From positions 1-64,000 of IMG/VR virus record IMGVR_UViG_3300037520_001276: a DNA stretch of 64,000 nucleotides. The stretch is one strand, 5' to 3'. Both the position numbers and the translations under genes were made by a program. Shown here piece by piece: positions 1 through 64,000 of the stretch (position 1 is its first letter; each line of letters begins with the position of its first letter). The notes beneath the pieces were generated by a model. It searched no databases. It was not told where the DNA came from and worked only from the letters and a program-made list of their open reading frames with translations. This DNA is from a virus.

Positions 1-35
1 GAGATCTTCTGTTTGTCATACTTGTCACTTTCCAT
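1..35 (-). CDS. possible 5' end of a gene leaving the window
   Basis: An ATG at 35 opens a minus-strand frame (MESDKYDKQKI) that is still open at the window edge. It lies downstream of the tRNA array in the same direction. Only eleven codons are visible, so this is a weak call. Confidence 0.3.
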   Translation of the reverse strand, partial: MESDKYDKQKI

Positions 36-67
36 AACACTTGTTTTTATTTGTTTATTTTATTTAG

Positions 68-141
68 TCTAAGTGAGAGGGCTCGAACCTCCGGCCTGAG
101 AGTCCCAAACTCCCCGCTCTACCAAACTGAGCTACACCTAG
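68..141 (-). tRNA. tRNA-Pro (anticodon UGG)
   Basis: The reverse complement folds as a full cloverleaf: acceptor CTAGGTG/CACTTAG, D arm with GCTC/GAGC, anticodon stem GGGAG/CTCTC with loop TTTGGGA, and a GGTTCGAG-type T loop. The anticodon is TGG. No CCA is encoded. It is the most promoter-distal of four clustered tRNAs. Confidence 0.93.
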
Positions 142-154
142 TTATTTTTTTTGG

Positions 155-240
155 AGGAAGCCTGAGGTGTCGATCCCCATACGTGTTTCAGTACCACTAG
201 TTTTCAAGACTATGTTTAGCGCCGGCTAAATTAGACTTCC
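155..240 (-). tRNA. tRNA-Ser (anticodon UGA)
   Basis: Class II tRNA with a long variable arm between the anticodon arm and the T arm. The acceptor is GGAAGTC/GGCTTCC and the anticodon loop CTTGAAA gives TGA. The extra arm and length of about 86 nt fit serine. Confidence 0.88.
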
Positions 241-249
241 AATTATTGT

Positions 250-318
250 TGTTCCCCAAGGACTCGAACCTCGATTCCACGGACCAAAACCGCGTGTCCT
301 GCCATTAGACGAGGGAAC
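250..318 (-). tRNA. tRNA-Gln (anticodon UUG)
   Basis: Acceptor GTTCCCT/GGGGAAC, anticodon stem CGCGG/CCGTG, loop TTTTGGT, giving anticodon TTG. The T loop is the canonical TTCGAGT. The D arm is short, so the gene is only 69 nt. Confidence 0.9.
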
Positions 319-355
319 ATTATAAGGCCAATATGTCAAAGAACTTTTTCTTTTG

Positions 356-428
356 AGGTTTCTATCGGGTTCGAACCGATGACTCCGGGTTACAAAGCCG
401 GGATATTACCAAACTATACTAAGAAACC
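356..428 (-). tRNA. tRNA-Thr (anticodon UGU)
   Basis: Acceptor GGTTTCT/AGAAACC is perfect, the T arm ATCGG-TTCGAAC-CCGAT is perfect, and the anticodon loop TTTGTAA gives TGT. The last base pair of the anticodon stem (31-39) is a C/C mismatch, a small oddity. It is the first tRNA after the upstream terminator. Confidence 0.88.
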
Positions 429-440
429 AATATAAAACAA

Positions 441-471
441 AAAACCCGAGATTTTTTACGTCTCGGGTTTT
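441..471 (-). terminator. rho-independent terminator
   Basis: A perfect 11-bp inverted repeat (AAAACCCGAGA and its complement) around a 9-nt loop, followed on the minus strand by a T-rich run. It ends the transcript containing the small gene at 502-609, just before the tRNA array. A T-rich run on the plus side means it could act in both directions. Confidence 0.85.
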
Positions 472-501
472 ACATTTCTTTTATTTATTTGTTAAACGTT
501 T

Positions 502-609
502 TTAACTCATAAGTGAAAATACCCTCGACGGTTTAGGCGTAATATAACTAAACGACCACTGATTGTTCGGTTTGTTACAAAGGACCATATGTCTAAGGTT
601 TGTTTTCAT
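502..609 (-). CDS. small hypothetical protein, 35 aa
   Basis: An ATG-TAA frame lying between a promoter-like sequence at 658-687 and the terminator at 441-471. The product starts MKTNLRHMVLCNKPNNQW. TATTTATA sits 7 nt before the ATG. No family is recognised. Its placement between a promoter and a terminator supports a real transcript, but coding status is uncertain and the transcript could be a small RNA. Confidence 0.45.
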   Translation of the reverse strand: MKTNLRHMVLCNKPNNQWSFSYITPKPSRVFSLMS

Positions 610-657
610 TTTTTGTTATAAATATATCGTTATTTCTAAAAGTTTTAATTTACTCTA

Positions 658-687
658 CAAAGATAGGTATTTTTTTCTAATAAACAA
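658..687 (-). promoter_or_regulatory. host-type promoter
   Basis: On the minus strand TTG is followed after 19 nt by TATCTTTG, matching the Bacteroidota primary-sigma consensus (TTTG, about 20 nt, TAnnTTTG). It sits just past the stop of the 694-915 gene and would drive the short unit ending at 441. Confidence 0.65.
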
Positions 688-693
688 GTGTTT

Positions 694-915
694 TTATTTA
701 TTTTTTTTTCTATAAATTTTGGCACTTATACTTTGTTGCCATGTTTTTAGTTGTCTATGTATTTGTTCAAGAGACATACCCTTATCTTCAAAGTCATTTA
801 ATAGTTTTCTCATTTCACTTTCAAAATCACCAGAAAGTTTTGATTCATCTTCATTAATTACTCTTTTAACAATTCTTGTAAGGTCTGATTCTGTTAATCT
901 AACTATTCTTTTCAT
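694..915 (-). CDS. small protein with capsid-targeting-like N-terminus
   Basis: A 73-aa protein beginning [20 protein letters not shown] followed by NE and then an acidic start of the mature part. The first 22 residues are nearly identical to those of the proteins at 922-1359 and 6759-7547, although the rest is unrelated. The I-N-E site fits the (L/I)-x-E cleavage rule of T4-type prohead proteases. The remaining ~50 residues are a charged helical region with a lysine-rich end. I infer a head-internal protein; no function is recognised. Confidence 0.75.
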   Translation of the reverse strand: MKRIVRLTESDLTRIVKRVINEDESKLSGDFESEMRKLLNDFEDKGMSLEQIHRQLKTWQQSISAKIYRKKNK

Positions 916-921
916 AATTTT

Positions 922-1359
922 TTATCTTTTAATGTGTGATGGTCTATATTCTTCAGGAAACCCACCATCTTTTTTCTTATCTCTTCTTTTTAAAAAGGAA
1001 ATAACATGATCAATTCCTGATTCAAGTGTGTCTTCAAAAACTCCACTATGTCTTTGAGTGGTTTTAAGTAATACTCTATCTTTTTCATTTTTGGCACTTC
1101 TTGGTTGAACTATACATTGACCTTTATCGTTAACCGTTACTTGTAAGTCTTCCTCATCGTCTCTTTTTATTGTAATAAAATCTAAATTGATTCCTGATAA
1201 TTTTGAATTATGTCCGGCTTTACTTAATTCTCTTTCCAATTTTCTAAGAGGATTTTTTGGCATGTCTTTACTGTGTGACATTTTTGATTTATCCTCTTGG
1301 ATAACTCGTTTAACAATCCTTGTTAAATCTGATTCTGTTAATCTTATTATTTTTTTCAT
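922..1359 (-). CDS. hypothetical virion-internal protein with N-terminal tag
   Basis: A 145-aa basic protein. Residues 1-22 are the [12 protein letters not shown] tag ending in I-Q-E, almost the same as the neighbours at 694 and 6759. The mature part is rich in Lys/Arg and has no family I recognise. TATTTATA lies 12 nt before the ATG, preceded by TTTTAAAATAAGA, a context shared with the 6759-7547 gene. Delivery with the DNA is an inference from the tag. Confidence 0.78.
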   Translation of the reverse strand: MKKIIRLTESDLTRIVKRVIQEDKSKMSHSKDMPKNPLRKLERELSKAGHNSKLSGINLDFITIKRDDEEDLQVTVNDKGQCIVQPRSAKNEKDRVLLKTTQRHSGVFEDTLESGIDHVISFLKRRDKKKDGGFPEEYRPSHIKR

Positions 1360-1394
1360 AGTCTATTTTATTATAAATATATCTTATTTTAAAA

Positions 1395-3749
1395 TTAGCC
1401 CTTTTGGTTGTTGGAGTCTTCGGCACCTGTAGTTGTTGATATTGTCTCTCCTGCGGCTTTCTTTTTAATGTCTCCGTATGTCGGTAAACCAGCCATTTGA
1501 ACCACTTTTGCCTCTGTCTTTTTAACCGCAGTGGTTATTAAATTTTTAGATACCTCACTCACCGCCTGTTTTTCTAAATATTGACCAACTTTTGTGGAAA
1601 TGTAAGTATCATAAGCTATGACATTTTTTAATGCGTTAAATTCTGTTAATGTCATGGGGGTACCTCTTACTAGTTTTATTTTTATAATTCTAGCTAAATC
1701 TGTACTCATTTTACCTAAACCTGGTATTTTACCTATAAAAGGTAAACATGCAAAAAGTAATTCAACCGCCGCCGCTTTATGATTACCTTTTCTGTATTGT
1801 GCGGCTGCACTTCCAAGACTGATACCCGCAGATATTACAGGACCAACAACAGGTATGAACGCCGACGCTAAAGCAAATACATTAATCACTAGTTGTTGAT
1901 TATCCGCGTTTGACCAATTTTTTGATGTTTGTGTTTTATTAATATTTTGTGAGATTGTTTGACCCATCCTATTTTGATAACCTCTACCATCATCAACAGA
2001 TATATTTAAATCAACAGCATTCATATCCCTACATCCACACGTATAGTTTGCAGTGTTAGCCCCACGTACCCATAAACCACCAAAATCCTTACATAGGGTA
2101 TACATACTTAAATAAGCATCAATAATTTTAGGGTCATTACCACCTCTTGCCACTCGTTTCTCCCTCCTTAATGGCATTGTACAATATTGTGGTATTAATT
2201 TTTTTTGTTGTACCAACGCATTATTAAACTCAATCATCTTTTTTTGATTGACAACATTTTGACTTTTTCTTATACCCGCAGCGGTGGTTGACATTGGGTC
2301 TAATTTTACTTGGTTTGTGGTCTTAAATCTGTCAAAATTAGCTTGCTCATAAATTCTATTTTCATTAATATTTGTAGTTGTTGTACATTCTTTACTATAT
2401 AAAGTTGGGTATGGGTAAATATTATTATTTAATTTCCAACCAAAATCTTCAGGAACTCTTGCCCTACCTCTCTTCATTCCAGCAAAAGTTTCAAACCATA
2501 AAAGTGGGTCTTTATTTGTATTCCAAAGATCATAAGGAACTTGACCCGCCTTATTTGTTTTACCACCTCCTGGGTTTTCTTCAGTAAACGTTAATTTACA
2601 TTGTGTTGAAAATTTTGTAACTTTAGGCCCTACATTATTATCAAGTAAATTCAAATAAGATACTTGTATTGCTTGTACGTGATATTTTGTAGAAACGTTC
2701 ATAAAAGACCTTACAAACTTATATGGGTCCGTTTTTAAAGCATTTGCAACTTTATTATACATATCCATATTTTTAATGGCCATAAATGCCGCTTCAGCCC
2801 AAGCTTCATTATCCTGAATTGTACCTCTTGATTCTTTTAATATTTTAGCAATAAATTCAGGTGTTGGGTTATTTTTTAATTCATCGTATGGATAATTTTT
2901 ACTTTTTGTTGGTGTTGTTGGTGTTGTTTTGGATTTATTATTCCATAGAGTTACTAATAAAAAAGGCATCATCATCATAACGTTAGGTTCATTAAGTGCC
3001 GGTCCCAAAGAAACTTTTTCACCATTATTTCGCTTTAACCATCCACCAGCAAGTTTACCATCCTTTTGCATAGATGGGTCCCATTTACCAATACTTTTCC
3101 AACTAGTCTTATCATATAATTTAACATCACCGTTTTGCCAAAACCCTAGTTGTACACCATTAGCATAATAATTTGTTAAAAAATACGCATCACCCTTATC
3201 TGATTTGACTAACTTTACATTACTAGGTTTATATTGATTTAATTTACTATATAAATCGGACCAAACGGCAGAAACTCCGGGCTTTGCTTTAATATCTTTG
3301 TTTAATTCATCTGTAATTTCTTTTTGACTTTTTTTGAACATTGAATAACCCATAGGGTAAGTATAAGTACTGAATCTGGCCGATAGCATTAACTTATTTA
3401 AATCCAATGTTCCCCTATATATACCATCTTTAAATTTAAAATGATAATATTTTTTATCGGATCCATAGAAATATATTGGATACCCACCATTTACTTTAAG
3501 ATCTTTTGATATAATCCAAGAACCCCAATACATGTAGCCAGATTTTGCTGGGTCGTTCGGGTATTCGTATTTTACAGGAAACCCATTTTTTTTAAGATTA
3601 TCATATAAAGCTTTCCAATACCCTATTGGGTCTTTTGGTTTTCCCGCAGGCGCTCTTTCCCATGTTTCGGGTAGAATAGTTCTTTTCTTTCTCTCCTCAG
3701 AAAGAACTAATTTCACTAATCTATCTATTTGGATTTCTTTTATAGTCAT
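1395..3749 (-). CDS. large virion-internal protein A (tagged, hydrophobic C-terminal region)
   Basis: A 784-aa protein and paralogue of the next upstream gene (3751-6756). Residues 1-18 form a tag ending in L-S-E. Residues about 20-150 are a Trp/Tyr-rich module nearly identical between the two. Both have a conserved Cys cluster (QYCT, later CKDFGGLWV and YTCGCRD) and then a Gly/Ala-rich hydrophobic stretch at about 616-676 that could insert in a membrane. The order of targeting tag, soluble body and hydrophobic segment suggests an internal protein that leaves the head with the DNA, perhaps forming a channel. That role is inference. It starts 1 nt downstream of the stop of its paralogue. Confidence 0.8.
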   Translation of the reverse strand: MTIKEIQIDRLVKLVLSEERKKRTILPETWERAPAGKPKDPIGYWKALYDNLKKNGFPVKYEYPNDPAKSGYMYWGSWIISKDLKVNGGYPIYFYGSDKKYYHFKFKDGIYRGTLDLNKLMLSARFSTYTYPMGYSMFKKSQKEITDELNKDIKAKPGVSAVWSDLYSKLNQYKPSNVKLVKSDKGDAYFLTNYYANGVQLGFWQNGDVKLYDKTSWKSIGKWDPSMQKDGKLAGGWLKRNNGEKVSLGPALNEPNVMMMMPFLLVTLWNNKSKTTPTTPTKSKNYPYDELKNNPTPEFIAKILKESRGTIQDNEAWAEAAFMAIKNMDMYNKVANALKTDPYKFVRSFMNVSTKYHVQAIQVSYLNLLDNNVGPKVTKFSTQCKLTFTEENPGGGKTNKAGQVPYDLWNTNKDPLLWFETFAGMKRGRARVPEDFGWKLNNNIYPYPTLYSKECTTTTNINENRIYEQANFDRFKTTNQVKLDPMSTTAAGIRKSQNVVNQKKMIEFNNALVQQKKLIPQYCTMPLRREKRVARGGNDPKIIDAYLSMYTLCKDFGGLWVRGANTANYTCGCRDMNAVDLNISVDDGRGYQNRMGQTISQNINKTQTSKNWSNADNQQLVINVFALASAFIPVVGPVISAGISLGSAAAQYRKGNHKAAAVELLFACLPFIGKIPGLGKMSTDLARIIKIKLVRGTPMTLTEFNALKNVIAYDTYISTKVGQYLEKQAVSEVSKNLITTAVKKTEAKVVQMAGLPTYGDIKKKAAGETISTTTGAEDSNNQKG
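3275..3715. repeat. long direct repeat, copy 1 (N-terminal module)
   Basis: About 440 bp that match 6276-6717 at high nucleotide identity by eye, including long identical runs near both ends. It codes for the shared N-terminal module of the two large paralogues. The identity at DNA level points to recent duplication or gene conversion. Confidence 0.85.
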
Positions 3750-3750
3750 A

Positions 3751-6700
3751 TTACGAGGATCTTACTTCTTGATTTGATTTATCGACTTCAGCAGCAACCG
3801 CCTTTGTTATATTTTCTTTAGCTTTTTGAGCCTGTACTGGATCAAGTTTTTCTGAACCAACTGATGCAAAGTACTGTGCACCTTGCATAGATGCCCTAGC
3901 GGCCATTATCTTTTGTTTAAGAGCCGGAGCAGTTGCTGACGTTATTTTAGTCTTTGCTAACATTGAGATTTGTTTGGCATTTCCCATACCTCCTAAAAAT
4001 GCTGTCGCTATAGCCTTTTCTGAATTTATTATTGTAAAAAATCCCCTAATTTCGGCCGCAGTAAAAGTACCATTTTTAATCAATTTAGCCCCTATTGACT
4101 TAATTAGGTTAGTTTCAAGTTTTAAAACACCAAGTCCAGGTAATACTGAAAAAAATAACGAGATCCCCGCCTGTACTGGATCTCCTTGAACTACACTTAA
4201 AGTTGCGTCCGCTATACCACCAATTACTCCTATTAAAGGTGCTGCTGCCGGAAAAAATAAAGACCCAATAATTGCTCCCCATTGGACTGCTTGTTTTGTA
4301 ATTTCTACCCATGTTGTTGGGTCGGACCAATCTCTTGAAGTTTGTTGGTCTTGAATGTCGGAACCTATGTTTAAAAAGGTACCATACACATCCGTAGCAT
4401 CTGCAGGAGCTTTTTTTCCGTTTGTTCCTGTGTCAAGTTGTATTTTTCCAAATATAGGTGACTTTAAATCTCTACACGTACAAGTATACTTATTTGTGAG
4501 TCCACCACTAACCCATAATCCTCCATAGTCTTTACAAATAAATGACATTGATAATTTTTTTGAAGACATTACTTTGCTTGTTCTTTGATATGAAATGTTT
4601 CCTCCTTGTCCACCAACGGGGTGTTGGTATTCTAAAGTCTCATTAACTTCTAAAGGTGTTGTACAATATTGTGGTATTAATTGTTTTTGTCTTGCCAATT
4701 CCCCATTCCAGTCTTGCATTGTTTTAATTGGTTTGAAATCGGCCTCCTCTTTTTGTTTTTGAGCATTCAATCGATCCTCATCTTTTTGTTTTTCTTGTCT
4801 ATTATATGTATCCACGTCTCGATCTGCTTGGATTTTTCCGTCCATACCAATTTCATTAATTTGATTTGATTTTAATTTAAACTTGTATTTTTTAACAATG
4901 TCTTCAATTATTTGTTGTTTTGGTGATAGTTTTACAAATCTGGACTCAACGTTTAATTTTCCGATAGATTTTTTTGCGCTATTAACCCAATCCATTGGAT
5001 ATGCTAAAGGGAACGGATAAATTTTAGGATTTAAGTCCCACCCAAAGTTTTTAATAATTGTTGCCTTTTCTCCTTTTATGTAAGGATCTGTAAAATTTTT
5101 ACCTTGTGTTAATTCAAAAACAACGGTATTGGTATTTTTATTCAAAAACTTAGGTCCTGTACCACCAGGATTATCAACTCTAAAAGTCAATTTACTATTC
5201 AAGTTTTTCATGAAATCTTTAGAGTTTGGATCTAATCCTGTCATTTTTGGTGCAAAAATGTTTTCGTATGATGCTCGAATTGAAGGTACTTTATCTGATA
5301 ATGGTTTTTCTATTTGTTTAGTTGACAAAAAGGTTTGAACAAATTTAAATGGGTCTTGTTTCATTATCGCAGCCATTTGGTCATATCTTTGTTTGTTATT
5401 AATTCTAGAAAAAACTCTAGCAACTAAATTTTCACTGTCTCCATACCATCTTGTTGCATTTAAAATTATATCCGCTAAAAAATCTACAGCTGGACTTACT
5501 TGTGTTTCTAATATGTTTAAAGCCTGTGGTTCTGTATATTTTCTTACTGCGGTTTGTTTGTTTGCATAATTAAACTTGTCCTCAATTGCGGTTGCCTTTT
5601 TATCTACCATATTAATAACACCACCAACAGTTACACCATATACTTTTGCAATAGTACTTGCTGGTGGTACAGAATATCCTAAACTATTTAATCTTTTTGC
5701 AATAACATCCCATTCTGTTGGGTCCCAATCACTCATTTCAAGTTTAAACCATTGTTCAACGTTTTTAATCTCAGGAAATCCACCTGCTGCGATTTTTGCG
5801 TTTAATTTATCTAAAATACCTTTGTTTTTAATTTTATTGATTGCATTCATTGCCAATGTTTCATTGGTCCTATCATAATCAGTCCAATCGCCATCATTAT
5901 CATAATCAAACGCCTTTTTCAAATCTGTAAAAATTTGTTGTGCCAATTTTTCATCTTCAACATCACCAGCAATAAGTTGATTGTATGGGTAGCTCATAAC
6001 TTGCCCTATATCTAAAGTTTGACCATTTAAATTTTTAACTATTGGTTTACCGGATTTAGTGTCCCAAGACCAAGTACCCTTTTTTTCCATTACATTTGGT
6101 TTGACGGTAAACCATATTTCTGAATTCTTTTTAAATTGTAATTGTTTGTTTTCTTGAGTTGTTTTACCTTTATAATTCATAACCAATTTATCTCCACCGG
6201 ATTTGAAATATTGTACGGATGCTGGTTTGTTTTTTTCTAAAAATGGACCTAAAAGAGTATCAAAAGCATTTGAAGCTCCGGGTTTTGCTTTAATGTCTTT
6301 GTTTAATTCATCAGTAATTTCTTTTTGACTTTTTTTGAACATTGAAAGATTCATAGGGTAACTATAAGTACTGAATCTGGCAGATAGTAATAATTTACTT
6401 AAATCCGATGTTCCCCTATATATACCATCTTTAAATTTAAAATGGTAATATTTTTTATCGGATCCATAGAAATATATTGGATATCCGTTATTTATTTTCA
6501 GATCTTTTGATATAACCCAAGAACCCCACCACATGAAACCAGATTTTGCTGGATTATTTGCGTATTGGTATTGTACAGGTATCCCTCCTTTTTTAAGATT
6601 ATCGTATAAAGCTTTCCAATACCCTATCGGGTCTTTTGGTTTTCCCGCAGGCGCTCTTTCCCATGTTTCAGGTATAATAATTCTTTTCTTTCTCTCCTCA

Positions 6701-6756
6701 GAAAGTGTTAATTTTACTAAATCGTCTATTTGACTTTCGTTTAATTCTATTTTCAT
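3751..6756 (-). CDS. large virion-internal protein B (tagged, hydrophobic C-terminal region)
   Basis: A 1001-aa protein. It begins MKIELNESQIDDLVKLTLSE, a tag ending in L-S-E, followed by the same module as its paralogue at 1395-3749. It has an extra internal section of about 200 residues, including an acidic loop DYDNDGDWTDYD near residue 290 that resembles an EF-hand calcium loop. The QYCT and CKDYGGLWV/YTCTCRD cysteine motifs are kept, as is the Gly/Ala/Phe-rich hydrophobic region at about 809-875. It overlaps no gene but starts 3 nt after the stop of the acidic protein gene, so the three are probably one transcript. Confidence 0.8.
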   Translation of the reverse strand: MKIELNESQIDDLVKLTLSEERKKRIIIPETWERAPAGKPKDPIGYWKALYDNLKKGGIPVQYQYANNPAKSGFMWWGSWVISKDLKINNGYPIYFYGSDKKYYHFKFKDGIYRGTSDLSKLLLSARFSTYSYPMNLSMFKKSQKEITDELNKDIKAKPGASNAFDTLLGPFLEKNKPASVQYFKSGGDKLVMNYKGKTTQENKQLQFKKNSEIWFTVKPNVMEKKGTWSWDTKSGKPIVKNLNGQTLDIGQVMSYPYNQLIAGDVEDEKLAQQIFTDLKKAFDYDNDGDWTDYDRTNETLAMNAINKIKNKGILDKLNAKIAAGGFPEIKNVEQWFKLEMSDWDPTEWDVIAKRLNSLGYSVPPASTIAKVYGVTVGGVINMVDKKATAIEDKFNYANKQTAVRKYTEPQALNILETQVSPAVDFLADIILNATRWYGDSENLVARVFSRINNKQRYDQMAAIMKQDPFKFVQTFLSTKQIEKPLSDKVPSIRASYENIFAPKMTGLDPNSKDFMKNLNSKLTFRVDNPGGTGPKFLNKNTNTVVFELTQGKNFTDPYIKGEKATIIKNFGWDLNPKIYPFPLAYPMDWVNSAKKSIGKLNVESRFVKLSPKQQIIEDIVKKYKFKLKSNQINEIGMDGKIQADRDVDTYNRQEKQKDEDRLNAQKQKEEADFKPIKTMQDWNGELARQKQLIPQYCTTPLEVNETLEYQHPVGGQGGNISYQRTSKVMSSKKLSMSFICKDYGGLWVSGGLTNKYTCTCRDLKSPIFGKIQLDTGTNGKKAPADATDVYGTFLNIGSDIQDQQTSRDWSDPTTWVEITKQAVQWGAIIGSLFFPAAAPLIGVIGGIADATLSVVQGDPVQAGISLFFSVLPGLGVLKLETNLIKSIGAKLIKNGTFTAAEIRGFFTIINSEKAIATAFLGGMGNAKQISMLAKTKITSATAPALKQKIMAARASMQGAQYFASVGSEKLDPVQAQKAKENITKAVAAEVDKSNQEVRSS
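6276..6717. repeat. long direct repeat, copy 2 (N-terminal module)
   Basis: Partner of 3275-3715. The two copies are in the same orientation 3 kb apart, so homologous recombination between them would delete or fuse the two large genes in frame. Confidence 0.85.
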
Positions 6757-6758
6757 TT

Positions 6759-7547
6759 TTATACAAATTCTTCATCATCAAAATCATCATCATCAAAATC
6801 ATCGTCATCGTGTCTCCACCCTCTTTCATCACCAATGTCCCCTAAAAGATCTTCCCAACTATCAAACGATTCTTCATCACTTCCCATTAATTCCGTACCT
6901 TCAAAGTCTCTCATTCCTGGTCTTAAAGCCCTTTTGTAATCATCTTTTTTAATTGTTCTAAATTCTCTCGGATCATAGTCTTTGAATTTTTTTTTGGTAA
7001 TAAAATCATCAAACCCCTCATCTAGTTCTTCATCTCTTCCTTTTGTTTTTGCAAATGCTCTCTTTAAATCATTTACTGAGTGCCCGCCAATTGAGTCGTA
7101 TGGTTCATCTAAATCCGCAAAACCTTCTTTATTAAGTAATTCTTCAATTTCTTCGGCTAATTCGTCATTTCCTTCATCATATAGTGCCTCAACTATATCG
7201 TATTCACTCATTAGATTTAAATCATGTAAATCATATCCACATTCATCTTCCAATATTTGTCTTGCAACTTGGATTAAATCTTGTAGTTCTTCTTCACCTC
7301 TATCAGTTTCGCCCCACTCTTCATCTTCTTCCTCATCGTCAAAAAATCTACCTCTCATGGTTATATCATCTTCGTCATCTAATCCATCATACATGGTATT
7401 ATCTAAATCACTGAAATCACCATCTTCATCGTCACCATAATATGGATCATACATACTTCTATCTTTGTAATCATCACTCATCTCGTTGATGGTTCTTTTA
7501 ACAATTCTTGTTAAATCTGATTCTGTTAGTCTTATAATTTTTTTCAT
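6759..7547 (-). CDS. highly acidic tagged virion protein
   Basis: A 262-aa protein beginning [20 protein letters not shown] then N-E, the third copy of the near-identical tag. The mature part is dominated by Asp and Glu, with Asp-rich runs near residues 20-75 and at the very C-terminus (about 248-262), so the expected pI is very low. Such a protein could neutralise basic head components, act as a DNA mimic or serve as a scaffold component; the sequence cannot decide. TATTTATAAATA, a perfect palindrome, lies 12 nt before the ATG. Confidence 0.78.
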
Positions 7548-7559
7548 TATTTTTTTATT

Positions 7560-7567
7560 TATAAATA
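7560..7567 (-). promoter_or_regulatory. late-type element TATTTATA
   Basis: The 12-bp palindrome TATTTATAAATA contains this element. The upstream flank on the minus strand (TTTTAAAATAAGA) is repeated before the 922-1359 gene. Proposed late promoter or start-associated signal. Confidence 0.45.
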
Positions 7568-7577
7568 GTTTCTTATT

Positions 7578-8537
7578 TTAAAACTTTATCTCGTATCGAT
7601 AATTTTCTAATTTATATGCATCAATTATTTCAACAAAGTCGTCATCTAATCCAACCCTTTCTTGTCTTTCTTCTTTTGTTATATCATCATCTGGAAAATA
7701 TCTTTTATTTACAGTAAAAGAAAATGGTACTTTTTCATCATCACCATCTATTTCTTCAAAGTCACTTAATAACATTTCCCGCCCTTCAAATTCAGATAAT
7801 TTATTTCCAAGTGTTATATACGTTACTCTTGTGATATTATACTTGTATGTACCACTATCTTCTTCACCATAACCATCACAATATCCACAAGTGTGTGATC
7901 CATAACCTCCGCAATCTTCACAACTTTTGTGACCACTTCCCTCACACTCTGAACATTCATAATCACCTTGTCCTCCACAATTTCTACAATCTTCAGTTCC
8001 AGAACCTCCACAACCACCACAATCTACTTCAACTTCTACTTCATCACCTTCATCATCTTCTTCTGTGTCAGTTTCAGTTCCTTTACCATCACAATGCCTA
8101 CATTCTTCAGTTCCTTCACCATAACATTCATTACATTCAATTTTTCCATCACCATCACAATATTTACAATCTTCATTTCCTGTACCATAACATCTACTAC
8201 ATTCTTCATCACCAGAACCTTCACAATAACTACATTCTTGTTTTATTTCTTCTGTATTGTCATAAAAATCAATAACGTATAAAAAAAGACGTGAAGATAA
8301 ACCAATAATAGTTTCTTTTTTATATCTACCTGTAATAATAAGATAGGACATAAAAACAAGTTTAACTTTGTCTGCAGGTGTTGATACTCTTGAAAGTAAG
8401 AGTTCAGCGAAGTGACTTGTTTTACAAACTTTAAGTATTTTACTAAAACCAATAAAACCGTTTTCTCCGTATTCGTCTTTTGCAACTTCTGCTAAAGAAT
8501 AAGATATTCCATATAGTTGTTCATCATTTAATGCCAT
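7578..8537 (-). CDS. protein with ten CxxCxGxG zinc-finger motifs, no J domain
   Basis: A 319-aa protein. Residues about 1-95 are helical and unrecognised. Residues about 99-222 hold ten CxxCxGxG motifs (for example CSYCEGSG, CNECYGEG, CGYCDGYG) of the DnaJ cysteine-rich type, split after the fifth by an acidic insert. DnaJ itself has four such motifs binding two zinc ions, so this protein could bind about five. There is no HPD J domain. The C-terminal ~95 residues are acidic. I start at the ATG at 8537, preceded by TATTTATT at 4 nt, rather than an alternative start five codons earlier. Possible roles are chaperone-like binding of unfolded protein or zinc storage; neither is proven. Confidence 0.8.
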   Translation of the reverse strand: MALNDEQLYGISYSLAEVAKDEYGENGFIGFSKILKVCKTSHFAELLLSRVSTPADKVKLVFMSYLIITGRYKKETIIGLSSRLFLYVIDFYDNTEEIKQECSYCEGSGDEECSRCYGTGNEDCKYCDGDGKIECNECYGEGTEECRHCDGKGTETDTEEDDEGDEVEVEVDCGGCGGSGTEDCRNCGGQGDYECSECEGSGHKSCEDCGGYGSHTCGYCDGYGEEDSGTYKYNITRVTYITLGNKLSEFEGREMLLSDFEEIDGDDEKVPFSFTVNKRYFPDDDITKEERQERVGLDDDFVEIIDAYKLENYRYEIKF

Positions 8538-8541
8538 ATAG

Positions 8542-8549
8542 AATAAATA
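8542..8549 (-). promoter_or_regulatory. late-type element TATTTATT
   Basis: Lies 4 nt before the start codon of the ten-finger protein, the spacing seen at about ten other genes in the window. Confidence 0.45.
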
Positions 8550-8568
8550 CAATGGATTTTAAAAAAAG

Positions 8569-8629
8569 AAACCGTGATGGGAGTCAAACCCACACCAATT
8601 TTTGTGCTAACCAATTACACCACACGGAT
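8569..8629 (-). pseudogene. tRNA-like element lacking the anticodon arm
   Basis: The minus strand shows an acceptor-like stem (CCGTG/CACGG extended, with a one-base bulge, by AAGAAA/TTTCTT), a good D arm (GTGT-AATTGGTTA-GCAC), and a T arm (GTGGG-TTTGACT-CCCAT). Only about ten bases lie between D and T arms where some 22 are needed, so the anticodon arm is absent. It is either a decayed tRNA or a compact tRNA mimic. A TATTTATA element lies upstream at 8731-8738. Confidence 0.6.
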
Positions 8630-8740
8630 TTCTTTGTTGTTCTCAACTACCGAGTTAATTTTTCTTTATTGCTTTTACGGCCGAGTATTAGACAAAAGGG
8701 TAAAAATAACAAAATCCCTGAGAGGTTATCTATAAATATC

Positions 8741-9037
8741 TTATAGTTCTTGAACTTGAATCATAACCCAATCAACTTCACCTTCAGTTAAATGACCAAG
8801 TACGTCATCTGTAATATGAGTGTTGTAAGATATTTCCCAAGATTTTTCATTACCGTAAATAACGGCAACCTCCCACTCACTATCGTTTGATGTGTAAGAT
8901 GAATAACCACTTTTATTGAGGTAAAAGTTTTTATACCTAACAACGGAAACACCATAACCATTTTCAAAAAAGATTAGTCCATGAAGTCCTTCACCATATT
9001 TGTGTGGTTTAAATTCTATGTCTTTGAATGATTTCAT
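8741..9037 (-). CDS. hypothetical protein, 98 aa
   Basis: A soluble protein with many aromatic residues (MKSFKDIEFKPHKYGEG at the start). Its start codon overlaps the stop of the upstream gene (9037-9336), which suggests coupled translation. It belongs to no family I recognise. It is probably an early or middle gene because the unit has a host-type promoter at 9351-9382. Confidence 0.7.
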   Translation of the reverse strand: MKSFKDIEFKPHKYGEGLHGLIFFENGYGVSVVRYKNFYLNKSGYSSYTSNDSEWEVAVIYGNEKSWEISYNTHITDDVLGHLTEGEVDWVMIQVQEL

Positions 9038-9336
9038 TAGTTATTTAACATTGCGTATTGGTCTTCTTCTAAACCTTTAACTCCAAGTTTCTCTAAGGCC
9101 ATTTTTAATACGTGTAGTTGTTTTGCCACGTTGTGTTTATTAACAAGTAAATTTCCAAGACTTATACCTGTTTCTTTTTGAAACTTATTGAAGTTTGAAA
9201 GTCTTGATTCTAAACGTAGTCTTAATTCACAACCCGATATGTAAAATTCTAAAAGTTGTTGTTTGTTGAAAATTTCAATTAAATGGTCTGATTCATGTTC
9301 CATGGCGAAAAATAGTGTTATAAGTTCTTTGTTCAT
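9037..9336 (-). CDS. hypothetical protein, 99 aa
   Basis: Begins MNKELITLFFAMEHESDHL and is mostly helical. First gene after the host-type promoter at 9351-9382, whose -7 box lies only about 15 nt upstream of the ATG. Overlaps the next gene by one base. Function unknown. Confidence 0.7.
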   Translation of the reverse strand: MNKELITLFFAMEHESDHLIEIFNKQQLLEFYISGCELRLRLESRLSNFNKFQKETGISLGNLLVNKHNVAKQLHVLKMALEKLGVKGLEEDQYAMLNN

Positions 9337-9347
9337 TTTGTTTATTT

Positions 9348-9455
9348 CTACAAAGATACATATTTTTCTGAATACTCGTCAAGTTCTTTAAGATATTTTA
9401 TAAACTCTTCACTGTTTATAAATTCTTCGTGGATTTGTTGGTGTATGTCTTCCAT
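9348..9455 (-). CDS. small hypothetical protein, 35 aa
   Basis: ATG at 9455, TAG at 9348, product MEDIHQQIHEEFINSEEF onward, an acidic helix. It lies directly after the tRNA-Arg gene in the reading direction. Its final codons contain the -7 box of the promoter for the next gene. Short but with sensible composition and context. Confidence 0.5.
   Translation of the reverse strand: MEDIHQQIHEEFINSEEFIKYLKELDEYSEKYVSL
9351..9382 (-). promoter_or_regulatory. host-type promoter
   Basis: TTG, 21 nt, TATCTTTG on the minus strand. The -7 box overlaps the last codons of the small gene at 9348-9455, and the next start codon follows closely. Confidence 0.6.
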
Positions 9456-9468
9456 CTTATTTTATTTG

Positions 9469-9542
9469 TGATCCCGAATGGATTCGAACCATTGACCTAC
9501 TGCTTAGAAGGCAGTTGCTCTATCCAGCTGAGCTACGGGACC
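9469..9542 (-). tRNA. tRNA-Arg (anticodon UCU)
   Basis: Complete cloverleaf: acceptor GGTCCCG/CGGGATC with one wobble, D arm GCTC/GAGC, anticodon stem ACTGC/GCAGT with loop CTTCTAA, T arm AATGG-TTCGAAT-CCATT. The anticodon TCT reads AGA, a codon that AT-rich phage genomes use heavily. Confidence 0.95.
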
Positions 9543-9548
9543 ATTTAA

Positions 9549-9725
9549 TTAAATCTTTTTAACTTCGTATTTGTGACCTGAATCTGAGTTCAATTCAAAT
9601 ATGTCCCTCATTTCTTCTGCAATTTTTTGAGAGTCAAATTCCCAAATTTCCCCTTGAGTGTTTAATAAGATTACAGGAACTTTCTTTTTACTGTCTGTTT
9701 TAATATGTTTAATAATTACGTACAT
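9549..9725 (-). CDS. hypothetical protein, 58 aa
   Basis: I start at the ATG at 9725 (MYVIIKHIKTDSKKKVPV) because the longer frame would begin inside the terminator stem at 9756-9781. A small basic protein that may form a beta-rich fold. No family recognised. Ends 7 nt before the tRNA-Arg gene. Confidence 0.6.
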   Translation of the reverse strand: MYVIIKHIKTDSKKKVPVILLNTQGEIWEFDSQKIAEEMRDIFELNSDSGHKYEVKKI

Positions 9726-9755
9726 AGTTTTTTTAATAATTATACAAAATAAAAA

Positions 9756-9781
9756 TCCCCCAGTCAATTAAGAAAGGGGGA
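9756..9781 (-). terminator. rho-independent terminator
   Basis: On the minus strand TCCCCC and GGGGGA pair around a 14-nt loop and are followed by TTTTTATTTT. It ends the unit containing 9802-10107. Confidence 0.7.
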
Positions 9782-9801
9782 CTAATTTATATTTTGTTTT
9801 T

Positions 9802-10107
9802 TTATGTTCCAATTACAAGTCCGTCCATGTCTAAACCGTTGGTCCCTTTCATCGTGTCTTCAACCTCATCGTATAAATATGATTTAACAACAGCAATTAC
9901 TGATTGTTCCGATTGGGCCAATTTGCTTTCCATCCAATCTTCAAGTTGTTCACCTTCTTCCATCATTTCCCACATTTTGTAAGCCAAAGTGGCTATGGTA
10001 AATAATTGTTGTTTCGCCATGTAAGATCCTTGTTCATCTTCATGGTTTTCTTTCAACATCTTAACCATTCTTTGTAGTTGTTTTTCTGTTATAATAATTT
10101 TACTCAT
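9802..10107 (-). CDS. tagged hypothetical protein, 101 aa
   Basis: Begins MSKIIITEKQLQRMVKMLKE, an amphipathic basic helix ending in L-K-E and very similar in pattern to the [12 protein letters not shown] tag. The mature part is acidic and helical. I infer a small protein packaged in the head. It is followed by the terminator at 9756-9781. Confidence 0.68.
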   Translation of the reverse strand: MSKIIITEKQLQRMVKMLKENHEDEQGSYMAKQQLFTIATLAYKMWEMMEEGEQLEDWMESKLAQSEQSVIAVVKSYLYDEVEDTMKGTNGLDMDGLVIGT

Positions 10108-10120
10108 TGGTATTATTTTT

Positions 10121-10624
10121 TTACTGAAACTGTGTTATTATTAGTTTAAATGGTTCAAATTTAGCTTTAAAATCATTCATAACTTTAATTGTGTGGTTTT
10201 CGGCTGCCTTATAATTTGCTTGTTTTGTTAATAACTCCTTTTTTCTATCTTCGTCCTGTTCTTTATCTATTTTTGCCTGTAAATTTTTATTAATTGTTGA
10301 CATATCCGACTCCCTATCTCTATAAGCGTTTTCAATATCTTGACTAAATTCATTTAAAGTATCTATTAATTGAGATGCCTTGTTTCTAATTTTATCTTGG
10401 GCTGCCGCCATTTTTGGTGAAACGTCTTTTGATGCCCCTCTAAAAATATTAAAAAATCCTTCTAGTGCCGCATTTGAACGTATTTCTCCTGTCTGTGTCG
10501 GTTCAACCGTGTTTGTTGTATCACCGTCTAAAAGTTGTTCATTTATTAATTTATTTTGTTTCAAATAATTTTGCTCCAATTTTTTGTTAGATTCTTGGAT
10601 GTGTCTAATTTTACTATTACTCAT
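10121..10624 (-). CDS. tagged coiled-coil virion or scaffold protein
   Basis: A 167-aa protein starting MSNSKIRHIQESNKKLEQ, with possible (L/I)-x-E sites at residue 11 (I-Q-E) and residue 30 (I-N-E). The rest is Gln/Lys/Asp-rich predicted coiled coil. The composition suits a scaffold or core component. This is inference from composition and neighbours; no catalytic motif is visible. Confidence 0.65.
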   Translation of the reverse strand: MSNSKIRHIQESNKKLEQNYLKQNKLINEQLLDGDTTNTVEPTQTGEIRSNAALEGFFNIFRGASKDVSPKMAAAQDKIRNKASQLIDTLNEFSQDIENAYRDRESDMSTINKNLQAKIDKEQDEDRKKELLTKQANYKAAENHTIKVMNDFKAKFEPFKLIITQFQ

Positions 10625-10645
10625 ATTTTTTTTATTTTTTATTTA

Positions 10646-11020
10646 TTACCATGTTCTACAAGCCCAATATCTTGGTTTCCATCTTGGACCAGGATTATCG
10701 CAATTATGTCTTGCTCTAAAAGACTTTCTTCTTTCTGGGTTATTTTTCTTTATAACCATTCTTTTACCTTTAGCCGATTTACCACCAAAACCAAAGTTCA
10801 CTTTAACCACCTTTCCTTTGTCGTTTTTAACATATACTTTGAATTTTTTGATGTCTCCTTGCATAATTTTACCAAGTTGGACTTTTCTTCCTTGGTATTC
10901 CGCTTCATTTAAAAAATTAAAATTTTCAACGGATCCATATATGTCTTCATATAAAAAAGAACTTTCTTCTTTAATGAATTCTTCTTTTAAAACTTTTCTT
11001 ATAATTTTTTCTATGTTCAT
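10646..11020 (-). CDS. tagged small basic virion protein
   Basis: A 124-aa protein; I start at MNIEKIIRKVLKEE because TATTTATA lies only 3 nt upstream of that ATG. The tag ends in L-K-E. The C-terminal ~30 residues carry the motif RKSFRARHNCDNPGP then KPRYWAC, which I recall from virion proteins of other large phages, although I cannot verify that here. The body is Lys/Gly-rich, which fits nucleic acid or head binding. Confidence 0.7.
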   Translation of the reverse strand: MNIEKIIRKVLKEEFIKEESSFLYEDIYGSVENFNFLNEAEYQGRKVQLGKIMQGDIKKFKVYVKNDKGKVVKVNFGFGGKSAKGKRMVIKKNNPERRKSFRARHNCDNPGPRWKPRYWACRTW

Positions 11021-11023
11021 ACC

Positions 11024-11031
11024 TATAAATA
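11024..11031 (-). promoter_or_regulatory. late-type element TATTTATA
   Basis: Sits 3 nt before the start codon of the small basic protein. If it were a -10 element, the transcript would start at or inside the ATG. Confidence 0.45.
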
Positions 11032-11042
11032 TCATTGAAGTT

Positions 11043-12497
11043 TTAAATATATTTTTCTACGTGGTTTTTCATGATTTTATGTTGTGCAGGACCGACATGT
11101 ATCCCATCACCCGCAGCCCAAGTACCATCACCCTCAACTGTGGGTATTATTTTTGCCCCGCTTATTTGTGATGAAAGATCTTTTTGTAATTGAATCATTC
11201 TTTTTCTTCCTTCTCTCATGCATTCTTTATTACAAAGAACTGAACCGTCTTTTTTATAAGTGGGTTTTAAATTCTTATCTGTCATTACGGAACTTGCATC
11301 ATAACCTAAGAAAACGTAGGCCTTTCCTCCTTGTTTATTAACTGCGTCTACCATTTTTTGAACGTTTGATACAGCATTTGATAATTTTGTACCTATCCAA
11401 AATGCATCATTTGTTCCACCATAAATGAACACTTTATCGTATTTTTTTTCTGCCAATTTAGGTAACATATTATTTAACATCCAATCTGTTTTCATGCCAC
11501 CCCTAACAACGTGAGTGGTATTCCAACTTGGGTGATCCTTTTCAAGTAGATAATTCCAAGTAGATCCTCCAACACTTAAACTATCACCAACAAACATTAC
11601 ATTATTTGTTGTTTTATCGTCTTTTGATTTTTCTTTATTTGTTGTTTCAGAAGATTTTTCTTGGTTTTTACTTTTAGGGTCTCTAATAACCGAAGACTTT
11701 GTTAGTTTCTCCCAAGTACCATTTATTCTACTCTCTCTTTTTGTTTTAAAATCGTCTAATGACATTTCAATATATGAGACATCAACATTATTATCAAATG
11801 CGAATAAAAATACTCTGTCATCACTTTTTCTTTTTATTCCATAAATTGTTTCATCACCTTTTTTAGCGTTTAAAGTACCAACACTAGATATTTTTACCCT
11901 TGTTGGGTTGTGAATTTTACCTGAGTTAAGTCCGTATTTTAAATATTCTTTTGTTTTTGCTTTTTCTACAGGTTTTTCGGGTGAAGATGATCCATCATCA
12001 GATTTTCTTGAAATATGTACGTGGTGATCGTGACCCTTGAACCCAAACCATAAAACCGCTTTATCATTTCCACTTTCTGAATTAATTTTATAACCCATAC
12101 TTTCTAATGCCCGAACAAACCTTTCAATTTTATCGTAAATTCCATTTTTTTTAGCACTTTCAATACTACTATAACCTACATTATCAAACATAGCAACATC
12201 TACAGCCAACCCGGCCTCATGTCTAGTGCCTGTGTCATGACCAGAAACCGCAGTTGTGATAGATGCTTTTACACCGGCAATTCCTGCAGCGATATCAACA
12301 TCGGCTAATAAAGAAGGATTAATTTTATCTTTTGAAGGTTTACTGTTACCAACTACTCCATCTCTAAAATCAATATTACTATATTTTGAGGGGTCAACTA
12401 ATTTTGGTTCCTCATTTAATAAATTTGAATATTTTTTTAGAACCTTTCTATTGTGGTGATCTAATATTACGTTTCTTATGATATTTTTTAAATGCAT
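11043..12497 (-). CDS. tagged M15-like peptidase fused to SGNH hydrolase
   Basis: A 484-aa protein. Residues 1-29 form a basic tag ending in L-N-E. Residues about 60-165 contain GTRHEAGLAVDVA and HHVHIS, the His/Asp/His zinc-ligand pattern of M15-type (D-Ala-D-Ala carboxypeptidase-like) peptidases. Residues about 179-288 are a module shared with the next gene upstream (12510-13877). Residues about 297-484 are an SGNH/GDSL esterase domain: GDSLSVG (Ser), GGTND and DGIHVG (Asp/His). It would cut cross-links and ester substituents of peptidoglycan or wall polymers. TATTTATA lies 4 nt before the ATG. A tail-tip location is an alternative to packaging. Confidence 0.82.
   Translation of the reverse strand: MHLKNIIRNVILDHHNRKVLKKYSNLLNEEPKLVDPSKYSNIDFRDGVVGNSKPSKDKINPSLLADVDIAAGIAGVKASITTAVSGHDTGTRHEAGLAVDVAMFDNVGYSSIESAKKNGIYDKIERFVRALESMGYKINSESGNDKAVLWFGFKGHDHHVHISRKSDDGSSSPEKPVEKAKTKEYLKYGLNSGKIHNPTRVKISSVGTLNAKKGDETIYGIKRKSDDRVFLFAFDNNVDVSYIEMSLDDFKTKRESRINGTWEKLTKSSVIRDPKSKNQEKSSETTNKEKSKDDKTTNNVMFVGDSLSVGGSTWNYLLEKDHPSWNTTHVVRGGMKTDWMLNNMLPKLAEKKYDKVFIYGGTNDAFWIGTKLSNAVSNVQKMVDAVNKQGGKAYVFLGYDASSVMTDKNLKPTYKKDGSVLCNKECMREGRKRMIQLQKDLSSQISGAKIIPTVEGDGTWAAGDGIHVGPAQHKIMKNHVEKYI
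11630..11973. repeat. direct repeat of shared hydrolase linker module, copy 1
   Basis: Matches 13030-13374 along about 340 bp with long identical runs. Encodes the central module (motifs VKISSVGTL and YGIKRKSDDRVFLF). Confidence 0.8.
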
Positions 12498-12509
12498 ATG
12501 TTATAAATA

Positions 12510-13877
12510 CTAACCAATATAATATAAATGCCAAGGTTCGGCGATCCTTAAAGGTCCTTTAGTTTTATATGTAATTTCAAAACCGTATTTTGATGCATTA
12601 TCTGCGACCCATTTTTTTACATTAGGTTTACCGTCCCACCATTTAGTGTCTGTACTATATATGTCAAAAGCTCTTCCTGTGTGGTGTTGACTAAATCCTG
12701 GTAGCGTATTTGCTGACTGAACATCGTCTATAGTTCTTTTATCTTTTAATACTTTATTAGCGAAGTTTTTAACTTGATCTTCATAACTTCTATAACCAGA
12801 GACCAATCCTCCACTTATACCAAACTTTTTATTACAATCATTTATAAGTTCTAATATTTTCTTTTCCGCTACTTTATTTTTTCCCAAATCAGGTCTTGTT
12901 GACCCTTCCTGTTCAAATTCTTTATCTATATTTTTTTTTGTAATGTTAACACCTTTTTTTATTAAGTCATTAATTACCTTTAAAATTGGTTCTGAAAGTC
13001 TATCGTCTTTTAAATCTCCCGATTTTTGAGTTTCTTTATTTTTTGTTTCAGAAGATTTTTCTTGGTTTTTACTTTTAGAATCTCTAACAACAGAAGTTTC
13101 CGTTAATTTTTCCCATGTACCATTTATTTTAGATTCTTTTTTTGTTTTAAAATCTTCTAATGACATTTCAATATATGAAACTTCAAAATCATTATTAAAC
13201 ACAAATAAAAACACTCTGTCATCACTTTTTCTTTTTATTCCATAAATGTTTTCATTACCCTTTTTAGACTTTAAAGTACCAACACTAGATATTCTTACCT
13301 TTGTTGGGTTATAGACCTTACCTGAATTAAAAAGGTATTGTAAATAATCTTTTGTTTTTCCTTTTTCTACCGGTTTAACGATGTTTGAAACATCTGGTGT
13401 TGTAGTATTACTAAATTTAAAATACTTTGGAGCGAAATTTCTTGGGTTTTCCGCACTACTTGTCTGAGATTTTTTATAAACAAAATGTAGGTGTGGTCCT
13501 GTTGATAGTCCTGTTGAACCTACCGTACCGATAACTTTACCGGCAGAAACATAATCACCCTTATTAACAAGTCTTTTTTCTAAATGTAAATACATTGTGA
13601 CCGTACCATCGTCATGTAAAATTTCAATAAAATTACCATTAGCATTACCAAAATCAGACCTTAAAACTTTTCCAGGGTTTATAACAATTATTGCAGTACC
13701 TTTTGGTTCTCCATAATCTTGTCCCCCATGTAGTTTTTTAACGCCAGTTATTGGGTGAACCCTCATCCCAAAGGGACTTCCTCCGTTTTTAGGTTCCCAA
13801 ACCTTGTCACCCTCATTTAATATTTTTTTTAGGTGTGCCTCTTTTATAACCTTTCTTATTGTACCACTAAGACTCAT
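12510..13877 (-). CDS. tagged M23 peptidase fused to VanY-like M15 peptidase
   Basis: A 455-aa protein. The tag ends in I-K-E at residue 13 or L-N-E at residue 22. Residues about 30-135 are an M23 (LytM) domain: HGGQDYG supplies the HxxxD ligands and GPHLHF the HxH motif. Residues about 166-283 are the module shared with 11043-12497. Residues about 326-455 are a VanY-type D-Ala-D-Ala carboxypeptidase: SGYRS, SQHHTGRAFDI and EPWHLYY. Two peptidoglycan-cutting activities sit in one chain. TATTTATT is 3 nt before the ATG, and a terminator lies just upstream at 13905-13925. The two hydrolases are 12 nt apart and probably cotranscribed. Confidence 0.87.
   Translation of the reverse strand: MSLSGTIRKVIKEAHLKKILNEGDKVWEPKNGGSPFGMRVHPITGVKKLHGGQDYGEPKGTAIIVINPGKVLRSDFGNANGNFIEILHDDGTVTMYLHLEKRLVNKGDYVSAGKVIGTVGSTGLSTGPHLHFVYKKSQTSSAENPRNFAPKYFKFSNTTTPDVSNIVKPVEKGKTKDYLQYLFNSGKVYNPTKVRISSVGTLKSKKGNENIYGIKRKSDDRVFLFVFNNDFEVSYIEMSLEDFKTKKESKINGTWEKLTETSVVRDSKSKNQEKSSETKNKETQKSGDLKDDRLSEPILKVINDLIKKGVNITKKNIDKEFEQEGSTRPDLGKNKVAEKKILELINDCNKKFGISGGLVSGYRSYEDQVKNFANKVLKDKRTIDDVQSANTLPGFSQHHTGRAFDIYSTDTKWWDGKPNVKKWVADNASKYGFEITYKTKGPLRIAEPWHLYYIG
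13030..13374. repeat. direct repeat of shared hydrolase linker module, copy 2
   Basis: Partner of 11630-11973, same orientation 1.4 kb apart. Recombination between copies would make an M23-SGNH fusion. Confidence 0.8.
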
Positions 13878-13904
13878 AGTAATAAATATAATGGGTAATA
13901 AAAA

Positions 13905-13925
13905 AGGTGAGGATTATCCTCACCT
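13905..13925 (-). terminator. rho-independent terminator
   Basis: Perfect 9-bp stem (AGGTGAGGA with its complement) and a 3-nt loop, followed on the minus strand by TTTTTTATTA. Separates 13991-14257 from the hydrolase pair. Confidence 0.85.
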
Positions 13926-13990
13926 ATTTTCGGGTCGACACAAGATGTGTTCGAACTGCCACCACTTTGTTTTAAAGATTAACAAAGAAA

Positions 13991-14257
13991 CTACCCCTCC
14001 AATTTAGATTTTGCAAGTACCACCTCAGCCATGGACACCTCTTTTGTCTTACCAATAACCAAAGATTCTTTCAGTATTGAACTTGGTATGTGAACTAAGA
14101 AGTCCTTACCGTTAAAGGTTGAAAGGTTTTGATTCAACTCTATTGATGAGTGAACCATATTTAAAAATATTTTGAACTGAACCTCATCCATGAAAGTCTC
14201 ATTTAAAACTTCTCCGAACTTAGGATGAACTATCATTACGTGTTTATGTGTTGCCAT
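13991..14257 (-). CDS. hypothetical protein, 88 aa
   Basis: Begins MATHKHVMIVHPKFGEVL. No tag and no motif recognised. A mixed alpha/beta composition. Followed after about 65 nt by the terminator at 13905-13925; the stretch between holds a small hairpin (ACACA/TGTGT) but nothing I can name. Confidence 0.65.
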   Translation of the reverse strand: MATHKHVMIVHPKFGEVLNETFMDEVQFKIFLNMVHSSIELNQNLSTFNGKDFLVHIPSSILKESLVIGKTKEVSMAEVVLAKSKLEG

Positions 14258-14295
14258 ATTTTTTATTTACTGTAAAGTTAAGAATAAATTTTTAA

Positions 14296-14682
14296 TTAAA
14301 CAATTTCTTTGTAAGTTATTTTTTTAATATATACATCATCATAGTGAGTGTCTACGCCAAAATATTTAATCTCATTTGCTATTATTTTTTTAATTTTGTT
14401 TCTATAATAACCATTACATCTTACTTTATATTTTTCACAGTATCGATTTGTGTAAATATAATAACCACTATCTGATCTCATATCAACAACCACATCAAAT
14501 TCATACAAAAAACTACTACCCCAACCGCTTTTATATTTTCTTACATTAACAATTTTTACAACCGCCTTATCAAGTTCAGAATATGCCGCATTATCTACCT
14601 GTTTTAATTCAAAATTTGATTCTTTCAAAACCGTTTTGATTGCCTTTACTTGTGTGTCTCTGATTGCTTTTCCTTCTTTCAT
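14296..14682 (-). CDS. hypothetical protein, 128 aa
   Basis: I start at MKEGKAIRDTQ (14682) because a strong host-type promoter (14687-14717) lies immediately upstream and a longer frame would begin in a terminator hairpin. With a -7 box ending 4 nt before the ATG, the mRNA is probably leaderless or nearly so. The protein is beta-rich with many Tyr (YYIYTNRYCEKY). Function unknown. Confidence 0.7.
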   Translation of the reverse strand: MKEGKAIRDTQVKAIKTVLKESNFELKQVDNAAYSELDKAVVKIVNVRKYKSGWGSSFLYEFDVVVDMRSDSGYYIYTNRYCEKYKVRCNGYYRNKIKKIIANEIKYFGVDTHYDDVYIKKITYKEIV

Positions 14683-14686
14683 GATA

Positions 14687-14717
14687 CAAAGATATGCAAA
14701 AATTTTTAATGCACAAA
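14687..14717 (-). promoter_or_regulatory. host-type promoter
   Basis: TTTG, 19 nt, TATCTTTG on the minus strand: a full match to the Bacteroidota consensus. Its -33 TTTG is the end of the T run of the terminator at 14721-14746, so terminator and promoter share bases. Confidence 0.75.
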
Positions 14718-14720
14718 AAA

Positions 14721-14746
14721 ATGGACAATAATATTTTATCATCCAT
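14721..14746 (-). terminator. rho-independent terminator ending the large RNA unit
   Basis: An 11-bp stem with two G-T wobbles (ATGGATGATAA / TTATTGTCCAT), a 4-nt loop, then TTTTTT on the minus strand. A second hairpin with a T7 run lies just upstream in the same direction, at about 14776-14812. Confidence 0.65.
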
Positions 14747-15745
14747 CAATTTTTTTTACCAGTAATCATGTTTTAAAAAAAGGTTGAGATTACACCTGTT
14801 ATTGAGAACCTTTAGAGTCATTATTTATTCTACTCTTATCCACTTCCTTTTGAGAAGTATTCCTCAGTGACGATTATTTAGGTGAATCACTCCTTGAGGT
14901 TTGAATTACTCTCACCTTACTTGACTCTTTCCGAGGATGCCTCCCCAGTTCGTCCTTGCGGGACTAAAGGTTTTTCGGATAATTACACTCAGACTTGGGA
15001 TCCTTGTGTGCAATGAACGGCTCATTACTATGTAGTCACCTTTCATCCAAACCTGACAGACACTTTTCCTTTTTGTAGTTAATAATTTAGTTTTATTACT
15101 TTCCATAAAGTATTTGTGTTGTGGATTGTCAAAGTAGTGGTCTGCCAACCGAGCCAACCCATCTTTTGGACGAATCGATACTCAACTACTCTGTGAAATG
15201 TCCCCATTTCCATACATCAAGATTACTTCAAAACAATTCCTTTGGTAAGGAATTATTAGGGTTGGTAACAGCACCACCTGTACACGAACATACCTTTCGG
15301 TTTTAAGTACCCTATCATAATGGAACTCGCAATAATAAAATCGGATAATCTTATTTTTTGCATAATTCCTACGGGTTATTCCTCTTGGTGTTCCCACCTC
15401 AAACTGACAACCCACATTGCCAGTTCGTCGAACCACTTTCCCTACAGCGTTGCCCTCGGTACTAAAGGTTAAACGGTATCCCGCTTGTGTACTCGACCTC
15501 AACAAGTCATAAGACTCACCAAGACGCAAACCCATTACACGTTAGGTTCACTTTATCCCACTTTCGTGGTTTATTTTAATGGACCATACACGGCCCAATG
15601 ACTTAATTTAGTTTCACACTTAAAGAAAGGGAGGTGTTAATTCGCTTTTTATAATTGTGACGACAATTTCAGTCGGTTTTAGTTTTTCAAAGAACGTTTT
15701 TTAGACTTGACAACGAGTATCTTTCATCTCCTTTAGTTTCAAATC
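14747..15745 (-). ncRNA. putative large structured RNA, about 1 kb
   Basis: About 1 kb with no convincing gene, higher G+C than its surroundings and many inverted repeats: for example an 8-bp hairpin AATTCCTT/AAGGAATT at 15234-15253, CCTCA-GTGA paired with TCAC..TGAGG at 14862-14899, and GTCC/GGAC at 14951-14963. A motif occurs twice on the minus strand: ACCTTTAGTaCCG followed by GACGAACTGG (about 15421-15470 and 14947-14970). A host-type promoter (15751-15782) and terminators bound it. Size, structure and phage context resemble the GOLLD and ROOL families of giant phage RNAs; I cannot assign it to either. Two open frames inside (81 and 117 codons) look incidental. Confidence 0.7.
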
Positions 15746-15750
15746 TTTTA

Positions 15751-15782
15751 CAAAGTTAAGTCTTTTTTTTCAATTAGACAAG
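15751..15782 (-). promoter_or_regulatory. host-type promoter of the large RNA
   Basis: CTTG, 20 nt, TAACTTTG on the minus strand. It begins just after the stop of the small gene at 15790-15930, and no start codon with a good frame follows, which supports a non-coding transcript. Confidence 0.7.
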
Positions 15783-15789
15783 TACTTTG

Positions 15790-15930
15790 TTAATTTTTTT
15801 CTACGTACACCTTGTCAGTTCCGTATTTCTTAGCCATGATATCAGCAAACTGATAATTAGGTGTATATACTTTCTGACCTTCGTTATTGATGTAGGCGTA
15901 AATTTCATTTACAACTTGATCTTCACTCAT
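15790..15930 (-). CDS. small hypothetical protein, 46 aa
   Basis: ATG at 15930, TAA at 15790. Product MSEDQVVNEIYAYINNEG onward, with a plausible soluble composition. It has its own host-type promoter at 15980-16010 and a small hairpin (TTAGGA/TCCTAA, 15955-15970) in the leader. No family recognised. The plus-strand frame across it is its shadow. Confidence 0.7.
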   Translation of the reverse strand: MSEDQVVNEIYAYINNEGQKVYTPNYQFADIMAKKYGTDKVYVEKN

Positions 15931-15979
15931 GTCTTAACATTATTTCAATTTATTATTAGGACGTTTCCTAATTGTTTTA

Positions 15980-16010
15980 CAAATCTAAAACATTTATTTT
16001 AAACTGTCAA
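15980..16010 (-). promoter_or_regulatory. host-type promoter
   Basis: TTG, 20 nt, TAGATTTG on the minus strand, about 50 nt before the small gene at 15790-15930. Confidence 0.65.
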
Positions 16011-16077
16011 TTGTTTTTTTAAAAAATAATGAATTTTGTCAGAGGTATTTTATAAATATACAATTGTTTATCAAAAG

Positions 16078-16509
16078 TTAAATTTTCTTGAAAAAAAAGT
16101 CATTCTCATAAAACCTATGTAATGATTTATAATCTAATTTTCTATAAATTCTCTGTGAGTAGTCGTTTTTTATTTTTACAATTAATGCTACATAACCATA
16201 ATCATAAAGTTTTGCAACTTTTTCTGTTTCTAACATTAATAGTTTACCATATCCTTTGTTTCTAAATTTTTCTTCTATTTTTAGGTTGTGTAAAAAAACG
16301 GTTATAGTTTCTTTTAAAAAACTATATGAATTATAATCTTCAATATTGTCTAATATGATTTCTATTTTTTTATCATATTCGTACATTGGGTCGATATCCA
16401 AAAGAAATATTTTACCTATCAACTCGTTTTTATCTTTTTTTTTAATTGATAGTTCTATTCCTGGCCACTCAGTTATATTTCCATTTTTTTCAAAAAAATA
16501 ATCCTCCAT
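16078..16509 (-). CDS. GNAT-family N-acetyltransferase
   Basis: A 143-aa protein of normal length for the family. It shows the acetyl-CoA-binding pattern in FRNKGYGKLLM (R/Q-x-x-G-x-G/A) at about residues 88-98, followed by the helix and the late YRKLDYKSL motif typical of GNAT C-termini. The substrate cannot be told; phage GNATs may modify host proteins, toxins or antibiotics. It starts 4 nt after the stop of the DHH gene, so the two are cotranscribed. Confidence 0.75.
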   Translation of the reverse strand: MEDYFFEKNGNITEWPGIELSIKKKDKNELIGKIFLLDIDPMYEYDKKIEIILDNIEDYNSYSFLKETITVFLHNLKIEEKFRNKGYGKLLMLETEKVAKLYDYGYVALIVKIKNDYSQRIYRKLDYKSLHRFYENDFFFKKI

Positions 16510-16513
16510 TAAA

Positions 16514-18334
16514 TTAATATATGGACAAATTTTTCAATAATTCAATACCTAAATTTTTGTATTTACCCTTTAATGGTATCTCTAAAACTTTTTTACCAGG
16601 AAATTTATATACATTTTCAGGTAACATAAGTTTTATATGTCCTGTTTCGTCTATACCAACTAAAGGAAATTTTACATTTTCCATAGTTATATTACGACTA
16701 TTTATGATTGTACATTTTCCTGGATGGTCCCACTGACCTCTATTATCATTAATACAATTTAGATTTTCACTTATATATCCCCAATCACTGTTTGTTAATT
16801 TTTTTTGTCCTGTTATGTGATTTTTTAGTAATGATTTAACATCTTTTTTTGTAAAATTTTCATTAATATTTTTGCTTGACATTATTTCATTTAAAATATC
16901 GACAAAACGATCTTTTATTTCTTTTACTAAATCTAAATACCCTCTTTCTTGTTTTTGATTTATTAAAGAGTCTGTATTAATACCTTCCCTTTTCATTCCA
17001 CTAATGGCTGCTTGGATTTGTTTTTCAGACAATTTTCTAAATCTTAAAAGTTTTTGTTTTATATCTTTTATAAACGTATTTTGACCCTCATAAAAAGCAA
17101 TCGGTATTGCTTCTTTTGGTAAATCTTTGATATATGGTTTGTCGTAACCACTATACATGAAATTAATTCCTGAAATGTTTGTGATACATTTGTGTCCTCC
17201 TGAATTTGCAACCAAAAAATCATATCCATTAATTGATTGTGTGTTTGGATCGTAAGAAGGCATTGAACCATAAAGTGCCATCATGTCTTTTGAAGTAAAC
17301 CCTACAGATTCTTTTGTTGCTTCTTTTTCTGCAATTCTTTTAATTGTTCTAAATGGTAATATTTGTTTCTCCAATTCTGGTTTGAAATCTAATAAAACTT
17401 GATCTTTTATCTCACCTAAATTTATACCTTTAAGTGCTCTACTTTCTTTGAACGGGTTACATGACGCTTGAACGCTACCAAATGGCATCCCTGTAACAAG
17501 GAAATCAGCATCAGGATTATTTCTAAATGGTGTGTATCTATCATATGCTCCCGGTTTGGTTGTTGATCCAAAACCATATTGTGATAAAATATTACCAGTT
17601 ACTTCAACGCCTGAATCTTTTCTACTTTGTACGTAGTCTTCAGTGTTTTTTGTTAATATTTCAGGACTTGCATAACCCTTATCAATTGCCACTTTTTTTA
17701 TAAAATTCAAAATACTTAAAAGAGATGGTTTTGCATTTAAAACAATATCTTCCAAAAAATTTGGTTTGTTTTTATATGCTAAAAGTAGTTTGTTAACGAC
17801 AAGTCCCATTAACATTTTATTTCTTTTTAATGTTTCGTTTTTGTCGTATTTGAAAAGGTAGTTCATAACCATTTCAGGTGTTATACTGTTTGCAACAAAG
17901 TTTGCTGAATCTACTGTTGAAATTAATAATATATCTTCTGCCGTAAATATTTCTTTAGGTGATAATATTTGAGATATTGTCTCCACATTTGATCTTGAAT
18001 GTCTAAAACTTGTTGCGGTATCACTTTCTACTCCAGCTTGTGAATCGTGGTGATCCGTATGTATAACAAACATTGGTTTCCCGTGGGCAAAATCCACTAA
18101 AACAGGCATTATATTACCCTCACCTTCAGGTTTTTTAATTGCAAATTCTTTAGCACCATATTGTATTACCTCAGCATCCACAACCTGAATACCATGTTGT
18201 TCAAGGTAGTCTTTCATGGCGAGTGCAGTAGTAACACCATCTAAATCTTGGTGAAAGTAAATTTTTGCTTTTTTGTATCTTTTTGCGATATTATTAATGT
18301 CTCTAATACCGGATTCTTTAATTAGTCTTTTCAT
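16514..18334 (-). CDS. DHH-family phosphoesterase with short N-terminal tag
   Basis: A 606-aa protein. Motifs HQDLDGV (residue about 28) and HTDHHDS (about 93), plus an Asp at STVDSANF, match the metal-binding motifs of DHH phosphoesterases (RecJ, oligoribonuclease NrnA, c-di-AMP phosphodiesterases). A C-terminal extension of ~200 residues is unrecognised. The N-terminus MKRLIKE ends in I-K-E, a minimal version of the capsid-targeting tag. TATTTATT lies 4 nt before the ATG. It could degrade short oligonucleotides or cyclic-nucleotide signals of host defence; substrate is unknown. Confidence 0.8.
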   Translation of the reverse strand: MKRLIKESGIRDINNIAKRYKKAKIYFHQDLDGVTTALAMKDYLEQHGIQVVDAEVIQYGAKEFAIKKPEGEGNIMPVLVDFAHGKPMFVIHTDHHDSQAGVESDTATSFRHSRSNVETISQILSPKEIFTAEDILLISTVDSANFVANSITPEMVMNYLFKYDKNETLKRNKMLMGLVVNKLLLAYKNKPNFLEDIVLNAKPSLLSILNFIKKVAIDKGYASPEILTKNTEDYVQSRKDSGVEVTGNILSQYGFGSTTKPGAYDRYTPFRNNPDADFLVTGMPFGSVQASCNPFKESRALKGINLGEIKDQVLLDFKPELEKQILPFRTIKRIAEKEATKESVGFTSKDMMALYGSMPSYDPNTQSINGYDFLVANSGGHKCITNISGINFMYSGYDKPYIKDLPKEAIPIAFYEGQNTFIKDIKQKLLRFRKLSEKQIQAAISGMKREGINTDSLINQKQERGYLDLVKEIKDRFVDILNEIMSSKNINENFTKKDVKSLLKNHITGQKKLTNSDWGYISENLNCINDNRGQWDHPGKCTIINSRNITMENVKFPLVGIDETGHIKLMLPENVYKFPGKKVLEIPLKGKYKNLGIELLKNLSIY

Positions 18335-18338
18335 ACTA

Positions 18339-18346
18339 AATAAATA
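18339..18346 (-). promoter_or_regulatory. late-type element TATTTATT
   Basis: 4 nt before the DHH gene start, and directly after the terminator of the preceding operon. Confidence 0.45.
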
Positions 18347-18363
18347 TAAAACAAAACAAAAAA

Positions 18364-18381
18364 ACCAACATTACTGTTGGT
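18364..18381 (-). terminator. rho-independent terminator
   Basis: Stem ACCAACA/TGTTGGT with a 4-nt loop, overlapping the stop codon of the methyltransferase gene and followed on the minus strand by a T-rich run. Confidence 0.75.
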
Positions 18382-19219
18382 CTTCTTTTATCTCTTCTAA
18401 TTTTTGAAAGTATTCTACCCTTGTCCTTGCAACTTCTGTATAGTTTGGTGATAATTCAATACCTAACCACCTTCGTCCTAAAACTTCCGCCGCAACTAAA
18501 CTAGTACCACTACCAGCAAATGGGTCCAATATTATATCGTTCTTGTAGGATAATATCTTAATCGCCTTGGTTGGGATGTCCATTGAAAATGTTGCCTTGG
18601 TGAGTGATTTAGTATCTGCAAAGTAATTCCACTGACCAAATACAAGTTCCATGAATTCTTTTTTATCTTGTTCCTCGTATACAACTTTTTTCTTAAAAGT
18701 CCCGTCTTCTTGTTCTATCTCCGTAGGAACTCCTTTCCATTGTGGTTCTCCTTTAACTTTTTTAATATGTTGTTTCTTATAAGCCAAAATAACACATTCC
18801 TTTGGGTTATAGATGTAAGGACTTGATGGTGACATCCAAGATCCCCATGCGGTGGTTTTACTTCTATGTGGTGATTGTTCTTCTAAATCAACAATACCAA
18901 AGAACCCAAAACCTATTTCTTTCATTATTTGGTACATTTCAGAAACAAAAAATATTCTTCCTCCTTTCTTTTGTCTGTTAATTTCATATGGGATATTCAA
19001 CGCAATTCGTCCGTCATCTTTTAATACATTATACGCCTCAGTTAACCAATTCCTTGCAAATACCAAATAATCATTAAACTCCACATCATCATCGTGAGTG
19101 TCATAAGCAATCCCTACTCCGTATGGTGGTGAGGTTACTATTAGGTCAATACAACCTTCAGGTAATGTTTTCATTACCTCAACACAATCCCCATTTATTA
19201 TATTGTTTGTTTCTATCAT
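18371..19219 (-). CDS. DNA methyltransferase (N4-C or N6-A, beta class)
   Basis: A 282-aa enzyme with motif IV TSPPYG near residue 30 placed before motif I DPFAGSGTS near residue 233, the beta-class order, and a final GIELSPNY motif. TSPPY favours N4-cytosine, but N6-adenine enzymes of this class use it too. No restriction partner is adjacent, so it probably protects phage DNA from host restriction. Its start overlaps the stop of the lipoprotein gene by 4 nt. Confidence 0.9.
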   Translation of the reverse strand: MIETNNIINGDCVEVMKTLPEGCIDLIVTSPPYGVGIAYDTHDDDVEFNDYLVFARNWLTEAYNVLKDDGRIALNIPYEINRQKKGGRIFFVSEMYQIMKEIGFGFFGIVDLEEQSPHRSKTTAWGSWMSPSSPYIYNPKECVILAYKKQHIKKVKGEPQWKGVPTEIEQEDGTFKKKVVYEEQDKKEFMELVFGQWNYFADTKSLTKATFSMDIPTKAIKILSYKNDIILDPFAGSGTSLVAAEVLGRRWLGIELSPNYTEVARTRVEYFQKLEEIKEDQQ

Positions 19220-19866
19220 TTCTCTAATATAATTTTATTATCCAAAAGGTTTTGATTTATTAATAACATATCAGGACTAACCTTTCTCATTAAGGACATA
19301 CCACTTTTAGATTTTATTGAGTTTTTATTTTCAAATGTGTCAATTTTAGTAGAAAACCTTGTTATTGAAGTATAGGTACCAGTTTTTAATTTATCAATGT
19401 CCCTTTCTCCGAATTTTCTTATTTCATCTAAATTTAGAACCGGAGTTTTTCTAACTAATGTTTTATTTTTGAAGCTTAACCAATCGTAATTATACCCATC
19501 ATTTTGGTATAGTTTTTTTACTGAGTTTTTTAATGCCGACTCTAAGTGTTCAACACTTTTAAAATCACATTGGAGTTTTACAATGTAGTTAATATAATCT
19601 TCAGTTATAATGACATTACTTATACCTTCTTGTTCTTTTAAGTTTTCTTTAAATGATTTTACTTTTTCTTTAATATCATTAAGTTTTGGCACTTTTTCTC
19701 CGTATAAACTATCCAATGCTAGTATTGGGGTTACTTTATTTTTACTGGCACTAAGATTAACAGTGTATTTGAATGTTCCTGATCCGTCTGCATTTATTTT
19801 TAAATCATCAATAATTTCAATGCAAGATGTTAATAACAATATTAACAAAAAATAAAAATATTTCAT
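19216..19866 (-). CDS. predicted lipoprotein
   Basis: A 216-aa protein with a signal peptide MKYFYFLLILLLTSC: a lysine, a hydrophobic core and the lipobox LTSC, so the Cys at 15 would be lipidated. The mature start IEIIDDLKINADGSG resembles surface lipoproteins of Bacteroidota. It sits inside a DNA-modification operon, overlapping neighbours on both sides by 4 nt. Phage lipoproteins often block superinfection or adsorption, which is one possibility here, not shown. Confidence 0.75.
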   Translation of the reverse strand: MKYFYFLLILLLTSCIEIIDDLKINADGSGTFKYTVNLSASKNKVTPILALDSLYGEKVPKLNDIKEKVKSFKENLKEQEGISNVIITEDYINYIVKLQCDFKSVEHLESALKNSVKKLYQNDGYNYDWLSFKNKTLVRKTPVLNLDEIRKFGERDIDKLKTGTYTSITRFSTKIDTFENKNSIKSKSGMSLMRKVSPDMLLINQNLLDNKIILEK

Positions 19867-20084
19867 TTTTTCTCTAATGTATCAATATGATGTTGTAAAT
19901 ACCACAACGCCTTTTTTAGGTCCTCCAACTCTTTTTCTTTGTTTTTCTTTCCGGCTCTTGAAATATACTTTACGGTATTTCCTAAACTGAATCCAAGATC
20001 CCAAGCATCAATGACTTTGATTGCTTCATAAATGTTATCTTCACCTCCATAATGTTGGGGGTGATTTACTTGTTCACTACTCAT
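19863..20084 (-). CDS. DUF3310-like small protein
   Basis: 73 aa with the conserved pattern NHPQHYGG, YEAIKVIDAW, LGNTVKYISRAGKK and DLKKALWYL, which matches the DUF3310 family of phage nucleotide-metabolism-associated proteins as I remember it. Biochemical role unknown. Overlaps the genes on each side by a few bases. Confidence 0.8.
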   Translation of the reverse strand: MSSEQVNHPQHYGGEDNIYEAIKVIDAWDLGFSLGNTVKYISRAGKKNKEKELEDLKKALWYLQHHIDTLEKK

Positions 20085-20271
20085 AAATTCCCAATTGGAT
20101 TAAATAACCTCTCACTTTTTTTCCAAGCACCATATCATTTGGGTTTTCTTTAACCAAATTGATTATATGTTGTGGGTCAACATTAATTTTTTTCTTTTGA
20201 ACTGATGGGTGTTTATACCCAAACTCTTTTTCTTGTCTTAACTCGTTTAATGATCTTTGTTTTACTACCAT
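20077..20271 (-). CDS. hypothetical protein, 64 aa
   Basis: Basic soluble protein starting MVVKQRSLNELRQEKEFG. Overlaps the DUF3310-like gene by 8 nt. No family recognised. Confidence 0.6.
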   Translation of the reverse strand: MVVKQRSLNELRQEKEFGYKHPSVQKKKINVDPQHIINLVKENPNDMVLGKKVRGYLIQLGIYE

Positions 20272-20297
20272 GACTTTTTTATTTCAAAAGTAATAAA

Positions 20298-21047
20298 TTA
20301 TATTTTATTTGTCAAATTTTTGTGTTTAATAATTTTTGATTGGATCATGTAGTTCATTATTTTCCTTTTCGCAATAGGAATCAATGTTTCTTTGAGTGGG
20401 TAATTATTATTGTGGTTAATAGTAAAAACAATCAATTTACTATGAACCTTTGGGTCTTGTAGATTTTTAATTAGTGGTTTTTTAACCTCTTTTAGTTTTT
20501 CATCAAAATCTCCTTTTAGACATTCGCATATTCTTTTTATGTGACATTTTGTTTCTAAGTTCCCTTTCTTGATTGGTTTTATAATAAACTCATATAGATA
20601 AGTCTTACTACCATAATCTAAAAAGAAAAGACCTTGTTTTGGTTCAATGTTTTTTGGGTTTTGTACCGGGTCAATTGAAACTGTGTCATTTACAATATCC
20701 CAAATTGCTTTAGCGTGATTAAAGTAATCGGTCAGTTTTGTTGATGAGTATTTACATATGTGGTATACATCAAGTATTTCTTCTTTTGTTAGTAAGGGAC
20801 AATCAACCGGTATTAAGTCTGAAATTAAAATTTCATCGTCAGGGTCCTTTAATGTTCTATTAAGTGTTAAAATTTGACCTTTTTCAATTAAAAGATTGAT
20901 ACTAGCAAGATGTAATGATATTTCTTGAAACTGTGGATATAATTTAAAACTGTTTAAATTTTTGTCTAATTTTTGTAAATAACCTAAAAGGGTTAATTGT
21001 TTGTGTTCTAAATCTATGGGGTCTTGAAATAACCAGTCAGTTTTCAT
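20298..21047 (-). CDS. hypothetical protein, 249 aa
   Basis: First gene of the operon that ends at the terminator at 18364. Begins MKTDWLFQDPIDLEHKQLTL and has conserved-looking segments around LDYGSKTYLYEFI and CHIKRICECLKG. It resembles hypothetical proteins common in large phages but I cannot name a function. No clear promoter is visible upstream. Confidence 0.7.
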   Translation of the reverse strand: MKTDWLFQDPIDLEHKQLTLLGYLQKLDKNLNSFKLYPQFQEISLHLASINLLIEKGQILTLNRTLKDPDDEILISDLIPVDCPLLTKEEILDVYHICKYSSTKLTDYFNHAKAIWDIVNDTVSIDPVQNPKNIEPKQGLFFLDYGSKTYLYEFIIKPIKKGNLETKCHIKRICECLKGDFDEKLKEVKKPLIKNLQDPKVHSKLIVFTINHNNNYPLKETLIPIAKRKIMNYMIQSKIIKHKNLTNKI

Positions 21048-21096
21048 TAAAATATTTTAGATAAAAAATAGATGTTTTTTTGGTGAGTGTAAATGA

Positions 21097-22278
21097 TTAG
21101 TTATATCTCATAACGTAATATTCCTCTCCGTTGATCGTGTACGAATCTGCAGTTCCGTCATAACCATTTAAAACACTTCCATACCCATCAGATCTAATTA
21201 CGTCGTCAATAGCCGCCTCAATATCAACAAAATCTAAAAGTGCGTAATTATCATAACCTCTATCTCTTAATAAACTAAATATATCATCTTTGTTATCATC
21301 AACCATACCTTCTATGGTATCTTCAATTTCTTGTTCATTATAGTCACCTTCTGGATTTTCTTTAATGTCCTCTATTAATTGTTGGTAGTCGTAAATATCA
21401 CTTTCAATTTCTTCTTGTTCTTCATCGGTTAATCCGCCTTCTTCAAGTTTTTGATTTAATCTATCGATATTTGCTTGGTGTATTTCTAAATACCTTTTTT
21501 GTTGATCTGTTAATTCTTTATTTATATTCCAATCTTCTGGACTTTGTCTAACGTATTCACTATAGTCCTCATAAAGATAGTCCCTCACATATCTTTCATC
21601 AATATGATTTTCCCAAACCCATTCTCTAAATGTGTCAAAACCAGATTCCTCAATTTGTGATTCTAACTGTTCTTTTGCCGCATCATATATTTTATCACCT
21701 TCATAAACAACATATTCACTTTCAAAGTTTTTTGATCCTAACCACAAATAAACACTTGAATTACCATAATGATTATAATTCTCTTTAAATAAAAAATACT
21801 TATCTTCACCTTCTTCTACGTTTCCACTTTCTTTTAGGTATTCAAAAATTGCTTCAGTTTCATTTGATTCTTTGTCATCATTTTCAACATTCCAATCATC
21901 ATCCTGTCTTAATACGTCTTGATGTGCAAGTCTTTGTTTATGGATTTTTAATTTTTCTAATCTTTGCATTTCAGAACCGTAATAATCAAATCTACCTCTT
22001 ACTTTATTTTGATCAAAAAATGGAATTTTGGTATAACTGATATCTAAATCACCTTGTACTAAATCAACACTATCTATATTTGTCACATTTTTATTCCCTC
22101 TAAGATCTAATTCACCTGTAATTCTAATTTTTTTACCGTTATAATCTGGAAGTCTTTTAATAAATGAACCATCACCATTAACATAAGCCAAAAGTTCTTT
22201 ATACTCTTCAGGACTAACATCAACCCACTCTTCGGTTTCTTCTTTTATTATTTTTTTAATTAAGGAATTTAAACTCAT
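21097..22278 (-). CDS. tagged acidic protein with leucine-rich-like segment
   Basis: 393 aa. The N-terminus MSLNSLIKKIIKEETEEW is a basic tag ending in I-K-E. Residues about 15-90 contain a short leucine-rich-like run (ITGELDLRGNKNVTNIDS then GDLDISYTK). The rest is very acidic with many Tyr. TATTTATA is 4 nt before the ATG. It may be a head-packaged protein that acts in the host after delivery, as the other leucine-rich tagged protein at 26117 might. Confidence 0.72.
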   Translation of the reverse strand: MSLNSLIKKIIKEETEEWVDVSPEEYKELLAYVNGDGSFIKRLPDYNGKKIRITGELDLRGNKNVTNIDSVDLVQGDLDISYTKIPFFDQNKVRGRFDYYGSEMQRLEKLKIHKQRLAHQDVLRQDDDWNVENDDKESNETEAIFEYLKESGNVEEGEDKYFLFKENYNHYGNSSVYLWLGSKNFESEYVVYEGDKIYDAAKEQLESQIEESGFDTFREWVWENHIDERYVRDYLYEDYSEYVRQSPEDWNINKELTDQQKRYLEIHQANIDRLNQKLEEGGLTDEEQEEIESDIYDYQQLIEDIKENPEGDYNEQEIEDTIEGMVDDNKDDIFSLLRDRGYDNYALLDFVDIEAAIDDVIRSDGYGSVLNGYDGTADSYTINGEEYYVMRYN

Positions 22279-22282
22279 ATTT

Positions 22283-22334
22283 TATAAATACTTTATGTTT
22301 ACAAATGAATAAACATACTTTATAAATATTTATA
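22283..22334. promoter_or_regulatory. divergent late-type elements
   Basis: TATTTATA occurs on the minus strand at 22283-22290 (4 nt before the 21097-22278 gene) and on the plus strand at 22327-22334 (30 nt before the small plus-strand gene at 22365), giving an outward-facing pair. Confidence 0.4.
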
Positions 22335-22364
22335 TATAAAATAAACCTCTAAAAAATTTTAGTC

Positions 22365-22505
22365 ATGGGATGTGGGTGTAAAAACAAAACTAACGAGCAA
22401 CAGGCACAACCTGTTCAGACACAACAAACACAACAACAACAAAACGGTCAAAATATTCAAAACGCCGTTCAAAAAATTGTAGAAAAATATTACAACAAAA
22501 AGTAA
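22365..22505 (+). CDS. small Cys/Gln-rich protein, 46 aa
   Basis: ATG at 22365, TAA at 22505. The product begins MGCGCKNKTNEQQ, has a Gln/Thr-rich middle and ends with a short basic helix. The CGCK start could bind a metal or be modified. I recall similar MGCGC-type miniproteins in phages of this kind but cannot check. One of only five plus-strand genes in the window. Confidence 0.6.
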   Translation: MGCGCKNKTNEQQAQPVQTQQTQQQQNGQNIQNAVQKIVEKYYNKK

Positions 22506-22570
22506 TTACTATTTAGTCATATTTTTATTTTTTCTAACATTAATTAAAATAAAATGTTAAAAAATAAAAA

Positions 22571-23431
22571 ATGATAGAAGTTTCAAGTTTTTTAAGTGGT
22601 AAGAATTTATGTAATATTTTTGCTGACTTAGTTGTGAAAAAAATCAATGAAGTAACTCCTGACGCTAAAACACAGATAACTGTAATTAACGTCAGGAATT
22701 TTTTTATTGTAAAAGGAGTGACAACATCCGACAGTGTAATCAATCTTTCCGATATTTTATCAGGCATTTACGAAAAATACGATTCTGAATTATTAAATAA
22801 AGTAAGGGTTATTGATACCATTCTATATAATAAAGAATTTGATTTAAATTTAAACATAAATTTTTATGAAGATAAAAAAAACAAATCATTAATAAGTAAT
22901 CTATATAAAACATGTAATGACCTACAAAATGAAGGGTTTTATATAACAGTTAAATTGAATAATGGTATATTATTTTATGATTTTGAACACGAAAAGGACT
23001 TTGACCCATCATACATAAAAGAAAAGTTTCCAACATATACTTGTATTAAAGATGATTTTTCTCAAGACATATACACTTCTGAAGAAATTTATGGGTTGTC
23101 TAATAATGGGATTAAATATTACCACTTTTTAATAAGAAAAATATCATACAATTTATTATCAAGAGATTTTTCAAAAATCACCGACATATCTATTTCATCT
23201 GAGTTAAAATTAAACGATGTAGATGCCGAAAATATCAATTTAAAACTTAATAACAAATCAATTACAGATAACAGTGTTTTAGAAAGTTTAATTTTAGATA
23301 ATTTTAATTTTGATATTTCTAAATTGGAAAAAGAGGTGGATTTTAATGACTTTGATGTTTTAAAATCAATATCTGAAAGTTCTTACCTTTGGGAAAACTT
23401 TACGGGTACAAAAGACTTTATCCTATTATAG
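22571..23431 (+). CDS. hypothetical protein, 286 aa
   Basis: Plus-strand gene converging on the glutaredoxin gene, which it overlaps by 6 nt at the 3' end. Begins MIEVSSFLSGKNLCNIFAD and alternates hydrophobic and polar residues like an alpha/beta fold. No motif recognised. Confidence 0.72.
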   Translation: MIEVSSFLSGKNLCNIFADLVVKKINEVTPDAKTQITVINVRNFFIVKGVTTSDSVINLSDILSGIYEKYDSELLNKVRVIDTILYNKEFDLNLNINFYEDKKNKSLISNLYKTCNDLQNEGFYITVKLNNGILFYDFEHEKDFDPSYIKEKFPTYTCIKDDFSQDIYTSEEIYGLSNNGIKYYHFLIRKISYNLLSRDFSKITDISISSELKLNDVDAENINLKLNNKSITDNSVLESLILDNFNFDISKLEKEVDFNDFDVLKSISESSYLWENFTGTKDFILL

Positions 23432-23710
23432 GACGTAATCTTTCACCATTACAACTCCTTCATATATGTCTTGAAAGTCTCTGTCGGGTGCCAATAATCT
23501 AACATCCGATGGATTTTCATCTTCATCTAATGTCAATAACATAAGGGCCGGTACGTATTCATTTTCAGTTATTTTGGAAAATTCGTCGTATTCTTCGCTG
23601 TAATCATCAATATCTCTTTCCAAAAAAGGTAGGTTTTCTTTTTCTAACTCTTCTTTAATCATAGTACAAAAGGGACATCCCTTCATTGTGTAAACTACTG
23701 CAATTTTCAT
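23426..23710 (-). CDS. glutaredoxin-like protein
   Basis: 94 aa starting MKIAVVYTMKGCPFC, with the CPFC redox motif after the first beta strand. It contains a cis-Pro-like YVPALMLL segment where glutaredoxins have TVP. In T4-like phages such proteins supply electrons to ribonucleotide reductase; no reductase gene is in this window. Overlaps the next gene by 4 nt. Confidence 0.82.
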   Translation of the reverse strand: MKIAVVYTMKGCPFCTMIKEELEKENLPFLERDIDDYSEEYDEFSKITENEYVPALMLLTLDEDENPSDVRLLAPDRDFQDIYEGVVMVKDYVL

Positions 23711-24063
23711 ATTCTGTCTATTGTATAAAATTTATTCAAACCTTTAAGTAGTAAGTCAACATTAACACCACTATCTTCAGATGACATTATTATTAATTTA
23801 TATGTTTTTTCACTTTCTTTTGATTTAACATAAACCATTATTTTATAGGTACTACTGTAATCAATTAATGCCTCTTTTATTAATGTGTTTTGTCCATCAA
23901 ATACTTTACTAAACCATACCATTTTATTTTTTTTTGTCAACACATTAATAGCATCTACAGTTACATTCCTAGTTTGTATAAAACAAGGAAATTGTTCATA
24001 TTTTTTTACAAAAATATCTAAAACGTGTTCAGGTACAATATTTTTTTCAATTTCATTTGTCAT
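23707..24063 (-). CDS. hypothetical protein, 118 aa
   Basis: Begins MTNEIEKNIVPEHVLDIFV. Overlaps both neighbours by 4 nt, so translation is likely coupled to the PcfJ-like gene. No family recognised. Confidence 0.65.
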   Translation of the reverse strand: MTNEIEKNIVPEHVLDIFVKKYEQFPCFIQTRNVTVDAINVLTKKNKMVWFSKVFDGQNTLIKEALIDYSSTYKIMVYVKSKESEKTYKLIIMSSEDSGVNVDLLLKGLNKFYTIDRI

Positions 24064-25757
24064 GGTAGATCCATAAATAGTTCTTCAAAATAATTATAAT
24101 CGTTAGTATCAATAATAACTTTCTCATTTACTTCATTAACCCATATTGGGTATATATCATAAATAGGTTTTGTTTCATCAAATTCTTTAAATTTAGAAAC
24201 GGTTTTATTGGTTTTACCATTTTTAAATTTTTTAACCATAATTGGTAATTTTATAAATTCTTTTCTAAAAAGGTGATCGACTCGTCTATCTAACTCATCG
24301 ACAGGTATAATCCATTCATCTAAAAGTGGCATGTTATACTTACCTAAAGTTTGTGATCTTCTTAAACCGTCTCTTGTAAATTGGTATTCTATTGTTGCCC
24401 TTTCAATACCATCTTTATCTCCCTTTCTTAATGAAACAATAAAACAGTATGGTTTTTCAGAGTATGTCCTTACACAGTTGTGCTGGTGAATTGATTCTCC
24501 CTGGTATTGTTCTGTGGTTTTAAAAAGTATCGGAAAGTATGTGTTGTCATGAGTAAATATTGGATCCTCAACTAAAACTGAATCTTCTCCATAAAATCTT
24601 GTGATGTGACCATTACTATAAGAATCAATAAGTGTTGCCCATTCAGAGTGTTCGTGATTAAATTCATGTCTATTTTTAGCCAATAATTTAACATTTTCAC
24701 CATAATTTTCTAATTTAATTTTAAATCTTAAATGATCTCGTAACAAATTAATAAAATTTTCTGATTTTGTTTCGTTTAAAAGTGAAACAATATTTTCTTT
24801 TTCTTTTTTTGTTAAAAAAATATCTGCAGGTATTCCTTCATAAATGGAATTATAATCTGAATAAATTTTTTCAGTTATAAAAACTTCATCTTTAATTTTA
24901 TTAAATAAGTCTTGTCCTAAAAAATGGTATAATTGAACAACACCATTAAGGTCAATATTATCATATCTATTAAGTAGTGATTTTATTTTTCTACCTTTTA
25001 AATTGTATTTTTTCATTAACCATGTAACCAAGTTTGCGTCGTGTTTTCTAACATCTTTAAATGGTGCAAACATTTCAGAAAACTTTAAAAATGCGTTTGG
25101 GTATTTGATTTTTCCGTTTTGAAGTATAATTTCATAATACTTCGCTTTTGGTTTTTTATTTAATTCAATATTAAGACCTAATTTTTCAATAATTCTATTT
25201 AAAAAAATGTTAAAAACAGTATCACTATTCCCTTCGGTATACCGTTGGGACAGTGGCGAATAAACAAACGTGTTAAATAAATTTGTTATATTTATTTTAC
25301 ATTTGAACCCTATTTTTTGTTTTCTTTTAAATGCCGCTTCTCCTGTATAAAATAACTTTCTCTTATAATTAAATGTTAGATAATAAATTGTTTTTCTTGT
25401 CTTGAAATACCTTTTACCGACTTCTCTATTGTTTCTGTAATTAAAAACTTTTAATGCAATCTTATCATCATTTTCTTCAATAACATATAAATTTCTATTT
25501 AAATAACAACTAGTTAATAAATTGGAGTAGTTTTTTAAATATACTTCCTCACCATGCTCACAACCATCTCTTCCATGTTTACATGTGAAATTACCAACAT
25601 AGGACTTATGTGGGTTAATTGGTACATAATGCCGATTCGTAGTTATTCCAAAAAGATCTTCATCTTCGCTCTCCACATTTATTGAATTAAAATCTTCATA
25701 AAAGTAAGTTTCGTATTGTTTAAGCTCTTCTTTAAAAAGGACTGTCATATCTGACAT
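24060..25757 (-). CDS. PcfJ-like protein
   Basis: 565 aa. The segment HQHNCVRTY near residue 424, followed by SLRKGDKDG and a beta-rich stretch with IEYQF, resembles the conserved core of PcfJ-domain proteins found on phages and mobile elements. The N-terminal half has Cys/His (CKHGRDGCEHG near residue 60) that could bind zinc. The biochemical role of PcfJ proteins is not established. Assignment from pattern only. Confidence 0.55.
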   Translation of the reverse strand: MSDMTVLFKEELKQYETYFYEDFNSINVESEDEDLFGITTNRHYVPINPHKSYVGNFTCKHGRDGCEHGEEVYLKNYSNLLTSCYLNRNLYVIEENDDKIALKVFNYRNNREVGKRYFKTRKTIYYLTFNYKRKLFYTGEAAFKRKQKIGFKCKINITNLFNTFVYSPLSQRYTEGNSDTVFNIFLNRIIEKLGLNIELNKKPKAKYYEIILQNGKIKYPNAFLKFSEMFAPFKDVRKHDANLVTWLMKKYNLKGRKIKSLLNRYDNIDLNGVVQLYHFLGQDLFNKIKDEVFITEKIYSDYNSIYEGIPADIFLTKKEKENIVSLLNETKSENFINLLRDHLRFKIKLENYGENVKLLAKNRHEFNHEHSEWATLIDSYSNGHITRFYGEDSVLVEDPIFTHDNTYFPILFKTTEQYQGESIHQHNCVRTYSEKPYCFIVSLRKGDKDGIERATIEYQFTRDGLRRSQTLGKYNMPLLDEWIIPVDELDRRVDHLFRKEFIKLPIMVKKFKNGKTNKTVSKFKEFDETKPIYDIYPIWVNEVNEKVIIDTNDYNYFEELFMDLP

Positions 25758-25782
25758 AAAATAAAAAATTAAAAGGTTGTTA

Positions 25783-26064
25783 CTAATTCATACAAATTAA
25801 ACCCATGTGGTGTTGCATATGTGGCATTACTTTATCTACACCTTTTTTGTCACCATTGAGTTTTACTATTAAATCTATAAGTTGTTTTCTTGTTGGTTCT
25901 AATGGTTTTTCGTCATCTTCTGAATTAAATTCAACTATTTTTTTAACACCATTAAAAAACTTTTTGGGGTCTATATCACCTATAAGTTGTCTTAACTGAT
26001 CGGGGTTCTTGTCAAAAAACCCCTTAAAGTTTGTCATATATATTTCAATATCTAAATTCCCCAT
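25783..26064 (-). CDS. hypothetical protein, 93 aa
   Basis: Begins MGNLDIEIYMTNFKGFFDK; an internal Met at codon 10 (26037) is an alternative start. Helical and acidic, with LIGDIDPKKFF and a His/Met-rich end (MPHMQHHMG). A TATCTTTG box lies at 26088-26095. Confidence 0.65.
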   Translation of the reverse strand: MGNLDIEIYMTNFKGFFDKNPDQLRQLIGDIDPKKFFNGVKKIVEFNSEDDEKPLEPTRKQLIDLIVKLNGDKKGVDKVMPHMQHHMGLICMN

Positions 26065-26087
26065 AACTTTATTTTTTATTCAATAAA

Positions 26088-26095
26088 CAAAGATA
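26088..26095 (-). promoter_or_regulatory. possible host-type promoter -7 box
   Basis: TATCTTTG on the minus strand 23 nt before the gene at 25783-26064. No good TTG at the usual distance, so weaker than the other promoter calls. Confidence 0.4.
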
Positions 26096-26116
26096 AGAAA
26101 TTTATTTGAGACTTTT

Positions 26117-27493
26117 TTACTTTTGGTCAAAAATAAAGAAGTTTCCGTCTCTTTCCGCTCTTTGTCTTAATGCATCAGGAATAGTTCCATCAAGTTTGCT
26201 ATTTTTAATATTAATAATTGAAAGTTTAGGTAATTCTGCTAAACATGCCGGTAATGGTTGTAAGTTTGGATTATCAGGTAAAGATAAGAACTTCAACTCT
26301 TTTAAATTACAAATACTATCAGGTATTTTAGATACACAACCAACAAGGTGTAATGCGCTTAACTGTTTAAAGTCTCCGATTTTTTCAGGTAAATCTAAAT
26401 TAAATGCCGATCCTCCTCCTTTATGTGTGAATTCTAATCTTTTAATGTTTTCAGGTAATGTATCAAAAAATTCATCAAACCCATAAAGTGCAATAAATTT
26501 AGATGCTGAATCGCCAGGATAATTAACAGATACTTTTTCACCATTATTTTGTGAAAGACCTTTCATAAATTCAGGTTTAAAGTATTCTTTAAGTCCGTCT
26601 TCTTGTTTAGATAAGAAATCAACCAAATCAATTTGTCTATCCGCAGGGTCCATATATTGATTATCAGGAAAATGGAACTGATAACGGAACGCCGGAAGTC
26701 CTGATTTTTCACCAACATCCATACTTCCTGTAAATTTAGTAGGTGAATTAGGTATAACCACATATAACGGCCCTTTACTAATATATCTTTCAAACCATGA
26801 TAAACCTGGTGATGATGTACACCATCTTGTTTCTCCTTTTTGTGGTTCTAAATGGTGTCCACCGTAAAAACATGCCGCGTCTTTTCCTAATTGTCCTGTG
26901 TCAGAAATACGGGCCACTGTCCAATTAGCCCCACGATAAACGATATCAGCACCTGGATGTTGATAAGTTTTGGATGCCTCTTTTTTCTCGTCAGCAGTTG
27001 CCTTAGTTTTTTCTAAACTGAAATCTTTTACTTGATTATAAAGTGTTTCAGGAGTTAACTTATTTATATCTCTATATTCTTGTGATAACCTTCCTTTAAA
27101 TTTTTCATACTTCATTAAGTCACCTGTAATCTTATAAATGTCTTCTAAAAATTGTGCTTGGTATTCTTTGATTGCTTGTTTAACTGCCGGACTATTAGGG
27201 TCGGTAACACCACTACTTAAATCAATATTTGGTGTTGCGAAGTTTTTAAGTAACCATTGGGTGTATTTTCCAATTTTTACTTTTTCCATGTCTTCGGGCT
27301 TTGCGTTAATTGCCTCCATTCCTTCAGGAATTCTTGATGTTGGATCTGCAGCAATTATCTCAAATAATACATTAAAAGGCATCATACCTTTTCTTGTTTC
27401 TTTGTTTGGTTTAACGTATTTGTCAAATAATACTTGGAATCTTGAGCTTTCAACAATTAAATCTCTTAAAATACTCGTAAATCTAATAGCCAT
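26117..27493 (-). CDS. tagged leucine-rich-repeat protein
   Basis: 458 aa. The N-terminus MAIRFTSILRDLIVESS is a tag ending in I-V-E. The middle holds a Trp-rich module (YRGANWTVARI, then GETRWCTSSPGLSW near residue 223). The C-terminal ~110 residues are leucine-rich repeats (IKRLEFTHKGG, LSALHLVGC, LKFLSLPDNPNL). Leucine-rich repeats usually bind proteins, so this could be a head-delivered protein acting on a host partner. TATTTATT is 16 nt before the ATG. Confidence 0.75.
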   Translation of the reverse strand: MAIRFTSILRDLIVESSRFQVLFDKYVKPNKETRKGMMPFNVLFEIIAADPTSRIPEGMEAINAKPEDMEKVKIGKYTQWLLKNFATPNIDLSSGVTDPNSPAVKQAIKEYQAQFLEDIYKITGDLMKYEKFKGRLSQEYRDINKLTPETLYNQVKDFSLEKTKATADEKKEASKTYQHPGADIVYRGANWTVARISDTGQLGKDAACFYGGHHLEPQKGETRWCTSSPGLSWFERYISKGPLYVVIPNSPTKFTGSMDVGEKSGLPAFRYQFHFPDNQYMDPADRQIDLVDFLSKQEDGLKEYFKPEFMKGLSQNNGEKVSVNYPGDSASKFIALYGFDEFFDTLPENIKRLEFTHKGGGSAFNLDLPEKIGDFKQLSALHLVGCVSKIPDSICNLKELKFLSLPDNPNLQPLPACLAELPKLSIINIKNSKLDGTIPDALRQRAERDGNFFIFDQK

Positions 27494-27539
27494 AATTAAA
27501 GTTTTTATTAATAAATATCACAAATATAAGAAAAATATT

Positions 27540-28379
27540 TTAATAATTCATAATCAATAACTCTTCTCCCATATTTTGTTTTTCTCCTTTCTTTGCGGAT
27601 GCCGCCTTAGCAAACTCTTTTTTAACCCAACGGTACTCATTTTCAGGAAACCAAGTGTGTAATAATTCAAAATCATAATAAGATAAACTAAATTTACCTT
27701 TAACCTTGTGTAAAACTTTAGCCAATCTTTCATGGTCCTGACGGTCAAAATCATGATTTGAGTAGTAGTTTTCAGTTTTCCAATAAGGTGGATCCAAATA
27801 GATATATGTGGATGGAGAATCGTATTTATCAATAACGTCTGAAAAATCCATGTTTTCAACATCAGTAATTTTTAAAAAGTGATCAACCCAATCAGGTTTT
27901 GATAACTTATCTCTAAATGTCAAATATTTTGATTTGTACTTACCTTTAAGGTCAATAAAGTTAGATGTCTCAGGTTTTGATCCACTAAATACTTGTGTTA
28001 GAATATAGACGTATTTGGCTGCGACTTCATAATCACCAGGTTCTACGCTGAAACCTTGACTAAAAATTTCAGCCTGAAAACTTACAAATTGTTGTTTATA
28101 TATTTCAGGTGTTAGATCAACACCCTGTTTTTGACAATCTATTGAATTAATTGCTCTCAATAATTCAGATGGATTTTGAACGCATTTGAATAAATTGTAA
28201 TTTAATGGATTAAAGTCGTTATAAACAACTTTTTTAAGGTTAGGGTATTGTTTTAGGTCCATGTTATAAAAACACCAATACATCCCTCCAAATGTCTCTA
28301 AATAGACCTCCATATCTTTATCATAGAAAGGGACTATCCACTTTCCGATCTTACTTTTACCTCCAATATAACTTAACAT
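27540..28379 (-). CDS. DNA adenine methyltransferase (D12/Dam class)
   Basis: 279 aa. SYIGGKSKIGKW at the start is motif X/I of D12-class enzymes, and YLDPPYW near residue 195 is the DPPY catalytic motif (N6-adenine). Length is normal for the family. Expected to methylate adenine in a short site and protect phage DNA. A host-type promoter lies upstream (28392-28421), so expression is likely early. It faces away from the RNA candidate at 28480. Confidence 0.9.
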   Translation of the reverse strand: MLSYIGGKSKIGKWIVPFYDKDMEVYLETFGGMYWCFYNMDLKQYPNLKKVVYNDFNPLNYNLFKCVQNPSELLRAINSIDCQKQGVDLTPEIYKQQFVSFQAEIFSQGFSVEPGDYEVAAKYVYILTQVFSGSKPETSNFIDLKGKYKSKYLTFRDKLSKPDWVDHFLKITDVENMDFSDVIDKYDSPSTYIYLDPPYWKTENYYSNHDFDRQDHERLAKVLHKVKGKFSLSYYDFELLHTWFPENEYRWVKKEFAKAASAKKGEKQNMGEELLIMNY

Positions 28380-28391
28380 ATTTTTTTATTG

Positions 28392-28421
28392 TAAAGATAG
28401 TAAATTTATTATATTTATCAA
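28392..28421 (-). promoter_or_regulatory. host-type promoter of the adenine methyltransferase
   Basis: TTG, 19 nt, TATCTTTA on the minus strand, one mismatch to TAnnTTTG, 12 nt before the start codon. Confidence 0.55.
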
Positions 28422-28446
28422 TAAGCGAAAATATTATTAAAAAAGT

Positions 28447-28477
28447 TTTGGCAGTATCAAAAAAATCATTATCTTTG
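28447..28477 (+). promoter_or_regulatory. host-type promoter of an RNA candidate
   Basis: TTTG, 19 nt, TATCTTTG on the plus strand: a full consensus match facing away from the adenine methyltransferase gene, with no start codon of a gene for about 165 nt. Confidence 0.7.
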
Positions 28478-28482
28478 TACTG

Positions 28483-28632
28483 TTGATGTGGGTAACACTA
28501 CTGAAAACAAGGATGTCAGTACTCCTAATTAACAATCTGACCGCTGAAAACTGGGTGAATCGGTTTGGGTTAATTACCTCAATTCTGGGAATGAAATAAT
28601 TTAAACCCCATCTTACAAAAGGTGGGGTTTGT
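28483..28632 (+). ncRNA. putative small RNA or structured leader, about 150 nt
   Basis: Starts a few bases after a full-consensus promoter and ends in a 12-bp hairpin. It contains pairable segments: GTACTG (28477) with CAGTAC (28517 region), ACCG with CGGT, and TTGGGT-TAATT-ACC-CAA. No gene-length frame fills it. It could be a free small RNA, or the leader of the tagged protein gene at 28646. No known family recognised. Confidence 0.6.
28603..28630 (+). terminator. hairpin, probable terminator
   Basis: AAACCCCATCTT pairs with AAGGTGGGGTTT (one wobble) around a 4-nt loop. The following bases are only moderately T-rich, so termination may be partial. Confidence 0.5.
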
Positions 28633-28645
28633 TGTATTTATTAAT

Positions 28646-29128
28646 ATGAAACTATTAAATGTTTTAAAAAAATTAATAACAGAGTCAATTTTTATTGATG
28701 AATTTGAAATTGATGATCAAATAATTAAATTATTTCAGACTTACGAATCTTTAAGGGCGGTTTCAACTTCAAACAAAACAGGAAGGGTTAGTTCTGATGA
28801 AATTATGGATTCAATGTCAGATATTTATGACGTGATTATTGATCAATCTAATATCGTTTTAAAAAATTGTGTTAAAAATTGTTCTTTACTTATACGAGAT
28901 TTTAGGTTGGGCTTCGATTATCAATTGTTTATCAAAAAAGATAATGAAGATAAACTTAAAATAACAATAAACACGTCAATTAGACACCCTTTAGACTTGA
29001 GGAATAAAAAATTTAAAACCAGAGAAATTACTATAACTTCAAATGAAAATATTAGAATAAAAGAAAATTTCAATATTAATCAATTTACTAAAATAATAAA
29101 AGGTGATATTATTATTTATTATAATTAA
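28646..29128 (+). CDS. tagged hypothetical protein, 160 aa
   Basis: I start at ATG 28646 (MKLLNVLKKLITESIF), not an upstream GTG that would begin in the hairpin. The tag ends in I-T-E. TATTTATT lies 3 nt before the ATG, on the plus strand, matching the spacing seen at minus-strand genes. The mature part is alpha/beta with several Asp/Ile repeats. Function unknown; probably packaged. Confidence 0.7.
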   Translation: MKLLNVLKKLITESIFIDEFEIDDQIIKLFQTYESLRAVSTSNKTGRVSSDEIMDSMSDIYDVIIDQSNIVLKNCVKNCSLLIRDFRLGFDYQLFIKKDNEDKLKITINTSIRHPLDLRNKKFKTREITITSNENIRIKENFNINQFTKIIKGDIIIYYN

Positions 29129-29136
29129 TTTAATTT

Positions 29137-29295
29137 ATGGAAAAGAAAGAAGCAACACAAGTTACAGGGTGTCAAACATGTAAAAAAGGTTTAAGTAAGA
29201 GTCAAATTGGTTTAATATTTTTTTCTATGTACATTTTTGCAAGTGCCATTTATGGTACTTACAAGATCATAGAAAATTTAGTTAACATGATTTAA
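29137..29295 (+). CDS. small single-span membrane protein, 52 aa
   Basis: ATG 29137, TAA 29295, 8 nt after the previous stop. The product has a short N-terminus with [10 protein letters not shown] (CxxC) and then one transmembrane helix ([17 protein letters not shown]). It converges on, and overlaps by 18 nt, the 3' end of the DnaJ gene. Function unknown. Confidence 0.65.
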
Positions 29296-30267
29296 AACCA
29301 TTTTTAATTTATCTTTAGATTCTTCATCTAAAGATTCTGTTTTAACTACCGACAATTTAATATAAAAATGTCCCTTCCCATTGTTTGAATCATACCCCTT
29401 GTTTGGTATCCTTAAAGGTGTGTCAGTATCTATCCTATCTGGCATATTTACAGATAATAACCCGTCAGGATGTTCAATTAACAATTTATCATCTAAAACT
29501 AATTGGAGTGGATTTAACTTCATTTTAAATATAAGATCATCTCCAACCTTTTCATAGTTTTTATCGTCAATCATATCTACTTTTATAATGAGGTCCCCTC
29601 TTTGTCTTATATTTGGGTAAAAGTCTCCCTTTCCTCTCATCCTCATAAAGTGTCCGTTGTCGGTGTTTTTAGGGATTGTAAACATAAAAATTTCAGACTT
29701 TGTTTGTGTTGCCGTACCATTACATATTTTACATGGGTTCATTAACACAGAACCTTGCCCTTGACAAGTTGGACATTGCATTTGTATTTGTTGGCTGAAC
29801 ATGTTTGTACCAAATGTTTGTATAACAAATCCATTACCTTTACATGTTTCACATATTTTTTTGTTTCCTCCGGTACCATTACAAGGATCGCAAGATAAAT
29901 TACTTTGTAGTCTTATTTCTTTTTTTGCCCCGTGATATGACTCAATTGGTGTTATTTGTATTGAAACTACTTTATCAGGAGCCTTTGGTTTTTGTCTTCC
30001 TCCATTCATCATTTGTTCAAACATACTGTGAATGTCAAAACCTCCGTTTGACATACCAGCAAAAGGATTATTTTTTCTATTATCATAGTCCCTTCTTTTG
30101 TTTTCATCACCTATGTTTTCATAAGCCTCACTCACCTCTTTAAACCTTTCTTCACCATCAGGGTTTACATCCGGATGGAATTGTTTACTTAATTGTCTGT
30201 AGGCCTTTTTAATATCGTCTTGTGTTGCGTTTTCGTCAACACCTAAAATTTCATAGTAGTTCTTCAT
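29278..30267 (-). CDS. dnaJ: DnaJ-type Hsp40 co-chaperone
   Basis: 329 aa starting [10 protein letters not shown]. The J domain has HPD at residues 31-33, followed by a short Gly/Phe-rich linker ([11 protein letters not shown]), four CxxCxGxG zinc motifs at about 126-183 and the C-terminal substrate-binding beta domains. It should recruit host DnaK for phage assembly or replication-complex remodelling. I reject a longer frame starting 19 codons upstream because it would reach deep into the divergent gene. The ATG at 30267 overlaps the ATG of that gene by 2 nt. Confidence 0.92.
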
Positions 30268-30910
30268 GGATAGTAAATTTATTATCGTACTTTTTAAAAA
30301 TAAAAAAAAAAGAAAAATTATCAAACGTTATACCACAGAAAAAAACGCAAAATTGTTTTTTGATGATCTAATAGAAAAGCAAAATCAAATTATTTTTCCA
30401 AAAGTTATAGAGAACGCAGAAGAGACATCTTATACGTTAGGTCTTTTAACTAACACAACAAATGTTCAAAAAAGTTTATTTATTAAAGATGATGTCGGTA
30501 GAAACATACCCGCTACTATTGAAAACAGTCCTTATGTTTTTTTAGATTTAGTTAGTTATAAACAAGAAGAAAAGATTTTTGATTGGCAAACAAAGAATAA
30601 AATTACTTTTTTAGAGTTTATTAAAAATTACTGTAACAATACTGAATTAAAAAACATATTTACTCTTAACAATAAAATATGTGTTCAAAAAGATACTGAG
30701 TTATACGCATTCTCATTAAAAGATAAAAATGAATCTGTTAGATTTTTAGACACTTTACAGGACTATTTCTTTTCTAATAATAGACTGGATGGTCTTTTTG
30801 TAAAAGATATATCCACAACACAAAGGAAGTGGATATATAATGTGTTAACCGAAAAAGGTTTTGATAAGAAAAGATTATATAGACTAAAAACTACTTTTTC
30901 AAAAAGGTAA
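30266..30910 (+). CDS. hypothetical protein, 214 aa
   Basis: Starts [17 protein letters not shown] at an ATG that shares two bases with the divergent dnaJ ATG. Very basic N-terminus; the rest is alpha/beta. It converges on and overlaps the 30891-31109 gene by 20 nt. No family recognised. Confidence 0.7.
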
Positions 30911-31109
30911 AATTAACGTTCCCTATTGATACTACGCACTTGTTTCTTTTTCCGTTATTTAATTCTTTAGATATTTGTTCAAATATGGTTTCTTCTAAAT
31001 AACTTATAATTTCAATTGGATCATTACCTAAAAACGTGTCTTCTATGTTTTCAACAACGTTTGCAAATTTAACTAACTCATCCCTAAAGTTTTCAATATT
31101 CTTCGCCAT
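30891..31109 (-). CDS. hypothetical protein, 72 aa
   Basis: Begins MAKNIENFRDELVKFANVV; helical, acidic N-terminal part and beta C-terminal part. Last of a tightly overlapping cluster running from 32041. Overlaps its upstream neighbour by 37 nt. Confidence 0.6.
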   Translation of the reverse strand: MAKNIENFRDELVKFANVVENIEDTFLGNDPIEIISYLEETIFEQISKELNNGKRNKCVVSIGNVNFTFLKK

Positions 31110-31288
31110 AAAGTGTAGTTTTCCTCTTTGTGTATTGTATTTTGTATTTGATCTTTTTTGAACTTCATTAGTTCTTCAGAAAACTTTAATTTATCTTTTT
31201 CTAATAATACTTTGTTTAAATCTTTTTCCTCTACAAATTTACTTAGTTCTTTCTGTATTTTCGATATTGGTCTCCTCTGGCTCATCAT
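31073..31288 (-). CDS. hypothetical protein, 71 aa
   Basis: Basic helical protein starting MMSQRRPISKIQKEL. Overlaps the genes on both sides (37 and 50 nt), typical of compact phage clusters. Function unknown. Confidence 0.55.
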   Translation of the reverse strand: MMSQRRPISKIQKELSKFVEEKDLNKVLLEKDKLKFSEELMKFKKDQIQNTIHKEENYTLWRRILKTLGMS

Positions 31289-31667
31289 TTTGCAAAATTT
31301 TAGTTAATTCTTCAATGTCGAACTTTAAACTTTTTAGATTTTCTAATTTTTCACTTTCAAAAATACTTTTTAACTCTTGTACTTTTGATTTAAACAATCT
31401 TTCTTTTTCTTCTCTTTCTATGTTTGTTTTAATAAAACTATCCATAGTTTGTTCCAAAATATCAATAAGAGTTTTGTTATTTTCACATACAAAAGAAGTA
31501 ACAACCCCATTATCTGTTTCTGTTTGTAAAACTTCAATACCTTCTGGGAATTTTTTTAAAGACATCCACGTAGTCGGGAATTTCATATCGAAACTTATAA
31601 AGTTTTTCAAAACTCTTACAGATGTCAAATACTTCGATACTTTTGTTATAAATTGGCTAAAAATCAT
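31239..31667 (-). CDS. hypothetical coiled-coil protein, 142 aa
   Basis: Begins MIFSQFITKVSKYLTS; the C-terminal half (from about residue 75) is a Glu/Lys-rich predicted coiled coil. No motif recognised. Confidence 0.6.
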   Translation of the reverse strand: MIFSQFITKVSKYLTSVRVLKNFISFDMKFPTTWMSLKKFPEGIEVLQTETDNGVVTSFVCENNKTLIDILEQTMDSFIKTNIEREEKERLFKSKVQELKSIFESEKLENLKSLKFDIEELTKILQNDEPEETNIENTERTK

Positions 31668-31671
31668 TTTC

Positions 31672-31860
31672 TTATAAAAATATTAAATAAGTTATAATAT
31701 AAGATACAAAAGATGCAATAACGATTAATTGTCTATCTGTATATTCTATTGTTTTTGGTGGGTTTGAAAATGTAGCCATTAAAAAATTTGAGCAAAATTT
31801 AAAAAACCCTAAAAGTGAAAAAATAAATAAAAATGTTTTTATTTGAAAAAGTAATTCCAT
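31672..31860 (-). CDS. small membrane protein, 62 aa
   Basis: Two hydrophobic segments (FLFIFSLLGFFKFC and LIVIASFVSYIITYLIF) suggest two transmembrane helices with a short loop. It starts 1 nt after the Hc1-like gene. Could be a holin by size and topology, but it is far from the lysis-type genes. Confidence 0.6.
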   Translation of the reverse strand: MELLFQIKTFLFIFSLLGFFKFCSNFLMATFSNPPKTIEYTDRQLIVIASFVSYIITYLIFL

Positions 31861-31861
31861 A

Positions 31862-32041
31862 TTATTTTTCTGTCTTGTTATGTGCTAAAATTTCTTTTCT
31901 CAAAACTTGCATAAGTTCTTTTAGTTCTTGAGCAGCCTTTCTTGCTCTGGTACCCGCAGAACTATTATTTTTAGTGTAAAATTTTGTAGTTTCAGCATTT
32001 AATGTTTCAACCAATGATTTAATTTGTTCTAATGTTTCCAT
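31862..32041 (-). CDS. histone H1-like (Hc1 family) protein
   Basis: 59 aa, ATG at 32041, TAA at 31862. The sequence contains METLEQIKSLVETLNAE, FYTKNNSSAGTRARKAAQEL and KELMQVLRKEI, the same spacing as the short histone H1-like proteins (Hc1 family) of Bacteroidota as I remember them: a helix, then K/N-S/K-A-GTRaRKA and a second helix. It would bind DNA or an acidic partner. The basic tail present in chlamydial Hc1 is missing. Probably host-derived. Confidence 0.72.
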   Translation of the reverse strand: METLEQIKSLVETLNAETTKFYTKNNSSAGTRARKAAQELKELMQVLRKEILAHNKTEK

Positions 32042-32108
32042 TTTTTAATTATTCTAAATTGTTTATTTTTTAAAAAAGGTAATTTTTATTTTTTTATTGT
32101 AAATAAAA

Positions 32109-32597
32109 TTAATTAACTTTAATTGACCTTTCTAATAGTTTATATAGTTCTGTGAATATTTCAATATCGGATTTTGTTTTCTTTTGTCCCCTGTCAAAAA
32201 GATTTGTAAAAAAATCATCTATTGCTGATTTAAAATTTTTATCGTTTTGAGCATAACAAATTTCAAAGAAAAATCCTTCAAAAAAAGAAAGATCCTCTTC
32301 ATTCAAATTAAACTTAATGTTTTCTTTTTTGAAGTTTTCTAACGTTTTATTTAAACACCATTTTAAGTGATCTTTTTTTTGTTTTTCTGTCATCCCTACT
32401 TTGGTTACCGTTTCCTCAAAATCATCACCAAGATATGTGTCTTTAACTAAATTTAAAAACGATAAACAAAAATCTCTAAAAAGTTCAGTAAGTTCGGGAA
32501 TGATATTATTGGCTAAATACCAAGCGGTAATATCGTCTTGGTCCATTGGTTTTGCTAACCAATCAAAAAAACGACCCATATTATTATCAATCATCAT
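32109..32597 (-). CDS. hypothetical protein, 162 aa
   Basis: Begins MMIDNNMGRFFDWLAKPMD, all-helical with many aromatic residues. It resembles conserved hypothetical proteins of large phages, though no function is known to me. Confidence 0.7.
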   Translation of the reverse strand: MMIDNNMGRFFDWLAKPMDQDDITAWYLANNIIPELTELFRDFCLSFLNLVKDTYLGDDFEETVTKVGMTEKQKKDHLKWCLNKTLENFKKENIKFNLNEEDLSFFEGFFFEICYAQNDKNFKSAIDDFFTNLFDRGQKKTKSDIEIFTELYKLLERSIKVN

Positions 32598-32636
32598 GTA
32601 TCAATAATAATATGGGTTTATCCAAAATAAAAGGTT

Positions 32637-33809
32637 TTATTGTGTTTTTTTTCCGTATGAAATAAGATTTTTAATTTTTTGAATATCTTCTAATATTACT
32701 TTTTCTTCTTTAGACTCTAATTTCATCATAATTTTAGATGCTTTATCTGTGTTTTCACCAGCCTCATCGTTTACCGGTTGTACTGATTTATTATACGCCT
32801 TTCTTTTCAGTTTAGCAAGTAAATTATCTTTTCTTATTTTGTTTCTTTCTTTATTAACAGGTGTTTCTACTGAATTGGCCCATTCAGGGTTATTACCTGT
32901 TCTTGAAGATCCTACAAGTAAATCGTCCATCCATTCTTCATTTGGTTTAATTCCGTCATTAAAATCTAAGTTTTCTAACCCAGCCGCTGTAAAATTTTTC
33001 ACATAATCATCAACAGCGTCAGATGGTATATACGCCTTTTTAGACATTTTAGCTAACTCACCATTTCCTTTAGGGAAGTGTTTAGCATCCATTTCATAAT
33101 CACCCTTAGAACCACCTTTTAAGTAGTCTTTCATTTTTTTAACAACACTATTAATGTAATCATCATTTTCTTTTTTAGATCTTGATTGTGCACTTTTAGT
33201 TACGTTATTAACTTTAGTCTTTTTATTTTTCTTTTTCTTTTCCTCTAAAACAATATTTTCAATAATATTAATAACTTCATTTTCTTTAAAATAGAATGTC
33301 TCATTTGTTGATTCGTCAAGAGTTATTTTATATGTTATACTTTCCTTTCTAAGAAGTTTAAAATCTTCCGAATCAATTTTATTATTTTTGTTTTTATCTA
33401 TGGCTCTCTGTCTGCCATATAACTTTTCTTTAACTTCTGATTTTTTAGATCTTAATTTTGCAAAATCGTTTGCCCCTATTTTATTATATGGTTTTGCTTG
33501 TTTTGCAATATGTTGTTGTCCTTTAGAAAGTGTTTTAGACTCTTTAAATTCACCTTCCATATATCCACATTCAGAACATTCTCCTTCAACCATATTACCG
33601 CTACCACATTCTGAACACATTCCTCTACTTTCTTCCATGTATCCACACTCTTTGCACTCACCTTCATACATATTTCCACTTCCACACTCTGAGCATAATT
33701 CTTTTTTCATATTTTTATCTTCAAAAATTTTATTTCCTAGTGAATGAATTCTTTTTTTTATTTCTTCCGAAATAACTTTATCAACTATTTTTAAACTATC
33801 ACTTCTCAT
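32637..33809 (-). CDS. tagged protein with twin zinc ribbons
   Basis: 390 aa. The N-terminus MRSDSLKIVDKVISEE is a tag ending in I-S-E. Residues about 35-80 hold two nearly identical zinc ribbons (CSECGSGNM then GECxECGYM). A loop DKNKNNKIDSEDF near residue 140 looks like an EF-hand. A second tag-like helix NEVINIIENIVLEE lies near 180, and EEKVILEDIQ near the C-terminus, offering several (L/I)-x-E sites, as in a scaffold that is cut into pieces. TATTTATT is 4 nt before the ATG. Confidence 0.75.
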   Translation of the reverse strand: MRSDSLKIVDKVISEEIKKRIHSLGNKIFEDKNMKKELCSECGSGNMYEGECKECGYMEESRGMCSECGSGNMVEGECSECGYMEGEFKESKTLSKGQQHIAKQAKPYNKIGANDFAKLRSKKSEVKEKLYGRQRAIDKNKNNKIDSEDFKLLRKESITYKITLDESTNETFYFKENEVINIIENIVLEEKKKKNKKTKVNNVTKSAQSRSKKENDDYINSVVKKMKDYLKGGSKGDYEMDAKHFPKGNGELAKMSKKAYIPSDAVDDYVKNFTAAGLENLDFNDGIKPNEEWMDDLLVGSSRTGNNPEWANSVETPVNKERNKIRKDNLLAKLKRKAYNKSVQPVNDEAGENTDKASKIMMKLESKEEKVILEDIQKIKNLISYGKKTQ

Positions 33810-33840
33810 AATTAATAAATATCTCGATAGTCATAAAGTT

Positions 33841-34335
33841 TTATTTAATTGATTTTAAAATTATCTTTTTGATTTCTTCTTCACTTAATCCTGTTCTTAG
33901 TGACACATTTTCAATCGCTTCACTAAGTGGTGATTTTTTTATTTTTCTCGGTTTAACTTCTCTTACAGGTTTATCTTTACTATCCCCCTGACTACAATAT
34001 GGAAAAGTTTTACATTTTTTATTAAACGAAACAAAAGAACCGCCAGGTATTTGTGTTCTTTTATATGATCTACCGGAACCTATTGGGTGATTACCTCGCA
34101 TATTAACGTCTTCAAACCCTGGCGCATCATAAGCACCAACAGAAGATGATGAGGTCGCTTCTTTAAATTCGCCCTCCATTCTTTTGTATTCTTCCTTTGC
34201 CTCCTCATCATTAGAAAACATAGAAAAAGCCGGACCTTCAAAACCACCAGCAGAACCTGCACCTGTAGCCTCTTTAGGTTCATCTTTAACTTTTTTTAAA
34301 GACTTTTTTATTAACTCATTTAATAATTTATCCAT
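33841..34335 (-). CDS. probable virion protein with EAT-motif repeats
   Basis: 164 aa. Two similar segments, KEATGAGSAGGFEGPAF and KEATSSSSVGAYDAPGF, lie about 36 residues apart. The C-terminus repeats a basic-helical pattern (GLSEEEIKKIILKSI). The N-terminus MDKLLNELIKKSLKKVKDE resembles the tags but does not end in (L/I)-x-E. The stop overlaps no gene but the start overlaps the stop of 34335-34583 by one base. Structural role inferred from composition and context. Confidence 0.62.
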   Translation of the reverse strand: MDKLLNELIKKSLKKVKDEPKEATGAGSAGGFEGPAFSMFSNDEEAKEEYKRMEGEFKEATSSSSVGAYDAPGFEDVNMRGNHPIGSGRSYKRTQIPGGSFVSFNKKCKTFPYCSQGDSKDKPVREVKPRKIKKSPLSEAIENVSLRTGLSEEEIKKIILKSIK

Positions 34336-34583
34336 TACTTCTTATTTTTTAAACTTCCTTGCCATGTGTTCTTTTTTGTCCACATTGTGTAATAAAACTC
34401 GGCCATCATATTGGTAAATATTTCATTAAAATCAGGTCTTAGTGATCCGTTTTTTAATTCTTTGCCCATTTTTTTAATTAATGTATCCTCAAATTTTTTA
34501 ACTGTAGGTTCTCCAAGAAAATCTTTTATCTCTTTTCTAACTAACGTTTCTAATTCTTTTTTTTCTTGTGGTGAAAGTGCCAT
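34335..34583 (-). CDS. hypothetical helical protein, 82 aa
   Basis: Begins MALSPQEKKELETLVRKEI. Helical with a basic C-terminus. One-base overlaps with both neighbours indicate coupled translation in a block running from 36510 to 33841. Confidence 0.65.
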   Translation of the reverse strand: MALSPQEKKELETLVRKEIKDFLGEPTVKKFEDTLIKKMGKELKNGSLRPDFNEIFTNMMAEFYYTMWTKKNTWQGSLKNKK

Positions 34584-34996
34584 TATTTAAATAATTGAAT
34601 ATAAACGAAGGAAGCCATTAAAACTCCGGAAGCAATTTCAACAATATTTGATTTTATTCCTGACCATTTTAATTTACCTCTTAGGTCCTTATTATCTTGT
34701 TCTACAAGTTTGTATTTTTCTTCAACACCAGCAACTATTAGTTGATTATTAACGTCTTTCTGCTCTAATTTTGATATAACTGAATCCTGCTTAACTATCT
34801 TTTTTTGTAATTCAATTATTTCAAAATCAGTTAATTTTTTTAACTCTCTTAATTTATCTAACTCATTTAAGTCAGTTTCTATTTGTCTACCCACTTCAGT
34901 AGGAAAACATATTTGTGTGGTGTCTTTTTTAACTTCTTTTTGTGAATATGAGTATGTCGATACTATCACAAAAAATAAAACTAATATTTTTTTCAT
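34583..34996 (-). CDS. exported coiled-coil protein with C-terminal membrane helix
   Basis: 137 aa. An N-terminal signal peptide (MKKILVLFFVIVSTYSYSQ), a periplasmic coiled coil at about 40-105 and a C-terminal transmembrane helix (IVEIASGVLMASFVYIQLF). This is the topology of a unimolecular spanin except that there is no lipobox Cys. With 34999-35352 and the amidase-like gene it may form a lysis cassette. Confidence 0.6.
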   Translation of the reverse strand: MKKILVLFFVIVSTYSYSQKEVKKDTTQICFPTEVGRQIETDLNELDKLRELKKLTDFEIIELQKKIVKQDSVISKLEQKDVNNQLIVAGVEEKYKLVEQDNKDLRGKLKWSGIKSNIVEIASGVLMASFVYIQLFK

Positions 34997-34998
34997 AT

Positions 34999-35352
34999 TT
35001 AAAACTTATATCTTTTTCTCAATGAGCTATCAATTTGTTTATTAGTCCAACCCGGTATTTCTTTGGCCTTTTCATCATAATAGTTGTTTATTACTGTTTT
35101 TTGTGCTCTTATATTTTCAATGGTCTCATCAATTTTTTCTATGTCTTTTTTATAAACTGATATCGAGTCATCTAAATCTTTTTGTTTTTGTTTAAGGTCA
35201 TTAATTTTAGTATCTAACTGTTGTAATTTGTATTTCAACAACTCACTCTTGTCAGGTGCCGGAGTTAAAACTTTAACCAATAAAAAGACAACAACACCAA
35301 TTAATAGTGTTAATAATATTTCTTTAAAATATTTTTTTATAAAATTTTTCAT
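34999..35352 (-). CDS. membrane-anchored coiled-coil protein, i-spanin-like
   Basis: 117 aa. One N-terminal transmembrane helix (ILLTLLIGVVVFLLVKVL, residues about 12-29), then a coiled coil to about residue 90 and a basic end. This matches the layout of Rz-type inner-membrane spanins, but spanins diverge so much that layout is the only evidence. Confidence 0.55.
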   Translation of the reverse strand: MKNFIKKYFKEILLTLLIGVVVFLLVKVLTPAPDKSELLKYKLQQLDTKINDLKQKQKDLDDSISVYKKDIEKIDETIENIRAQKTVINNYYDEKAKEIPGWTNKQIDSSLRKRYKF

Positions 35353-35921
35353 TACTTTTCTTCTTCTTTTTTAAATTCAGTTTTTCTTCTATTAGATAAA
35401 ATTTTAGCCCACTTAGATTTGAACTTATTATAGTAACCTGTTAATTTATTTATTAGTTCTGTAAGTTTTTCGTCTAATTTAATCATATCTCCGTTGATAT
35501 ATACTCCGTTGTTTTCTCCAATAGAGAAGAAGAATTCCAAATCAAAATCAATGACTTTACCGCTCCATTGTACTTCGTTTGGGTACATGTTTAAAACACC
35601 AAAATCAGACAAATCTGATACTTCAGAAACAAACTCATCCATAGTTTCTTGATAAGCGGTTTTTTCATCTGTAGTTAATTCAACGTCTTTTTTTTCTTTA
35701 CCATGTAATGTTAAAAGACCTCCTGATATTCTATAAGACTTACTTTTATCTCTTTTCTCTACTTCAGGTTTTTCATCTTGTACATCAGCAGTTTCATACC
35801 CTTGCTCATCATCTTCAATGTTATCTTCTATACTTTTTGCTAAATTTATTCTTGATGCCTGTTCTTGTAGCATTCTCGATCTTTTTAACAAATTTTTAAT
35901 TTCGTCGTACTGATTACTCAT
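35352..35921 (-). CDS. probable virion or scaffold protein
   Basis: 189 aa. The N-terminus MSNQYDEIKNLLKRSRMLQE is a basic helix ending in L-Q-E, a further candidate tag. An acidic linker follows, then a folded part (YRISGGLLTLHGK, then VQWSGKVIDFDLEFFFSIGE). Overlaps its downstream neighbour by one base. Structural role inferred. Confidence 0.6.
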   Translation of the reverse strand: MSNQYDEIKNLLKRSRMLQEQASRINLAKSIEDNIEDDEQGYETADVQDEKPEVEKRDKSKSYRISGGLLTLHGKEKKDVELTTDEKTAYQETMDEFVSEVSDLSDFGVLNMYPNEVQWSGKVIDFDLEFFFSIGENNGVYINGDMIKLDEKLTELINKLTGYYNKFKSKWAKILSNRRKTEFKKEEEK

Positions 35922-36510
35922 TTTTTAATAGTTTTGTTAATAATTCAAAATTGAATGATGGGTTTAAATCTTTATATACAAAATCGTAGTTGCTTTTTGA
36001 GGTCACCCCTTTAAAGTCTATAACTTCTCCATATCTTACATTAGTACCAATACACTCTCTTTCTATATTCATTTTATCACATATTTCAATCAAAAGTTTT
36101 GAAAGACTTACTATTTGTTTTTCCTCATATTTGTCCCAATATAGGTAGTCTCTCCACTTTTTTTCAAATACTTCTTTTTTATAAATATCACCAACATAAT
36201 TTAGATATTTGTTTTCTAAAGCATTTTTTTGTAACCAACCATAATTTTCTAAAACTATAACAATTGATTTTTTATCTACTTTATCATTTCCCATAAATTT
36301 AGTGTGTTGGTTGTCATCTAAAATTTTATAAATTTCACCTTCTTTATCTACAATATAATTTGGTATATATGGGTTTTTACCGTTATATCTATATTTTAAA
36401 GAATTAATATAGTTTTTAGCAGATCTTTTAGATTCGGCTAATATTATTTGGGTTTTTTTGTTTGATGTCTCGACAGTTTTAAAGTCTGTCGATTTTGAAA
36501 GATCCACCAT
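35914..36510 (-). CDS. amidase-2/PGRP-like protein with altered metal site
   Basis: 198 aa. The segments YIVDKEGEIYKILDD, IVIVLENYGWL and, near the end, KGVTSKSNYDF then NPSFNFELL align with the fold of N-acetylmuramoyl-L-alanine amidases of the amidase-2/PGRP type (IDxxGxIYxLV, SIGIExxN, KxDPGxxF). The His that should end the first strand is replaced by Ala-Glu (IILAESK), and I see no clear second His/Cys ligand. It may bind rather than cut peptidoglycan, or use other ligands. Overlaps the gene upstream by 32 nt. Confidence 0.5.
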   Translation of the reverse strand: MVDLSKSTDFKTVETSNKKTQIILAESKRSAKNYINSLKYRYNGKNPYIPNYIVDKEGEIYKILDDNQHTKFMGNDKVDKKSIVIVLENYGWLQKNALENKYLNYVGDIYKKEVFEKKWRDYLYWDKYEEKQIVSLSKLLIEICDKMNIERECIGTNVRYGEVIDFKGVTSKSNYDFVYKDLNPSFNFELLTKLLKNE

Positions 36511-37651
36511 TTCTATTTATGTAAGAAAGACGTTTAGGTTCTGTTTGAATTACTTGATTAATGATTTCTTCATTATTTTTAATTACTTCTTCAACTTCTT
36601 CTTTTATTCCCTGTAAGTCTGTTAAATCCTCCCTTTCAAAGTATTCATCAACGGGAACATCATTTTTGTCAATATAAACAGGAACCTCAACAATTTTTTC
36701 CACTTCTTTTATTACTTCAACAGGTACCTCAACAATTTTTTCAATTATTATCGGTTCTACTTGGTCGGTATCTTGTATGGTATCATGTATGGTATCTTGT
36801 ATGGTAACTTGTGGGGTGGTTATGGTATAGTTATGGGGTGTGTCATCTTTTTTTCTTGTGTTTTTAAACGCCTGATTAGTAGCAATTACAAGTGTTATTG
36901 CCAATGGATCAAAAACAAATATTAAAATTAAAATGAAAAAGTTTGCGGTTTTTTTAATGTCCCAACTTAATAACTCACTTAAATACTTGATGGTACCTAG
37001 TTCTCCTCCACCAATCTCTTTTGATTCCATATTTAATATGTCAACATCTAGTTTTGTAATACTGTCATTAAATGCATCTATTTTTTTAGATATTGTGTCT
37101 CTTCTTGTTTGAGCCTCTTTTAATTGCCCTTCAAAAGATTTTCTATTTTCGTTATTTGCTTTTGTAATTAACTGTCCGGTTCTTTTATCTACTGTTTGTG
37201 TTGTTGTGTTATTTGATAATCCATCTCTTAATTTTGTGATATCTCCATCAAGTATTGTTTTTTCTTTATTCAGTTCAGTTTTTATATCTTCAAATCTTTT
37301 CTTTTTTACTTCAACATTTTTCACTTGTTTTTCACCTATTTCAAGTTTTGCAATATTATCTTGAAAACCGGTACTAAGTAATCCATATATACCTAAAGAA
37401 GTTATTATTGACAACGTTATTAATGCAATTGTCATATATATCTTTAAAACTCCATAGGTCTCTTTCCATTTGTCGTGTAAATATGTTGCTATAGCGATTT
37501 TAGATATTTCTAAAAATGTACCCATAATTATAACAGGAATTGCCGCACCAACAAATACAACAGCTAACCCAACAACGCTATAATACGCGGCAGTTCCTGA
37601 TAATCCTAATGCACAAAATAACAAAAACCAAGGTAAAAACTTTTCTTTCAT
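36479..37651 (-). CDS. multi-span membrane protein with periplasmic or cytoplasmic coiled coil
   Basis: 390 aa. Three transmembrane segments in the first ~100 residues, a coiled coil at about 105-215, a fourth membrane helix (FFILILIFVFDPLAITLVIA) near 240-260, then an acidic tail. The tail carries a Val/Glu-rich repeat (KIVEVPVEVIKEVEKIVEV) shared with 44677-45312, and TIQD/TIHD repeats coded by a 12-bp DNA repeat. TATTTATT lies 17 nt upstream. Possible holin-like, membrane-anchor or host-envelope role; unknown. Confidence 0.65.
   Translation of the reverse strand: MKEKFLPWFLLFCALGLSGTAAYYSVVGLAVVFVGAAIPVIIMGTFLEISKIAIATYLHDKWKETYGVLKIYMTIALITLSIITSLGIYGLLSTGFQDNIAKLEIGEKQVKNVEVKKKRFEDIKTELNKEKTILDGDITKLRDGLSNNTTTQTVDKRTGQLITKANNENRKSFEGQLKEAQTRRDTISKKIDAFNDSITKLDVDILNMESKEIGGGELGTIKYLSELLSWDIKKTANFFILILIFVFDPLAITLVIATNQAFKNTRKKDDTPHNYTITTPQVTIQDTIHDTIQDTDQVEPIIIEKIVEVPVEVIKEVEKIVEVPVYIDKNDVPVDEYFEREDLTDLQGIKEEVEEVIKNNEEIINQVIQTEPKRLSYINRNGGSFKIDRL
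36767..36811. repeat. 12-bp tandem repeat inside a gene
   Basis: About 3.75 copies of GGTATCTTGTAT (one base changed in copy 2) coding TIQD/TIHD units. Copy number could vary by slippage without a frameshift. Confidence 0.75.
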
Positions 37652-37699
37652 ATTTTAATAATATAATTAATAAATAGTTATAATAAAGTAATCAAAAAA

Positions 37700-37725
37700 A
37701 AACCACAGTATTCTGACTGTGGTTT
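37700..37725 (-). terminator. rho-independent terminator after the sigma-factor gene
   Basis: AAACCACAG pairs with CTGTGGTTT around an 8-nt loop and is followed on the minus strand by TTTTTTT. Confidence 0.82.
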
Positions 37726-37757
37726 GCCTAAGTGTATGACGACAAATAGGTCTTTTA

Positions 37758-38573
37758 TCATAAATATTCAAATAAATCTGAACACTCGTTTCTAAGTTTA
37801 CGAAGAGCCTTTTCTTTGATTTGTCTAACTCTTTCTTTTGTTAAACTAAAATCGGATCCGATGTCTTCCAATGTTCTTGGTGTTCCTGTGATTCCGTAGT
37901 AGTCTTCAACGATAACTCTTTCTCTATTGTCTAAAACACCCATAATATTCATCATTTTTTCTTTTAAAAGGTCTTTTGTTGAAAATATCTCGTCGGGTGA
38001 TTCTACGTTATCATTTTTAATGATGTCAATAAGGGTGTCACCGTCTTCGTTGATATGCATATCAAGATCAATCATTCTTGGTAGTGTAGCAAATTTGTCT
38101 GAAAGATCCTTATTTGTTTTTTCGTTTTCTTTCTTTTCTTTTTGCATATCCTGAACAACATTAACTGGAAGTCTTATTGTTCTTGAATTTTCATTAAGTG
38201 ATTGTAAAATTGATTGTTTAATCCACCATACCGCATACGATATAAAACGGTTATTTTTACTCCAATCAAAGTTTTTAATTGCCTTCATAAGGCCAAAGTT
38301 TCCTTCAGCAATTAAGTCAGATAAATCGACTCCTTGATTTTGGTATTGTTTGGCCACAGTAATTACAAATCGTAAATTACCTTCCAACATTTCTTTTTGA
38401 ATTTGTTCTCTTTCTCTATCCGTACAATCATTAGATGCTATACGTTGGGCTAAGAATTTTTCTCTGTCAGGTGTCATCACCTTCAGTTTTCTAATGTCTT
38501 TTAAATAAATTTGAATCTCATCTTGATTCAAAGGGTTTGACGATTTAACGTCCTCCATCTTTTCTCTTTCCAT
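37758..38573 (-). CDS. sigma-70 family RNA polymerase sigma factor
   Basis: 271 aa with nearly full group 1/2 architecture: region 1.2 (DEIQIYLKDIRKL), region 2 (NLRFVITVAKQYQ, DLIAEGNFGLMKAI, FISYAVWWIKQSI), region 3, and region 4 (RERVIVEDYYGI, TLEDIG, TKERVRQIKEKALRKL). It should bind host core polymerase. T4 gp55 is far shorter, so this looks like an acquired RpoD-type factor. It is the last gene of the methylase operon, before the terminator at 37700. Its target may be the TATTTATA element, an inference. Confidence 0.92.
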   Translation of the reverse strand: MEREKMEDVKSSNPLNQDEIQIYLKDIRKLKVMTPDREKFLAQRIASNDCTDREREQIQKEMLEGNLRFVITVAKQYQNQGVDLSDLIAEGNFGLMKAIKNFDWSKNNRFISYAVWWIKQSILQSLNENSRTIRLPVNVVQDMQKEKKENEKTNKDLSDKFATLPRMIDLDMHINEDGDTLIDIIKNDNVESPDEIFSTKDLLKEKMMNIMGVLDNRERVIVEDYYGITGTPRTLEDIGSDFSLTKERVRQIKEKALRKLRNECSDLFEYL

Positions 38574-39183
38574 AATTGTCTAAAATTTCTTTTTCTGTCT
38601 CTGTTAATGATTCAATTCCTTTCTCTGATATTTTGTCTAATATTTCATCTACCGTTGGTAAATAATCGGGTTCGTTCTTTTGAACCATTTGATTAAAGTC
38701 CGTTGGCATTAAAAACTCAAACGTAAAATTTCTTAATTCTTCTTTTCTTTCTCTTAATTTACTTTCTACATTTATTTCTCCTGTTTTGTTTTCTTTCTTT
38801 TTTTCTTCTCCGTCAATATTCAAAAAATCTTTCTTTAGTTTTCTTGGCATTTTTATATCCACGTTCTTAGTTACTTCCATTAAAAAGTATTGTTCTGTAA
38901 TTTCTGACATACCCATATCGATATACTCTTTTAGGTCAGAAAAAACTTCTTTACTTCTAAAATGAAAAACAACACCGTACTCACCGTATGTAAACTTTAA
39001 AAATGGTGAAGATACGACTGTTAATAACTGAGACGACAAATTTGTTGCCAAGTTTTCTTGCTCATCAAAATCTCCAAAAATAAATAACATATAAGAGGGA
39101 TCTTGTTTTGGTTGTCTTTTTCTCATTAATTTACTTTTTATATATAGTACAAAGTTATATATTTTTTTTGATATTCCTAGCAT
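38545..39183 (-). CDS. hypothetical protein, 212 aa
   Basis: Lies between the methylase-like gene (1-nt gap) and the sigma gene (29-nt overlap). Basic N-terminus; an alternative start is Met 20 (MRKRQPKQD). The C-terminus LPTVDEILDKISEKGIESL resembles a short motif at the ends of several Bacteroidota proteins, as I recall. It may partner the sigma factor, but that is only a guess from position. Confidence 0.65.
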   Translation of the reverse strand: MLGISKKIYNFVLYIKSKLMRKRQPKQDPSYMLFIFGDFDEQENLATNLSSQLLTVVSSPFLKFTYGEYGVVFHFRSKEVFSDLKEYIDMGMSEITEQYFLMEVTKNVDIKMPRKLKKDFLNIDGEEKKKENKTGEINVESKLRERKEELRNFTFEFLMPTDFNQMVQKNEPDYLPTVDEILDKISEKGIESLTETEKEILDNYGKRKDGGR

Positions 39184-39184
39184 G

Positions 39185-41632
39185 TTATTTTAATAAAAAT
39201 CCAAGTTCATACACTAAAGGTCTCATTTCATTATCCAAGTTACTTAGAAGGGATTCAAATACACGTTTTTCGTTTTCGGTGAATAACCTTTTTAGTTGTA
39301 TGTACCCAATATCCCACCCTTCTTCTGAAATTCTATCAACATATTTAGAGTAGAGTTTAAAATACTCTCTCAAAATATTTTGACATGGTTCGGGTAATTT
39401 ATCGAACATACCATCATTGTACAATATGTTTGCAACATACCTATCATTTGAAATTTCAAAATCGTTATAAACTGAAATTGTAGCATTTTCATTAATTTTT
39501 TTCCCTATATGTTTTTTTGTGAAGGGGAAAAATTGATTTTTTACACGATAGTTATTACCACCATACTCTTTAGTCAACCAAGCGGTTTGATTTGAGCTTT
39601 CAGAAAACATTGATTTTACAATTGACATAAAATAAAAACTTTCATACTGTTCGTGATTTTTGTTGGGATTTAAGTATTCATCTTGGTCATTTAACCAATT
39701 TAGTCTTATCAATTTTCTGGCCGAGAACATCATAACAGCCTCTTTAAACCCATCTTTATCAAAAGAGATTCCGTTAGAAGATGCAAATGGCATTGTATAC
39801 AAACCAACCATTTGACTATTGTATTGGACCTTGTTTGAGTTGTTATGTAAAAATCCGATAAAATTTGTTTTAACTGTATCCTTTCTAACACCTTCAATCG
39901 GAACATCAAAACCATTGATAGTTGGAACAAAAATTTCAGTATCTTTTTTATTAATCCACCCTTGTTTTAACCAATCTTTAGCGGATTTCTTACTGTCAGT
40001 ATTGTAAAAACTTTTTTCACCAATTTTTACCACGTCAAGACCTTGCCTCTCCAAAATGTCAAATGTAAAATTTTGTGAATCATCCTCAACTCCACATTCG
40101 AAAATCGCAAAAATAAGTGGCCAAGTTTTAACACCCGAAAATTCTTTAGCATTAAACACAAAACCTTTTATGAATTTGTGAGTTTTGGACATATATGTCC
40201 TTAGTGATTGGTAATCAGGGCCTGTGAAAAAAATTGGTTTGAAGAAATATGCGATGTGAACTTTTTTACCCGTTTTTTTATGGAGGTCTATGTCTTGAAA
40301 TAAGAATTGTGCGAATAGTTGGTCTGAACAAGAACCCAAACCTTCTTGTTTCATCAAACCTTTTACAATGGTATCTGATATACCTTCTTTACTTGATGAA
40401 CCAAAATTTGTGGAGGTACCATAAGGTGGATTCTGTAAACTTATAACTTCATCACAATTATTAATAAAATCATTAATCATTTTAGGAAGGTATTGGTTAG
40501 ATGTTGATAATCTATCAAAATCTAAGACATTAGAACCTTGATTCAACCCCCCCTGTAATATTGTATCTGAGTCTGATTTTTCTAAAGTAGTCTGTAGTAG
40601 TTTAGAATAAGAACGATCTCTTGTTAGATTACCGGTGCCGGCACTTGCATCCCAAACACCAAAAAAAGTATTTTGACGAAACGAAGGAAAAATAGACTCT
40701 AAATATTCATTCGCACACTCAGCCCAAACCTCACGAGTATAAAAAGCACCATTCCTTCTACGTTCAGCATCTTCAATTAAGGTATCTTGCGTGGAAATGA
40801 TTTTCTTTTTTTCGGTGTTTGTAAAATTTTGGACATCAAACCCGTTCATTAGATAACCGAAGGTTTTTACATCTACTTTAATCTTATTGTTACCAAAACT
40901 TTCTGTAATTAAAACACCGCCTTCACGGTCTTTATTTATTTTATTACTTGTAGGGTTTGTAAATAATTGTACAAACAAATTTACCGAATCGTTAGATTTC
41001 ATTTTAGTTTTTAAAACTTCTTCTTCCCAATAATCAAAGGCTTTTTTAATTTTATTTGCGGTTACAGGTCTTTTTTGGATAGCACCTGTACAATAATTAA
41101 TAACTTCTTTATATATAATAGGTAGTGAGTGTTCTGTGATTTTATGATATTGTGGTAATAGATCACCCGATTCCAAACAAATTAAGAGGTTTTCATATAA
41201 TGTCGGTAGTTTTGTATATGCATCATGAGCTGAGCTTACAGACCAATCAACATCTAAAGCTAAAAACTGTATCAATTGATTTGTATGAAAAAAAACAAAT
41301 TCATCTTTATCTACGATAGCAACAACTTTAGGTGTTTTAAGGTTACTACTTTCATCCATTCGTTTTAAATAAATTAAAGTTTGACATAACTTTTTAGCCA
41401 AATTCGAGTCATTATTTAAATTTGTTTGGAGTTTGAATTCAAAAAGAATACTTATGTATTTTGGGTCTCCGAGTTTTGCATCATTATATAATACACCGTC
41501 ATTTCTAACTTCTCGTTTAAATATTAGATTAGAATTAATTCTTTTAAAATACTCAATAATGCCTTGTTGTACAACTGTTTCATCATTTGCAACGTATAAT
41601 TGATTGATAGTATTACCTGTAATTGTTCCCAT
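39185..41632 (-). CDS. large N6-adenine DNA methylase with nuclease-like N-terminal domain
   Basis: 815 aa. DASAGTGNLT (motif I, near residue 329) precedes NPPYG (motif IV, near 399), the gamma-class order of N6-adenine methylases. Upstream of it, GDPKYISILFEFKLQ near residues 55-68 has the D-(x)n-E-x-K pattern of PD-(D/E)XK nucleases. The layout nuclease, helical linker, methylase, C-terminal recognition region is that of type IIG restriction enzymes, though shorter than many. It may be an active restriction-modification fusion or a methylase with a relic nuclease. TATTTATA is 13 nt upstream. Confidence 0.78.
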   Translation of the reverse strand: MGTITGNTINQLYVANDETVVQQGIIEYFKRINSNLIFKREVRNDGVLYNDAKLGDPKYISILFEFKLQTNLNNDSNLAKKLCQTLIYLKRMDESSNLKTPKVVAIVDKDEFVFFHTNQLIQFLALDVDWSVSSAHDAYTKLPTLYENLLICLESGDLLPQYHKITEHSLPIIYKEVINYCTGAIQKRPVTANKIKKAFDYWEEEVLKTKMKSNDSVNLFVQLFTNPTSNKINKDREGGVLITESFGNNKIKVDVKTFGYLMNGFDVQNFTNTEKKKIISTQDTLIEDAERRRNGAFYTREVWAECANEYLESIFPSFRQNTFFGVWDASAGTGNLTRDRSYSKLLQTTLEKSDSDTILQGGLNQGSNVLDFDRLSTSNQYLPKMINDFINNCDEVISLQNPPYGTSTNFGSSSKEGISDTIVKGLMKQEGLGSCSDQLFAQFLFQDIDLHKKTGKKVHIAYFFKPIFFTGPDYQSLRTYMSKTHKFIKGFVFNAKEFSGVKTWPLIFAIFECGVEDDSQNFTFDILERQGLDVVKIGEKSFYNTDSKKSAKDWLKQGWINKKDTEIFVPTINGFDVPIEGVRKDTVKTNFIGFLHNNSNKVQYNSQMVGLYTMPFASSNGISFDKDGFKEAVMMFSARKLIRLNWLNDQDEYLNPNKNHEQYESFYFMSIVKSMFSESSNQTAWLTKEYGGNNYRVKNQFFPFTKKHIGKKINENATISVYNDFEISNDRYVANILYNDGMFDKLPEPCQNILREYFKLYSKYVDRISEEGWDIGYIQLKRLFTENEKRVFESLLSNLDNEMRPLVYELGFLLK

Positions 41633-41696
41633 GTCTATATTATTATAAATATTATTTTTACAAATATACGAACAATATTTAATATAGTTTCACTTT

Positions 41697-44030
41697 TTAC
41701 TGAAAAACTTTTGAAATATTGTCTTCTTTTGAAATTCTTATTGTGTTGTCACTCCAGGCGTTAACTATCGGATTGTGACTTATTAGTAAAATAGTTGGGA
41801 AAAAGTCTTTAATACCCATAAAGAAATTATGAACCATTTCTAAGTTTTCATTTGATATTTTCCCAAATACTTCATCAAAAACAATCAAGTTTGGTTTTGG
41901 TAAACTACATATCTTACTCAATACTGAACGTAACGCTAATGATGCAATTGTGCGTTCATATCCACTTCCTGATGACATTAGTTTTTCAACCCCCGTTCCA
42001 TTATCGATCATACTAAACTCAACCTCATTTTTATCATTAATTTGAATTTGAAGTTTAAAGTACGCACTTTCCTCCATCAATCTCTGAAGTTCTGAGTTAA
42101 TTAACGGGATCATTGTTTTCATTATGATTTTAGAAATTCCGTTTTTACCGTAAGCCTCCAAATATATCTTATAGATCCTTTCTTTTTCTTCCTCTTCAGT
42201 AATTTTAATGATGTTATTCAAGTTTGTTTTGATTTTCTCTTCTAACGTTTTAATTGAATACTCATCACCATTAATTTGATTTTGTTTTTGTGTCTTTTGT
42301 CTGTCAAGTTCTTCCAATCTCATGTTTGCTTTAATCAACATGGTGTCAACATGTTCATTTGCCTTGATTTTATCCAACATCTTATCATATTCCGTAAGTT
42401 TTGTTTGAAGTCCCCCTATTTTTAGTTGGTAGTTTTCAATTGTTGCTTCGTGTTTTTCTTTGATAAGTTTGTTTTTTTCATATTCATCAAATTGTCTTTT
42501 AATATCAACAAATCCCTTATCTTTGCCTGTTAAAACAGTCATTAACCCCTCTTTTTCCTCTTTTTGCCTAATATAACCATCAAGTTCGGATATTTTTTGT
42601 TGTGTAATACTAGCATTCATCAAGTCAATTCCACAGTGTTCACATTTGATCCCACCTTTTACTTCAGACTTTAATTTTTCAATCTCTGAGATTTTTGTGT
42701 CTAACTGAACTTTCTCTTTAAATGCAACATTATATTCTTCTTTTACTTTGTCGTGTTCATCCTCTTTGTAGTATTCTTTTGGTTCAACGACGTTAAGTTC
42801 ATTAAGTTTTAATTTTGTTTGTTCAATTTGAAACTCGTGTCCTTCAATTTCTTGTTTTACCTGACTTGGGTTTAATCTACTTAATTCAACATCAATATCT
42901 GTATGTTTTTTAGACATCATGTCATCACGGTAGTCCTTACCTTTAACAATATTTTCTTCTATTGTTTTTAGTTCGGTTTTATATGTTTCAATATTAGACT
43001 TCAGTTCAGTTATTTTTGTTTCATTATTTTCATTATCAGTTTTTAACTGTTCCGTGTTATAGATGTTTGACAACATTGATTTAGAAAAGTCTGAGTATAT
43101 TGATTTTGCAACATCTTCTTTTCTTCTTAAAAAATCAAGGCCCATAAATCTTGAAAGTACCTGACCTCTTGCTGTTGGTTTTGAATCAATTAGTTCTTCA
43201 AGATTTGTTGCGGTTGTAAGTATTGTCATTAAGAAATCTTCTTTTGTTCCAATAGATTCTTTGATGAACTTTTCGGTTTCTCTTCTTTGTTCTCCTGTAA
43301 AGTTTTGAAGTGTTCCGTCAGATAGTTTTTTAAAAAAGTCTAATTCGGTTTTAACATTCCATTCACCCTTTTTAGACATTTTTCTTTCAATATTTCTAAC
43401 AATAATATATTCTTCACCATCAATAACAATTTCACCTTTTACGGTTACTTTATCTTTATCTGTAAATCTATTGAATATCTCTTCGGCTTTTGTTGTTTTT
43501 GTTGTTTCATTAAAGAATAAAAACAATAATAGATCCACTGACAAGACAGTTTTTCCTCCGAAGTTCGGTGGGTTTGATTCAATAACTGTTAGTCCTCCCG
43601 TTTTTTCAAAATCCACTTTTTGATTTTCACCGTATGATAGGAAATTAGAAAACTCAATATTTTTAATAAACCATTTTTTAAATACCGCAGTTTCTGTTTC
43701 GGTTTCTTGCATTTTATTTTCAACCATTTTATTATGGTTCAAAATTGCGTCCAAATGCTTGTCGTAGTTTTTACTTGTTAGAAACTGTCTAAGTAACTCA
43801 ACTTGGTAGTTTGTGTCCATGATATTCACAGACACATCTACTGTTTGCTCACCCTCTTCTTTTTCAATTTTAGCCTTTGTTATTACATTGACGTTTGTTG
43901 TGTTATACTTTTTTTGAAAGTAATGTTTAACACTTTTGATTTTGTCTTGGGTGAAATTTTCATTATAATCTTCCCATACCACTTGAATAGTTGGGTTGTC
44001 AAACTTTGAAAATTCTATATCTTTTGTCAT
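41697..44030 (-). CDS. Rad50/SbcC-like ATPase (T4 gp46 type)
   Basis: 777 aa, started at MTKDIEFSK because a longer frame would run into the upstream gene. Walker A SNPPNFGGKT near residue 157 (unusual: no second Gly before GKT), long coiled coils around a zinc hook CEHCG near 463, signature SGSGYERT near 688, Walker B NLIVFDEVFG near 713. With the Mre11-like partner at 45278 it processes DNA ends for recombination-dependent replication. The intervening three genes separate the pair. Confidence 0.92.
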   Translation of the reverse strand: MTKDIEFSKFDNPTIQVVWEDYNENFTQDKIKSVKHYFQKKYNTTNVNVITKAKIEKEEGEQTVDVSVNIMDTNYQVELLRQFLTSKNYDKHLDAILNHNKMVENKMQETETETAVFKKWFIKNIEFSNFLSYGENQKVDFEKTGGLTVIESNPPNFGGKTVLSVDLLLFLFFNETTKTTKAEEIFNRFTDKDKVTVKGEIVIDGEEYIIVRNIERKMSKKGEWNVKTELDFFKKLSDGTLQNFTGEQRRETEKFIKESIGTKEDFLMTILTTATNLEELIDSKPTARGQVLSRFMGLDFLRRKEDVAKSIYSDFSKSMLSNIYNTEQLKTDNENNETKITELKSNIETYKTELKTIEENIVKGKDYRDDMMSKKHTDIDVELSRLNPSQVKQEIEGHEFQIEQTKLKLNELNVVEPKEYYKEDEHDKVKEEYNVAFKEKVQLDTKISEIEKLKSEVKGGIKCEHCGIDLMNASITQQKISELDGYIRQKEEKEGLMTVLTGKDKGFVDIKRQFDEYEKNKLIKEKHEATIENYQLKIGGLQTKLTEYDKMLDKIKANEHVDTMLIKANMRLEELDRQKTQKQNQINGDEYSIKTLEEKIKTNLNNIIKITEEEEKERIYKIYLEAYGKNGISKIIMKTMIPLINSELQRLMEESAYFKLQIQINDKNEVEFSMIDNGTGVEKLMSSGSGYERTIASLALRSVLSKICSLPKPNLIVFDEVFGKISNENLEMVHNFFMGIKDFFPTILLISHNPIVNAWSDNTIRISKEDNISKVFQ

Positions 44031-44040
44031 GATATTATAA

Positions 44041-44292
44041 TTAAACGGTCTGATCTCCTGAAATAGGTTCTGTTGATTCGGATTCTTCTTGTATTGTTTC
44101 TTTCTCATCTTCTAATAATCCAGTTAATCCCGACATAGTGTCTCCTGACATTGATGCAAATTTCTCTTTCATTGCATTCATTTGTTCTTCAAAAGCCTCT
44201 TGCCAAACTTTTTGCATTCTTTTTTCTTGTACTTTCATGTTAGCATTTCTTTTTGCTACTTTTGCTCTGTGTGCTTTTGCCGCCTTTCCCAT
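44041..44292 (-). CDS. hypothetical basic/acidic bipolar protein, 83 aa
   Basis: Starts MGKAAKAHRAKVAKRNANMK, strongly basic for ~25 residues, then helical, then an acidic tail. Possible nucleic acid or polymerase binding by composition only. Stops 10 nt before the Rad50-like start. Confidence 0.65.
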   Translation of the reverse strand: MGKAAKAHRAKVAKRNANMKVQEKRMQKVWQEAFEEQMNAMKEKFASMSGDTMSGLTGLLEDEKETIQEESESTEPISGDQTV

Positions 44293-44340
44293 TATTAGTT
44301 ATTATTAGTTATTATTAGTTATTATTACTTGTTATTACTT
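44291..44340. repeat. 10-bp tandem repeat
   Basis: Three exact copies of ATTATTAGTT followed by two variants (ATTATTACTT, GTTATTACTT). It fills the gap between 44292 and the stop of the membrane protein gene and places stop codons in several frames. The period equals about one helical turn. Confidence 0.85.
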
Positions 44341-44675
44341 GGTCTATTTTCTTCAAACCACTCTATTATTGCGTTTATTGCCCATACCAATCCGGCAGAT
44401 AACATCCCGTCAAAGAATACGGATAAAATTTTATTAAGTCCAATCAAATCCGCATTTGGCGAAAAATACGCTAATGATAAAAAGAAACCGACCCATGTTG
44501 ATGTGCATAAAACACAGGAAATAAGGCCAGATAGGAATTTACCTAAAAAGTTAAATGGAGATAATGGGTTATTACCCCAATTGTGTATGGATTGTCTTAA
44601 TCCACCGAATATTGATCCATAGACCAATATGTTTGTCATTCCGTAGGCAACCATTGCCCAAATTACTAAATTCAT
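44325..44675 (-). CDS. DUF1360-like membrane protein
   Basis: 116 aa with three or so transmembrane segments. The central SGLISCVLCTSTWVGFFLS has the CxxC-x-x-W-x-G pattern of small phage/bacterial membrane proteins of the DUF1360 type. Function unknown. Sits inside the recombination cluster, 1 nt after the next gene. Confidence 0.6.
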   Translation of the reverse strand: MNLVIWAMVAYGMTNILVYGSIFGGLRQSIHNWGNNPLSPFNFLGKFLSGLISCVLCTSTWVGFFLSLAYFSPNADLIGLNKILSVFFDGMLSAGLVWAINAIIEWFEENRPSNNK

Positions 44676-44676
44676 A

Positions 44677-45312
44677 TTATTTATATAAGTTATCGTTTAG
44701 GTTAGAACTTCCATGAAACCTGGCAGGGGTATCTCCAACTTGTTTTGGTTGTTCTAACAATTTTTTTTCTAATTCTTCAATTTTCTTTTTTAATTCCCTT
44801 ATTTCTGTGTTAAGGTTTTGTATTGTCTGTTGTAACATTTTTGTTTTATTATCGTCTACGTTAATGTCTAAATTACGTCTAAGTTCATCTAAAGTTTGAC
44901 TAAGTTTAGATATTTCTTCATCTTTTTTAGTTATAGTTTCATTAAGGTCATTTTCTGTGTTTTTGTCACCAATATATTCTATTTTTGTGACAATCTTTTC
45001 TACAGGTACCTCTTTAATAACTTCAACAATCTTTTCAACTTCCTTGATTACTTCAACCGGTACTTCCACCCGTATTTCACGGATTACCTCAATTTCTACC
45101 TGTTTTTCACCAACAATACCCGTTTTTAAGTCTTTTTCATCTTCATTAAGTGTTTTTCCCAAAAGTCCGTACTTTTCTATATTAAACCCCGACTGAAAAC
45201 ATTTTTTAATAAACCCATCAACATCTTCAATATTATTGAGTTTACAATATTCAGATACTGATTTCAATATGGTTTTATTAAATATTTCTGAGTACTTCAG
45301 TTCCATTTTCAA
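44677..45312 (-). CDS. coiled-coil protein with Val/Glu-Pro repeat
   Basis: 211 aa. An N-terminal helical domain (residues 1-50), then a Val/Glu-rich repeat (VEVPVEVIKEVEKIVEV) like that in 36479-37651, then a coiled coil at about 115-190 and a short Gly/Asn tail. Overlaps the Mre11-like gene by 35 nt. Role unknown. Confidence 0.65.
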   Translation of the reverse strand: MKMELKYSEIFNKTILKSVSEYCKLNNIEDVDGFIKKCFQSGFNIEKYGLLGKTLNEDEKDLKTGIVGEKQVEIEVIREIRVEVPVEVIKEVEKIVEVIKEVPVEKIVTKIEYIGDKNTENDLNETITKKDEEISKLSQTLDELRRNLDINVDDNKTKMLQQTIQNLNTEIRELKKKIEELEKKLLEQPKQVGDTPARFHGSSNLNDNLYK

Positions 45313-46057
45313 TATCAGAAAAAGATTTTATTGAAAACTTTAAAAACGGTTTTGGGTTTTCAAGGTCCGTATAGGTATATTCTTTAGTTCCGAAATCATA
45401 AGTTCCGAAACCGTGATTTCGGATACTCTCTCCGATGTTCTGTTGAATTGGTGATCCGATCATATACCCTTTACCGGTCTTGAAACTAAATTCCTGTCTT
45501 TTGTGAATATCTCCACATAAAACAATATCTAACCCATCAAACTTTTCAACATCATACGCGTGGTCTCCAAAGTCATAACCTAAGTCCGTAGTCATACCTT
45601 GTATTGGTCCATGAAATAAACCTACCTTTATTCCTTTTGCTTCACTAATTTCAGGAGGAATATTTCCTTGATACTGAGAATAAACACACCAACTAACATT
45701 ATCATCTTCATAAACACCTCTGTCTTTGTAATAGACAATGTTTTTGTTATTTAATGAGTCGATAATCGGAGATAATGCGTCTAACCTATCAATATTATTC
45801 ACTAAAAAGTCGTGATTACCAGGAATTAGAATGGTTTTTGTAATATTCGCACATTCAGTTAAAATCCAAGCAACAAACTCAATAAGTTCAGGAGTCATTT
45901 GATTTTTAGAGTGAACTAAATCACCGGTAAAGACAATACGGTCAGGTTTAATTTCTTTCCATTGGTTGATTGCATTCTCTAATATCTTTCGGTATTGGTC
46001 GTGATCTTTAAATAGTTTTACGTGAAGATCAGAAAAGTGTATTAATTTTTTAATCAT
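45278..46057 (-). CDS. Mre11/SbcD-like nuclease (T4 gp47 type)
   Basis: 259 aa with all metallophosphoesterase motifs in order: HFSDLHVK, FTGDLVHSK, IPGNHDF, LFHGPIQG and CGDIHKRQ. Two metal ions cut DNA ends in complex with the Rad50-like ATPase. It is shorter than bacterial SbcD, as T4 gp47 also is. One-base overlap with the upstream gene. Confidence 0.93.
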   Translation of the reverse strand: MIKKLIHFSDLHVKLFKDHDQYRKILENAINQWKEIKPDRIVFTGDLVHSKNQMTPELIEFVAWILTECANITKTILIPGNHDFLVNNIDRLDALSPIIDSLNNKNIVYYKDRGVYEDDNVSWCVYSQYQGNIPPEISEAKGIKVGLFHGPIQGMTTDLGYDFGDHAYDVEKFDGLDIVLCGDIHKRQEFSFKTGKGYMIGSPIQQNIGESIRNHGFGTYDFGTKEYTYTDLENPKPFLKFSIKSFSDIENGTEVLRNI

Positions 46058-46293
46058 TACATTACAATTTTTGGTGGTCTTCCTAAATCATCATATCCAT
46101 CATCTTTGAATGGATTTGGTGGTATTGGTGCTGGTTCAAAAGTAGGTACATTAATTTTTGGATTTGAAAAAAACGGGTCAACGTCTTTAACTTCCAGCAT
46201 TTTATCAACAATTGGTAGAATATCTACATTTTCATCATTGAATTTACCGTGTAAATAACCTTCTAACCAAATATAAAATTCTTTATGTGTCAT
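46057..46293 (-). CDS. hypothetical protein, 78 aa
   Basis: Starts MTHKEFYIWLEGYLHGKF, with a helical N-terminus and a Pro-rich C-terminus (PTFEPAPIPPNPFKDD). Overlaps the nuclease gene by one base. Function unknown. Confidence 0.68.
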   Translation of the reverse strand: MTHKEFYIWLEGYLHGKFNDENVDILPIVDKMLEVKDVDPFFSNPKINVPTFEPAPIPPNPFKDDGYDDLGRPPKIVM

Positions 46294-46295
46294 AA

Positions 46296-46496
46296 TTAAT
46301 CCTCCTCAATACTAAAATCATATTCATCTTCGTCTTGGATTTTATCCCACTCCAATTCTTGATCTCCTCTGAAATCAACTTCTTCATAAAACTTCTCTTC
46401 ATCTTCTTCAAAAAGTTTTACTTCTTCATCCGTTAACTCGGCCGAATATTTACAAATTGTTGTGTAAGATTCAAACCATACTAATTTTTTTCCCAT
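46296..46496 (-). CDS. small acidic protein, 66 aa
   Basis: Starts MGKKLVWFESYTTICKYS, then mostly Asp/Glu. No motif. Part of the cotranscribed replication block. Confidence 0.62.
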   Translation of the reverse strand: MGKKLVWFESYTTICKYSAELTDEEVKLFEEDEEKFYEEVDFRGDQELEWDKIQDEDEYDFSIEED

Positions 46497-46500
46497 AATT

Positions 46501-46647
46501 TTATATTAATTCACGATTATAAAGATTTGCTAAAATAATTCTAGCAAACTTAAATTCTTTAGATCTGTTCAATTTTAATCCATAAGCAAGAGCAACACTT
46601 CTAAGGTGAGGATACGCTTCACTTATTGTCATTTTACCTATTTCCAT
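46501..46647 (-). CDS. small hypothetical protein, 48 aa
   Basis: ATG at 46647, TAA at 46501. Product MEIGKMTISEAYPHLRSVAL onward, amphipathic and basic. The start overlaps the stop of the zinc-ribbon gene by one base (TAATG-type coupling), and it fills the gap before 46496 exactly, which supports it. Confidence 0.62.
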   Translation of the reverse strand: MEIGKMTISEAYPHLRSVALAYGLKLNRSKEFKFARIILANLYNRELI

Positions 46648-46862
46648 TACTTATCAAATAATTTAAAATCTTCATTTACATTTCCACAATCATTACACAT
46701 ATAAGTTGGGAACGGTACAATAGTGTCTTCAGGACTACCTGTTAATAGTTTAGGTACTTTTTTCAATATTGTAACTTCTTTAAAGTATGTTGATTTACAT
46801 TTTTCACAATCAATGGTTGGTTGATCTCTTAGATTGATTTTTGGTTTGATGATTTCTTCCAT
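46647..46862 (-). CDS. zinc-ribbon protein, 71 aa
   Basis: CEKCKSTYF and YMCNDCGNVN give a CxxC...CxxC zinc ribbon (residues about 19-60). Such small ribbons often bind DNA or act as transcription or replication accessories. It is in the replication cluster. Confidence 0.68.
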   Translation of the reverse strand: MEEIIKPKINLRDQPTIDCEKCKSTYFKEVTILKKVPKLLTGSPEDTIVPFPTYMCNDCGNVNEDFKLFDK

Positions 46863-46948
46863 TTTGTTTTATATTTTACTTTTATTTTTCCTACTTCTTT
46901 ATCCCAAGTGGTATTATACCACCACCTAATTGTTAATTCTGGTTTCAT
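46829..46948 (-). CDS. possible small basic protein, 39 aa
   Basis: Frame starting MKPELTIRWWYNTTWDKEVG and ending in the start of the zinc-ribbon gene (34-nt overlap). The composition is plausible and it fills an otherwise empty gap between two genes, but there is no other support. Confidence 0.33.
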   Translation of the reverse strand: MKPELTIRWWYNTTWDKEVGKIKVKYKTKWKKSSNQKSI

Positions 46949-46961
46949 ATTAAATTATAAT

Positions 46962-47828
46962 TTATTTTTTTAATGTTGTCAAACGTTCTTTAATATCCAT
47001 GTTTATTATCTCATCAATTACCTTTCTTTCTACCCTATATTCAGTAAAATCTTGTTCTTCTGTTAAGTGAACAATCACACAACCATAAAACCCAATACCC
47101 TCATATTTTGTTCCTTCCAACATTTTTAATAACACCTTTCCATATAGTGGTAATTGTGTGTTGTAGTGACCAAGAGCGGTATTTGGTAGGTATTTAAATG
47201 GTTCTTTCATCGGTTTTGTGTAGTCGTTAGATTCCATGTTTTTCTTTTTATTGGTTTTCCAATCGGTTATAACAATACCAAACCCGGTTTTTTGTTTATT
47301 AAACATTAACCAAACTTTATCAGGTTGGCCTGTGTATCCTAACTCAGGATGACCTAAAACTATCTCCGTGTCTAATAGAACCGCACCCCTTTCTTCCATG
47401 AGTTTCAAAAACTTATAGCCAGCTTTGATCATTCTATCACCTTTCATAATCATTTCCATATCACATTCATAGAGTGGTTGTCTAACCTCTTTTTTGATTC
47501 CATGTCTTTTGATTGTTTCAATCTCCAATTCATAATGGACTCTACTTCCCATATTGGTTGATATTCTACCAGCCTCTTCCCATTCTGCGAGCAGTGTTTG
47601 CATAACGTATGGGTCTCCTTTTGCCTTATTTCTTGCCGCTTCTTCAGTGGGAAAATCATCATAAAATAACTTCATTACTTTTGATACGGACGGAAAATCA
47701 TCTCTGATTGTTCCATCAATATCTTTCATGGTGTATCTATGTTTATCTTCTTCAAAAGTTAATTCTAACTCTTTTTGTCTTTCTGATAAGATATCTCGTA
47801 TTTCTTTTGCTATTTCTTTTAAATTCAT
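46962..47828 (-). CDS. PD-(D/E)XK nuclease (RecB/Cas4-type)
   Basis: 288 aa. GYTGQPDKVW near residue 167 and ITDWKTNKK near 191 are the D and (D/E)xK motifs, followed by YNTQLPLYG, the QxxxY motif of RecB-type nucleases. Likely an exonuclease acting in recombination or end processing. Overlaps the primase gene by 4 nt. Confidence 0.85.
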   Translation of the reverse strand: MNLKEIAKEIRDILSERQKELELTFEEDKHRYTMKDIDGTIRDDFPSVSKVMKLFYDDFPTEEAARNKAKGDPYVMQTLLAEWEEAGRISTNMGSRVHYELEIETIKRHGIKKEVRQPLYECDMEMIMKGDRMIKAGYKFLKLMEERGAVLLDTEIVLGHPELGYTGQPDKVWLMFNKQKTGFGIVITDWKTNKKKNMESNDYTKPMKEPFKYLPNTALGHYNTQLPLYGKVLLKMLEGTKYEGIGFYGCVIVHLTEEQDFTEYRVERKVIDEIINMDIKERLTTLKK

Positions 47829-48745
47829 TCTTTTTCTTCTACTATATATTCGTTTATTTGACCTCTTAGGTCACAAACGTCTTTATCTTTTGGTAGTTTC
47901 ATCAACTTAACCCTACCATAAAGTTTTCCTCCGTTTAATTTGTCATAAATGTTTTTAGCATCTGTAAACGCATCTCCATCAAGACAAACAATAATGTCTT
48001 TTTTTGCCTTTTCGTAAAGTTTTTCCCATAAATTATCATTAACATATTTACCTAACAATGCAATTGAATTGTCTAAAAAGAAAGAATCAAACACACCCTC
48101 AACAAGGTATATATCTTTTTTCCAATCAATTAAACTTTCGTTAAATATAAGAAAGTCTTTTGCCGCTTCAGGGTTTTTGTATTTTAACTTTGATCTTGGG
48201 TTCCATGATCTTGATACAAAAAAGTTTAGATCTCCTTTTTTATTAAATGACGGAACAATAATACGACCAGCATACTCACCTTCAATACAAAGACCAATAT
48301 TATACTTATCTATTGTTTCTTGAGTTATACCTCTTTTTTTAAGGTAATTAAACGCCTCTTTTCTTGGTACGTGTAATGGGTGTATTTCCTCAAACTTTTT
48401 ATATTCTTTTGGTAATTCTAACTCTTTATATACTTTTTGTTTTTTTTCTACCTTATCCGGTCTGATGAGGTTATAGGTTTTTTTGTCTTTTTTTGAACCA
48501 AATTGTTCAATTAGTCTACCTAAATGTCCATGTGTGTCGTGTGTTTCAGAGCACGCCCAACATTTATAAACATGGTTAATATAATTTATTTCTAAATTTC
48601 CCTTACCATCGGTTTTTGATAAACCTTTTATCTCATAGGAACAAACGGGACAGTCAACAGATATTTGACCACTATATTCATTTACGTTTTTCGGTTCACC
48701 AAAAATATTCTCGATAAGGTCAACTAATAGTGACTCTTCTTTCAT
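47825..48745 (-). CDS. DNA primase (zinc-binding and Toprim domains)
   Basis: 306 aa. CPVC near residue 31 and CWAC near 63 form the template-recognition zinc finger; LVEGVFDSF near 220 and VCLDGDAFTDA near 256 are the Toprim Glu and DxD motifs. Close in size to T4 gp61. A replicative helicase is not in this window. First gene after a strong host-type promoter (48750-48780), so the replication block is probably early. Confidence 0.9.
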   Translation of the reverse strand: MKEESLLVDLIENIFGEPKNVNEYSGQISVDCPVCSYEIKGLSKTDGKGNLEINYINHVYKCWACSETHDTHGHLGRLIEQFGSKKDKKTYNLIRPDKVEKKQKVYKELELPKEYKKFEEIHPLHVPRKEAFNYLKKRGITQETIDKYNIGLCIEGEYAGRIIVPSFNKKGDLNFFVSRSWNPRSKLKYKNPEAAKDFLIFNESLIDWKKDIYLVEGVFDSFFLDNSIALLGKYVNDNLWEKLYEKAKKDIIVCLDGDAFTDAKNIYDKLNGGKLYGRVKLMKLPKDKDVCDLRGQINEYIVEEKE

Positions 48746-48749
48746 ACAT

Positions 48750-48780
48750 AAAAGATAAGAAATAAGGGTGAATAGTCAAA
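48750..48780 (-). promoter_or_regulatory. host-type promoter of the replication operon
   Basis: TTTG, 19 nt, TATCTTTT on the minus strand, with the primase ATG 5 nt after the -7 box, so the mRNA is almost leaderless. Confidence 0.65.
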
Positions 48781-48789
48781 CAGAATATA

Positions 48790-49392
48790 TTACCAAATGT
48801 TTTCTTGTTTCATATATCCAAGAACACAAGTATAAGAATCGGCCATATCATAACATTCTTTTTTAAGTGTGTTGTTTCTTGTATAATGCCAAGTAATTTG
48901 TGGTTCCTTATCTGAAACTCTTTTCCAAATAAGTTCTTTTTTGTCAACATCTTTAGGTAATCCACCAAACAAGACGTGTTTACCCTTATCGTTTTGTTGT
49001 ACTAAATCAGGCCATGCAAATTTTCTTGAGTTGTATGTAGAAATATATGATGGAACAATTCCTAAGATATCATAAATTGATTTTGTAATCATAGAATTAT
49101 ATCTAAGTAAAGTACCTACAGTCCAAACATTGTTTGAGTTAAGTAACGGCTCTTCAATTACGACACTTGTAATACCTAACTTTGTATAGTTTTGTAGTTT
49201 TTCTTCAAATGCGGTTACTTTCATCAAAAGTTCTTGAATTTTATCATCAACTTTTGGTTTTATTACAGGTGAGAAATGTGTTAATTCTAATAATTCTTGT
49301 GATTTAATATCAAATAAACTCCATCCTATTGTTTTTGTTGATATATCAAGACCCAACACCTTTGGTGAGTTCTTTAAATCTGTTTTTGCCAT
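48790..49392 (-). CDS. RuvC-like Holliday junction resolvase
   Basis: 200 aa. VLGLDISTKTIGWSLF near residue 13 (first Asp), VVIEEPLL near 77 (Glu) and YDMADSYTC near 182 (final Asp) are the acidic residues of RuvC/RNase H-fold resolvases. It should resolve branched DNA before packaging. It lies between the replication and tail blocks, 6 nt after the tail gene's start side. Confidence 0.82.
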   Translation of the reverse strand: MAKTDLKNSPKVLGLDISTKTIGWSLFDIKSQELLELTHFSPVIKPKVDDKIQELLMKVTAFEEKLQNYTKLGITSVVIEEPLLNSNNVWTVGTLLRYNSMITKSIYDILGIVPSYISTYNSRKFAWPDLVQQNDKGKHVLFGGLPKDVDKKELIWKRVSDKEPQITWHYTRNNTLKKECYDMADSYTCVLGYMKQENIW

Positions 49393-49398
49393 AAAAAT

Positions 49399-51591
49399 TT
49401 AAAAATCTAATTTAATAGGATACTGTTGAATCCCTTGTCTTTTTTCAGGTGATTGTATCTTAGAAATAACCATAAGTTCTTTCTCAGAGTTGTAAAGAGC
49501 AAGTTCGGTTACGTGTGGTGTCTTAGTTTTATCCCAAGTAGGGTTTGATGAATCAAAAAATTGTGTCTGACCTAAGTTACATAGATAGTTCATAACATAA
49601 ATTGTTGCCTGAATATCTGTCTGAATTGTACCATAAAAATAAAACTCACCACCAAAATTAAAAGTAGTCCCCGTTTGATTTAAAGATGGAAGGTCAATAT
49701 AATTATCTAATCTATATGTTGGTGCAGAATTATACAAAGTTTCAGTTATTTGTAATGTAGTTCCTGTCAATCCTGTCACTGTTAAATAACCACCTACGGT
49801 TGTTGCCGATAACTGTGAACTCATATCAATTTCTCTCCACTGTGTTGGGTCGGGTCTTGTCGTTCCATATGTTACTTTTTGTGCCAATATTTTTAAACTA
49901 TTCGCAGTAAAACCGCTTGGTGTTGTTCCAATTTGTGAAACTAAAAATGGAAACTCGTTTCCAAATCTGAATAAAACGTCTGTTGATCCTGGTATTGTTG
50001 TTTGGTCATAGCCCGATACTTTTGAGTAATAATTACAATGTAATGAGTTGGTAAATGCTGTATTGTTAAATCTATATGTTACAAATAAACTTTCCGCACT
50101 TCCTGATAATAATCCTGTAGTACTACCATCAGTACCACATAATGTATTTGGAATAATTAGTCCTAATTGTGGTGCCGGTAATGTCCAAGATCTGTTTGAT
50201 TTGTTATTTAATGTTGCAACAATTTCTTCATCATCAAATATGACCATTTTGTAGTCAGGATAAACTTTACCTACCCTATTTGGTATTCCGTTTGTATTTG
50301 GATGTGTGTCCCATAAATGATAGTACCTTAAACCAGGTGCATTAAAATTTAAGTCTCTTGTTGATTCCATATAATATTCTTGAAATAAATTAAGAGATGT
50401 AAAACCTGATGGGTCAACATAAAAATCTTCACCTACAGTTCCATTACTATTTTTGTGCCACATTAACCAAGGTAAAGACAATTTAAAGTTCCTTGCTTGT
50501 CCTGTATTACCTGGATTTGTTGGGTCATATTCTTGAAATGCGAATTTTTCACCATAAAAATTATCTATAGCTTGATTTGTATAATGTAAAATAGCAACCG
50601 ATTTTTGATCTTTCGGTTCTACTGTAATTTTTTCAGACAATGAATTATAGTAATATACCGAATCGGTATCTGTCTGTCCCTCAGATTTATTGTAACCGAA
50701 ATATTCTTTTGATCCTGTATATCCTGTAGATTCGTAAAAATTATAATTTTGGTTTAAATTATTAAATACCCCTGCTGGTGATTCAGTCCAAGGCGAATTC
50801 ATGTTCCAAATAACCACATTTCTTTGTGAAACATCACAATTTGTTTCAAAATTAAACACATCAGTAGCCCAATATGGTTGTGGTGTGAAAGTATCATATA
50901 GATCGGTCATTTGTTCGGGGTAAAATAAACAAGAACTATTTCCCGTTATACCCATAGAACTAAAATCAGGAACTTGTCTATCTACTTGTATAGTGATGGT
51001 AGTTGCTGTTGACGTATTACCTGTTATTCCGACAACCTTATATGTAAACATAGGTCCATTATTAGATACTGGAGATAATAACCCATTTGTAAATATTGTA
51101 ATAAAATCACCTTCACTAACAGTACCAGAAACACTAACATTTACGCTACTATACGTTAATGTTATTGTATTTCCTGATGATAAAGTCGTGTTATCAATTA
51201 CAAAATTTGGATTTAATGTATACGCCGAAGTTGTAAATCCCGTACTACCAGTAAAAAATCCTCTTGGTGCTGCACTATTAAAAACATCATCAATGTATGA
51301 GTCGTCAAATGGAATACCGAATGTACTTCCTGAAGTAGAATCAACAAATAAAGGATATTTAATGTTCATTCTATTTCTATCGGGTATTGGTGCCATGTTT
51401 TGAGCATTATATTGTGGCATCAAAACATTTGACTCAACTAAATTCATTCCATTTACACAATTGTAACAAACTTCGCTATCACCTACTTGAAAATAAGCAA
51501 TATCAAATTTTCCTTGTGAAAGTTTTTTTCTCGCAGCGTCTGTAAGTTGCGTATTAATTAATGCTGATGTGTTTTTAATTATGTATGACAT
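49399..51591 (-). CDS. large tail or baseplate protein
   Basis: 730 aa, beginning MSYIIKNTSALINTQLTDAARKK with FQVGDSEVCYNC soon after, a start I associate with baseplate/tail-wedge proteins. The rest is Thr/Ser/Asn/Gly-rich beta structure, typical of virion appendages. TATTTATG lies 4 nt before the ATG. First gene of the tail/adhesin block in reading order from this side. Confidence 0.75.
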   Translation of the reverse strand: MSYIIKNTSALINTQLTDAARKKLSQGKFDIAYFQVGDSEVCYNCVNGMNLVESNVLMPQYNAQNMAPIPDRNRMNIKYPLFVDSTSGSTFGIPFDDSYIDDVFNSAAPRGFFTGSTGFTTSAYTLNPNFVIDNTTLSSGNTITLTYSSVNVSVSGTVSEGDFITIFTNGLLSPVSNNGPMFTYKVVGITGNTSTATTITIQVDRQVPDFSSMGITGNSSCLFYPEQMTDLYDTFTPQPYWATDVFNFETNCDVSQRNVVIWNMNSPWTESPAGVFNNLNQNYNFYESTGYTGSKEYFGYNKSEGQTDTDSVYYYNSLSEKITVEPKDQKSVAILHYTNQAIDNFYGEKFAFQEYDPTNPGNTGQARNFKLSLPWLMWHKNSNGTVGEDFYVDPSGFTSLNLFQEYYMESTRDLNFNAPGLRYYHLWDTHPNTNGIPNRVGKVYPDYKMVIFDDEEIVATLNNKSNRSWTLPAPQLGLIIPNTLCGTDGSTTGLLSGSAESLFVTYRFNNTAFTNSLHCNYYSKVSGYDQTTIPGSTDVLFRFGNEFPFLVSQIGTTPSGFTANSLKILAQKVTYGTTRPDPTQWREIDMSSQLSATTVGGYLTVTGLTGTTLQITETLYNSAPTYRLDNYIDLPSLNQTGTTFNFGGEFYFYGTIQTDIQATIYVMNYLCNLGQTQFFDSSNPTWDKTKTPHVTELALYNSEKELMVISKIQSPEKRQGIQQYPIKLDF

Positions 51592-51610
51592 ATTTCATAA
51601 ATACTTTGTT

Positions 51611-53539
51611 TTATAAAACCGTAGGACATGTTGGTCCTGTTTTTTGTGCTAAAGTAGATCTTGTTATTATTGTTGAATCTATTCCTTGGCAATTTAATGG
51701 TGTGATCGATATGTTTCTTACTTGTAAAGTTATTAACGAATTCGCCCTCAAAGTACATGAATTAGTACTGGCACATGTTTCATAAATATACTGACTAATA
51801 GTACCTCCAATCGTTGCAGTGTTATTAGTTATTAAACATGCTGAGTATGTGGTTTGGAATCCGCTAACAATAACTTGTCCTCCCGCACAATTATTGTTAA
51901 TTGTTGTACTTGAAGTCGGTGTTGTTGAAGTTGGTAAGTTTAGGGTTGTACCTGTCGATCCTGTAACAACGATGGTGTTATTTATTATTGGTTGATCAGT
52001 TGCGTTTGTTGTGCCTGTTGTTGAGATATCAAAAACTAAATCAAACTGTACGGTACTTGGTTGATTGAACGGTTGTGTTGGTGTTAAACTAATTGTAAAT
52101 GTAGTATTTTTTGTAAGTGTTGCAAAACTAGCAGCTTGAGTAGTTGTGTTAGATAATGGTGATGGTTCAACAAAATTAACATTAATTAAATAATTTACAA
52201 AGTTTTGTACAGGAACAATACTAAAAGTTTGATTACCTGAATTTTGTATTGGTGACGAGTCTTTAACATAAACAGTGTATGGTCCACCCGCTAAATTTGT
52301 TAAAAAGTTATTTGATGTAAAATTAATATTATCTAAAGAATATGTGTATGGTGCAGTGCCTCCAATAACATTAACGGTCGCAGAACCATAACTTGTTGAA
52401 CATGCCGGGTTTTGTGTTTGAACGCTAATTTGAAGTGGCGAAGTTGTACAAACACCTGTAGTTACATTAATGTTAGATATAAACGCACCTGGCGTTGTCC
52501 AAGTACCAACAGGTGGTGTGTTTGGGCTTTGTAGGTAAGGAACATTACTACTTGACCATCCACTTATTGTCCATCTCGTTGTTCCGCTATTATAATATAT
52601 AGTTTGTGTGCCGGCAGTCCAAGATGGGTAATTATTTATTGTGTTACCGCTGTAGTATGTTGTTTGATTTAGCGTTGCAGGATGAATTAATCTTGTAAAA
52701 CAAAGTGGTCCTCTATATATTTGCGGAGTAATTAGTATATTAATACCGCTATTACATATTAAACAAGAATTATATGGGCCAGCAGATTTAACGGCTACTT
52801 GATTTATAAATGTTTGTCCGCTATTTAATTCTGATCCTAAACTTTTCCAACACCCCATTTGTGATGTTAGTTTATAAATTTTATTAAGGGTAAATAAAGA
52901 TGGTTGACTTCTTAAATAATAAACCACTTCTCCGCATTGTGGTGTTGATGTAAACATTTCGATTGTACCTAACCAGTCATCTATTGTTCCGGAAGGACAA
53001 TCAGTATCATCGTTTAACCAATTTAATGTAGTTAAAGTAAGGAAAGACGCCAATTCCCATCTTTCAAGTGTTGGGTTCCAACCTAATACAAAATTTTCAT
53101 CTCCTGATCCTATATCTGCCATCCAAGTAAAAAGGTTTCTACCGTATTGAGTTCCTGTTGGTGTAAGATTAAATGTCTGAGCTTGTAATGTTGATGGGTT
53201 AGTCCATGTCAATGTTAAACCGCAATCACAAACTGAAGAACATTTTTGAAACTTTTCTAAAAAAAATGATTCGTATCCAACGGTACAGGTTGTCGATGCG
53301 CTAAAATCACCATAGTAATCGGTTACATTTACAGTATAGTCTCCCGGTATTAAATTTGTTATATATGTACCTTGAGCACCATTACTCCATGAAACCGTAT
53401 ATGGTGGTGTTCCTCCTGTGATTAGTACCGCCATATAACCGTTAGATGACGCTGGTGTTGACGCATTTATAGTGTCACAATCAATACCCAAAGGTAAAAG
53501 AGTTACGATATTACAACTATTTCCACTTAAATCTGCCAT
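51611..53539 (-). CDS. tail adhesin with SprB-like repeats
   Basis: 642 aa. Two SprB-type repeats: ITGGTPPYTVSWSNGAQG...PGDYTVNVTDYYG near residues 35-80, and IGGTAPYTYSLDNINF...AGGPYTVYVKDS near 385-430. The rest is Thr/Ser-rich beta sandwich-like sequence with several Cys pairs. SprB repeats are common in adhesins of gliding Bacteroidota, so the phage may have taken host surface domains for its fibres. Confidence 0.75.
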   Translation of the reverse strand: MADLSGNSCNIVTLLPLGIDCDTINASTPASSNGYMAVLITGGTPPYTVSWSNGAQGTYITNLIPGDYTVNVTDYYGDFSASTTCTVGYESFFLEKFQKCSSVCDCGLTLTWTNPSTLQAQTFNLTPTGTQYGRNLFTWMADIGSGDENFVLGWNPTLERWELASFLTLTTLNWLNDDTDCPSGTIDDWLGTIEMFTSTPQCGEVVYYLRSQPSLFTLNKIYKLTSQMGCWKSLGSELNSGQTFINQVAVKSAGPYNSCLICNSGINILITPQIYRGPLCFTRLIHPATLNQTTYYSGNTINNYPSWTAGTQTIYYNSGTTRWTISGWSSSNVPYLQSPNTPPVGTWTTPGAFISNINVTTGVCTTSPLQISVQTQNPACSTSYGSATVNVIGGTAPYTYSLDNINFTSNNFLTNLAGGPYTVYVKDSSPIQNSGNQTFSIVPVQNFVNYLINVNFVEPSPLSNTTTQAASFATLTKNTTFTISLTPTQPFNQPSTVQFDLVFDISTTGTTNATDQPIINNTIVVTGSTGTTLNLPTSTTPTSSTTINNNCAGGQVIVSGFQTTYSACLITNNTATIGGTISQYIYETCASTNSCTLRANSLITLQVRNISITPLNCQGIDSTIITRSTLAQKTGPTCPTVL

Positions 53540-53540
53540 A

Positions 53541-53699
53541 TTATCTTGGTGTGTAACCTGGTCTTATATAACCATCATAAAATTCAATAGTTTCAATTTC
53601 ATCTCTTCTATTGTAGTATGCTATTTTTTGTTTTGTAAGTGTACCGGCGGTTGGGTGATCTACGGTATATGTTTCTATTTGATAAGTTCCTAAGTCCAT
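53541..53699 (-). CDS. small hypothetical virion-region protein, 52 aa
   Basis: ATG at 53699, TAA at 53541, 1 nt before the next start. Product MDLGTYQIETYTVDHPTAG onward, beta-rich and with a Pro/Tyr end. It fits exactly between two tail genes with 1-2 nt gaps. Probably a small tail or chaperone protein. Confidence 0.68.
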   Translation of the reverse strand: MDLGTYQIETYTVDHPTAGTLTKQKIAYYNRRDEIETIEFYDGYIRPGYTPR

Positions 53700-53701
53700 A
53701 A

Positions 53702-55000
53702 TTAATATTCTAAATAAACGTTCATTTGTTGTCTAACACTTGTTGGGTTTGTTGCCCATGTTGGTGTTGTCCATCTTATTTCTATTTTATCTCCTTCTGT
53801 AACTGCTAAGGGTGATGATAATACATAACTTATATTTGCACTTGAAGAGTCGTAAGTATATGTTGTTGTTATCGTACTTTGTGTTGATTGTGTAAAATTA
53901 TTTATTGTAAACGTACTAGTTTCACTAGTACCTAAAGCACCACCAACTGTTTGACAAATACCTACTCTTACAATATTTCCTGTTTTAGGTACAATAACTC
54001 TTCTTCCATCGGATCCCGAAATAGGTGCTGTAAGATTGATTGAGTTACCTATATAATATGTCTGTGTATCACCAGGATTTAATGAATCATGTCCAAAAAA
54101 TAAAGCGATTAATTGTTTAGGGTTCACTGTTATTCCACTTACTGTTAAAGTATTAGCAGAAACAGTATTTGCAGTAATTGATTGTGATGATATAGTTCCG
54201 TTTGATGTTAAACCCGAAACGTCATCAAACAAAACTGAAATAGAACCTCCAGTACTATTTGTGTAGGTAAAGTTATTATTAGAATACGTTGCTCCTGTTA
54301 TAAAAACATCAGTCGCACCTGTATAAAACCCAGTCACATTAAAAGTACCTCCTGTATTATTTGTAAAAGTTGCAGTACCATTACTATATGTTCCTCCTGT
54401 AAGTCTAACATCTGTTGCACCTGTTAAAAAACCAGTTACATTAAAAGTGCCTCCGCTATTATTTGTAAAAGTTGCAGTTCCTGTTGAAGAATTATAAGTC
54501 CCTCCAGTTACTCTAAGATCAGAGGCTAATATTGACAAACTTGAAGTTAAAGTTACCCCATCATTTCTACTTAATGAAAGATTATAGTTGGAATTGTTAA
54601 ATGTCACTCCTGTTACAAATGTATCGGCAGATATTGAATTATTATTTATAGTTATTGTTGTTGCAGATATTCCTTGCGGGAATACTACCGGACTTAACAT
54701 GTTTATTGGTGAACATCCTGAAATACTACTAGTGTAAAGGGTCCCGTTTGACCCACACAAATCTATTGTTGTTGCACTAAATGTATTAGCCGAAAGTCCT
54801 CCGATGAAGTTTGTTTGTGAATTCACAGTTCCTCCTGTAAATGTACTTCCTGAAAATATAGAAGTTAGCTGTTGTAATTCAGCTTTATATGATGATCCAG
54901 CAGCGTTCTGCGATGGATCACCAGTATACACAATATGAATAAGTGTTGTTGGTGTAATAGCTGATGATTGTGCTAATGTTTTTTCTGTTAATCTTGCCAT
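53702..55000 (-). CDS. tail fibre/adhesin A with shared anchor domain
   Basis: 432 aa. Residues about 2-50 (TLAQSSAITPTTLIHIVYTG then GSSYKAELQQL) are almost identical to the start of 60240-62249, marking a common attachment domain. Four repeats follow of the type VRLTGGTYSNGTATFTNNTG near 160-255, then a C-terminal beta domain (about 300-432), probably the receptor-binding tip. Structural inference only. Confidence 0.75.
   Translation of the reverse strand: MARLTEKTLAQSSAITPTTLIHIVYTGDPSQNAAGSSYKAELQQLTSIFSGSTFTGGTVNSQTNFIGGLSANTFSATTIDLCGSNGTLYTSSISGCSPINMLSPVVFPQGISATTITINNNSISADTFVTGVTFNNSNYNLSLSRNDGVTLTSSLSILASDLRVTGGTYNSSTGTATFTNNSGGTFNVTGFLTGATDVRLTGGTYSNGTATFTNNTGGTFNVTGFYTGATDVFITGATYSNNNFTYTNSTGGSISVLFDDVSGLTSNGTISSQSITANTVSANTLTVSGITVNPKQLIALFFGHDSLNPGDTQTYYIGNSINLTAPISGSDGRRVIVPKTGNIVRVGICQTVGGALGTSETSTFTINNFTQSTQSTITTTYTYDSSSANISYVLSSPLAVTEGDKIEIRWTTPTWATNPTSVRQQMNVYLEY
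54850..54997. repeat. adhesin anchor repeat, copy 1
   Basis: About 150 bp coding the shared N-terminal anchor; its partner is 62093-62237. Protein identity is nearly complete while codons differ, so the protein rather than the DNA is under constraint. Confidence 0.75.
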
Positions 55001-55010
55001 TTTAATTTAT

Positions 55011-55295
55011 TTATTGAAATTGATATTCGTCTCCATCTTGAAATTCAAAATAATCTCCGTCTTCAAATTGTTTATACGATGCCGATGATGTTTCACAATA
55101 AACACATCCCACATCATCAATAATTTTTATAACATAACTAGGGTATGTTTCATATACAGATGGTAATGTAAAACTATAAGGTGTTGTTGTTATTGTGTCA
55201 TGATACACACAAGTACCAAAACATGTGTCACATATCCATATATTATATGGCGATGTTCCACTTGTAATTGAATTAATTGTTACTTGATATGACAT
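55011..55295 (-). CDS. small single-domain SprB-like protein 1
   Basis: 94 aa: TSGTSPYNIWICD, a Cys-rich turn, VIKIIDDVGCVY, then a tail FEDGDYFEFQDGDEYQF. Paralogous to 62271-62558 and 62574-62861. It has one SprB-like unit with extra cysteines. TATTTATA is 4 nt before the ATG. Perhaps a fibre-tip or decorating subunit. Confidence 0.68.
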   Translation of the reverse strand: MSYQVTINSITSGTSPYNIWICDTCFGTCVYHDTITTTPYSFTLPSVYETYPSYVIKIIDDVGCVYCETSSASYKQFEDGDYFEFQDGDEYQFQ

Positions 55296-55309
55296 TATCT
55301 ATAAATATT

Positions 55310-56920
55310 CTACCCTCTACTTTTACAGTTTCCATTTAATGTACAAAACTCAGTTAACAAACCTAAAGTTCCTACTTTATATATTTTAGTGCCGTATTGT
55401 ACATAATCAATAGTAACCGGTCTTGTTAAATTAATATCTCTATATATGTAAACACCTGTCTGTAAAACAGTGTCCGCTGAAGACGTGTAGAATGTTATTG
55501 CCGCCCCAAAATTTGTTAACTGACAAACAGGGCAAGATAATGAGTATTCTCCTTTAGCTTCCCAACTTTTATATGTGGTTCCTGTTATTACAGGTGTATT
55601 ACATTCTAAACAACTATCATAAACTGTTTGGGCGGAAGAAGTAAATATATTAGAGTTTGTAACAATAAATCCGCTTGGTGGTATATATCCAATAAAGTTT
55701 CCAATGTACTCATAACAAATCCCAGAATTTGTTTTTATAATATCATTTACAACCACATTTGATGGTGGGTATGATGTTTGAACTATCATACTATTATTAG
55801 TACAAGACGTAAACACAAATGAAGTCCCAATAGGATATGTCGGAGTAGGTGTTGGTGTTGGAGTAGGTGTTGGAGTAGGTGTTGGTGTTGGTGTAGGTGT
55901 TGGTAAATCACACTGTGAACAACCTGATATTAAAATTTCAATTATTTCTTTTACGGTCCTATTTGGTGACCCACTTACACTTCTTTCATAAGTAACACAC
56001 TGTATTTGGTCTGAATTAAAATCACTTAATGTCACAACAAACGTTGTCCCTGTTTGTATTTGAGTTCCGCTGTATATCAAACTATTGGTCACATAATAAA
56101 TGTCAGATGTTTGGCAGTCAACAAGTTTTTTAACTGTTGGACACACAAAAAACCCTTGATCTACCACAAAAGTAACACTTTCACCTGTAATTGGTATTAC
56201 CGGTGTAGGAGTTGGTGTAGGGGTTGGTGTAGGTGTTGGTGTAGGTGTTGGTGTTACTTCCTCAAAACTAATACTAGCAGTAAATACATTACAAGGGTCG
56301 GGTGTAGGGGTTGGTGTAGGGGTTGGTGTTGGTGTAGGTGTAGGGGTTGGTGTTGGGGTCGGTGTGGGTATTTCACACTCCAATAAAACATCAAAATCTA
56401 AAACCGAACACGGATCTGTTGGTGGTGGTGTTGGTGGTGGACAAACTCCGTTTGTTTGAATAGATGGTGCAAGATCAGGACAAAAACTTGTTGTTGGAAA
56501 AGACCCATAAAATAAACAAGTTCCACCAAGAGACGTACTTAAACACCATTTAGTATTGTCAAAATATAAAAAACCAGGGTCAGTTCCTCCTGTAAAATAT
56601 AAATAACCATTATAAGAACCATCAAGACTATATGTTCCTGTTATACCTGAATAGGTATCTCCAAGTAGTTCTAAACAAATAATATCATCACAACAAGACT
56701 CACAAGAAGGGTGAGTACACCCTGAAACAACAGTTGCGGTACCAACTAATGATGTAGTGATTACTGGTGTAATACCACTAGATACCGTATAGCACCCATC
56801 AACAATAACGGTATCTCCTGTTATGTTAAATACAGTACCAATGGCTGTTAAACCACCCCAACTTGTTGCACTATATGATATTTGATTGTAACAACAACTA
56901 CTTAATATTATGTCCGTCAT
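55310..56920 (-). CDS. tail protein with three Pro-Thr linkers
   Basis: 536 aa. Cys-rich beta domains are separated by three (Pro-Thr)n linkers (residues near 185-205, 222-240 and 338-362). The Cys pairs (CCDDIICLE, CSQCDLP) suggest disulfide or zinc stabilisation. Extended Pro-Thr stretches act as stiff spacers and, in other systems, as O-glycan carriers; the next gene is a glycosyltransferase. TATTTATA element lies upstream at 56939-56946. Confidence 0.72.
   Translation of the reverse strand: MTDIILSSCCYNQISYSATSWGGLTAIGTVFNITGDTVIVDGCYTVSSGITPVITTSLVGTATVVSGCTHPSCESCCDDIICLELLGDTYSGITGTYSLDGSYNGYLYFTGGTDPGFLYFDNTKWCLSTSLGGTCLFYGSFPTTSFCPDLAPSIQTNGVCPPPTPPPTDPCSVLDFDVLLECEIPTPTPTPTPTPTPTPTPTPTPTPDPCNVFTASISFEEVTPTPTPTPTPTPTPTPTPVIPITGESVTFVVDQGFFVCPTVKKLVDCQTSDIYYVTNSLIYSGTQIQTGTTFVVTLSDFNSDQIQCVTYERSVSGSPNRTVKEIIEILISGCSQCDLPTPTPTPTPTPTPTPTPTPTPTYPIGTSFVFTSCTNNSMIVQTSYPPSNVVVNDIIKTNSGICYEYIGNFIGYIPPSGFIVTNSNIFTSSAQTVYDSCLECNTPVITGTTYKSWEAKGEYSLSCPVCQLTNFGAAITFYTSSADTVLQTGVYIYRDINLTRPVTIDYVQYGTKIYKVGTLGLLTEFCTLNGNCKSRG
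55840..55905. repeat. Pro-Thr coding microsatellite 1
   Basis: GTTGGT/GTAGGT-type 6-bp units coding alternating Pro and Thr on the minus strand. Prone to in-frame length change. Confidence 0.8.
56201..56254. repeat. Pro-Thr coding microsatellite 2
   Basis: Same 6-bp unit as the array at 55840, shorter, within the same gene. Confidence 0.8.
56299..56369. repeat. Pro-Thr coding microsatellite 3
   Basis: Same unit with more GTAGGG variants. Together the three arrays space the domains of the tail protein. Confidence 0.8.
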
Positions 56921-56937
56921 TTAATTAATTGGTTTTT

Positions 56938-58134
56938 TTATAAATATACATCTTTACGATTTATCCAATTATTATTTGTATCATAAACCCAATAAACCCA
57001 CCTATATGGGTTTGAAGTTGATTTGAAACTTACATTTAATTTTTCTTGGTTGTGGTTTAAATCTACCCTATATATTAAATCTCCATTTATATCTTCAAAA
57101 CCGATGTAAATAAATTTAAAATCTTTTGCTTTTGGTATGTTTAATTCAAATTCATAAGTTTGTTCCTCAATTAAAAACCATTCGGAATAATCATTGATTG
57201 GTGGGTTAATTCCTTTTAAAGTTTTGGGGTGTAGTTTTCTATTTTTAAAATTTATTCCGGCATAATCCTCATATTGTTTATGGGTTCTAACGTTACCTAA
57301 ACCATATTCTTCTAAATCTATATTATTATCTTCTTCCTGTAACATGTGTCTTAATCTTTTTTTTGACTCATCATCCATTTCCCACCATTGTTTTTCAACG
57401 ACACCTTTTGTTTTATTTTCTTGATTAAAATCTGTCCAATGTTTTGTTCTACCTTCTCTTGTGTATTCATGCCATACAACAGTTTTATGTGGATGATATA
57501 AATCATAACCTAAAGTATATGACCTTATTGATAAGCTAATCTCATCCCCTGCAAAGTATATATTTGGGTCGTATTTGTACTCTTCACAATGTTTTCCTAT
57601 TGTAAAAAAGAAATGACCACTAACAAATCTTGCAGGTATTGGTTTATCTAAAGTTTCCCAATTTTGTATTGCATGGGGTCTAAACATTATGGTACCACCT
57701 TCTGTGAAGTTTGTTGCAACCATTTTATACGGTTCAACATTTAATAATTGGTTATCGTTTGGTCTATACATACCAGCATATGATGTAATTATCGGTTTTT
57801 CTGAATCGACCATATTCATCATATTAATTAATTCTTCGTCCCAATTTTCAATAAACCTGTGATGCGAATCTAATTGAAGTGTGTATTCTTCTCCTCTCCA
57901 AAGTTTTTGTATTTCAGAACGTGCCCAACAAAGTCCTTTACTTTCCGACCAATGATATTCTAAAACTCTAAACCTATTATCAAATGTAAATTCCTCTAAT
58001 GATTCTGTTTCGTCACGTTGCCAACATATACCAAAAGTTAAATTTTCAGGATGTTTTGCCTTAGTTATACAATCTCTGATAGTCGGTAAAAGTTCGGGAT
58101 CCCTATATGACGCGATTTGAACAAATATTTTCAT
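56938..58134 (-). CDS. GlcNAc-type glycosyltransferase
   Basis: 398 aa. Begins MKIFVQIASYRDPELLPTI, with GICWQRDE and LQLDSHHRFI (residue about 89, the DSH metal/nucleotide motif) as in the glycosyltransferase family that includes polypeptide GlcNAc-transferases (Pfam GlcNAc, from memory). Later VVWHEYTREG fits the same family. A UDP-sugar donor is expected. In the middle of the adhesin genes it may glycosylate fibre proteins, for example at Pro-Thr linkers; alternatively it could alter host surface sugars. Confidence 0.8.
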   Translation of the reverse strand: MKIFVQIASYRDPELLPTIRDCITKAKHPENLTFGICWQRDETESLEEFTFDNRFRVLEYHWSESKGLCWARSEIQKLWRGEEYTLQLDSHHRFIENWDEELINMMNMVDSEKPIITSYAGMYRPNDNQLLNVEPYKMVATNFTEGGTIMFRPHAIQNWETLDKPIPARFVSGHFFFTIGKHCEEYKYDPNIYFAGDEISLSIRSYTLGYDLYHPHKTVVWHEYTREGRTKHWTDFNQENKTKGVVEKQWWEMDDESKKRLRHMLQEEDNNIDLEEYGLGNVRTHKQYEDYAGINFKNRKLHPKTLKGINPPINDYSEWFLIEEQTYEFELNIPKAKDFKFIYIGFEDINGDLIYRVDLNHNQEKLNVSFKSTSNPYRWVYWVYDTNNNWINRKDVYL

Positions 58135-58170
58135 AAATAAAAGTTATGAAAATATAAAAATAAATGAATA

Positions 58171-58398
58171 TTATTGTTTGTTATTTGATCTTATTTCGGT
58201 ACTTCTAATACCATTTTTAAAAACGACATAGTTTATTTCATCTAAAGTGTATTCAAAATCAAATTTCAATTCTTCTATTTTAGTGTAACATTCTTCAATA
58301 GTGTTTCCGTCAAAAACGTAGTTTCTTGTTAAAGTAATATCTGAAGTTTCAAATAAACTTAAAATTTCTATATCATTATATATTAATCTCCAAATCAT
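58171..58398 (-). CDS. hypothetical protein, 75 aa
   Basis: Started at MIWRLIYNDIEILSL (58398), which begins 2 nt after the preceding stop; a start 7 codons earlier would overlap. Alpha/beta composition. No family recognised. Confidence 0.6.
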   Translation of the reverse strand: MIWRLIYNDIEILSLFETSDITLTRNYVFDGNTIEECYTKIEELKFDFEYTLDEINYVVFKNGIRSTEIRSNNKQ

Positions 58399-58400
58399 AT

Positions 58401-60236
58401 TTAATAAGTAATTGTCCAATTTTGAGGTGATCCTGTTAAAAACGCAACCGCGGCTAAACCATCAAACCCACCACTAGAATTGTCAGGGTTGGCGTTAGAT
58501 CCACCAATATTTAAATCTATACTATCCCAACCTGTTAAGTTATATGTTGCATTACCACTAAAATCAACAAGAATTTGATTAACCTCAGATGCCGTCATTC
58601 CGTTATTTTGTAACCTTATTCTTGAGTTTGTTGAAAATGTTGATCCTGATAATGGTTTAAAATCAACATAGTTAAGACCATTACCGTACAATGTTAATGC
58701 GGAATCGTTTTCTGAGACACCACCGTTATTAAAAGTATTTATTGTAACCGGAAATAAAACATCGGTTAATCCTGTATTACTAAAAATTTGTATCGATCCT
58801 GATAAACCAGAAAGTGGTGTCAAGTCATGAGTACCTGTAAGATTACAATTATACGCTAAATAATATGAAAACGTGTTTGCGGAAGATGATGGTCCGTGTA
58901 ATATTTGATTTAAATTTGTATTGTTATTACATGCAAAAGACCCACCTAATCCTGTTATTTTTGATAAATCAAGGGTACCTGTTAGATTACAGTTGTCAAC
59001 TAAAAATTGATTTGTAACACTTGCAACATTTTGATTATAGGTACATGCACTACTAAAAGTTATACCTGTTAAATTTGGGTTTAAGGATATATCAAATCTA
59101 CCACCTAATCTACCTGTAAATCCACTTAAATTTAAATTACCTGTTAAATCACACTCACTTAAAAGTATTGATCTGAAATTTTTTGTTGTTGAAGTAAAAA
59201 ATACGGATGTTAATCCTGTGTTGAATCTTAAATCAATTTCACCAACACTAGAAGAACCACCAAAGTTTGGAAAAATTGATAAATCTAAGGTACCTTGTAA
59301 GTTGCAACCCGCAAAGTCAAAATTTGTAATTCCGTTTGATATACAAGAATTTGTAGGGCTTGAAAATATTGCGGCTTGTGTTGGTAAAGTAATACCGGTC
59401 AAATTTGGATTGGTTCTAAAACTAATATTAACAGGAAACCCTGACAACATGGATAAATTTAAATTTCCTGTTATATTATTATTTTGACCAAATAATTGTG
59501 GTGATCCGACGGAAGCCACTCTAGCACCAACATTAGGAAACGTAACTCCAGTTAAAAAAAAGTTACTAGATATATCAAAACTATAGGTTGTGACATTCAT
59601 TCTATTATTCATACAAGAAAAATCTAAATCACCTATTAATCTATTATTACTAAAATCAATATTTCTTGGAGATCCTGCAATATAGAGACTTGGTAAAGTT
59701 ATAGATGATAATGATAGGTTATCTAATACGTCAATATCTCTCACTCTATTAAACATTGAAATATCTAAATCTTTTAATCCTGTTGATTGTAACCCATACG
59801 AAACCGACAAATTATACAAAGAATTTGTTATTCCCTTCCAATTTTGTGGGTTTGTCACCCCTGTTAAACTATTTGTTCCAACAATACTGAATTGGGCCTC
59901 AATTTTATTCCATTTTGAAAAATCAAGATTTCCAATTAAACCTGGACCTGCCTGTATGCTTGTTCGACCTATTTCTCCTGTGTTGAAAGTTTTTATTTGG
60001 GCTATTTTTTCTCCTGCAGTTAATCCTGTAATAATGTAGGGTCTTGTTGTTCCTGTACCACCGGCACTTCTAGTGACTCCACTGTACGATGTAGGATACC
60101 CACTAATACCAACTAACGCCCTCTTTATTGTCCCATCATCGGCAAAATAATGAGTAAAATTAAATGTTGTGCCGGTAAACCTTATATTAAATATATCCTG
60201 AGATTTGTTTGTAGAAAAAAATGCTGCTCCTTTCAT
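58401..60236 (-). CDS. leucine-rich-repeat tail adhesin
   Basis: 611 aa. Begins MKGAAFFSTNKSQDIFNIRF; from about residue 100 to 570 it consists of irregular repeats of the type GNLDFSKW, LTGITLP, GTLDLSKITGL (20-25 residues, BspA-like leucine-rich). These would form a long solenoid for receptor or carbohydrate contact. It ends WDSIDLNIGGSN and a short cap. Starts 3 nt after 60240-62249. Confidence 0.75.
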   Translation of the reverse strand: MKGAAFFSTNKSQDIFNIRFTGTTFNFTHYFADDGTIKRALVGISGYPTSYSGVTRSAGGTGTTRPYIITGLTAGEKIAQIKTFNTGEIGRTSIQAGPGLIGNLDFSKWNKIEAQFSIVGTNSLTGVTNPQNWKGITNSLYNLSVSYGLQSTGLKDLDISMFNRVRDIDVLDNLSLSSITLPSLYIAGSPRNIDFSNNRLIGDLDFSCMNNRMNVTTYSFDISSNFFLTGVTFPNVGARVASVGSPQLFGQNNNITGNLNLSMLSGFPVNISFRTNPNLTGITLPTQAAIFSSPTNSCISNGITNFDFAGCNLQGTLDLSIFPNFGGSSSVGEIDLRFNTGLTSVFFTSTTKNFRSILLSECDLTGNLNLSGFTGRLGGRFDISLNPNLTGITFSSACTYNQNVASVTNQFLVDNCNLTGTLDLSKITGLGGSFACNNNTNLNQILHGPSSSANTFSYYLAYNCNLTGTHDLTPLSGLSGSIQIFSNTGLTDVLFPVTINTFNNGGVSENDSALTLYGNGLNYVDFKPLSGSTFSTNSRIRLQNNGMTASEVNQILVDFSGNATYNLTGWDSIDLNIGGSNANPDNSSGGFDGLAAVAFLTGSPQNWTITY

Positions 60237-60239
60237 TTT

Positions 60240-62249
60240 TTAATTATAATCATTACCTACCGTCCAATAAAGAATATTACCATCATATACACATGATAAT
60301 ATATCAACAGCGTTAGGATTACTGGTTAAATAAATCAATCCTCCTCCTCCACTTGATACTTTGTGTCTTCCTGAACCTGAAGTTCCGTTTATTGTTCCTA
60401 ACGTGATGGTCCTACTACCAACACTATCTTGAGTTAAAATAATTGTAGCATACTCACCATTTCTTATATTAGATACATTAAGTGTTGTTGTTGTTGCAGT
60501 TAAAGTTGCGGTATAATTGTTACTAACGCCAGAAACGTCCCAATTAATAGTAGATGCGGTTCCAGGATTAAAAAATGGTGGTACAGGTAAGTTTAAATAT
60601 GTTGTTGCTGATATTGTTGTTGCCGTAAAATTACCATAAACAGTAACACCTGAATTGGCAGCAAATAGTAAATTTGATCTGTTCGTTGAACTTAACCCAT
60701 TTCCTATTATAAACGCCCCTTGTGTGGTGTCTCCGGTTGAATTCCATTGTCCTATCGCCATTTGGTAATCACCTCTTGAGTATGTACCTAACCCTTCTGC
60801 GTGTGAATAGTTACCAAATGCCGTTGTTCCACTTCCTTCTGCATGTGAACCTGTTCCTGAAGCGGTAGTATTTCTTCCTTCAGCATGAGAATTAGCACCA
60901 GACGCAAGTGTAATATGTCCTTCTGAATGTGCATATGATGTTGTTGCTGATGTTTGAAACCCTTCGGCGTGTGAACCCGTTCCTGACGCCCTAGTACCAC
61001 TACCTTCTGAATGTGCGTATGATGTTGTTGCTGATGTTTGAAACCCTTCACTATGAGAACCGACTCCTGATGCTCTTGTAGTAACCCCTTCAGAGTGAGA
61101 TGCGATTCCTGTTGCCGTAGTTCCACTACCCTCAGCATGTGATGCGATACTAAGTGTGAAAGTGTTACTACCTTCTGCATGTGACGCAATACCATTTGCT
61201 ATTGTATATTCTCCCTCGGCATGTGCGTGTGTGTTTGAGGCCGTAGTCTCATAACCCTCAGCGTGTGACGCTTGTCCTGATGATAATGTTCGTATACCTT
61301 CTGAATGAGCATATAATGTTGTTGCCGATGTTTGAAACCCTTCGGCGTGTGTATAACTATTTTGTGTAAATGTAAGATTACCCTCTGCGTGTGACCAATT
61401 GCCGGAAGCAATTGTTTGACTACCCTCTGCGTGTGAACCAGAACCTGATGCTGTTGTTTGGGTCCCTTCCGCATGTGAACCACCACCACTTGCAGTTGTT
61501 GTATCACCTTCAGCATGTGATGCAGCACCTGACGCAAGTGTTAATTGTCCCTCAGAATGAGCATAAGTTGTTGTTGCTGATGTTTGGAATCCTTCAGTAT
61601 GTGAAGCACCTCCTGACGCCAACGTACTTTCTCCTTCCGCATGTGAACCATAACCTGATGCGAGTGTAAGTTGTCCTTCTGCGTGTGAATAATCTGTAGT
61701 TGCGGATGTTTGAAAACCAAAAGAAATAGATGATTGATCCGAAACTGTAGAACCGGTTGATCTTATTGAGTCATATATTGTTATTGGTGAACATCCGTGA
61801 ATATTCGTGACATATAAATCAACTATACAATTTCCTGATCCTCCCGTGAATGTTGTTCCTGAAGCGGTAATTCCTGTAACTTGGAATGTGTTATTTTGAT
61901 TATTTGTAAAAGTTAAAGTATCTATTAAAAACGTCCCTCCTGTTACAAAAGTGTCTCCTGTAATTTGTACACCATTAACAAATAAAGTACTAGCAGATAT
62001 TGTATTCGCAGTTAAACCATTTGTGAAGTTAGTTGCCCCACTTACAGTACCCCCACTTAATGGTAAGTAGTCACCTGAAACCGATCCTCCACTAAAAATA
62101 CTAGAAAGTTGTTGTAATTCGGCCTTATAAGACGATCCCGCAATATTTTGTGACGGATCACCTGTATAAACAATATGTATGAGTGTCGTCGGCGTTATTG
62201 CCGATGATTGTGCTAATGTTCTGTCAGTTAATAATTGATATGTTGGCAT
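60240..62249 (-). CDS. tail fibre B with YadA-like head repeats
   Basis: 669 aa. Residues about 5-52 are the anchor domain shared with 53702-55000. Residues about 185-500 hold 22 repeats of 14-16 residues centred on SHAEG or AHSEG, the left-handed beta-roll head repeat of YadA/Hia-type trimeric adhesins. After a transition (YQMAIGQWNS) a C-terminal beta domain with GGGGLIYLT follows. Expected to form a trimeric fibre. TATTTATA is 9 nt before the ATG. Confidence 0.85.
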   Translation of the reverse strand: MPTYQLLTDRTLAQSSAITPTTLIHIVYTGDPSQNIAGSSYKAELQQLSSIFSGGSVSGDYLPLSGGTVSGATNFTNGLTANTISASTLFVNGVQITGDTFVTGGTFLIDTLTFTNNQNNTFQVTGITASGTTFTGGSGNCIVDLYVTNIHGCSPITIYDSIRSTGSTVSDQSSISFGFQTSATTDYSHAEGQLTLASGYGSHAEGESTLASGGASHTEGFQTSATTTYAHSEGQLTLASGAASHAEGDTTTASGGGSHAEGTQTTASGSGSHAEGSQTIASGNWSHAEGNLTFTQNSYTHAEGFQTSATTLYAHSEGIRTLSSGQASHAEGYETTASNTHAHAEGEYTIANGIASHAEGSNTFTLSIASHAEGSGTTATGIASHSEGVTTRASGVGSHSEGFQTSATTSYAHSEGSGTRASGTGSHAEGFQTSATTSYAHSEGHITLASGANSHAEGRNTTASGTGSHAEGSGTTAFGNYSHAEGLGTYSRGDYQMAIGQWNSTGDTTQGAFIIGNGLSSTNRSNLLFAANSGVTVYGNFTATTISATTYLNLPVPPFFNPGTASTINWDVSGVSNNYTATLTATTTTLNVSNIRNGEYATIILTQDSVGSRTITLGTINGTSGSGRHKVSSGGGGLIYLTSNPNAVDILSCVYDGNILYWTVGNDYN
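60760..61695. repeat. YadA-like head-repeat array
   Basis: Tandem 42-48 bp units coding SHAEG-type repeats. Some units (FQTSATTxYAHSEG) recur four times almost unchanged among others, which suggests internal duplication of multi-unit blocks. Confidence 0.85.
62093..62237. repeat. adhesin anchor repeat, copy 2
   Basis: Partner of 54850-54997, coding the start of fibre B. Confidence 0.75.
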
Positions 62250-62270
62250 ACTTTATTTTATAAATATTGA

Positions 62271-62558
62271 TTATTGAAAATAATATCCGACACCATCCAT
62301 GAAATCAAAATATATTTCGTCTTGGAATGCTTTTTGACCAACACAATTAAGTATTGTTGAGTAAATACATCCGTTTGTATCGACTATTCTTAAATAAAGA
62401 AAATTTTCATTTGGAAAATAATTTTCCGTATTTATTTCGACTGTTGCCGGTATATATGTTAATCCCGATATATAAAAACACCCTGTATTTGTTGGGTCAC
62501 ATAAAAATATATCATATGGTTCAAGACCTCCAGTGTCTCCTGTAATTTGTACTAACAT
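62271..62558 (-). CDS. small single-domain SprB-like protein 2
   Basis: 95 aa: TGGLEPYDIFLCD, LRIVDTNGCIY and the tail FQDEIYFDFMDGVGYYFQ. Paralogue of 55011-55295 and of the next gene. TATTTATA is present upstream of the next start (62562-62569), only 3 nt before this ATG. Confidence 0.68.
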   Translation of the reverse strand: MLVQITGDTGGLEPYDIFLCDPTNTGCFYISGLTYIPATVEINTENYFPNENFLYLRIVDTNGCIYSTILNCVGQKAFQDEIYFDFMDGVGYYFQ

Positions 62559-62573
62559 ACATATAAATAGTTT

Positions 62574-62861
62574 CTATTCAAAAACCAAAAAGTCTCCCCC
62601 TTCGGTTGTCATCATATCACCTAATTCGGTTAGGATTATGAATGTTTCTAAATCACAAGATATTATCTGAAAATAAATACAACCCGTACTATCAACAGAT
62701 TTTATCATTAAAGTAGTTGCCGTCTGTAATAATGTTGGTAATATATAGATACCCGGTGTTGTCCCTAATAAAGAACAATTATTACCATATTGGTCACAAG
62801 CATAGAAACTAATCGGTGCGGTACCACCTGAAACACCTGTTATGTCTATTGAATAAGCCAT
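62574..62861 (-). CDS. small single-domain SprB-like protein 3
   Basis: 95 aa: SGGTAPISFYACDQYG, MIKSVDSTGCIY and a more diverged tail (TTEGGDFLVFE). The start overlaps the stop of the upstream adhesin by one base, so they are translated together. Confidence 0.68.
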   Translation of the reverse strand: MAYSIDITGVSGGTAPISFYACDQYGNNCSLLGTTPGIYILPTLLQTATTLMIKSVDSTGCIYFQIISCDLETFIILTELGDMMTTEGGDFLVFE

Positions 62862-64000
62862 TATACCGGTCCTCCGTCATATATATCCCAACTTTTAGTT
62901 GTTGTTAAATAGTTTCTTGCAGCAGTTGCCGTTGCCCCACTATATTTTGAATTTCCAAATTCTGCGACAACTCCATTTTGTAAAGACGCACCATATGATG
63001 ACCAACCTATTAGTAAATCATTATAACTATCCGTGGTAAATGCGACTACCGTAGGGCTACCATCATTATCTTTTAGGAATTCCGATAACCCCGGAAAACT
63101 AGTAATATCAGTAACATCCCAACTTCCTATGTTATTAACTTCAGTTGCTCCACTAAAGGCGTTATAAAATAATTTTAAAGAAGTTCTACCATTTAGATTT
63201 GGTGTGTCGATAACATTATCAAATTTTAAATTATAACAACCTCTAAATTCATCGTTAGGTCTTGGTCGGTATCCACCCCACTCGTCGATTGATATAAATT
63301 TCAATCTGTCTGAACCTCTATCATATGGAGAAGTTCCTGGGTATCCGACTTGAAATTCCCAACTAGGTATTAATCCATTATCCGGAAAAATACTAATTTG
63401 ATAAATTCCTGGTGTAGGGTAGGTATGAAGACTGCTGGTTCCCACTAAAGGACTTGTAGTACCATCCCCCCAATGAATACTTCCGTTAGAGAAAGACTGC
63501 CCAGGTGATGAAAAAGGTAATCTTATAACGTATGGTCCCGATGATGTAATCATTTGGTCTCCAGTTATAGGGTCAATATATGAACCATAAACAATTCTAG
63601 TATCTACAGTAAATCTAAATGCAGGTATCGGTGTTGGAGTCGGTGTTGGAGTCGGTGTTGGAGTTGGTGTTGGTGTTGGAGTCGGAGCAACCGGATAAGT
63701 GTATATAAATGTATTTGAGTAATCACTTACACCAGCACCGTTACATGTTTGTTTTATTCTAAAATAAACAGTACTTGTTGTTGCTGTTGTTGCTGTTGTT
63801 GGTATTGTTCTATACAAAGAACAAGCACCGGTATTTGAGTTCCATGTTGCCCCACTATTTGTTGAGTACTCAACTGTTGTTGCTAGACAAGGTCCGCAAG
63901 GTAAGTTAAAATAAATACCAAATAATCCTGTCGTATTTATTGGACCTGCACTTGATATTGTTGGTGTACAACATACTACGGTTGGTGTTGACGCTGTTGA
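62861..64000 (-). CDS. large adhesin, 5' end outside the window
   Basis: The frame is open to the window edge; residues upstream of the first in-frame alternative start at 63817 (a TTG) read VEYSTNSGATWNSNTG and look like real protein, so I extend it to 64000. From the visible start: a fibronectin-III-like part, a (Pro-Thr)n linker (63629-63686), a PKD-like part (IHWGDGTT, LHTYPTPGIYQI), and a BspA-like leucine-rich domain (CYNLKFDNVIDTPNL, IGSWDVTDIT). Surface-recognition protein. Confidence 0.8.
   Translation of the reverse strand, partial: STASTPTVVCCTPTISSAGPINTTGLFGIYFNLPCGPCLATTVEYSTNSGATWNSNTGACSLYRTIPTTATTATTSTVYFRIKQTCNGAGVSDYSNTFIYTYPVAPTPTPTPTPTPTPTPTPTPIPAFRFTVDTRIVYGSYIDPITGDQMITSSGPYVIRLPFSSPGQSFSNGSIHWGDGTTSPLVGTSSLHTYPTPGIYQISIFPDNGLIPSWEFQVGYPGTSPYDRGSDRLKFISIDEWGGYRPRPNDEFRGCYNLKFDNVIDTPNLNGRTSLKLFYNAFSGATEVNNIGSWDVTDITSFPGLSEFLKDNDGSPTVVAFTTDSYNDLLIGWSSYGASLQNGVVAEFGNSKYSGATATAARNYLTTTKSWDIYDGGPV
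63629..63686. repeat. Pro-Thr coding microsatellite 4
   Basis: GTTGGAGTCGGT-type units coding a Pro-Thr linker in the last adhesin, like the arrays at 55840, 56201 and 56299. Confidence 0.8.

Follow-up and report, generated by a model that had tools for sequence, protein, structure and literature searches.

Tagged two-enzyme peptidoglycan hydrolases of a T4-like phage: probable exchangeable head cargo built around a common module

Introduction

The internal proteins IPI-IPIII and Alt of phage T4 are a diverse, exchangeable head cargo that carries a short conserved N-terminal peptide ending in L/I-X-E (PMC3012670, PMC9026906). According to the available text of PMC9026906, gp21 cleaves after L/I-X-E, IPIII needs no more than its first 10 residues to be targeted, and an Asp in place of the cleavage glutamate blocks processing. 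T4 capsid-targeting sequences (CTSs) are about 10-20 residues long, and the cargo comprises anti-restriction proteins and an ADP-ribosyltransferase. In the giant phages SPN3US and phiKZ, which have cleaved ejection proteins, many head proteins likewise have N-terminal propeptides cut C-terminal to Glu, but the motif is AxE or (S/A)xE and several propeptides are much longer than the tags analysed here; the available text of PMC7411985 and PMC9026906 mentions no slot with comparable swapping.

Phage T7 possesses a head-internal transglycosylase, gp16, and among gp16 and related ejection proteins with wall-hydrolase domains, domains are swapped (PMC8954989). Modular phage endolysins and tail lysins, with M23, VanY and Amidase_2 catalytic families in multi-domain builds, usually combine an enzyme with a wall-binding domain. 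To our knowledge, gp16 bears no cleaved targeting tag.

Here we analyse two adjacent genes, encoding proteins A and B, in positions 1 to 64,000 of IMG/VR virus record IMGVR_UViG_3300037520_001276 (hereafter the window). Like the T4 internal proteins, A and B begin with a short peptide ending in L/I-X-E, and T4-type gp21 and gp23 are encoded by relatives of this phage. However, the tag sequence differs from T4's, and what follows it is a peptidoglycan hydrolase of two enzymes joined by a middle module common to both proteins. In T7, the hydrolase used at entry is a lytic transglycosylase within a very large core protein without a shared module, whereas A and B, for which a head-internal role at entry is predicted, have one. 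They share catalytic families and multi-domain build with endolysins and tail lysins, from which a capsid-type tag, two enzymes and a joining module set them apart. On our best reading, A and B would resemble T4 internal-protein cargo in working and T7 gp16 in purpose.

Results

Proteins A and B are encoded on the minus strand by ORFs 12 nt apart, with the following features (↓ marks the end of a tag or the joint of a motif; relatives are denoted by L and G numbers).

11043..12497, minus strand: protein A, 484 aa (tag - M15-like - module - linker - SGNH)
12411..12497, minus strand: A tag, MHLKNIIRNVILDHHNRKVLKKYSNLLNE↓, with site LNE (aa 27-29)
11985..12410, minus strand: A M15-like peptidase block, aa 30-171, 80% identical to L188
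11673..11978, minus strand: module in A, aa ~174-275
11073..11594, minus strand: A SGNH/GDSL hydrolase domain, aa 302-475 (Pfam PF13472, Lipase_GDSL_2, 1.3e-8)
12510..13877, minus strand: protein B, 455 aa (tag - M23 - module - linker - VanY)
13812..13877, minus strand: B tag, MSLSGTIRKVIKEAHLKKILNE↓, with candidate gp21-type sites IKE (aa 11-13) and LNE (aa 20-22)
13464..13733, minus strand: B M23 peptidase domain, aa 49-138 (Pfam PF01551, 4.8e-25)
13074..13379, minus strand: module in B, aa ~167-268
12513..12875, minus strand: B VanY/LdcB-like carboxypeptidase domain, aa 335-455 (Pfam PF02557, 4.1e-22)

A preliminary description had proposed two adjacent tagged multidomain wall hydrolases, and its ORF coordinates proved exact, with M23, VanY and SGNH all passing Pfam cut-offs. 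The M23 domain of B scores 88 bits against a cut-off of 28.7 and retains both HxxxD and HxH ligand motifs (H50, D54, H129-x-H131). Lysostaphin is among its PDB relatives, and the PDB chains with an M23 domain also include some labelled 'Internal protein' and 'Gp16'. The VanY domain (78.8 bits against 25) keeps the zinc motif H398, D405, H450, and its match to NCBIfam LdcB/DacB (2e-18) falls under that model's own cut-off. In A, the SGNH domain scores 36 bits against 32.9, with the blocks GDS, G, GTND (GxND) and DGIH (DxxH) at aa 304, 333, 360 and 464. A structural model predicted for the whole of A (pLDDT 47) lends weak support to the SGNH fold only; in this low-confidence model the SGNH domain resembles carbohydrate esterases, TesA and the PG O-acetylesterase Ape1.

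The reading of A as M15-module-SGNH holds for SGNH and is less secure for M15. No Pfam model matched the N-domain above cut-off (M15_4, E 0.08, 14 bits against 25), and we name it M15-like only for this reason. In its favour are a zinc motif of the form H-x6-D ... HxH (H93-x6-D100 ... H161) and the conservation of that motif in L188 at 80% identity. Neither A nor B was found to contain a hydrophobic signal or membrane segment.

Next, we compared the two proteins block by block. The middle module proposed earlier to be shared is confirmed: 94 of 138 aa are identical in the A/B shared region (68%, E 3e-58), 300 bp are 86% identical at the DNA level, and the local alignment score of the module pair is 481, where the best of 500 shuffles reaches 75. 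The tags are also alike (42 against a shuffle maximum of 32). By contrast, the N-domains of A and B, and likewise their C-domains, align no better than 500 shuffles. Identity between modules is 73% for A and B, 58% for A and L001, and 34% for L014 and B at the amino acid level; the closer A-B than A-L001 likeness fits a duplication or conversion within the window's lineage.

When the module was compared with known wall-binding families (LysM, PG_binding_1 and others), none of the Pfam or PHROG profiles matched it better than chance, and a search of the genome contigs gave no match. Structure prediction yielded a low-confidence model (pLDDT 63), for which no fold match in PDB or BFVD reached an E below 0.03. 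A relationship to T4 gp9 was considered and rejected; tblastn returned E 0.03-0.2 only, and neither a PDB profile search nor a fold search supported it. Since the module is retained in three enzyme combinations and resembles no known family or fold, one may reasonably suppose a constant partner (a wall polymer or a virion protein) to which it would probably bind, though this does not go beyond a guess.

We then asked what occupies the corresponding position in relatives. In the window, the A/B position forms a slot between two genes.

13991..14257, minus strand: left boundary, conserved 88-aa gene
10646..11035, minus strand: right boundary, tagged phrog_7595 protein, 129 aa, ...FLNE↓AEYQGRKV

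The slot is empty in ten relatives, where only ~220-240 nt separate the 88-aa gene from residue 43 of the 129-aa protein. Where filled, it measures 3085 nt in the window, 1585 in L001, 1688 in L014, 1723 in L115, 1611 in L118 and 729 in L114. L001 holds a B orthologue alone (74-75% identical), with A absent. The single gene of L014 encodes the same tag type followed by Amidase_2 (3.7e-6, passing the cut-off in a scan restricted to the N-domain), the module and an SGNH-like C-domain. Profile comparison of this C-domain with the SGNH domain of A is weak, so that its label rests on motifs and on homologues in L163 and L169; these (L163:11284-11817 and L169:5177-5671) are free-standing and have signal-peptide-like N-termini. 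The L115 slot encodes a tagged protein with LysM, and that of L118 a tagged protein of no assigned family, with a tagged PG_binding_1 protein just beyond. In L114 (6476-7366), a tag and an extra domain are fused in frame to the phrog_7595 protein, which keeps its own EDIYGS...LLQE↓AEYQG joint. Searching viral contigs with whole A retrieved no relatives; the M15 block alone as query led to L188. An M23 profile run over 17 records gave matches in G000 and G001 only, most of the remaining records being fragments.

DNA comparisons locate the exchanges. The left flank is 95% identical between L014 and the window, with 93-100% just upstream of the B tag. Over the tag itself similarity falls to 66-80%; it disappears beyond codon ~22-30 of B and resumes at the end of A. 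B and L014 have tag and flank in common, but not the N-domain. L188 encodes the M15 block of A (80% aa identity) behind a different tag, with the module absent; DNA similarity to A begins at codon ~25-30, at the LLNE motif, and stops before the module. Between B and L001, DNA identity is about 0.6-0.8 until codon ~260, then 0.97-1.0 for ~60 codons, corresponding to the linker after the B module (aa ~265-324, 97-100% identical). Homology as read from these alignments breaks near the LNE motif of the tag and at linkers, and the second joint is the C-edge of the module in the B-L001 comparison. Exchange of end domains around the module had been suggested from A and B; the third combination in L014 (amidase-module-SGNH) and the module-free M15 block in L188 support it beyond the original claim.

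The tag was searched for as h-[ILV]-[RK]-x-h-h-x-[ED] within the first 40 residues. The genome that served to define this motif is also the one used for the count; the motif is present at the N-termini of 11/86 ORFs and at none of 21,775 internal positions, with 0.56 expected from shuffled N-termini. An excess within the first 20 residues is likewise seen in a set of 999 non-redundant ORFs drawn from 170 loci. When 41 tagged, otherwise unrelated proteins are aligned, the glutamate of (L/I/V)xE is the sole invariant column; as the motif itself demands E or D there, the independent evidence is its position. The propeptide of a T4-type internal head protein (short, N-terminal, ending in L/I-X-E) has its counterpart in A and B and throughout the 41 aligned proteins. 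The first candidate site of A reads VILD, and because Asp at that place blocks T4 processing, only LLNE would serve. The open literature searched contained no mention of the tag letters.

Tag-like N-termini also occur on phrog_7595 homologues of the T4-like phages HTVC008M and C48C1. The joint reads L(N/T)E↓AEYQG in C48C1 and, similarly, LEE↓AEFQG in HTVC008M, and genes adjoining the phrog_7595 homologue in C48C1 likewise begin with CTS-like peptides. Tagged genes adjoin gp23 in G009 and lie within the head block of Flavobacterium phage immuto, in which the motif itself is present in 1/50 ORFs only. Tags are, however, not confined to head neighbourhoods, since a tagged 245-aa protein is encoded beside gp25/gp6-like baseplate genes (L009:17575-18312, minus strand). 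Tagged proteins resembling this 245-aa protein are found in L017 and L022, and the case cautions against taking each tag for a sign of head cargo.

Several other tagged proteins were noted. Two large paralogues at 1395-3749 and 3751-6756 (minus strand) have hydrophobic segments in their C-terminal part and no Pfam or PHROG match; they are candidate ejected membrane-active proteins. Tagged proteins without assigned function lie at 694-915, 922-1359, 6759-7547, 21097-22278 and 26117-27493 (minus strand) and at 28622-29128 (plus strand). A tagged protein at L123:8487-9122 matches the Peptidase_M91 effector family weakly (E 0.0017, below cut-off). Tag-like sequences at C-termini, such as NESLEKIIKNILSSL, LNEEITRIKNFIKKIL and LSEEEIKKIILKSIK, are seen at L102:2473-3180, L188:4887-5963 and window 33841-34335, and are possible C-terminal propeptides.

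The window lies within an 84,396-bp linear record whose baseplate wedge genes are located beyond it; neither gp21 nor gp23 was found in this record, which is a fragment. Baseplate relatives are plentiful in IMG/VR, up to 281 kb. One larger relative, G004, encodes T4-type gp23 (1e-61) and gp21 (7e-24; PDB 5jbl, 1.7e-14), and gp23 is encoded in G009 too. G004 gp23 contains LINE↓A at residue 60, which we infer to be the gp23 cleavage site in this clade. Named phages with the best capsid matches include immuto and Microcystis phage Mel-JY01; a Bacteroidota host is our guess only. A literature search for virion evidence on immuto found none. An untagged Amidase_2 gene (35914-36510) with membrane-protein genes on either side belongs to a probable lysis cassette (34583-37651, minus strand) and is the likelier endolysin.

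Discussion

We consider it probable, by a modest margin of confidence, that A and B are exchangeable peptidoglycan-active head cargo of a T4-like phage, with the tag a cleaved capsid-targeting sequence and action on the wall at entry. From the sequence features above we infer that the tag would carry the A or B precursor into the prohead core, where a gp21-type prohead protease would cut after (L/I)xE, so that the mature enzyme stays inside the head next to the DNA. When the phage infects a cell, A and B would exit with the DNA and act on the wall during entry. By the predicted activities, M23 and M15 would cut peptides or cross-links, VanY would trim stems and SGNH would probably remove acyl groups, with the common module joining the two enzymes. 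Recombination would swap whatever sits behind the tag, as the tag would be what matters for delivery.

Head packaging had been raised in the preliminary description as something unusual, and it is plausible as a conclusion drawn from the gp21 motif at the tag end, gp21 and gp23 in relatives, and tagged phrog_7595 homologues in T4-like phages. Its premise, the tail as the normal place of wall hydrolases, goes too far, since one such enzyme, T7 gp16, is internal to the head.

Could A and B instead be tail or baseplate lysins, docked on a tail protein by the tag? M23 and VanY domains are known from tape-measure and baseplate lysins, one tagged gene adjoins gp25/gp6-like genes, and the module matches T4 gp9 connectors very weakly (E 0.03-0.2). 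We regard this as unlikely, given that the tag is common to many unrelated proteins and ends in a gp21 motif, that no tag is present on any of the tail-block genes listed for immuto, whose tag-like N-termini lie on the head side, and that the gp9 hint gained no support in profile or fold searches.

The tag might also be a general sorting signal (to a replication compartment, membrane or scaffold) rather than a cleaved capsid-targeting sequence, as its presence on many proteins without assigned function, some distant from head genes, would allow. Its position and LxE ending agree with T4 CTS rules, a T4-like Kyanoviridae phage also has the L(N/T)E↓AEYQG joint, with tag-bearing neighbours alongside, and the clade gp23 carries LINE↓A, all of which render such a signal improbable. 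Least probable is late action in the producing cell, as endolysins or wall remodellers whose tag is a leader with another job: their enzymatic domains are typical of endolysins and the L163 and L169 homologues of the L014 SGNH domain have signal-peptide-like N-termini, but A and B lack a hydrophobic signal or membrane segment, a separate amidase gene has membrane-protein neighbours at 34583-37651, and the slot is often empty.

Returning to head cargo, we tentatively suggest that the locus may be a dedicated slot in which two-enzyme hydrolases built around a common adaptor module are swapped behind a capsid-targeting tag, forming a lineage-specific wall-opening kit in the head; this is possible rather than probable. 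If true, T4-style head cargo would include modular wall enzymes in addition to counter-defence proteins, and in many uncultured jumbo phages the tag would provide a sequence handle for cataloguing what the head carries. Enzyme swapping at the slot, perhaps in response to differing host walls, would be a natural experiment, and virion proteomics could directly test whether contractile-tailed phages deliver wall hydrolases from the head.

Two further features of the window deserve mention. The protein encoded at 7578-8552 (minus strand) contains many CxxCxGxG-type repeats and is DnaJ-zinc-finger-like, without a J-domain. GOLLD, a phage RNA that forms nanocages, lies beside the slot at 14781..15193 (minus strand; Rfam RF02032, 314.8 bits). 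It is present in 7/10 relatives checked, next to the slot in most of those examined, and was located at L014:4586-4998 and L188:6699-7111 and also in L108, L109, L111, L113, L116, L118 and L119.
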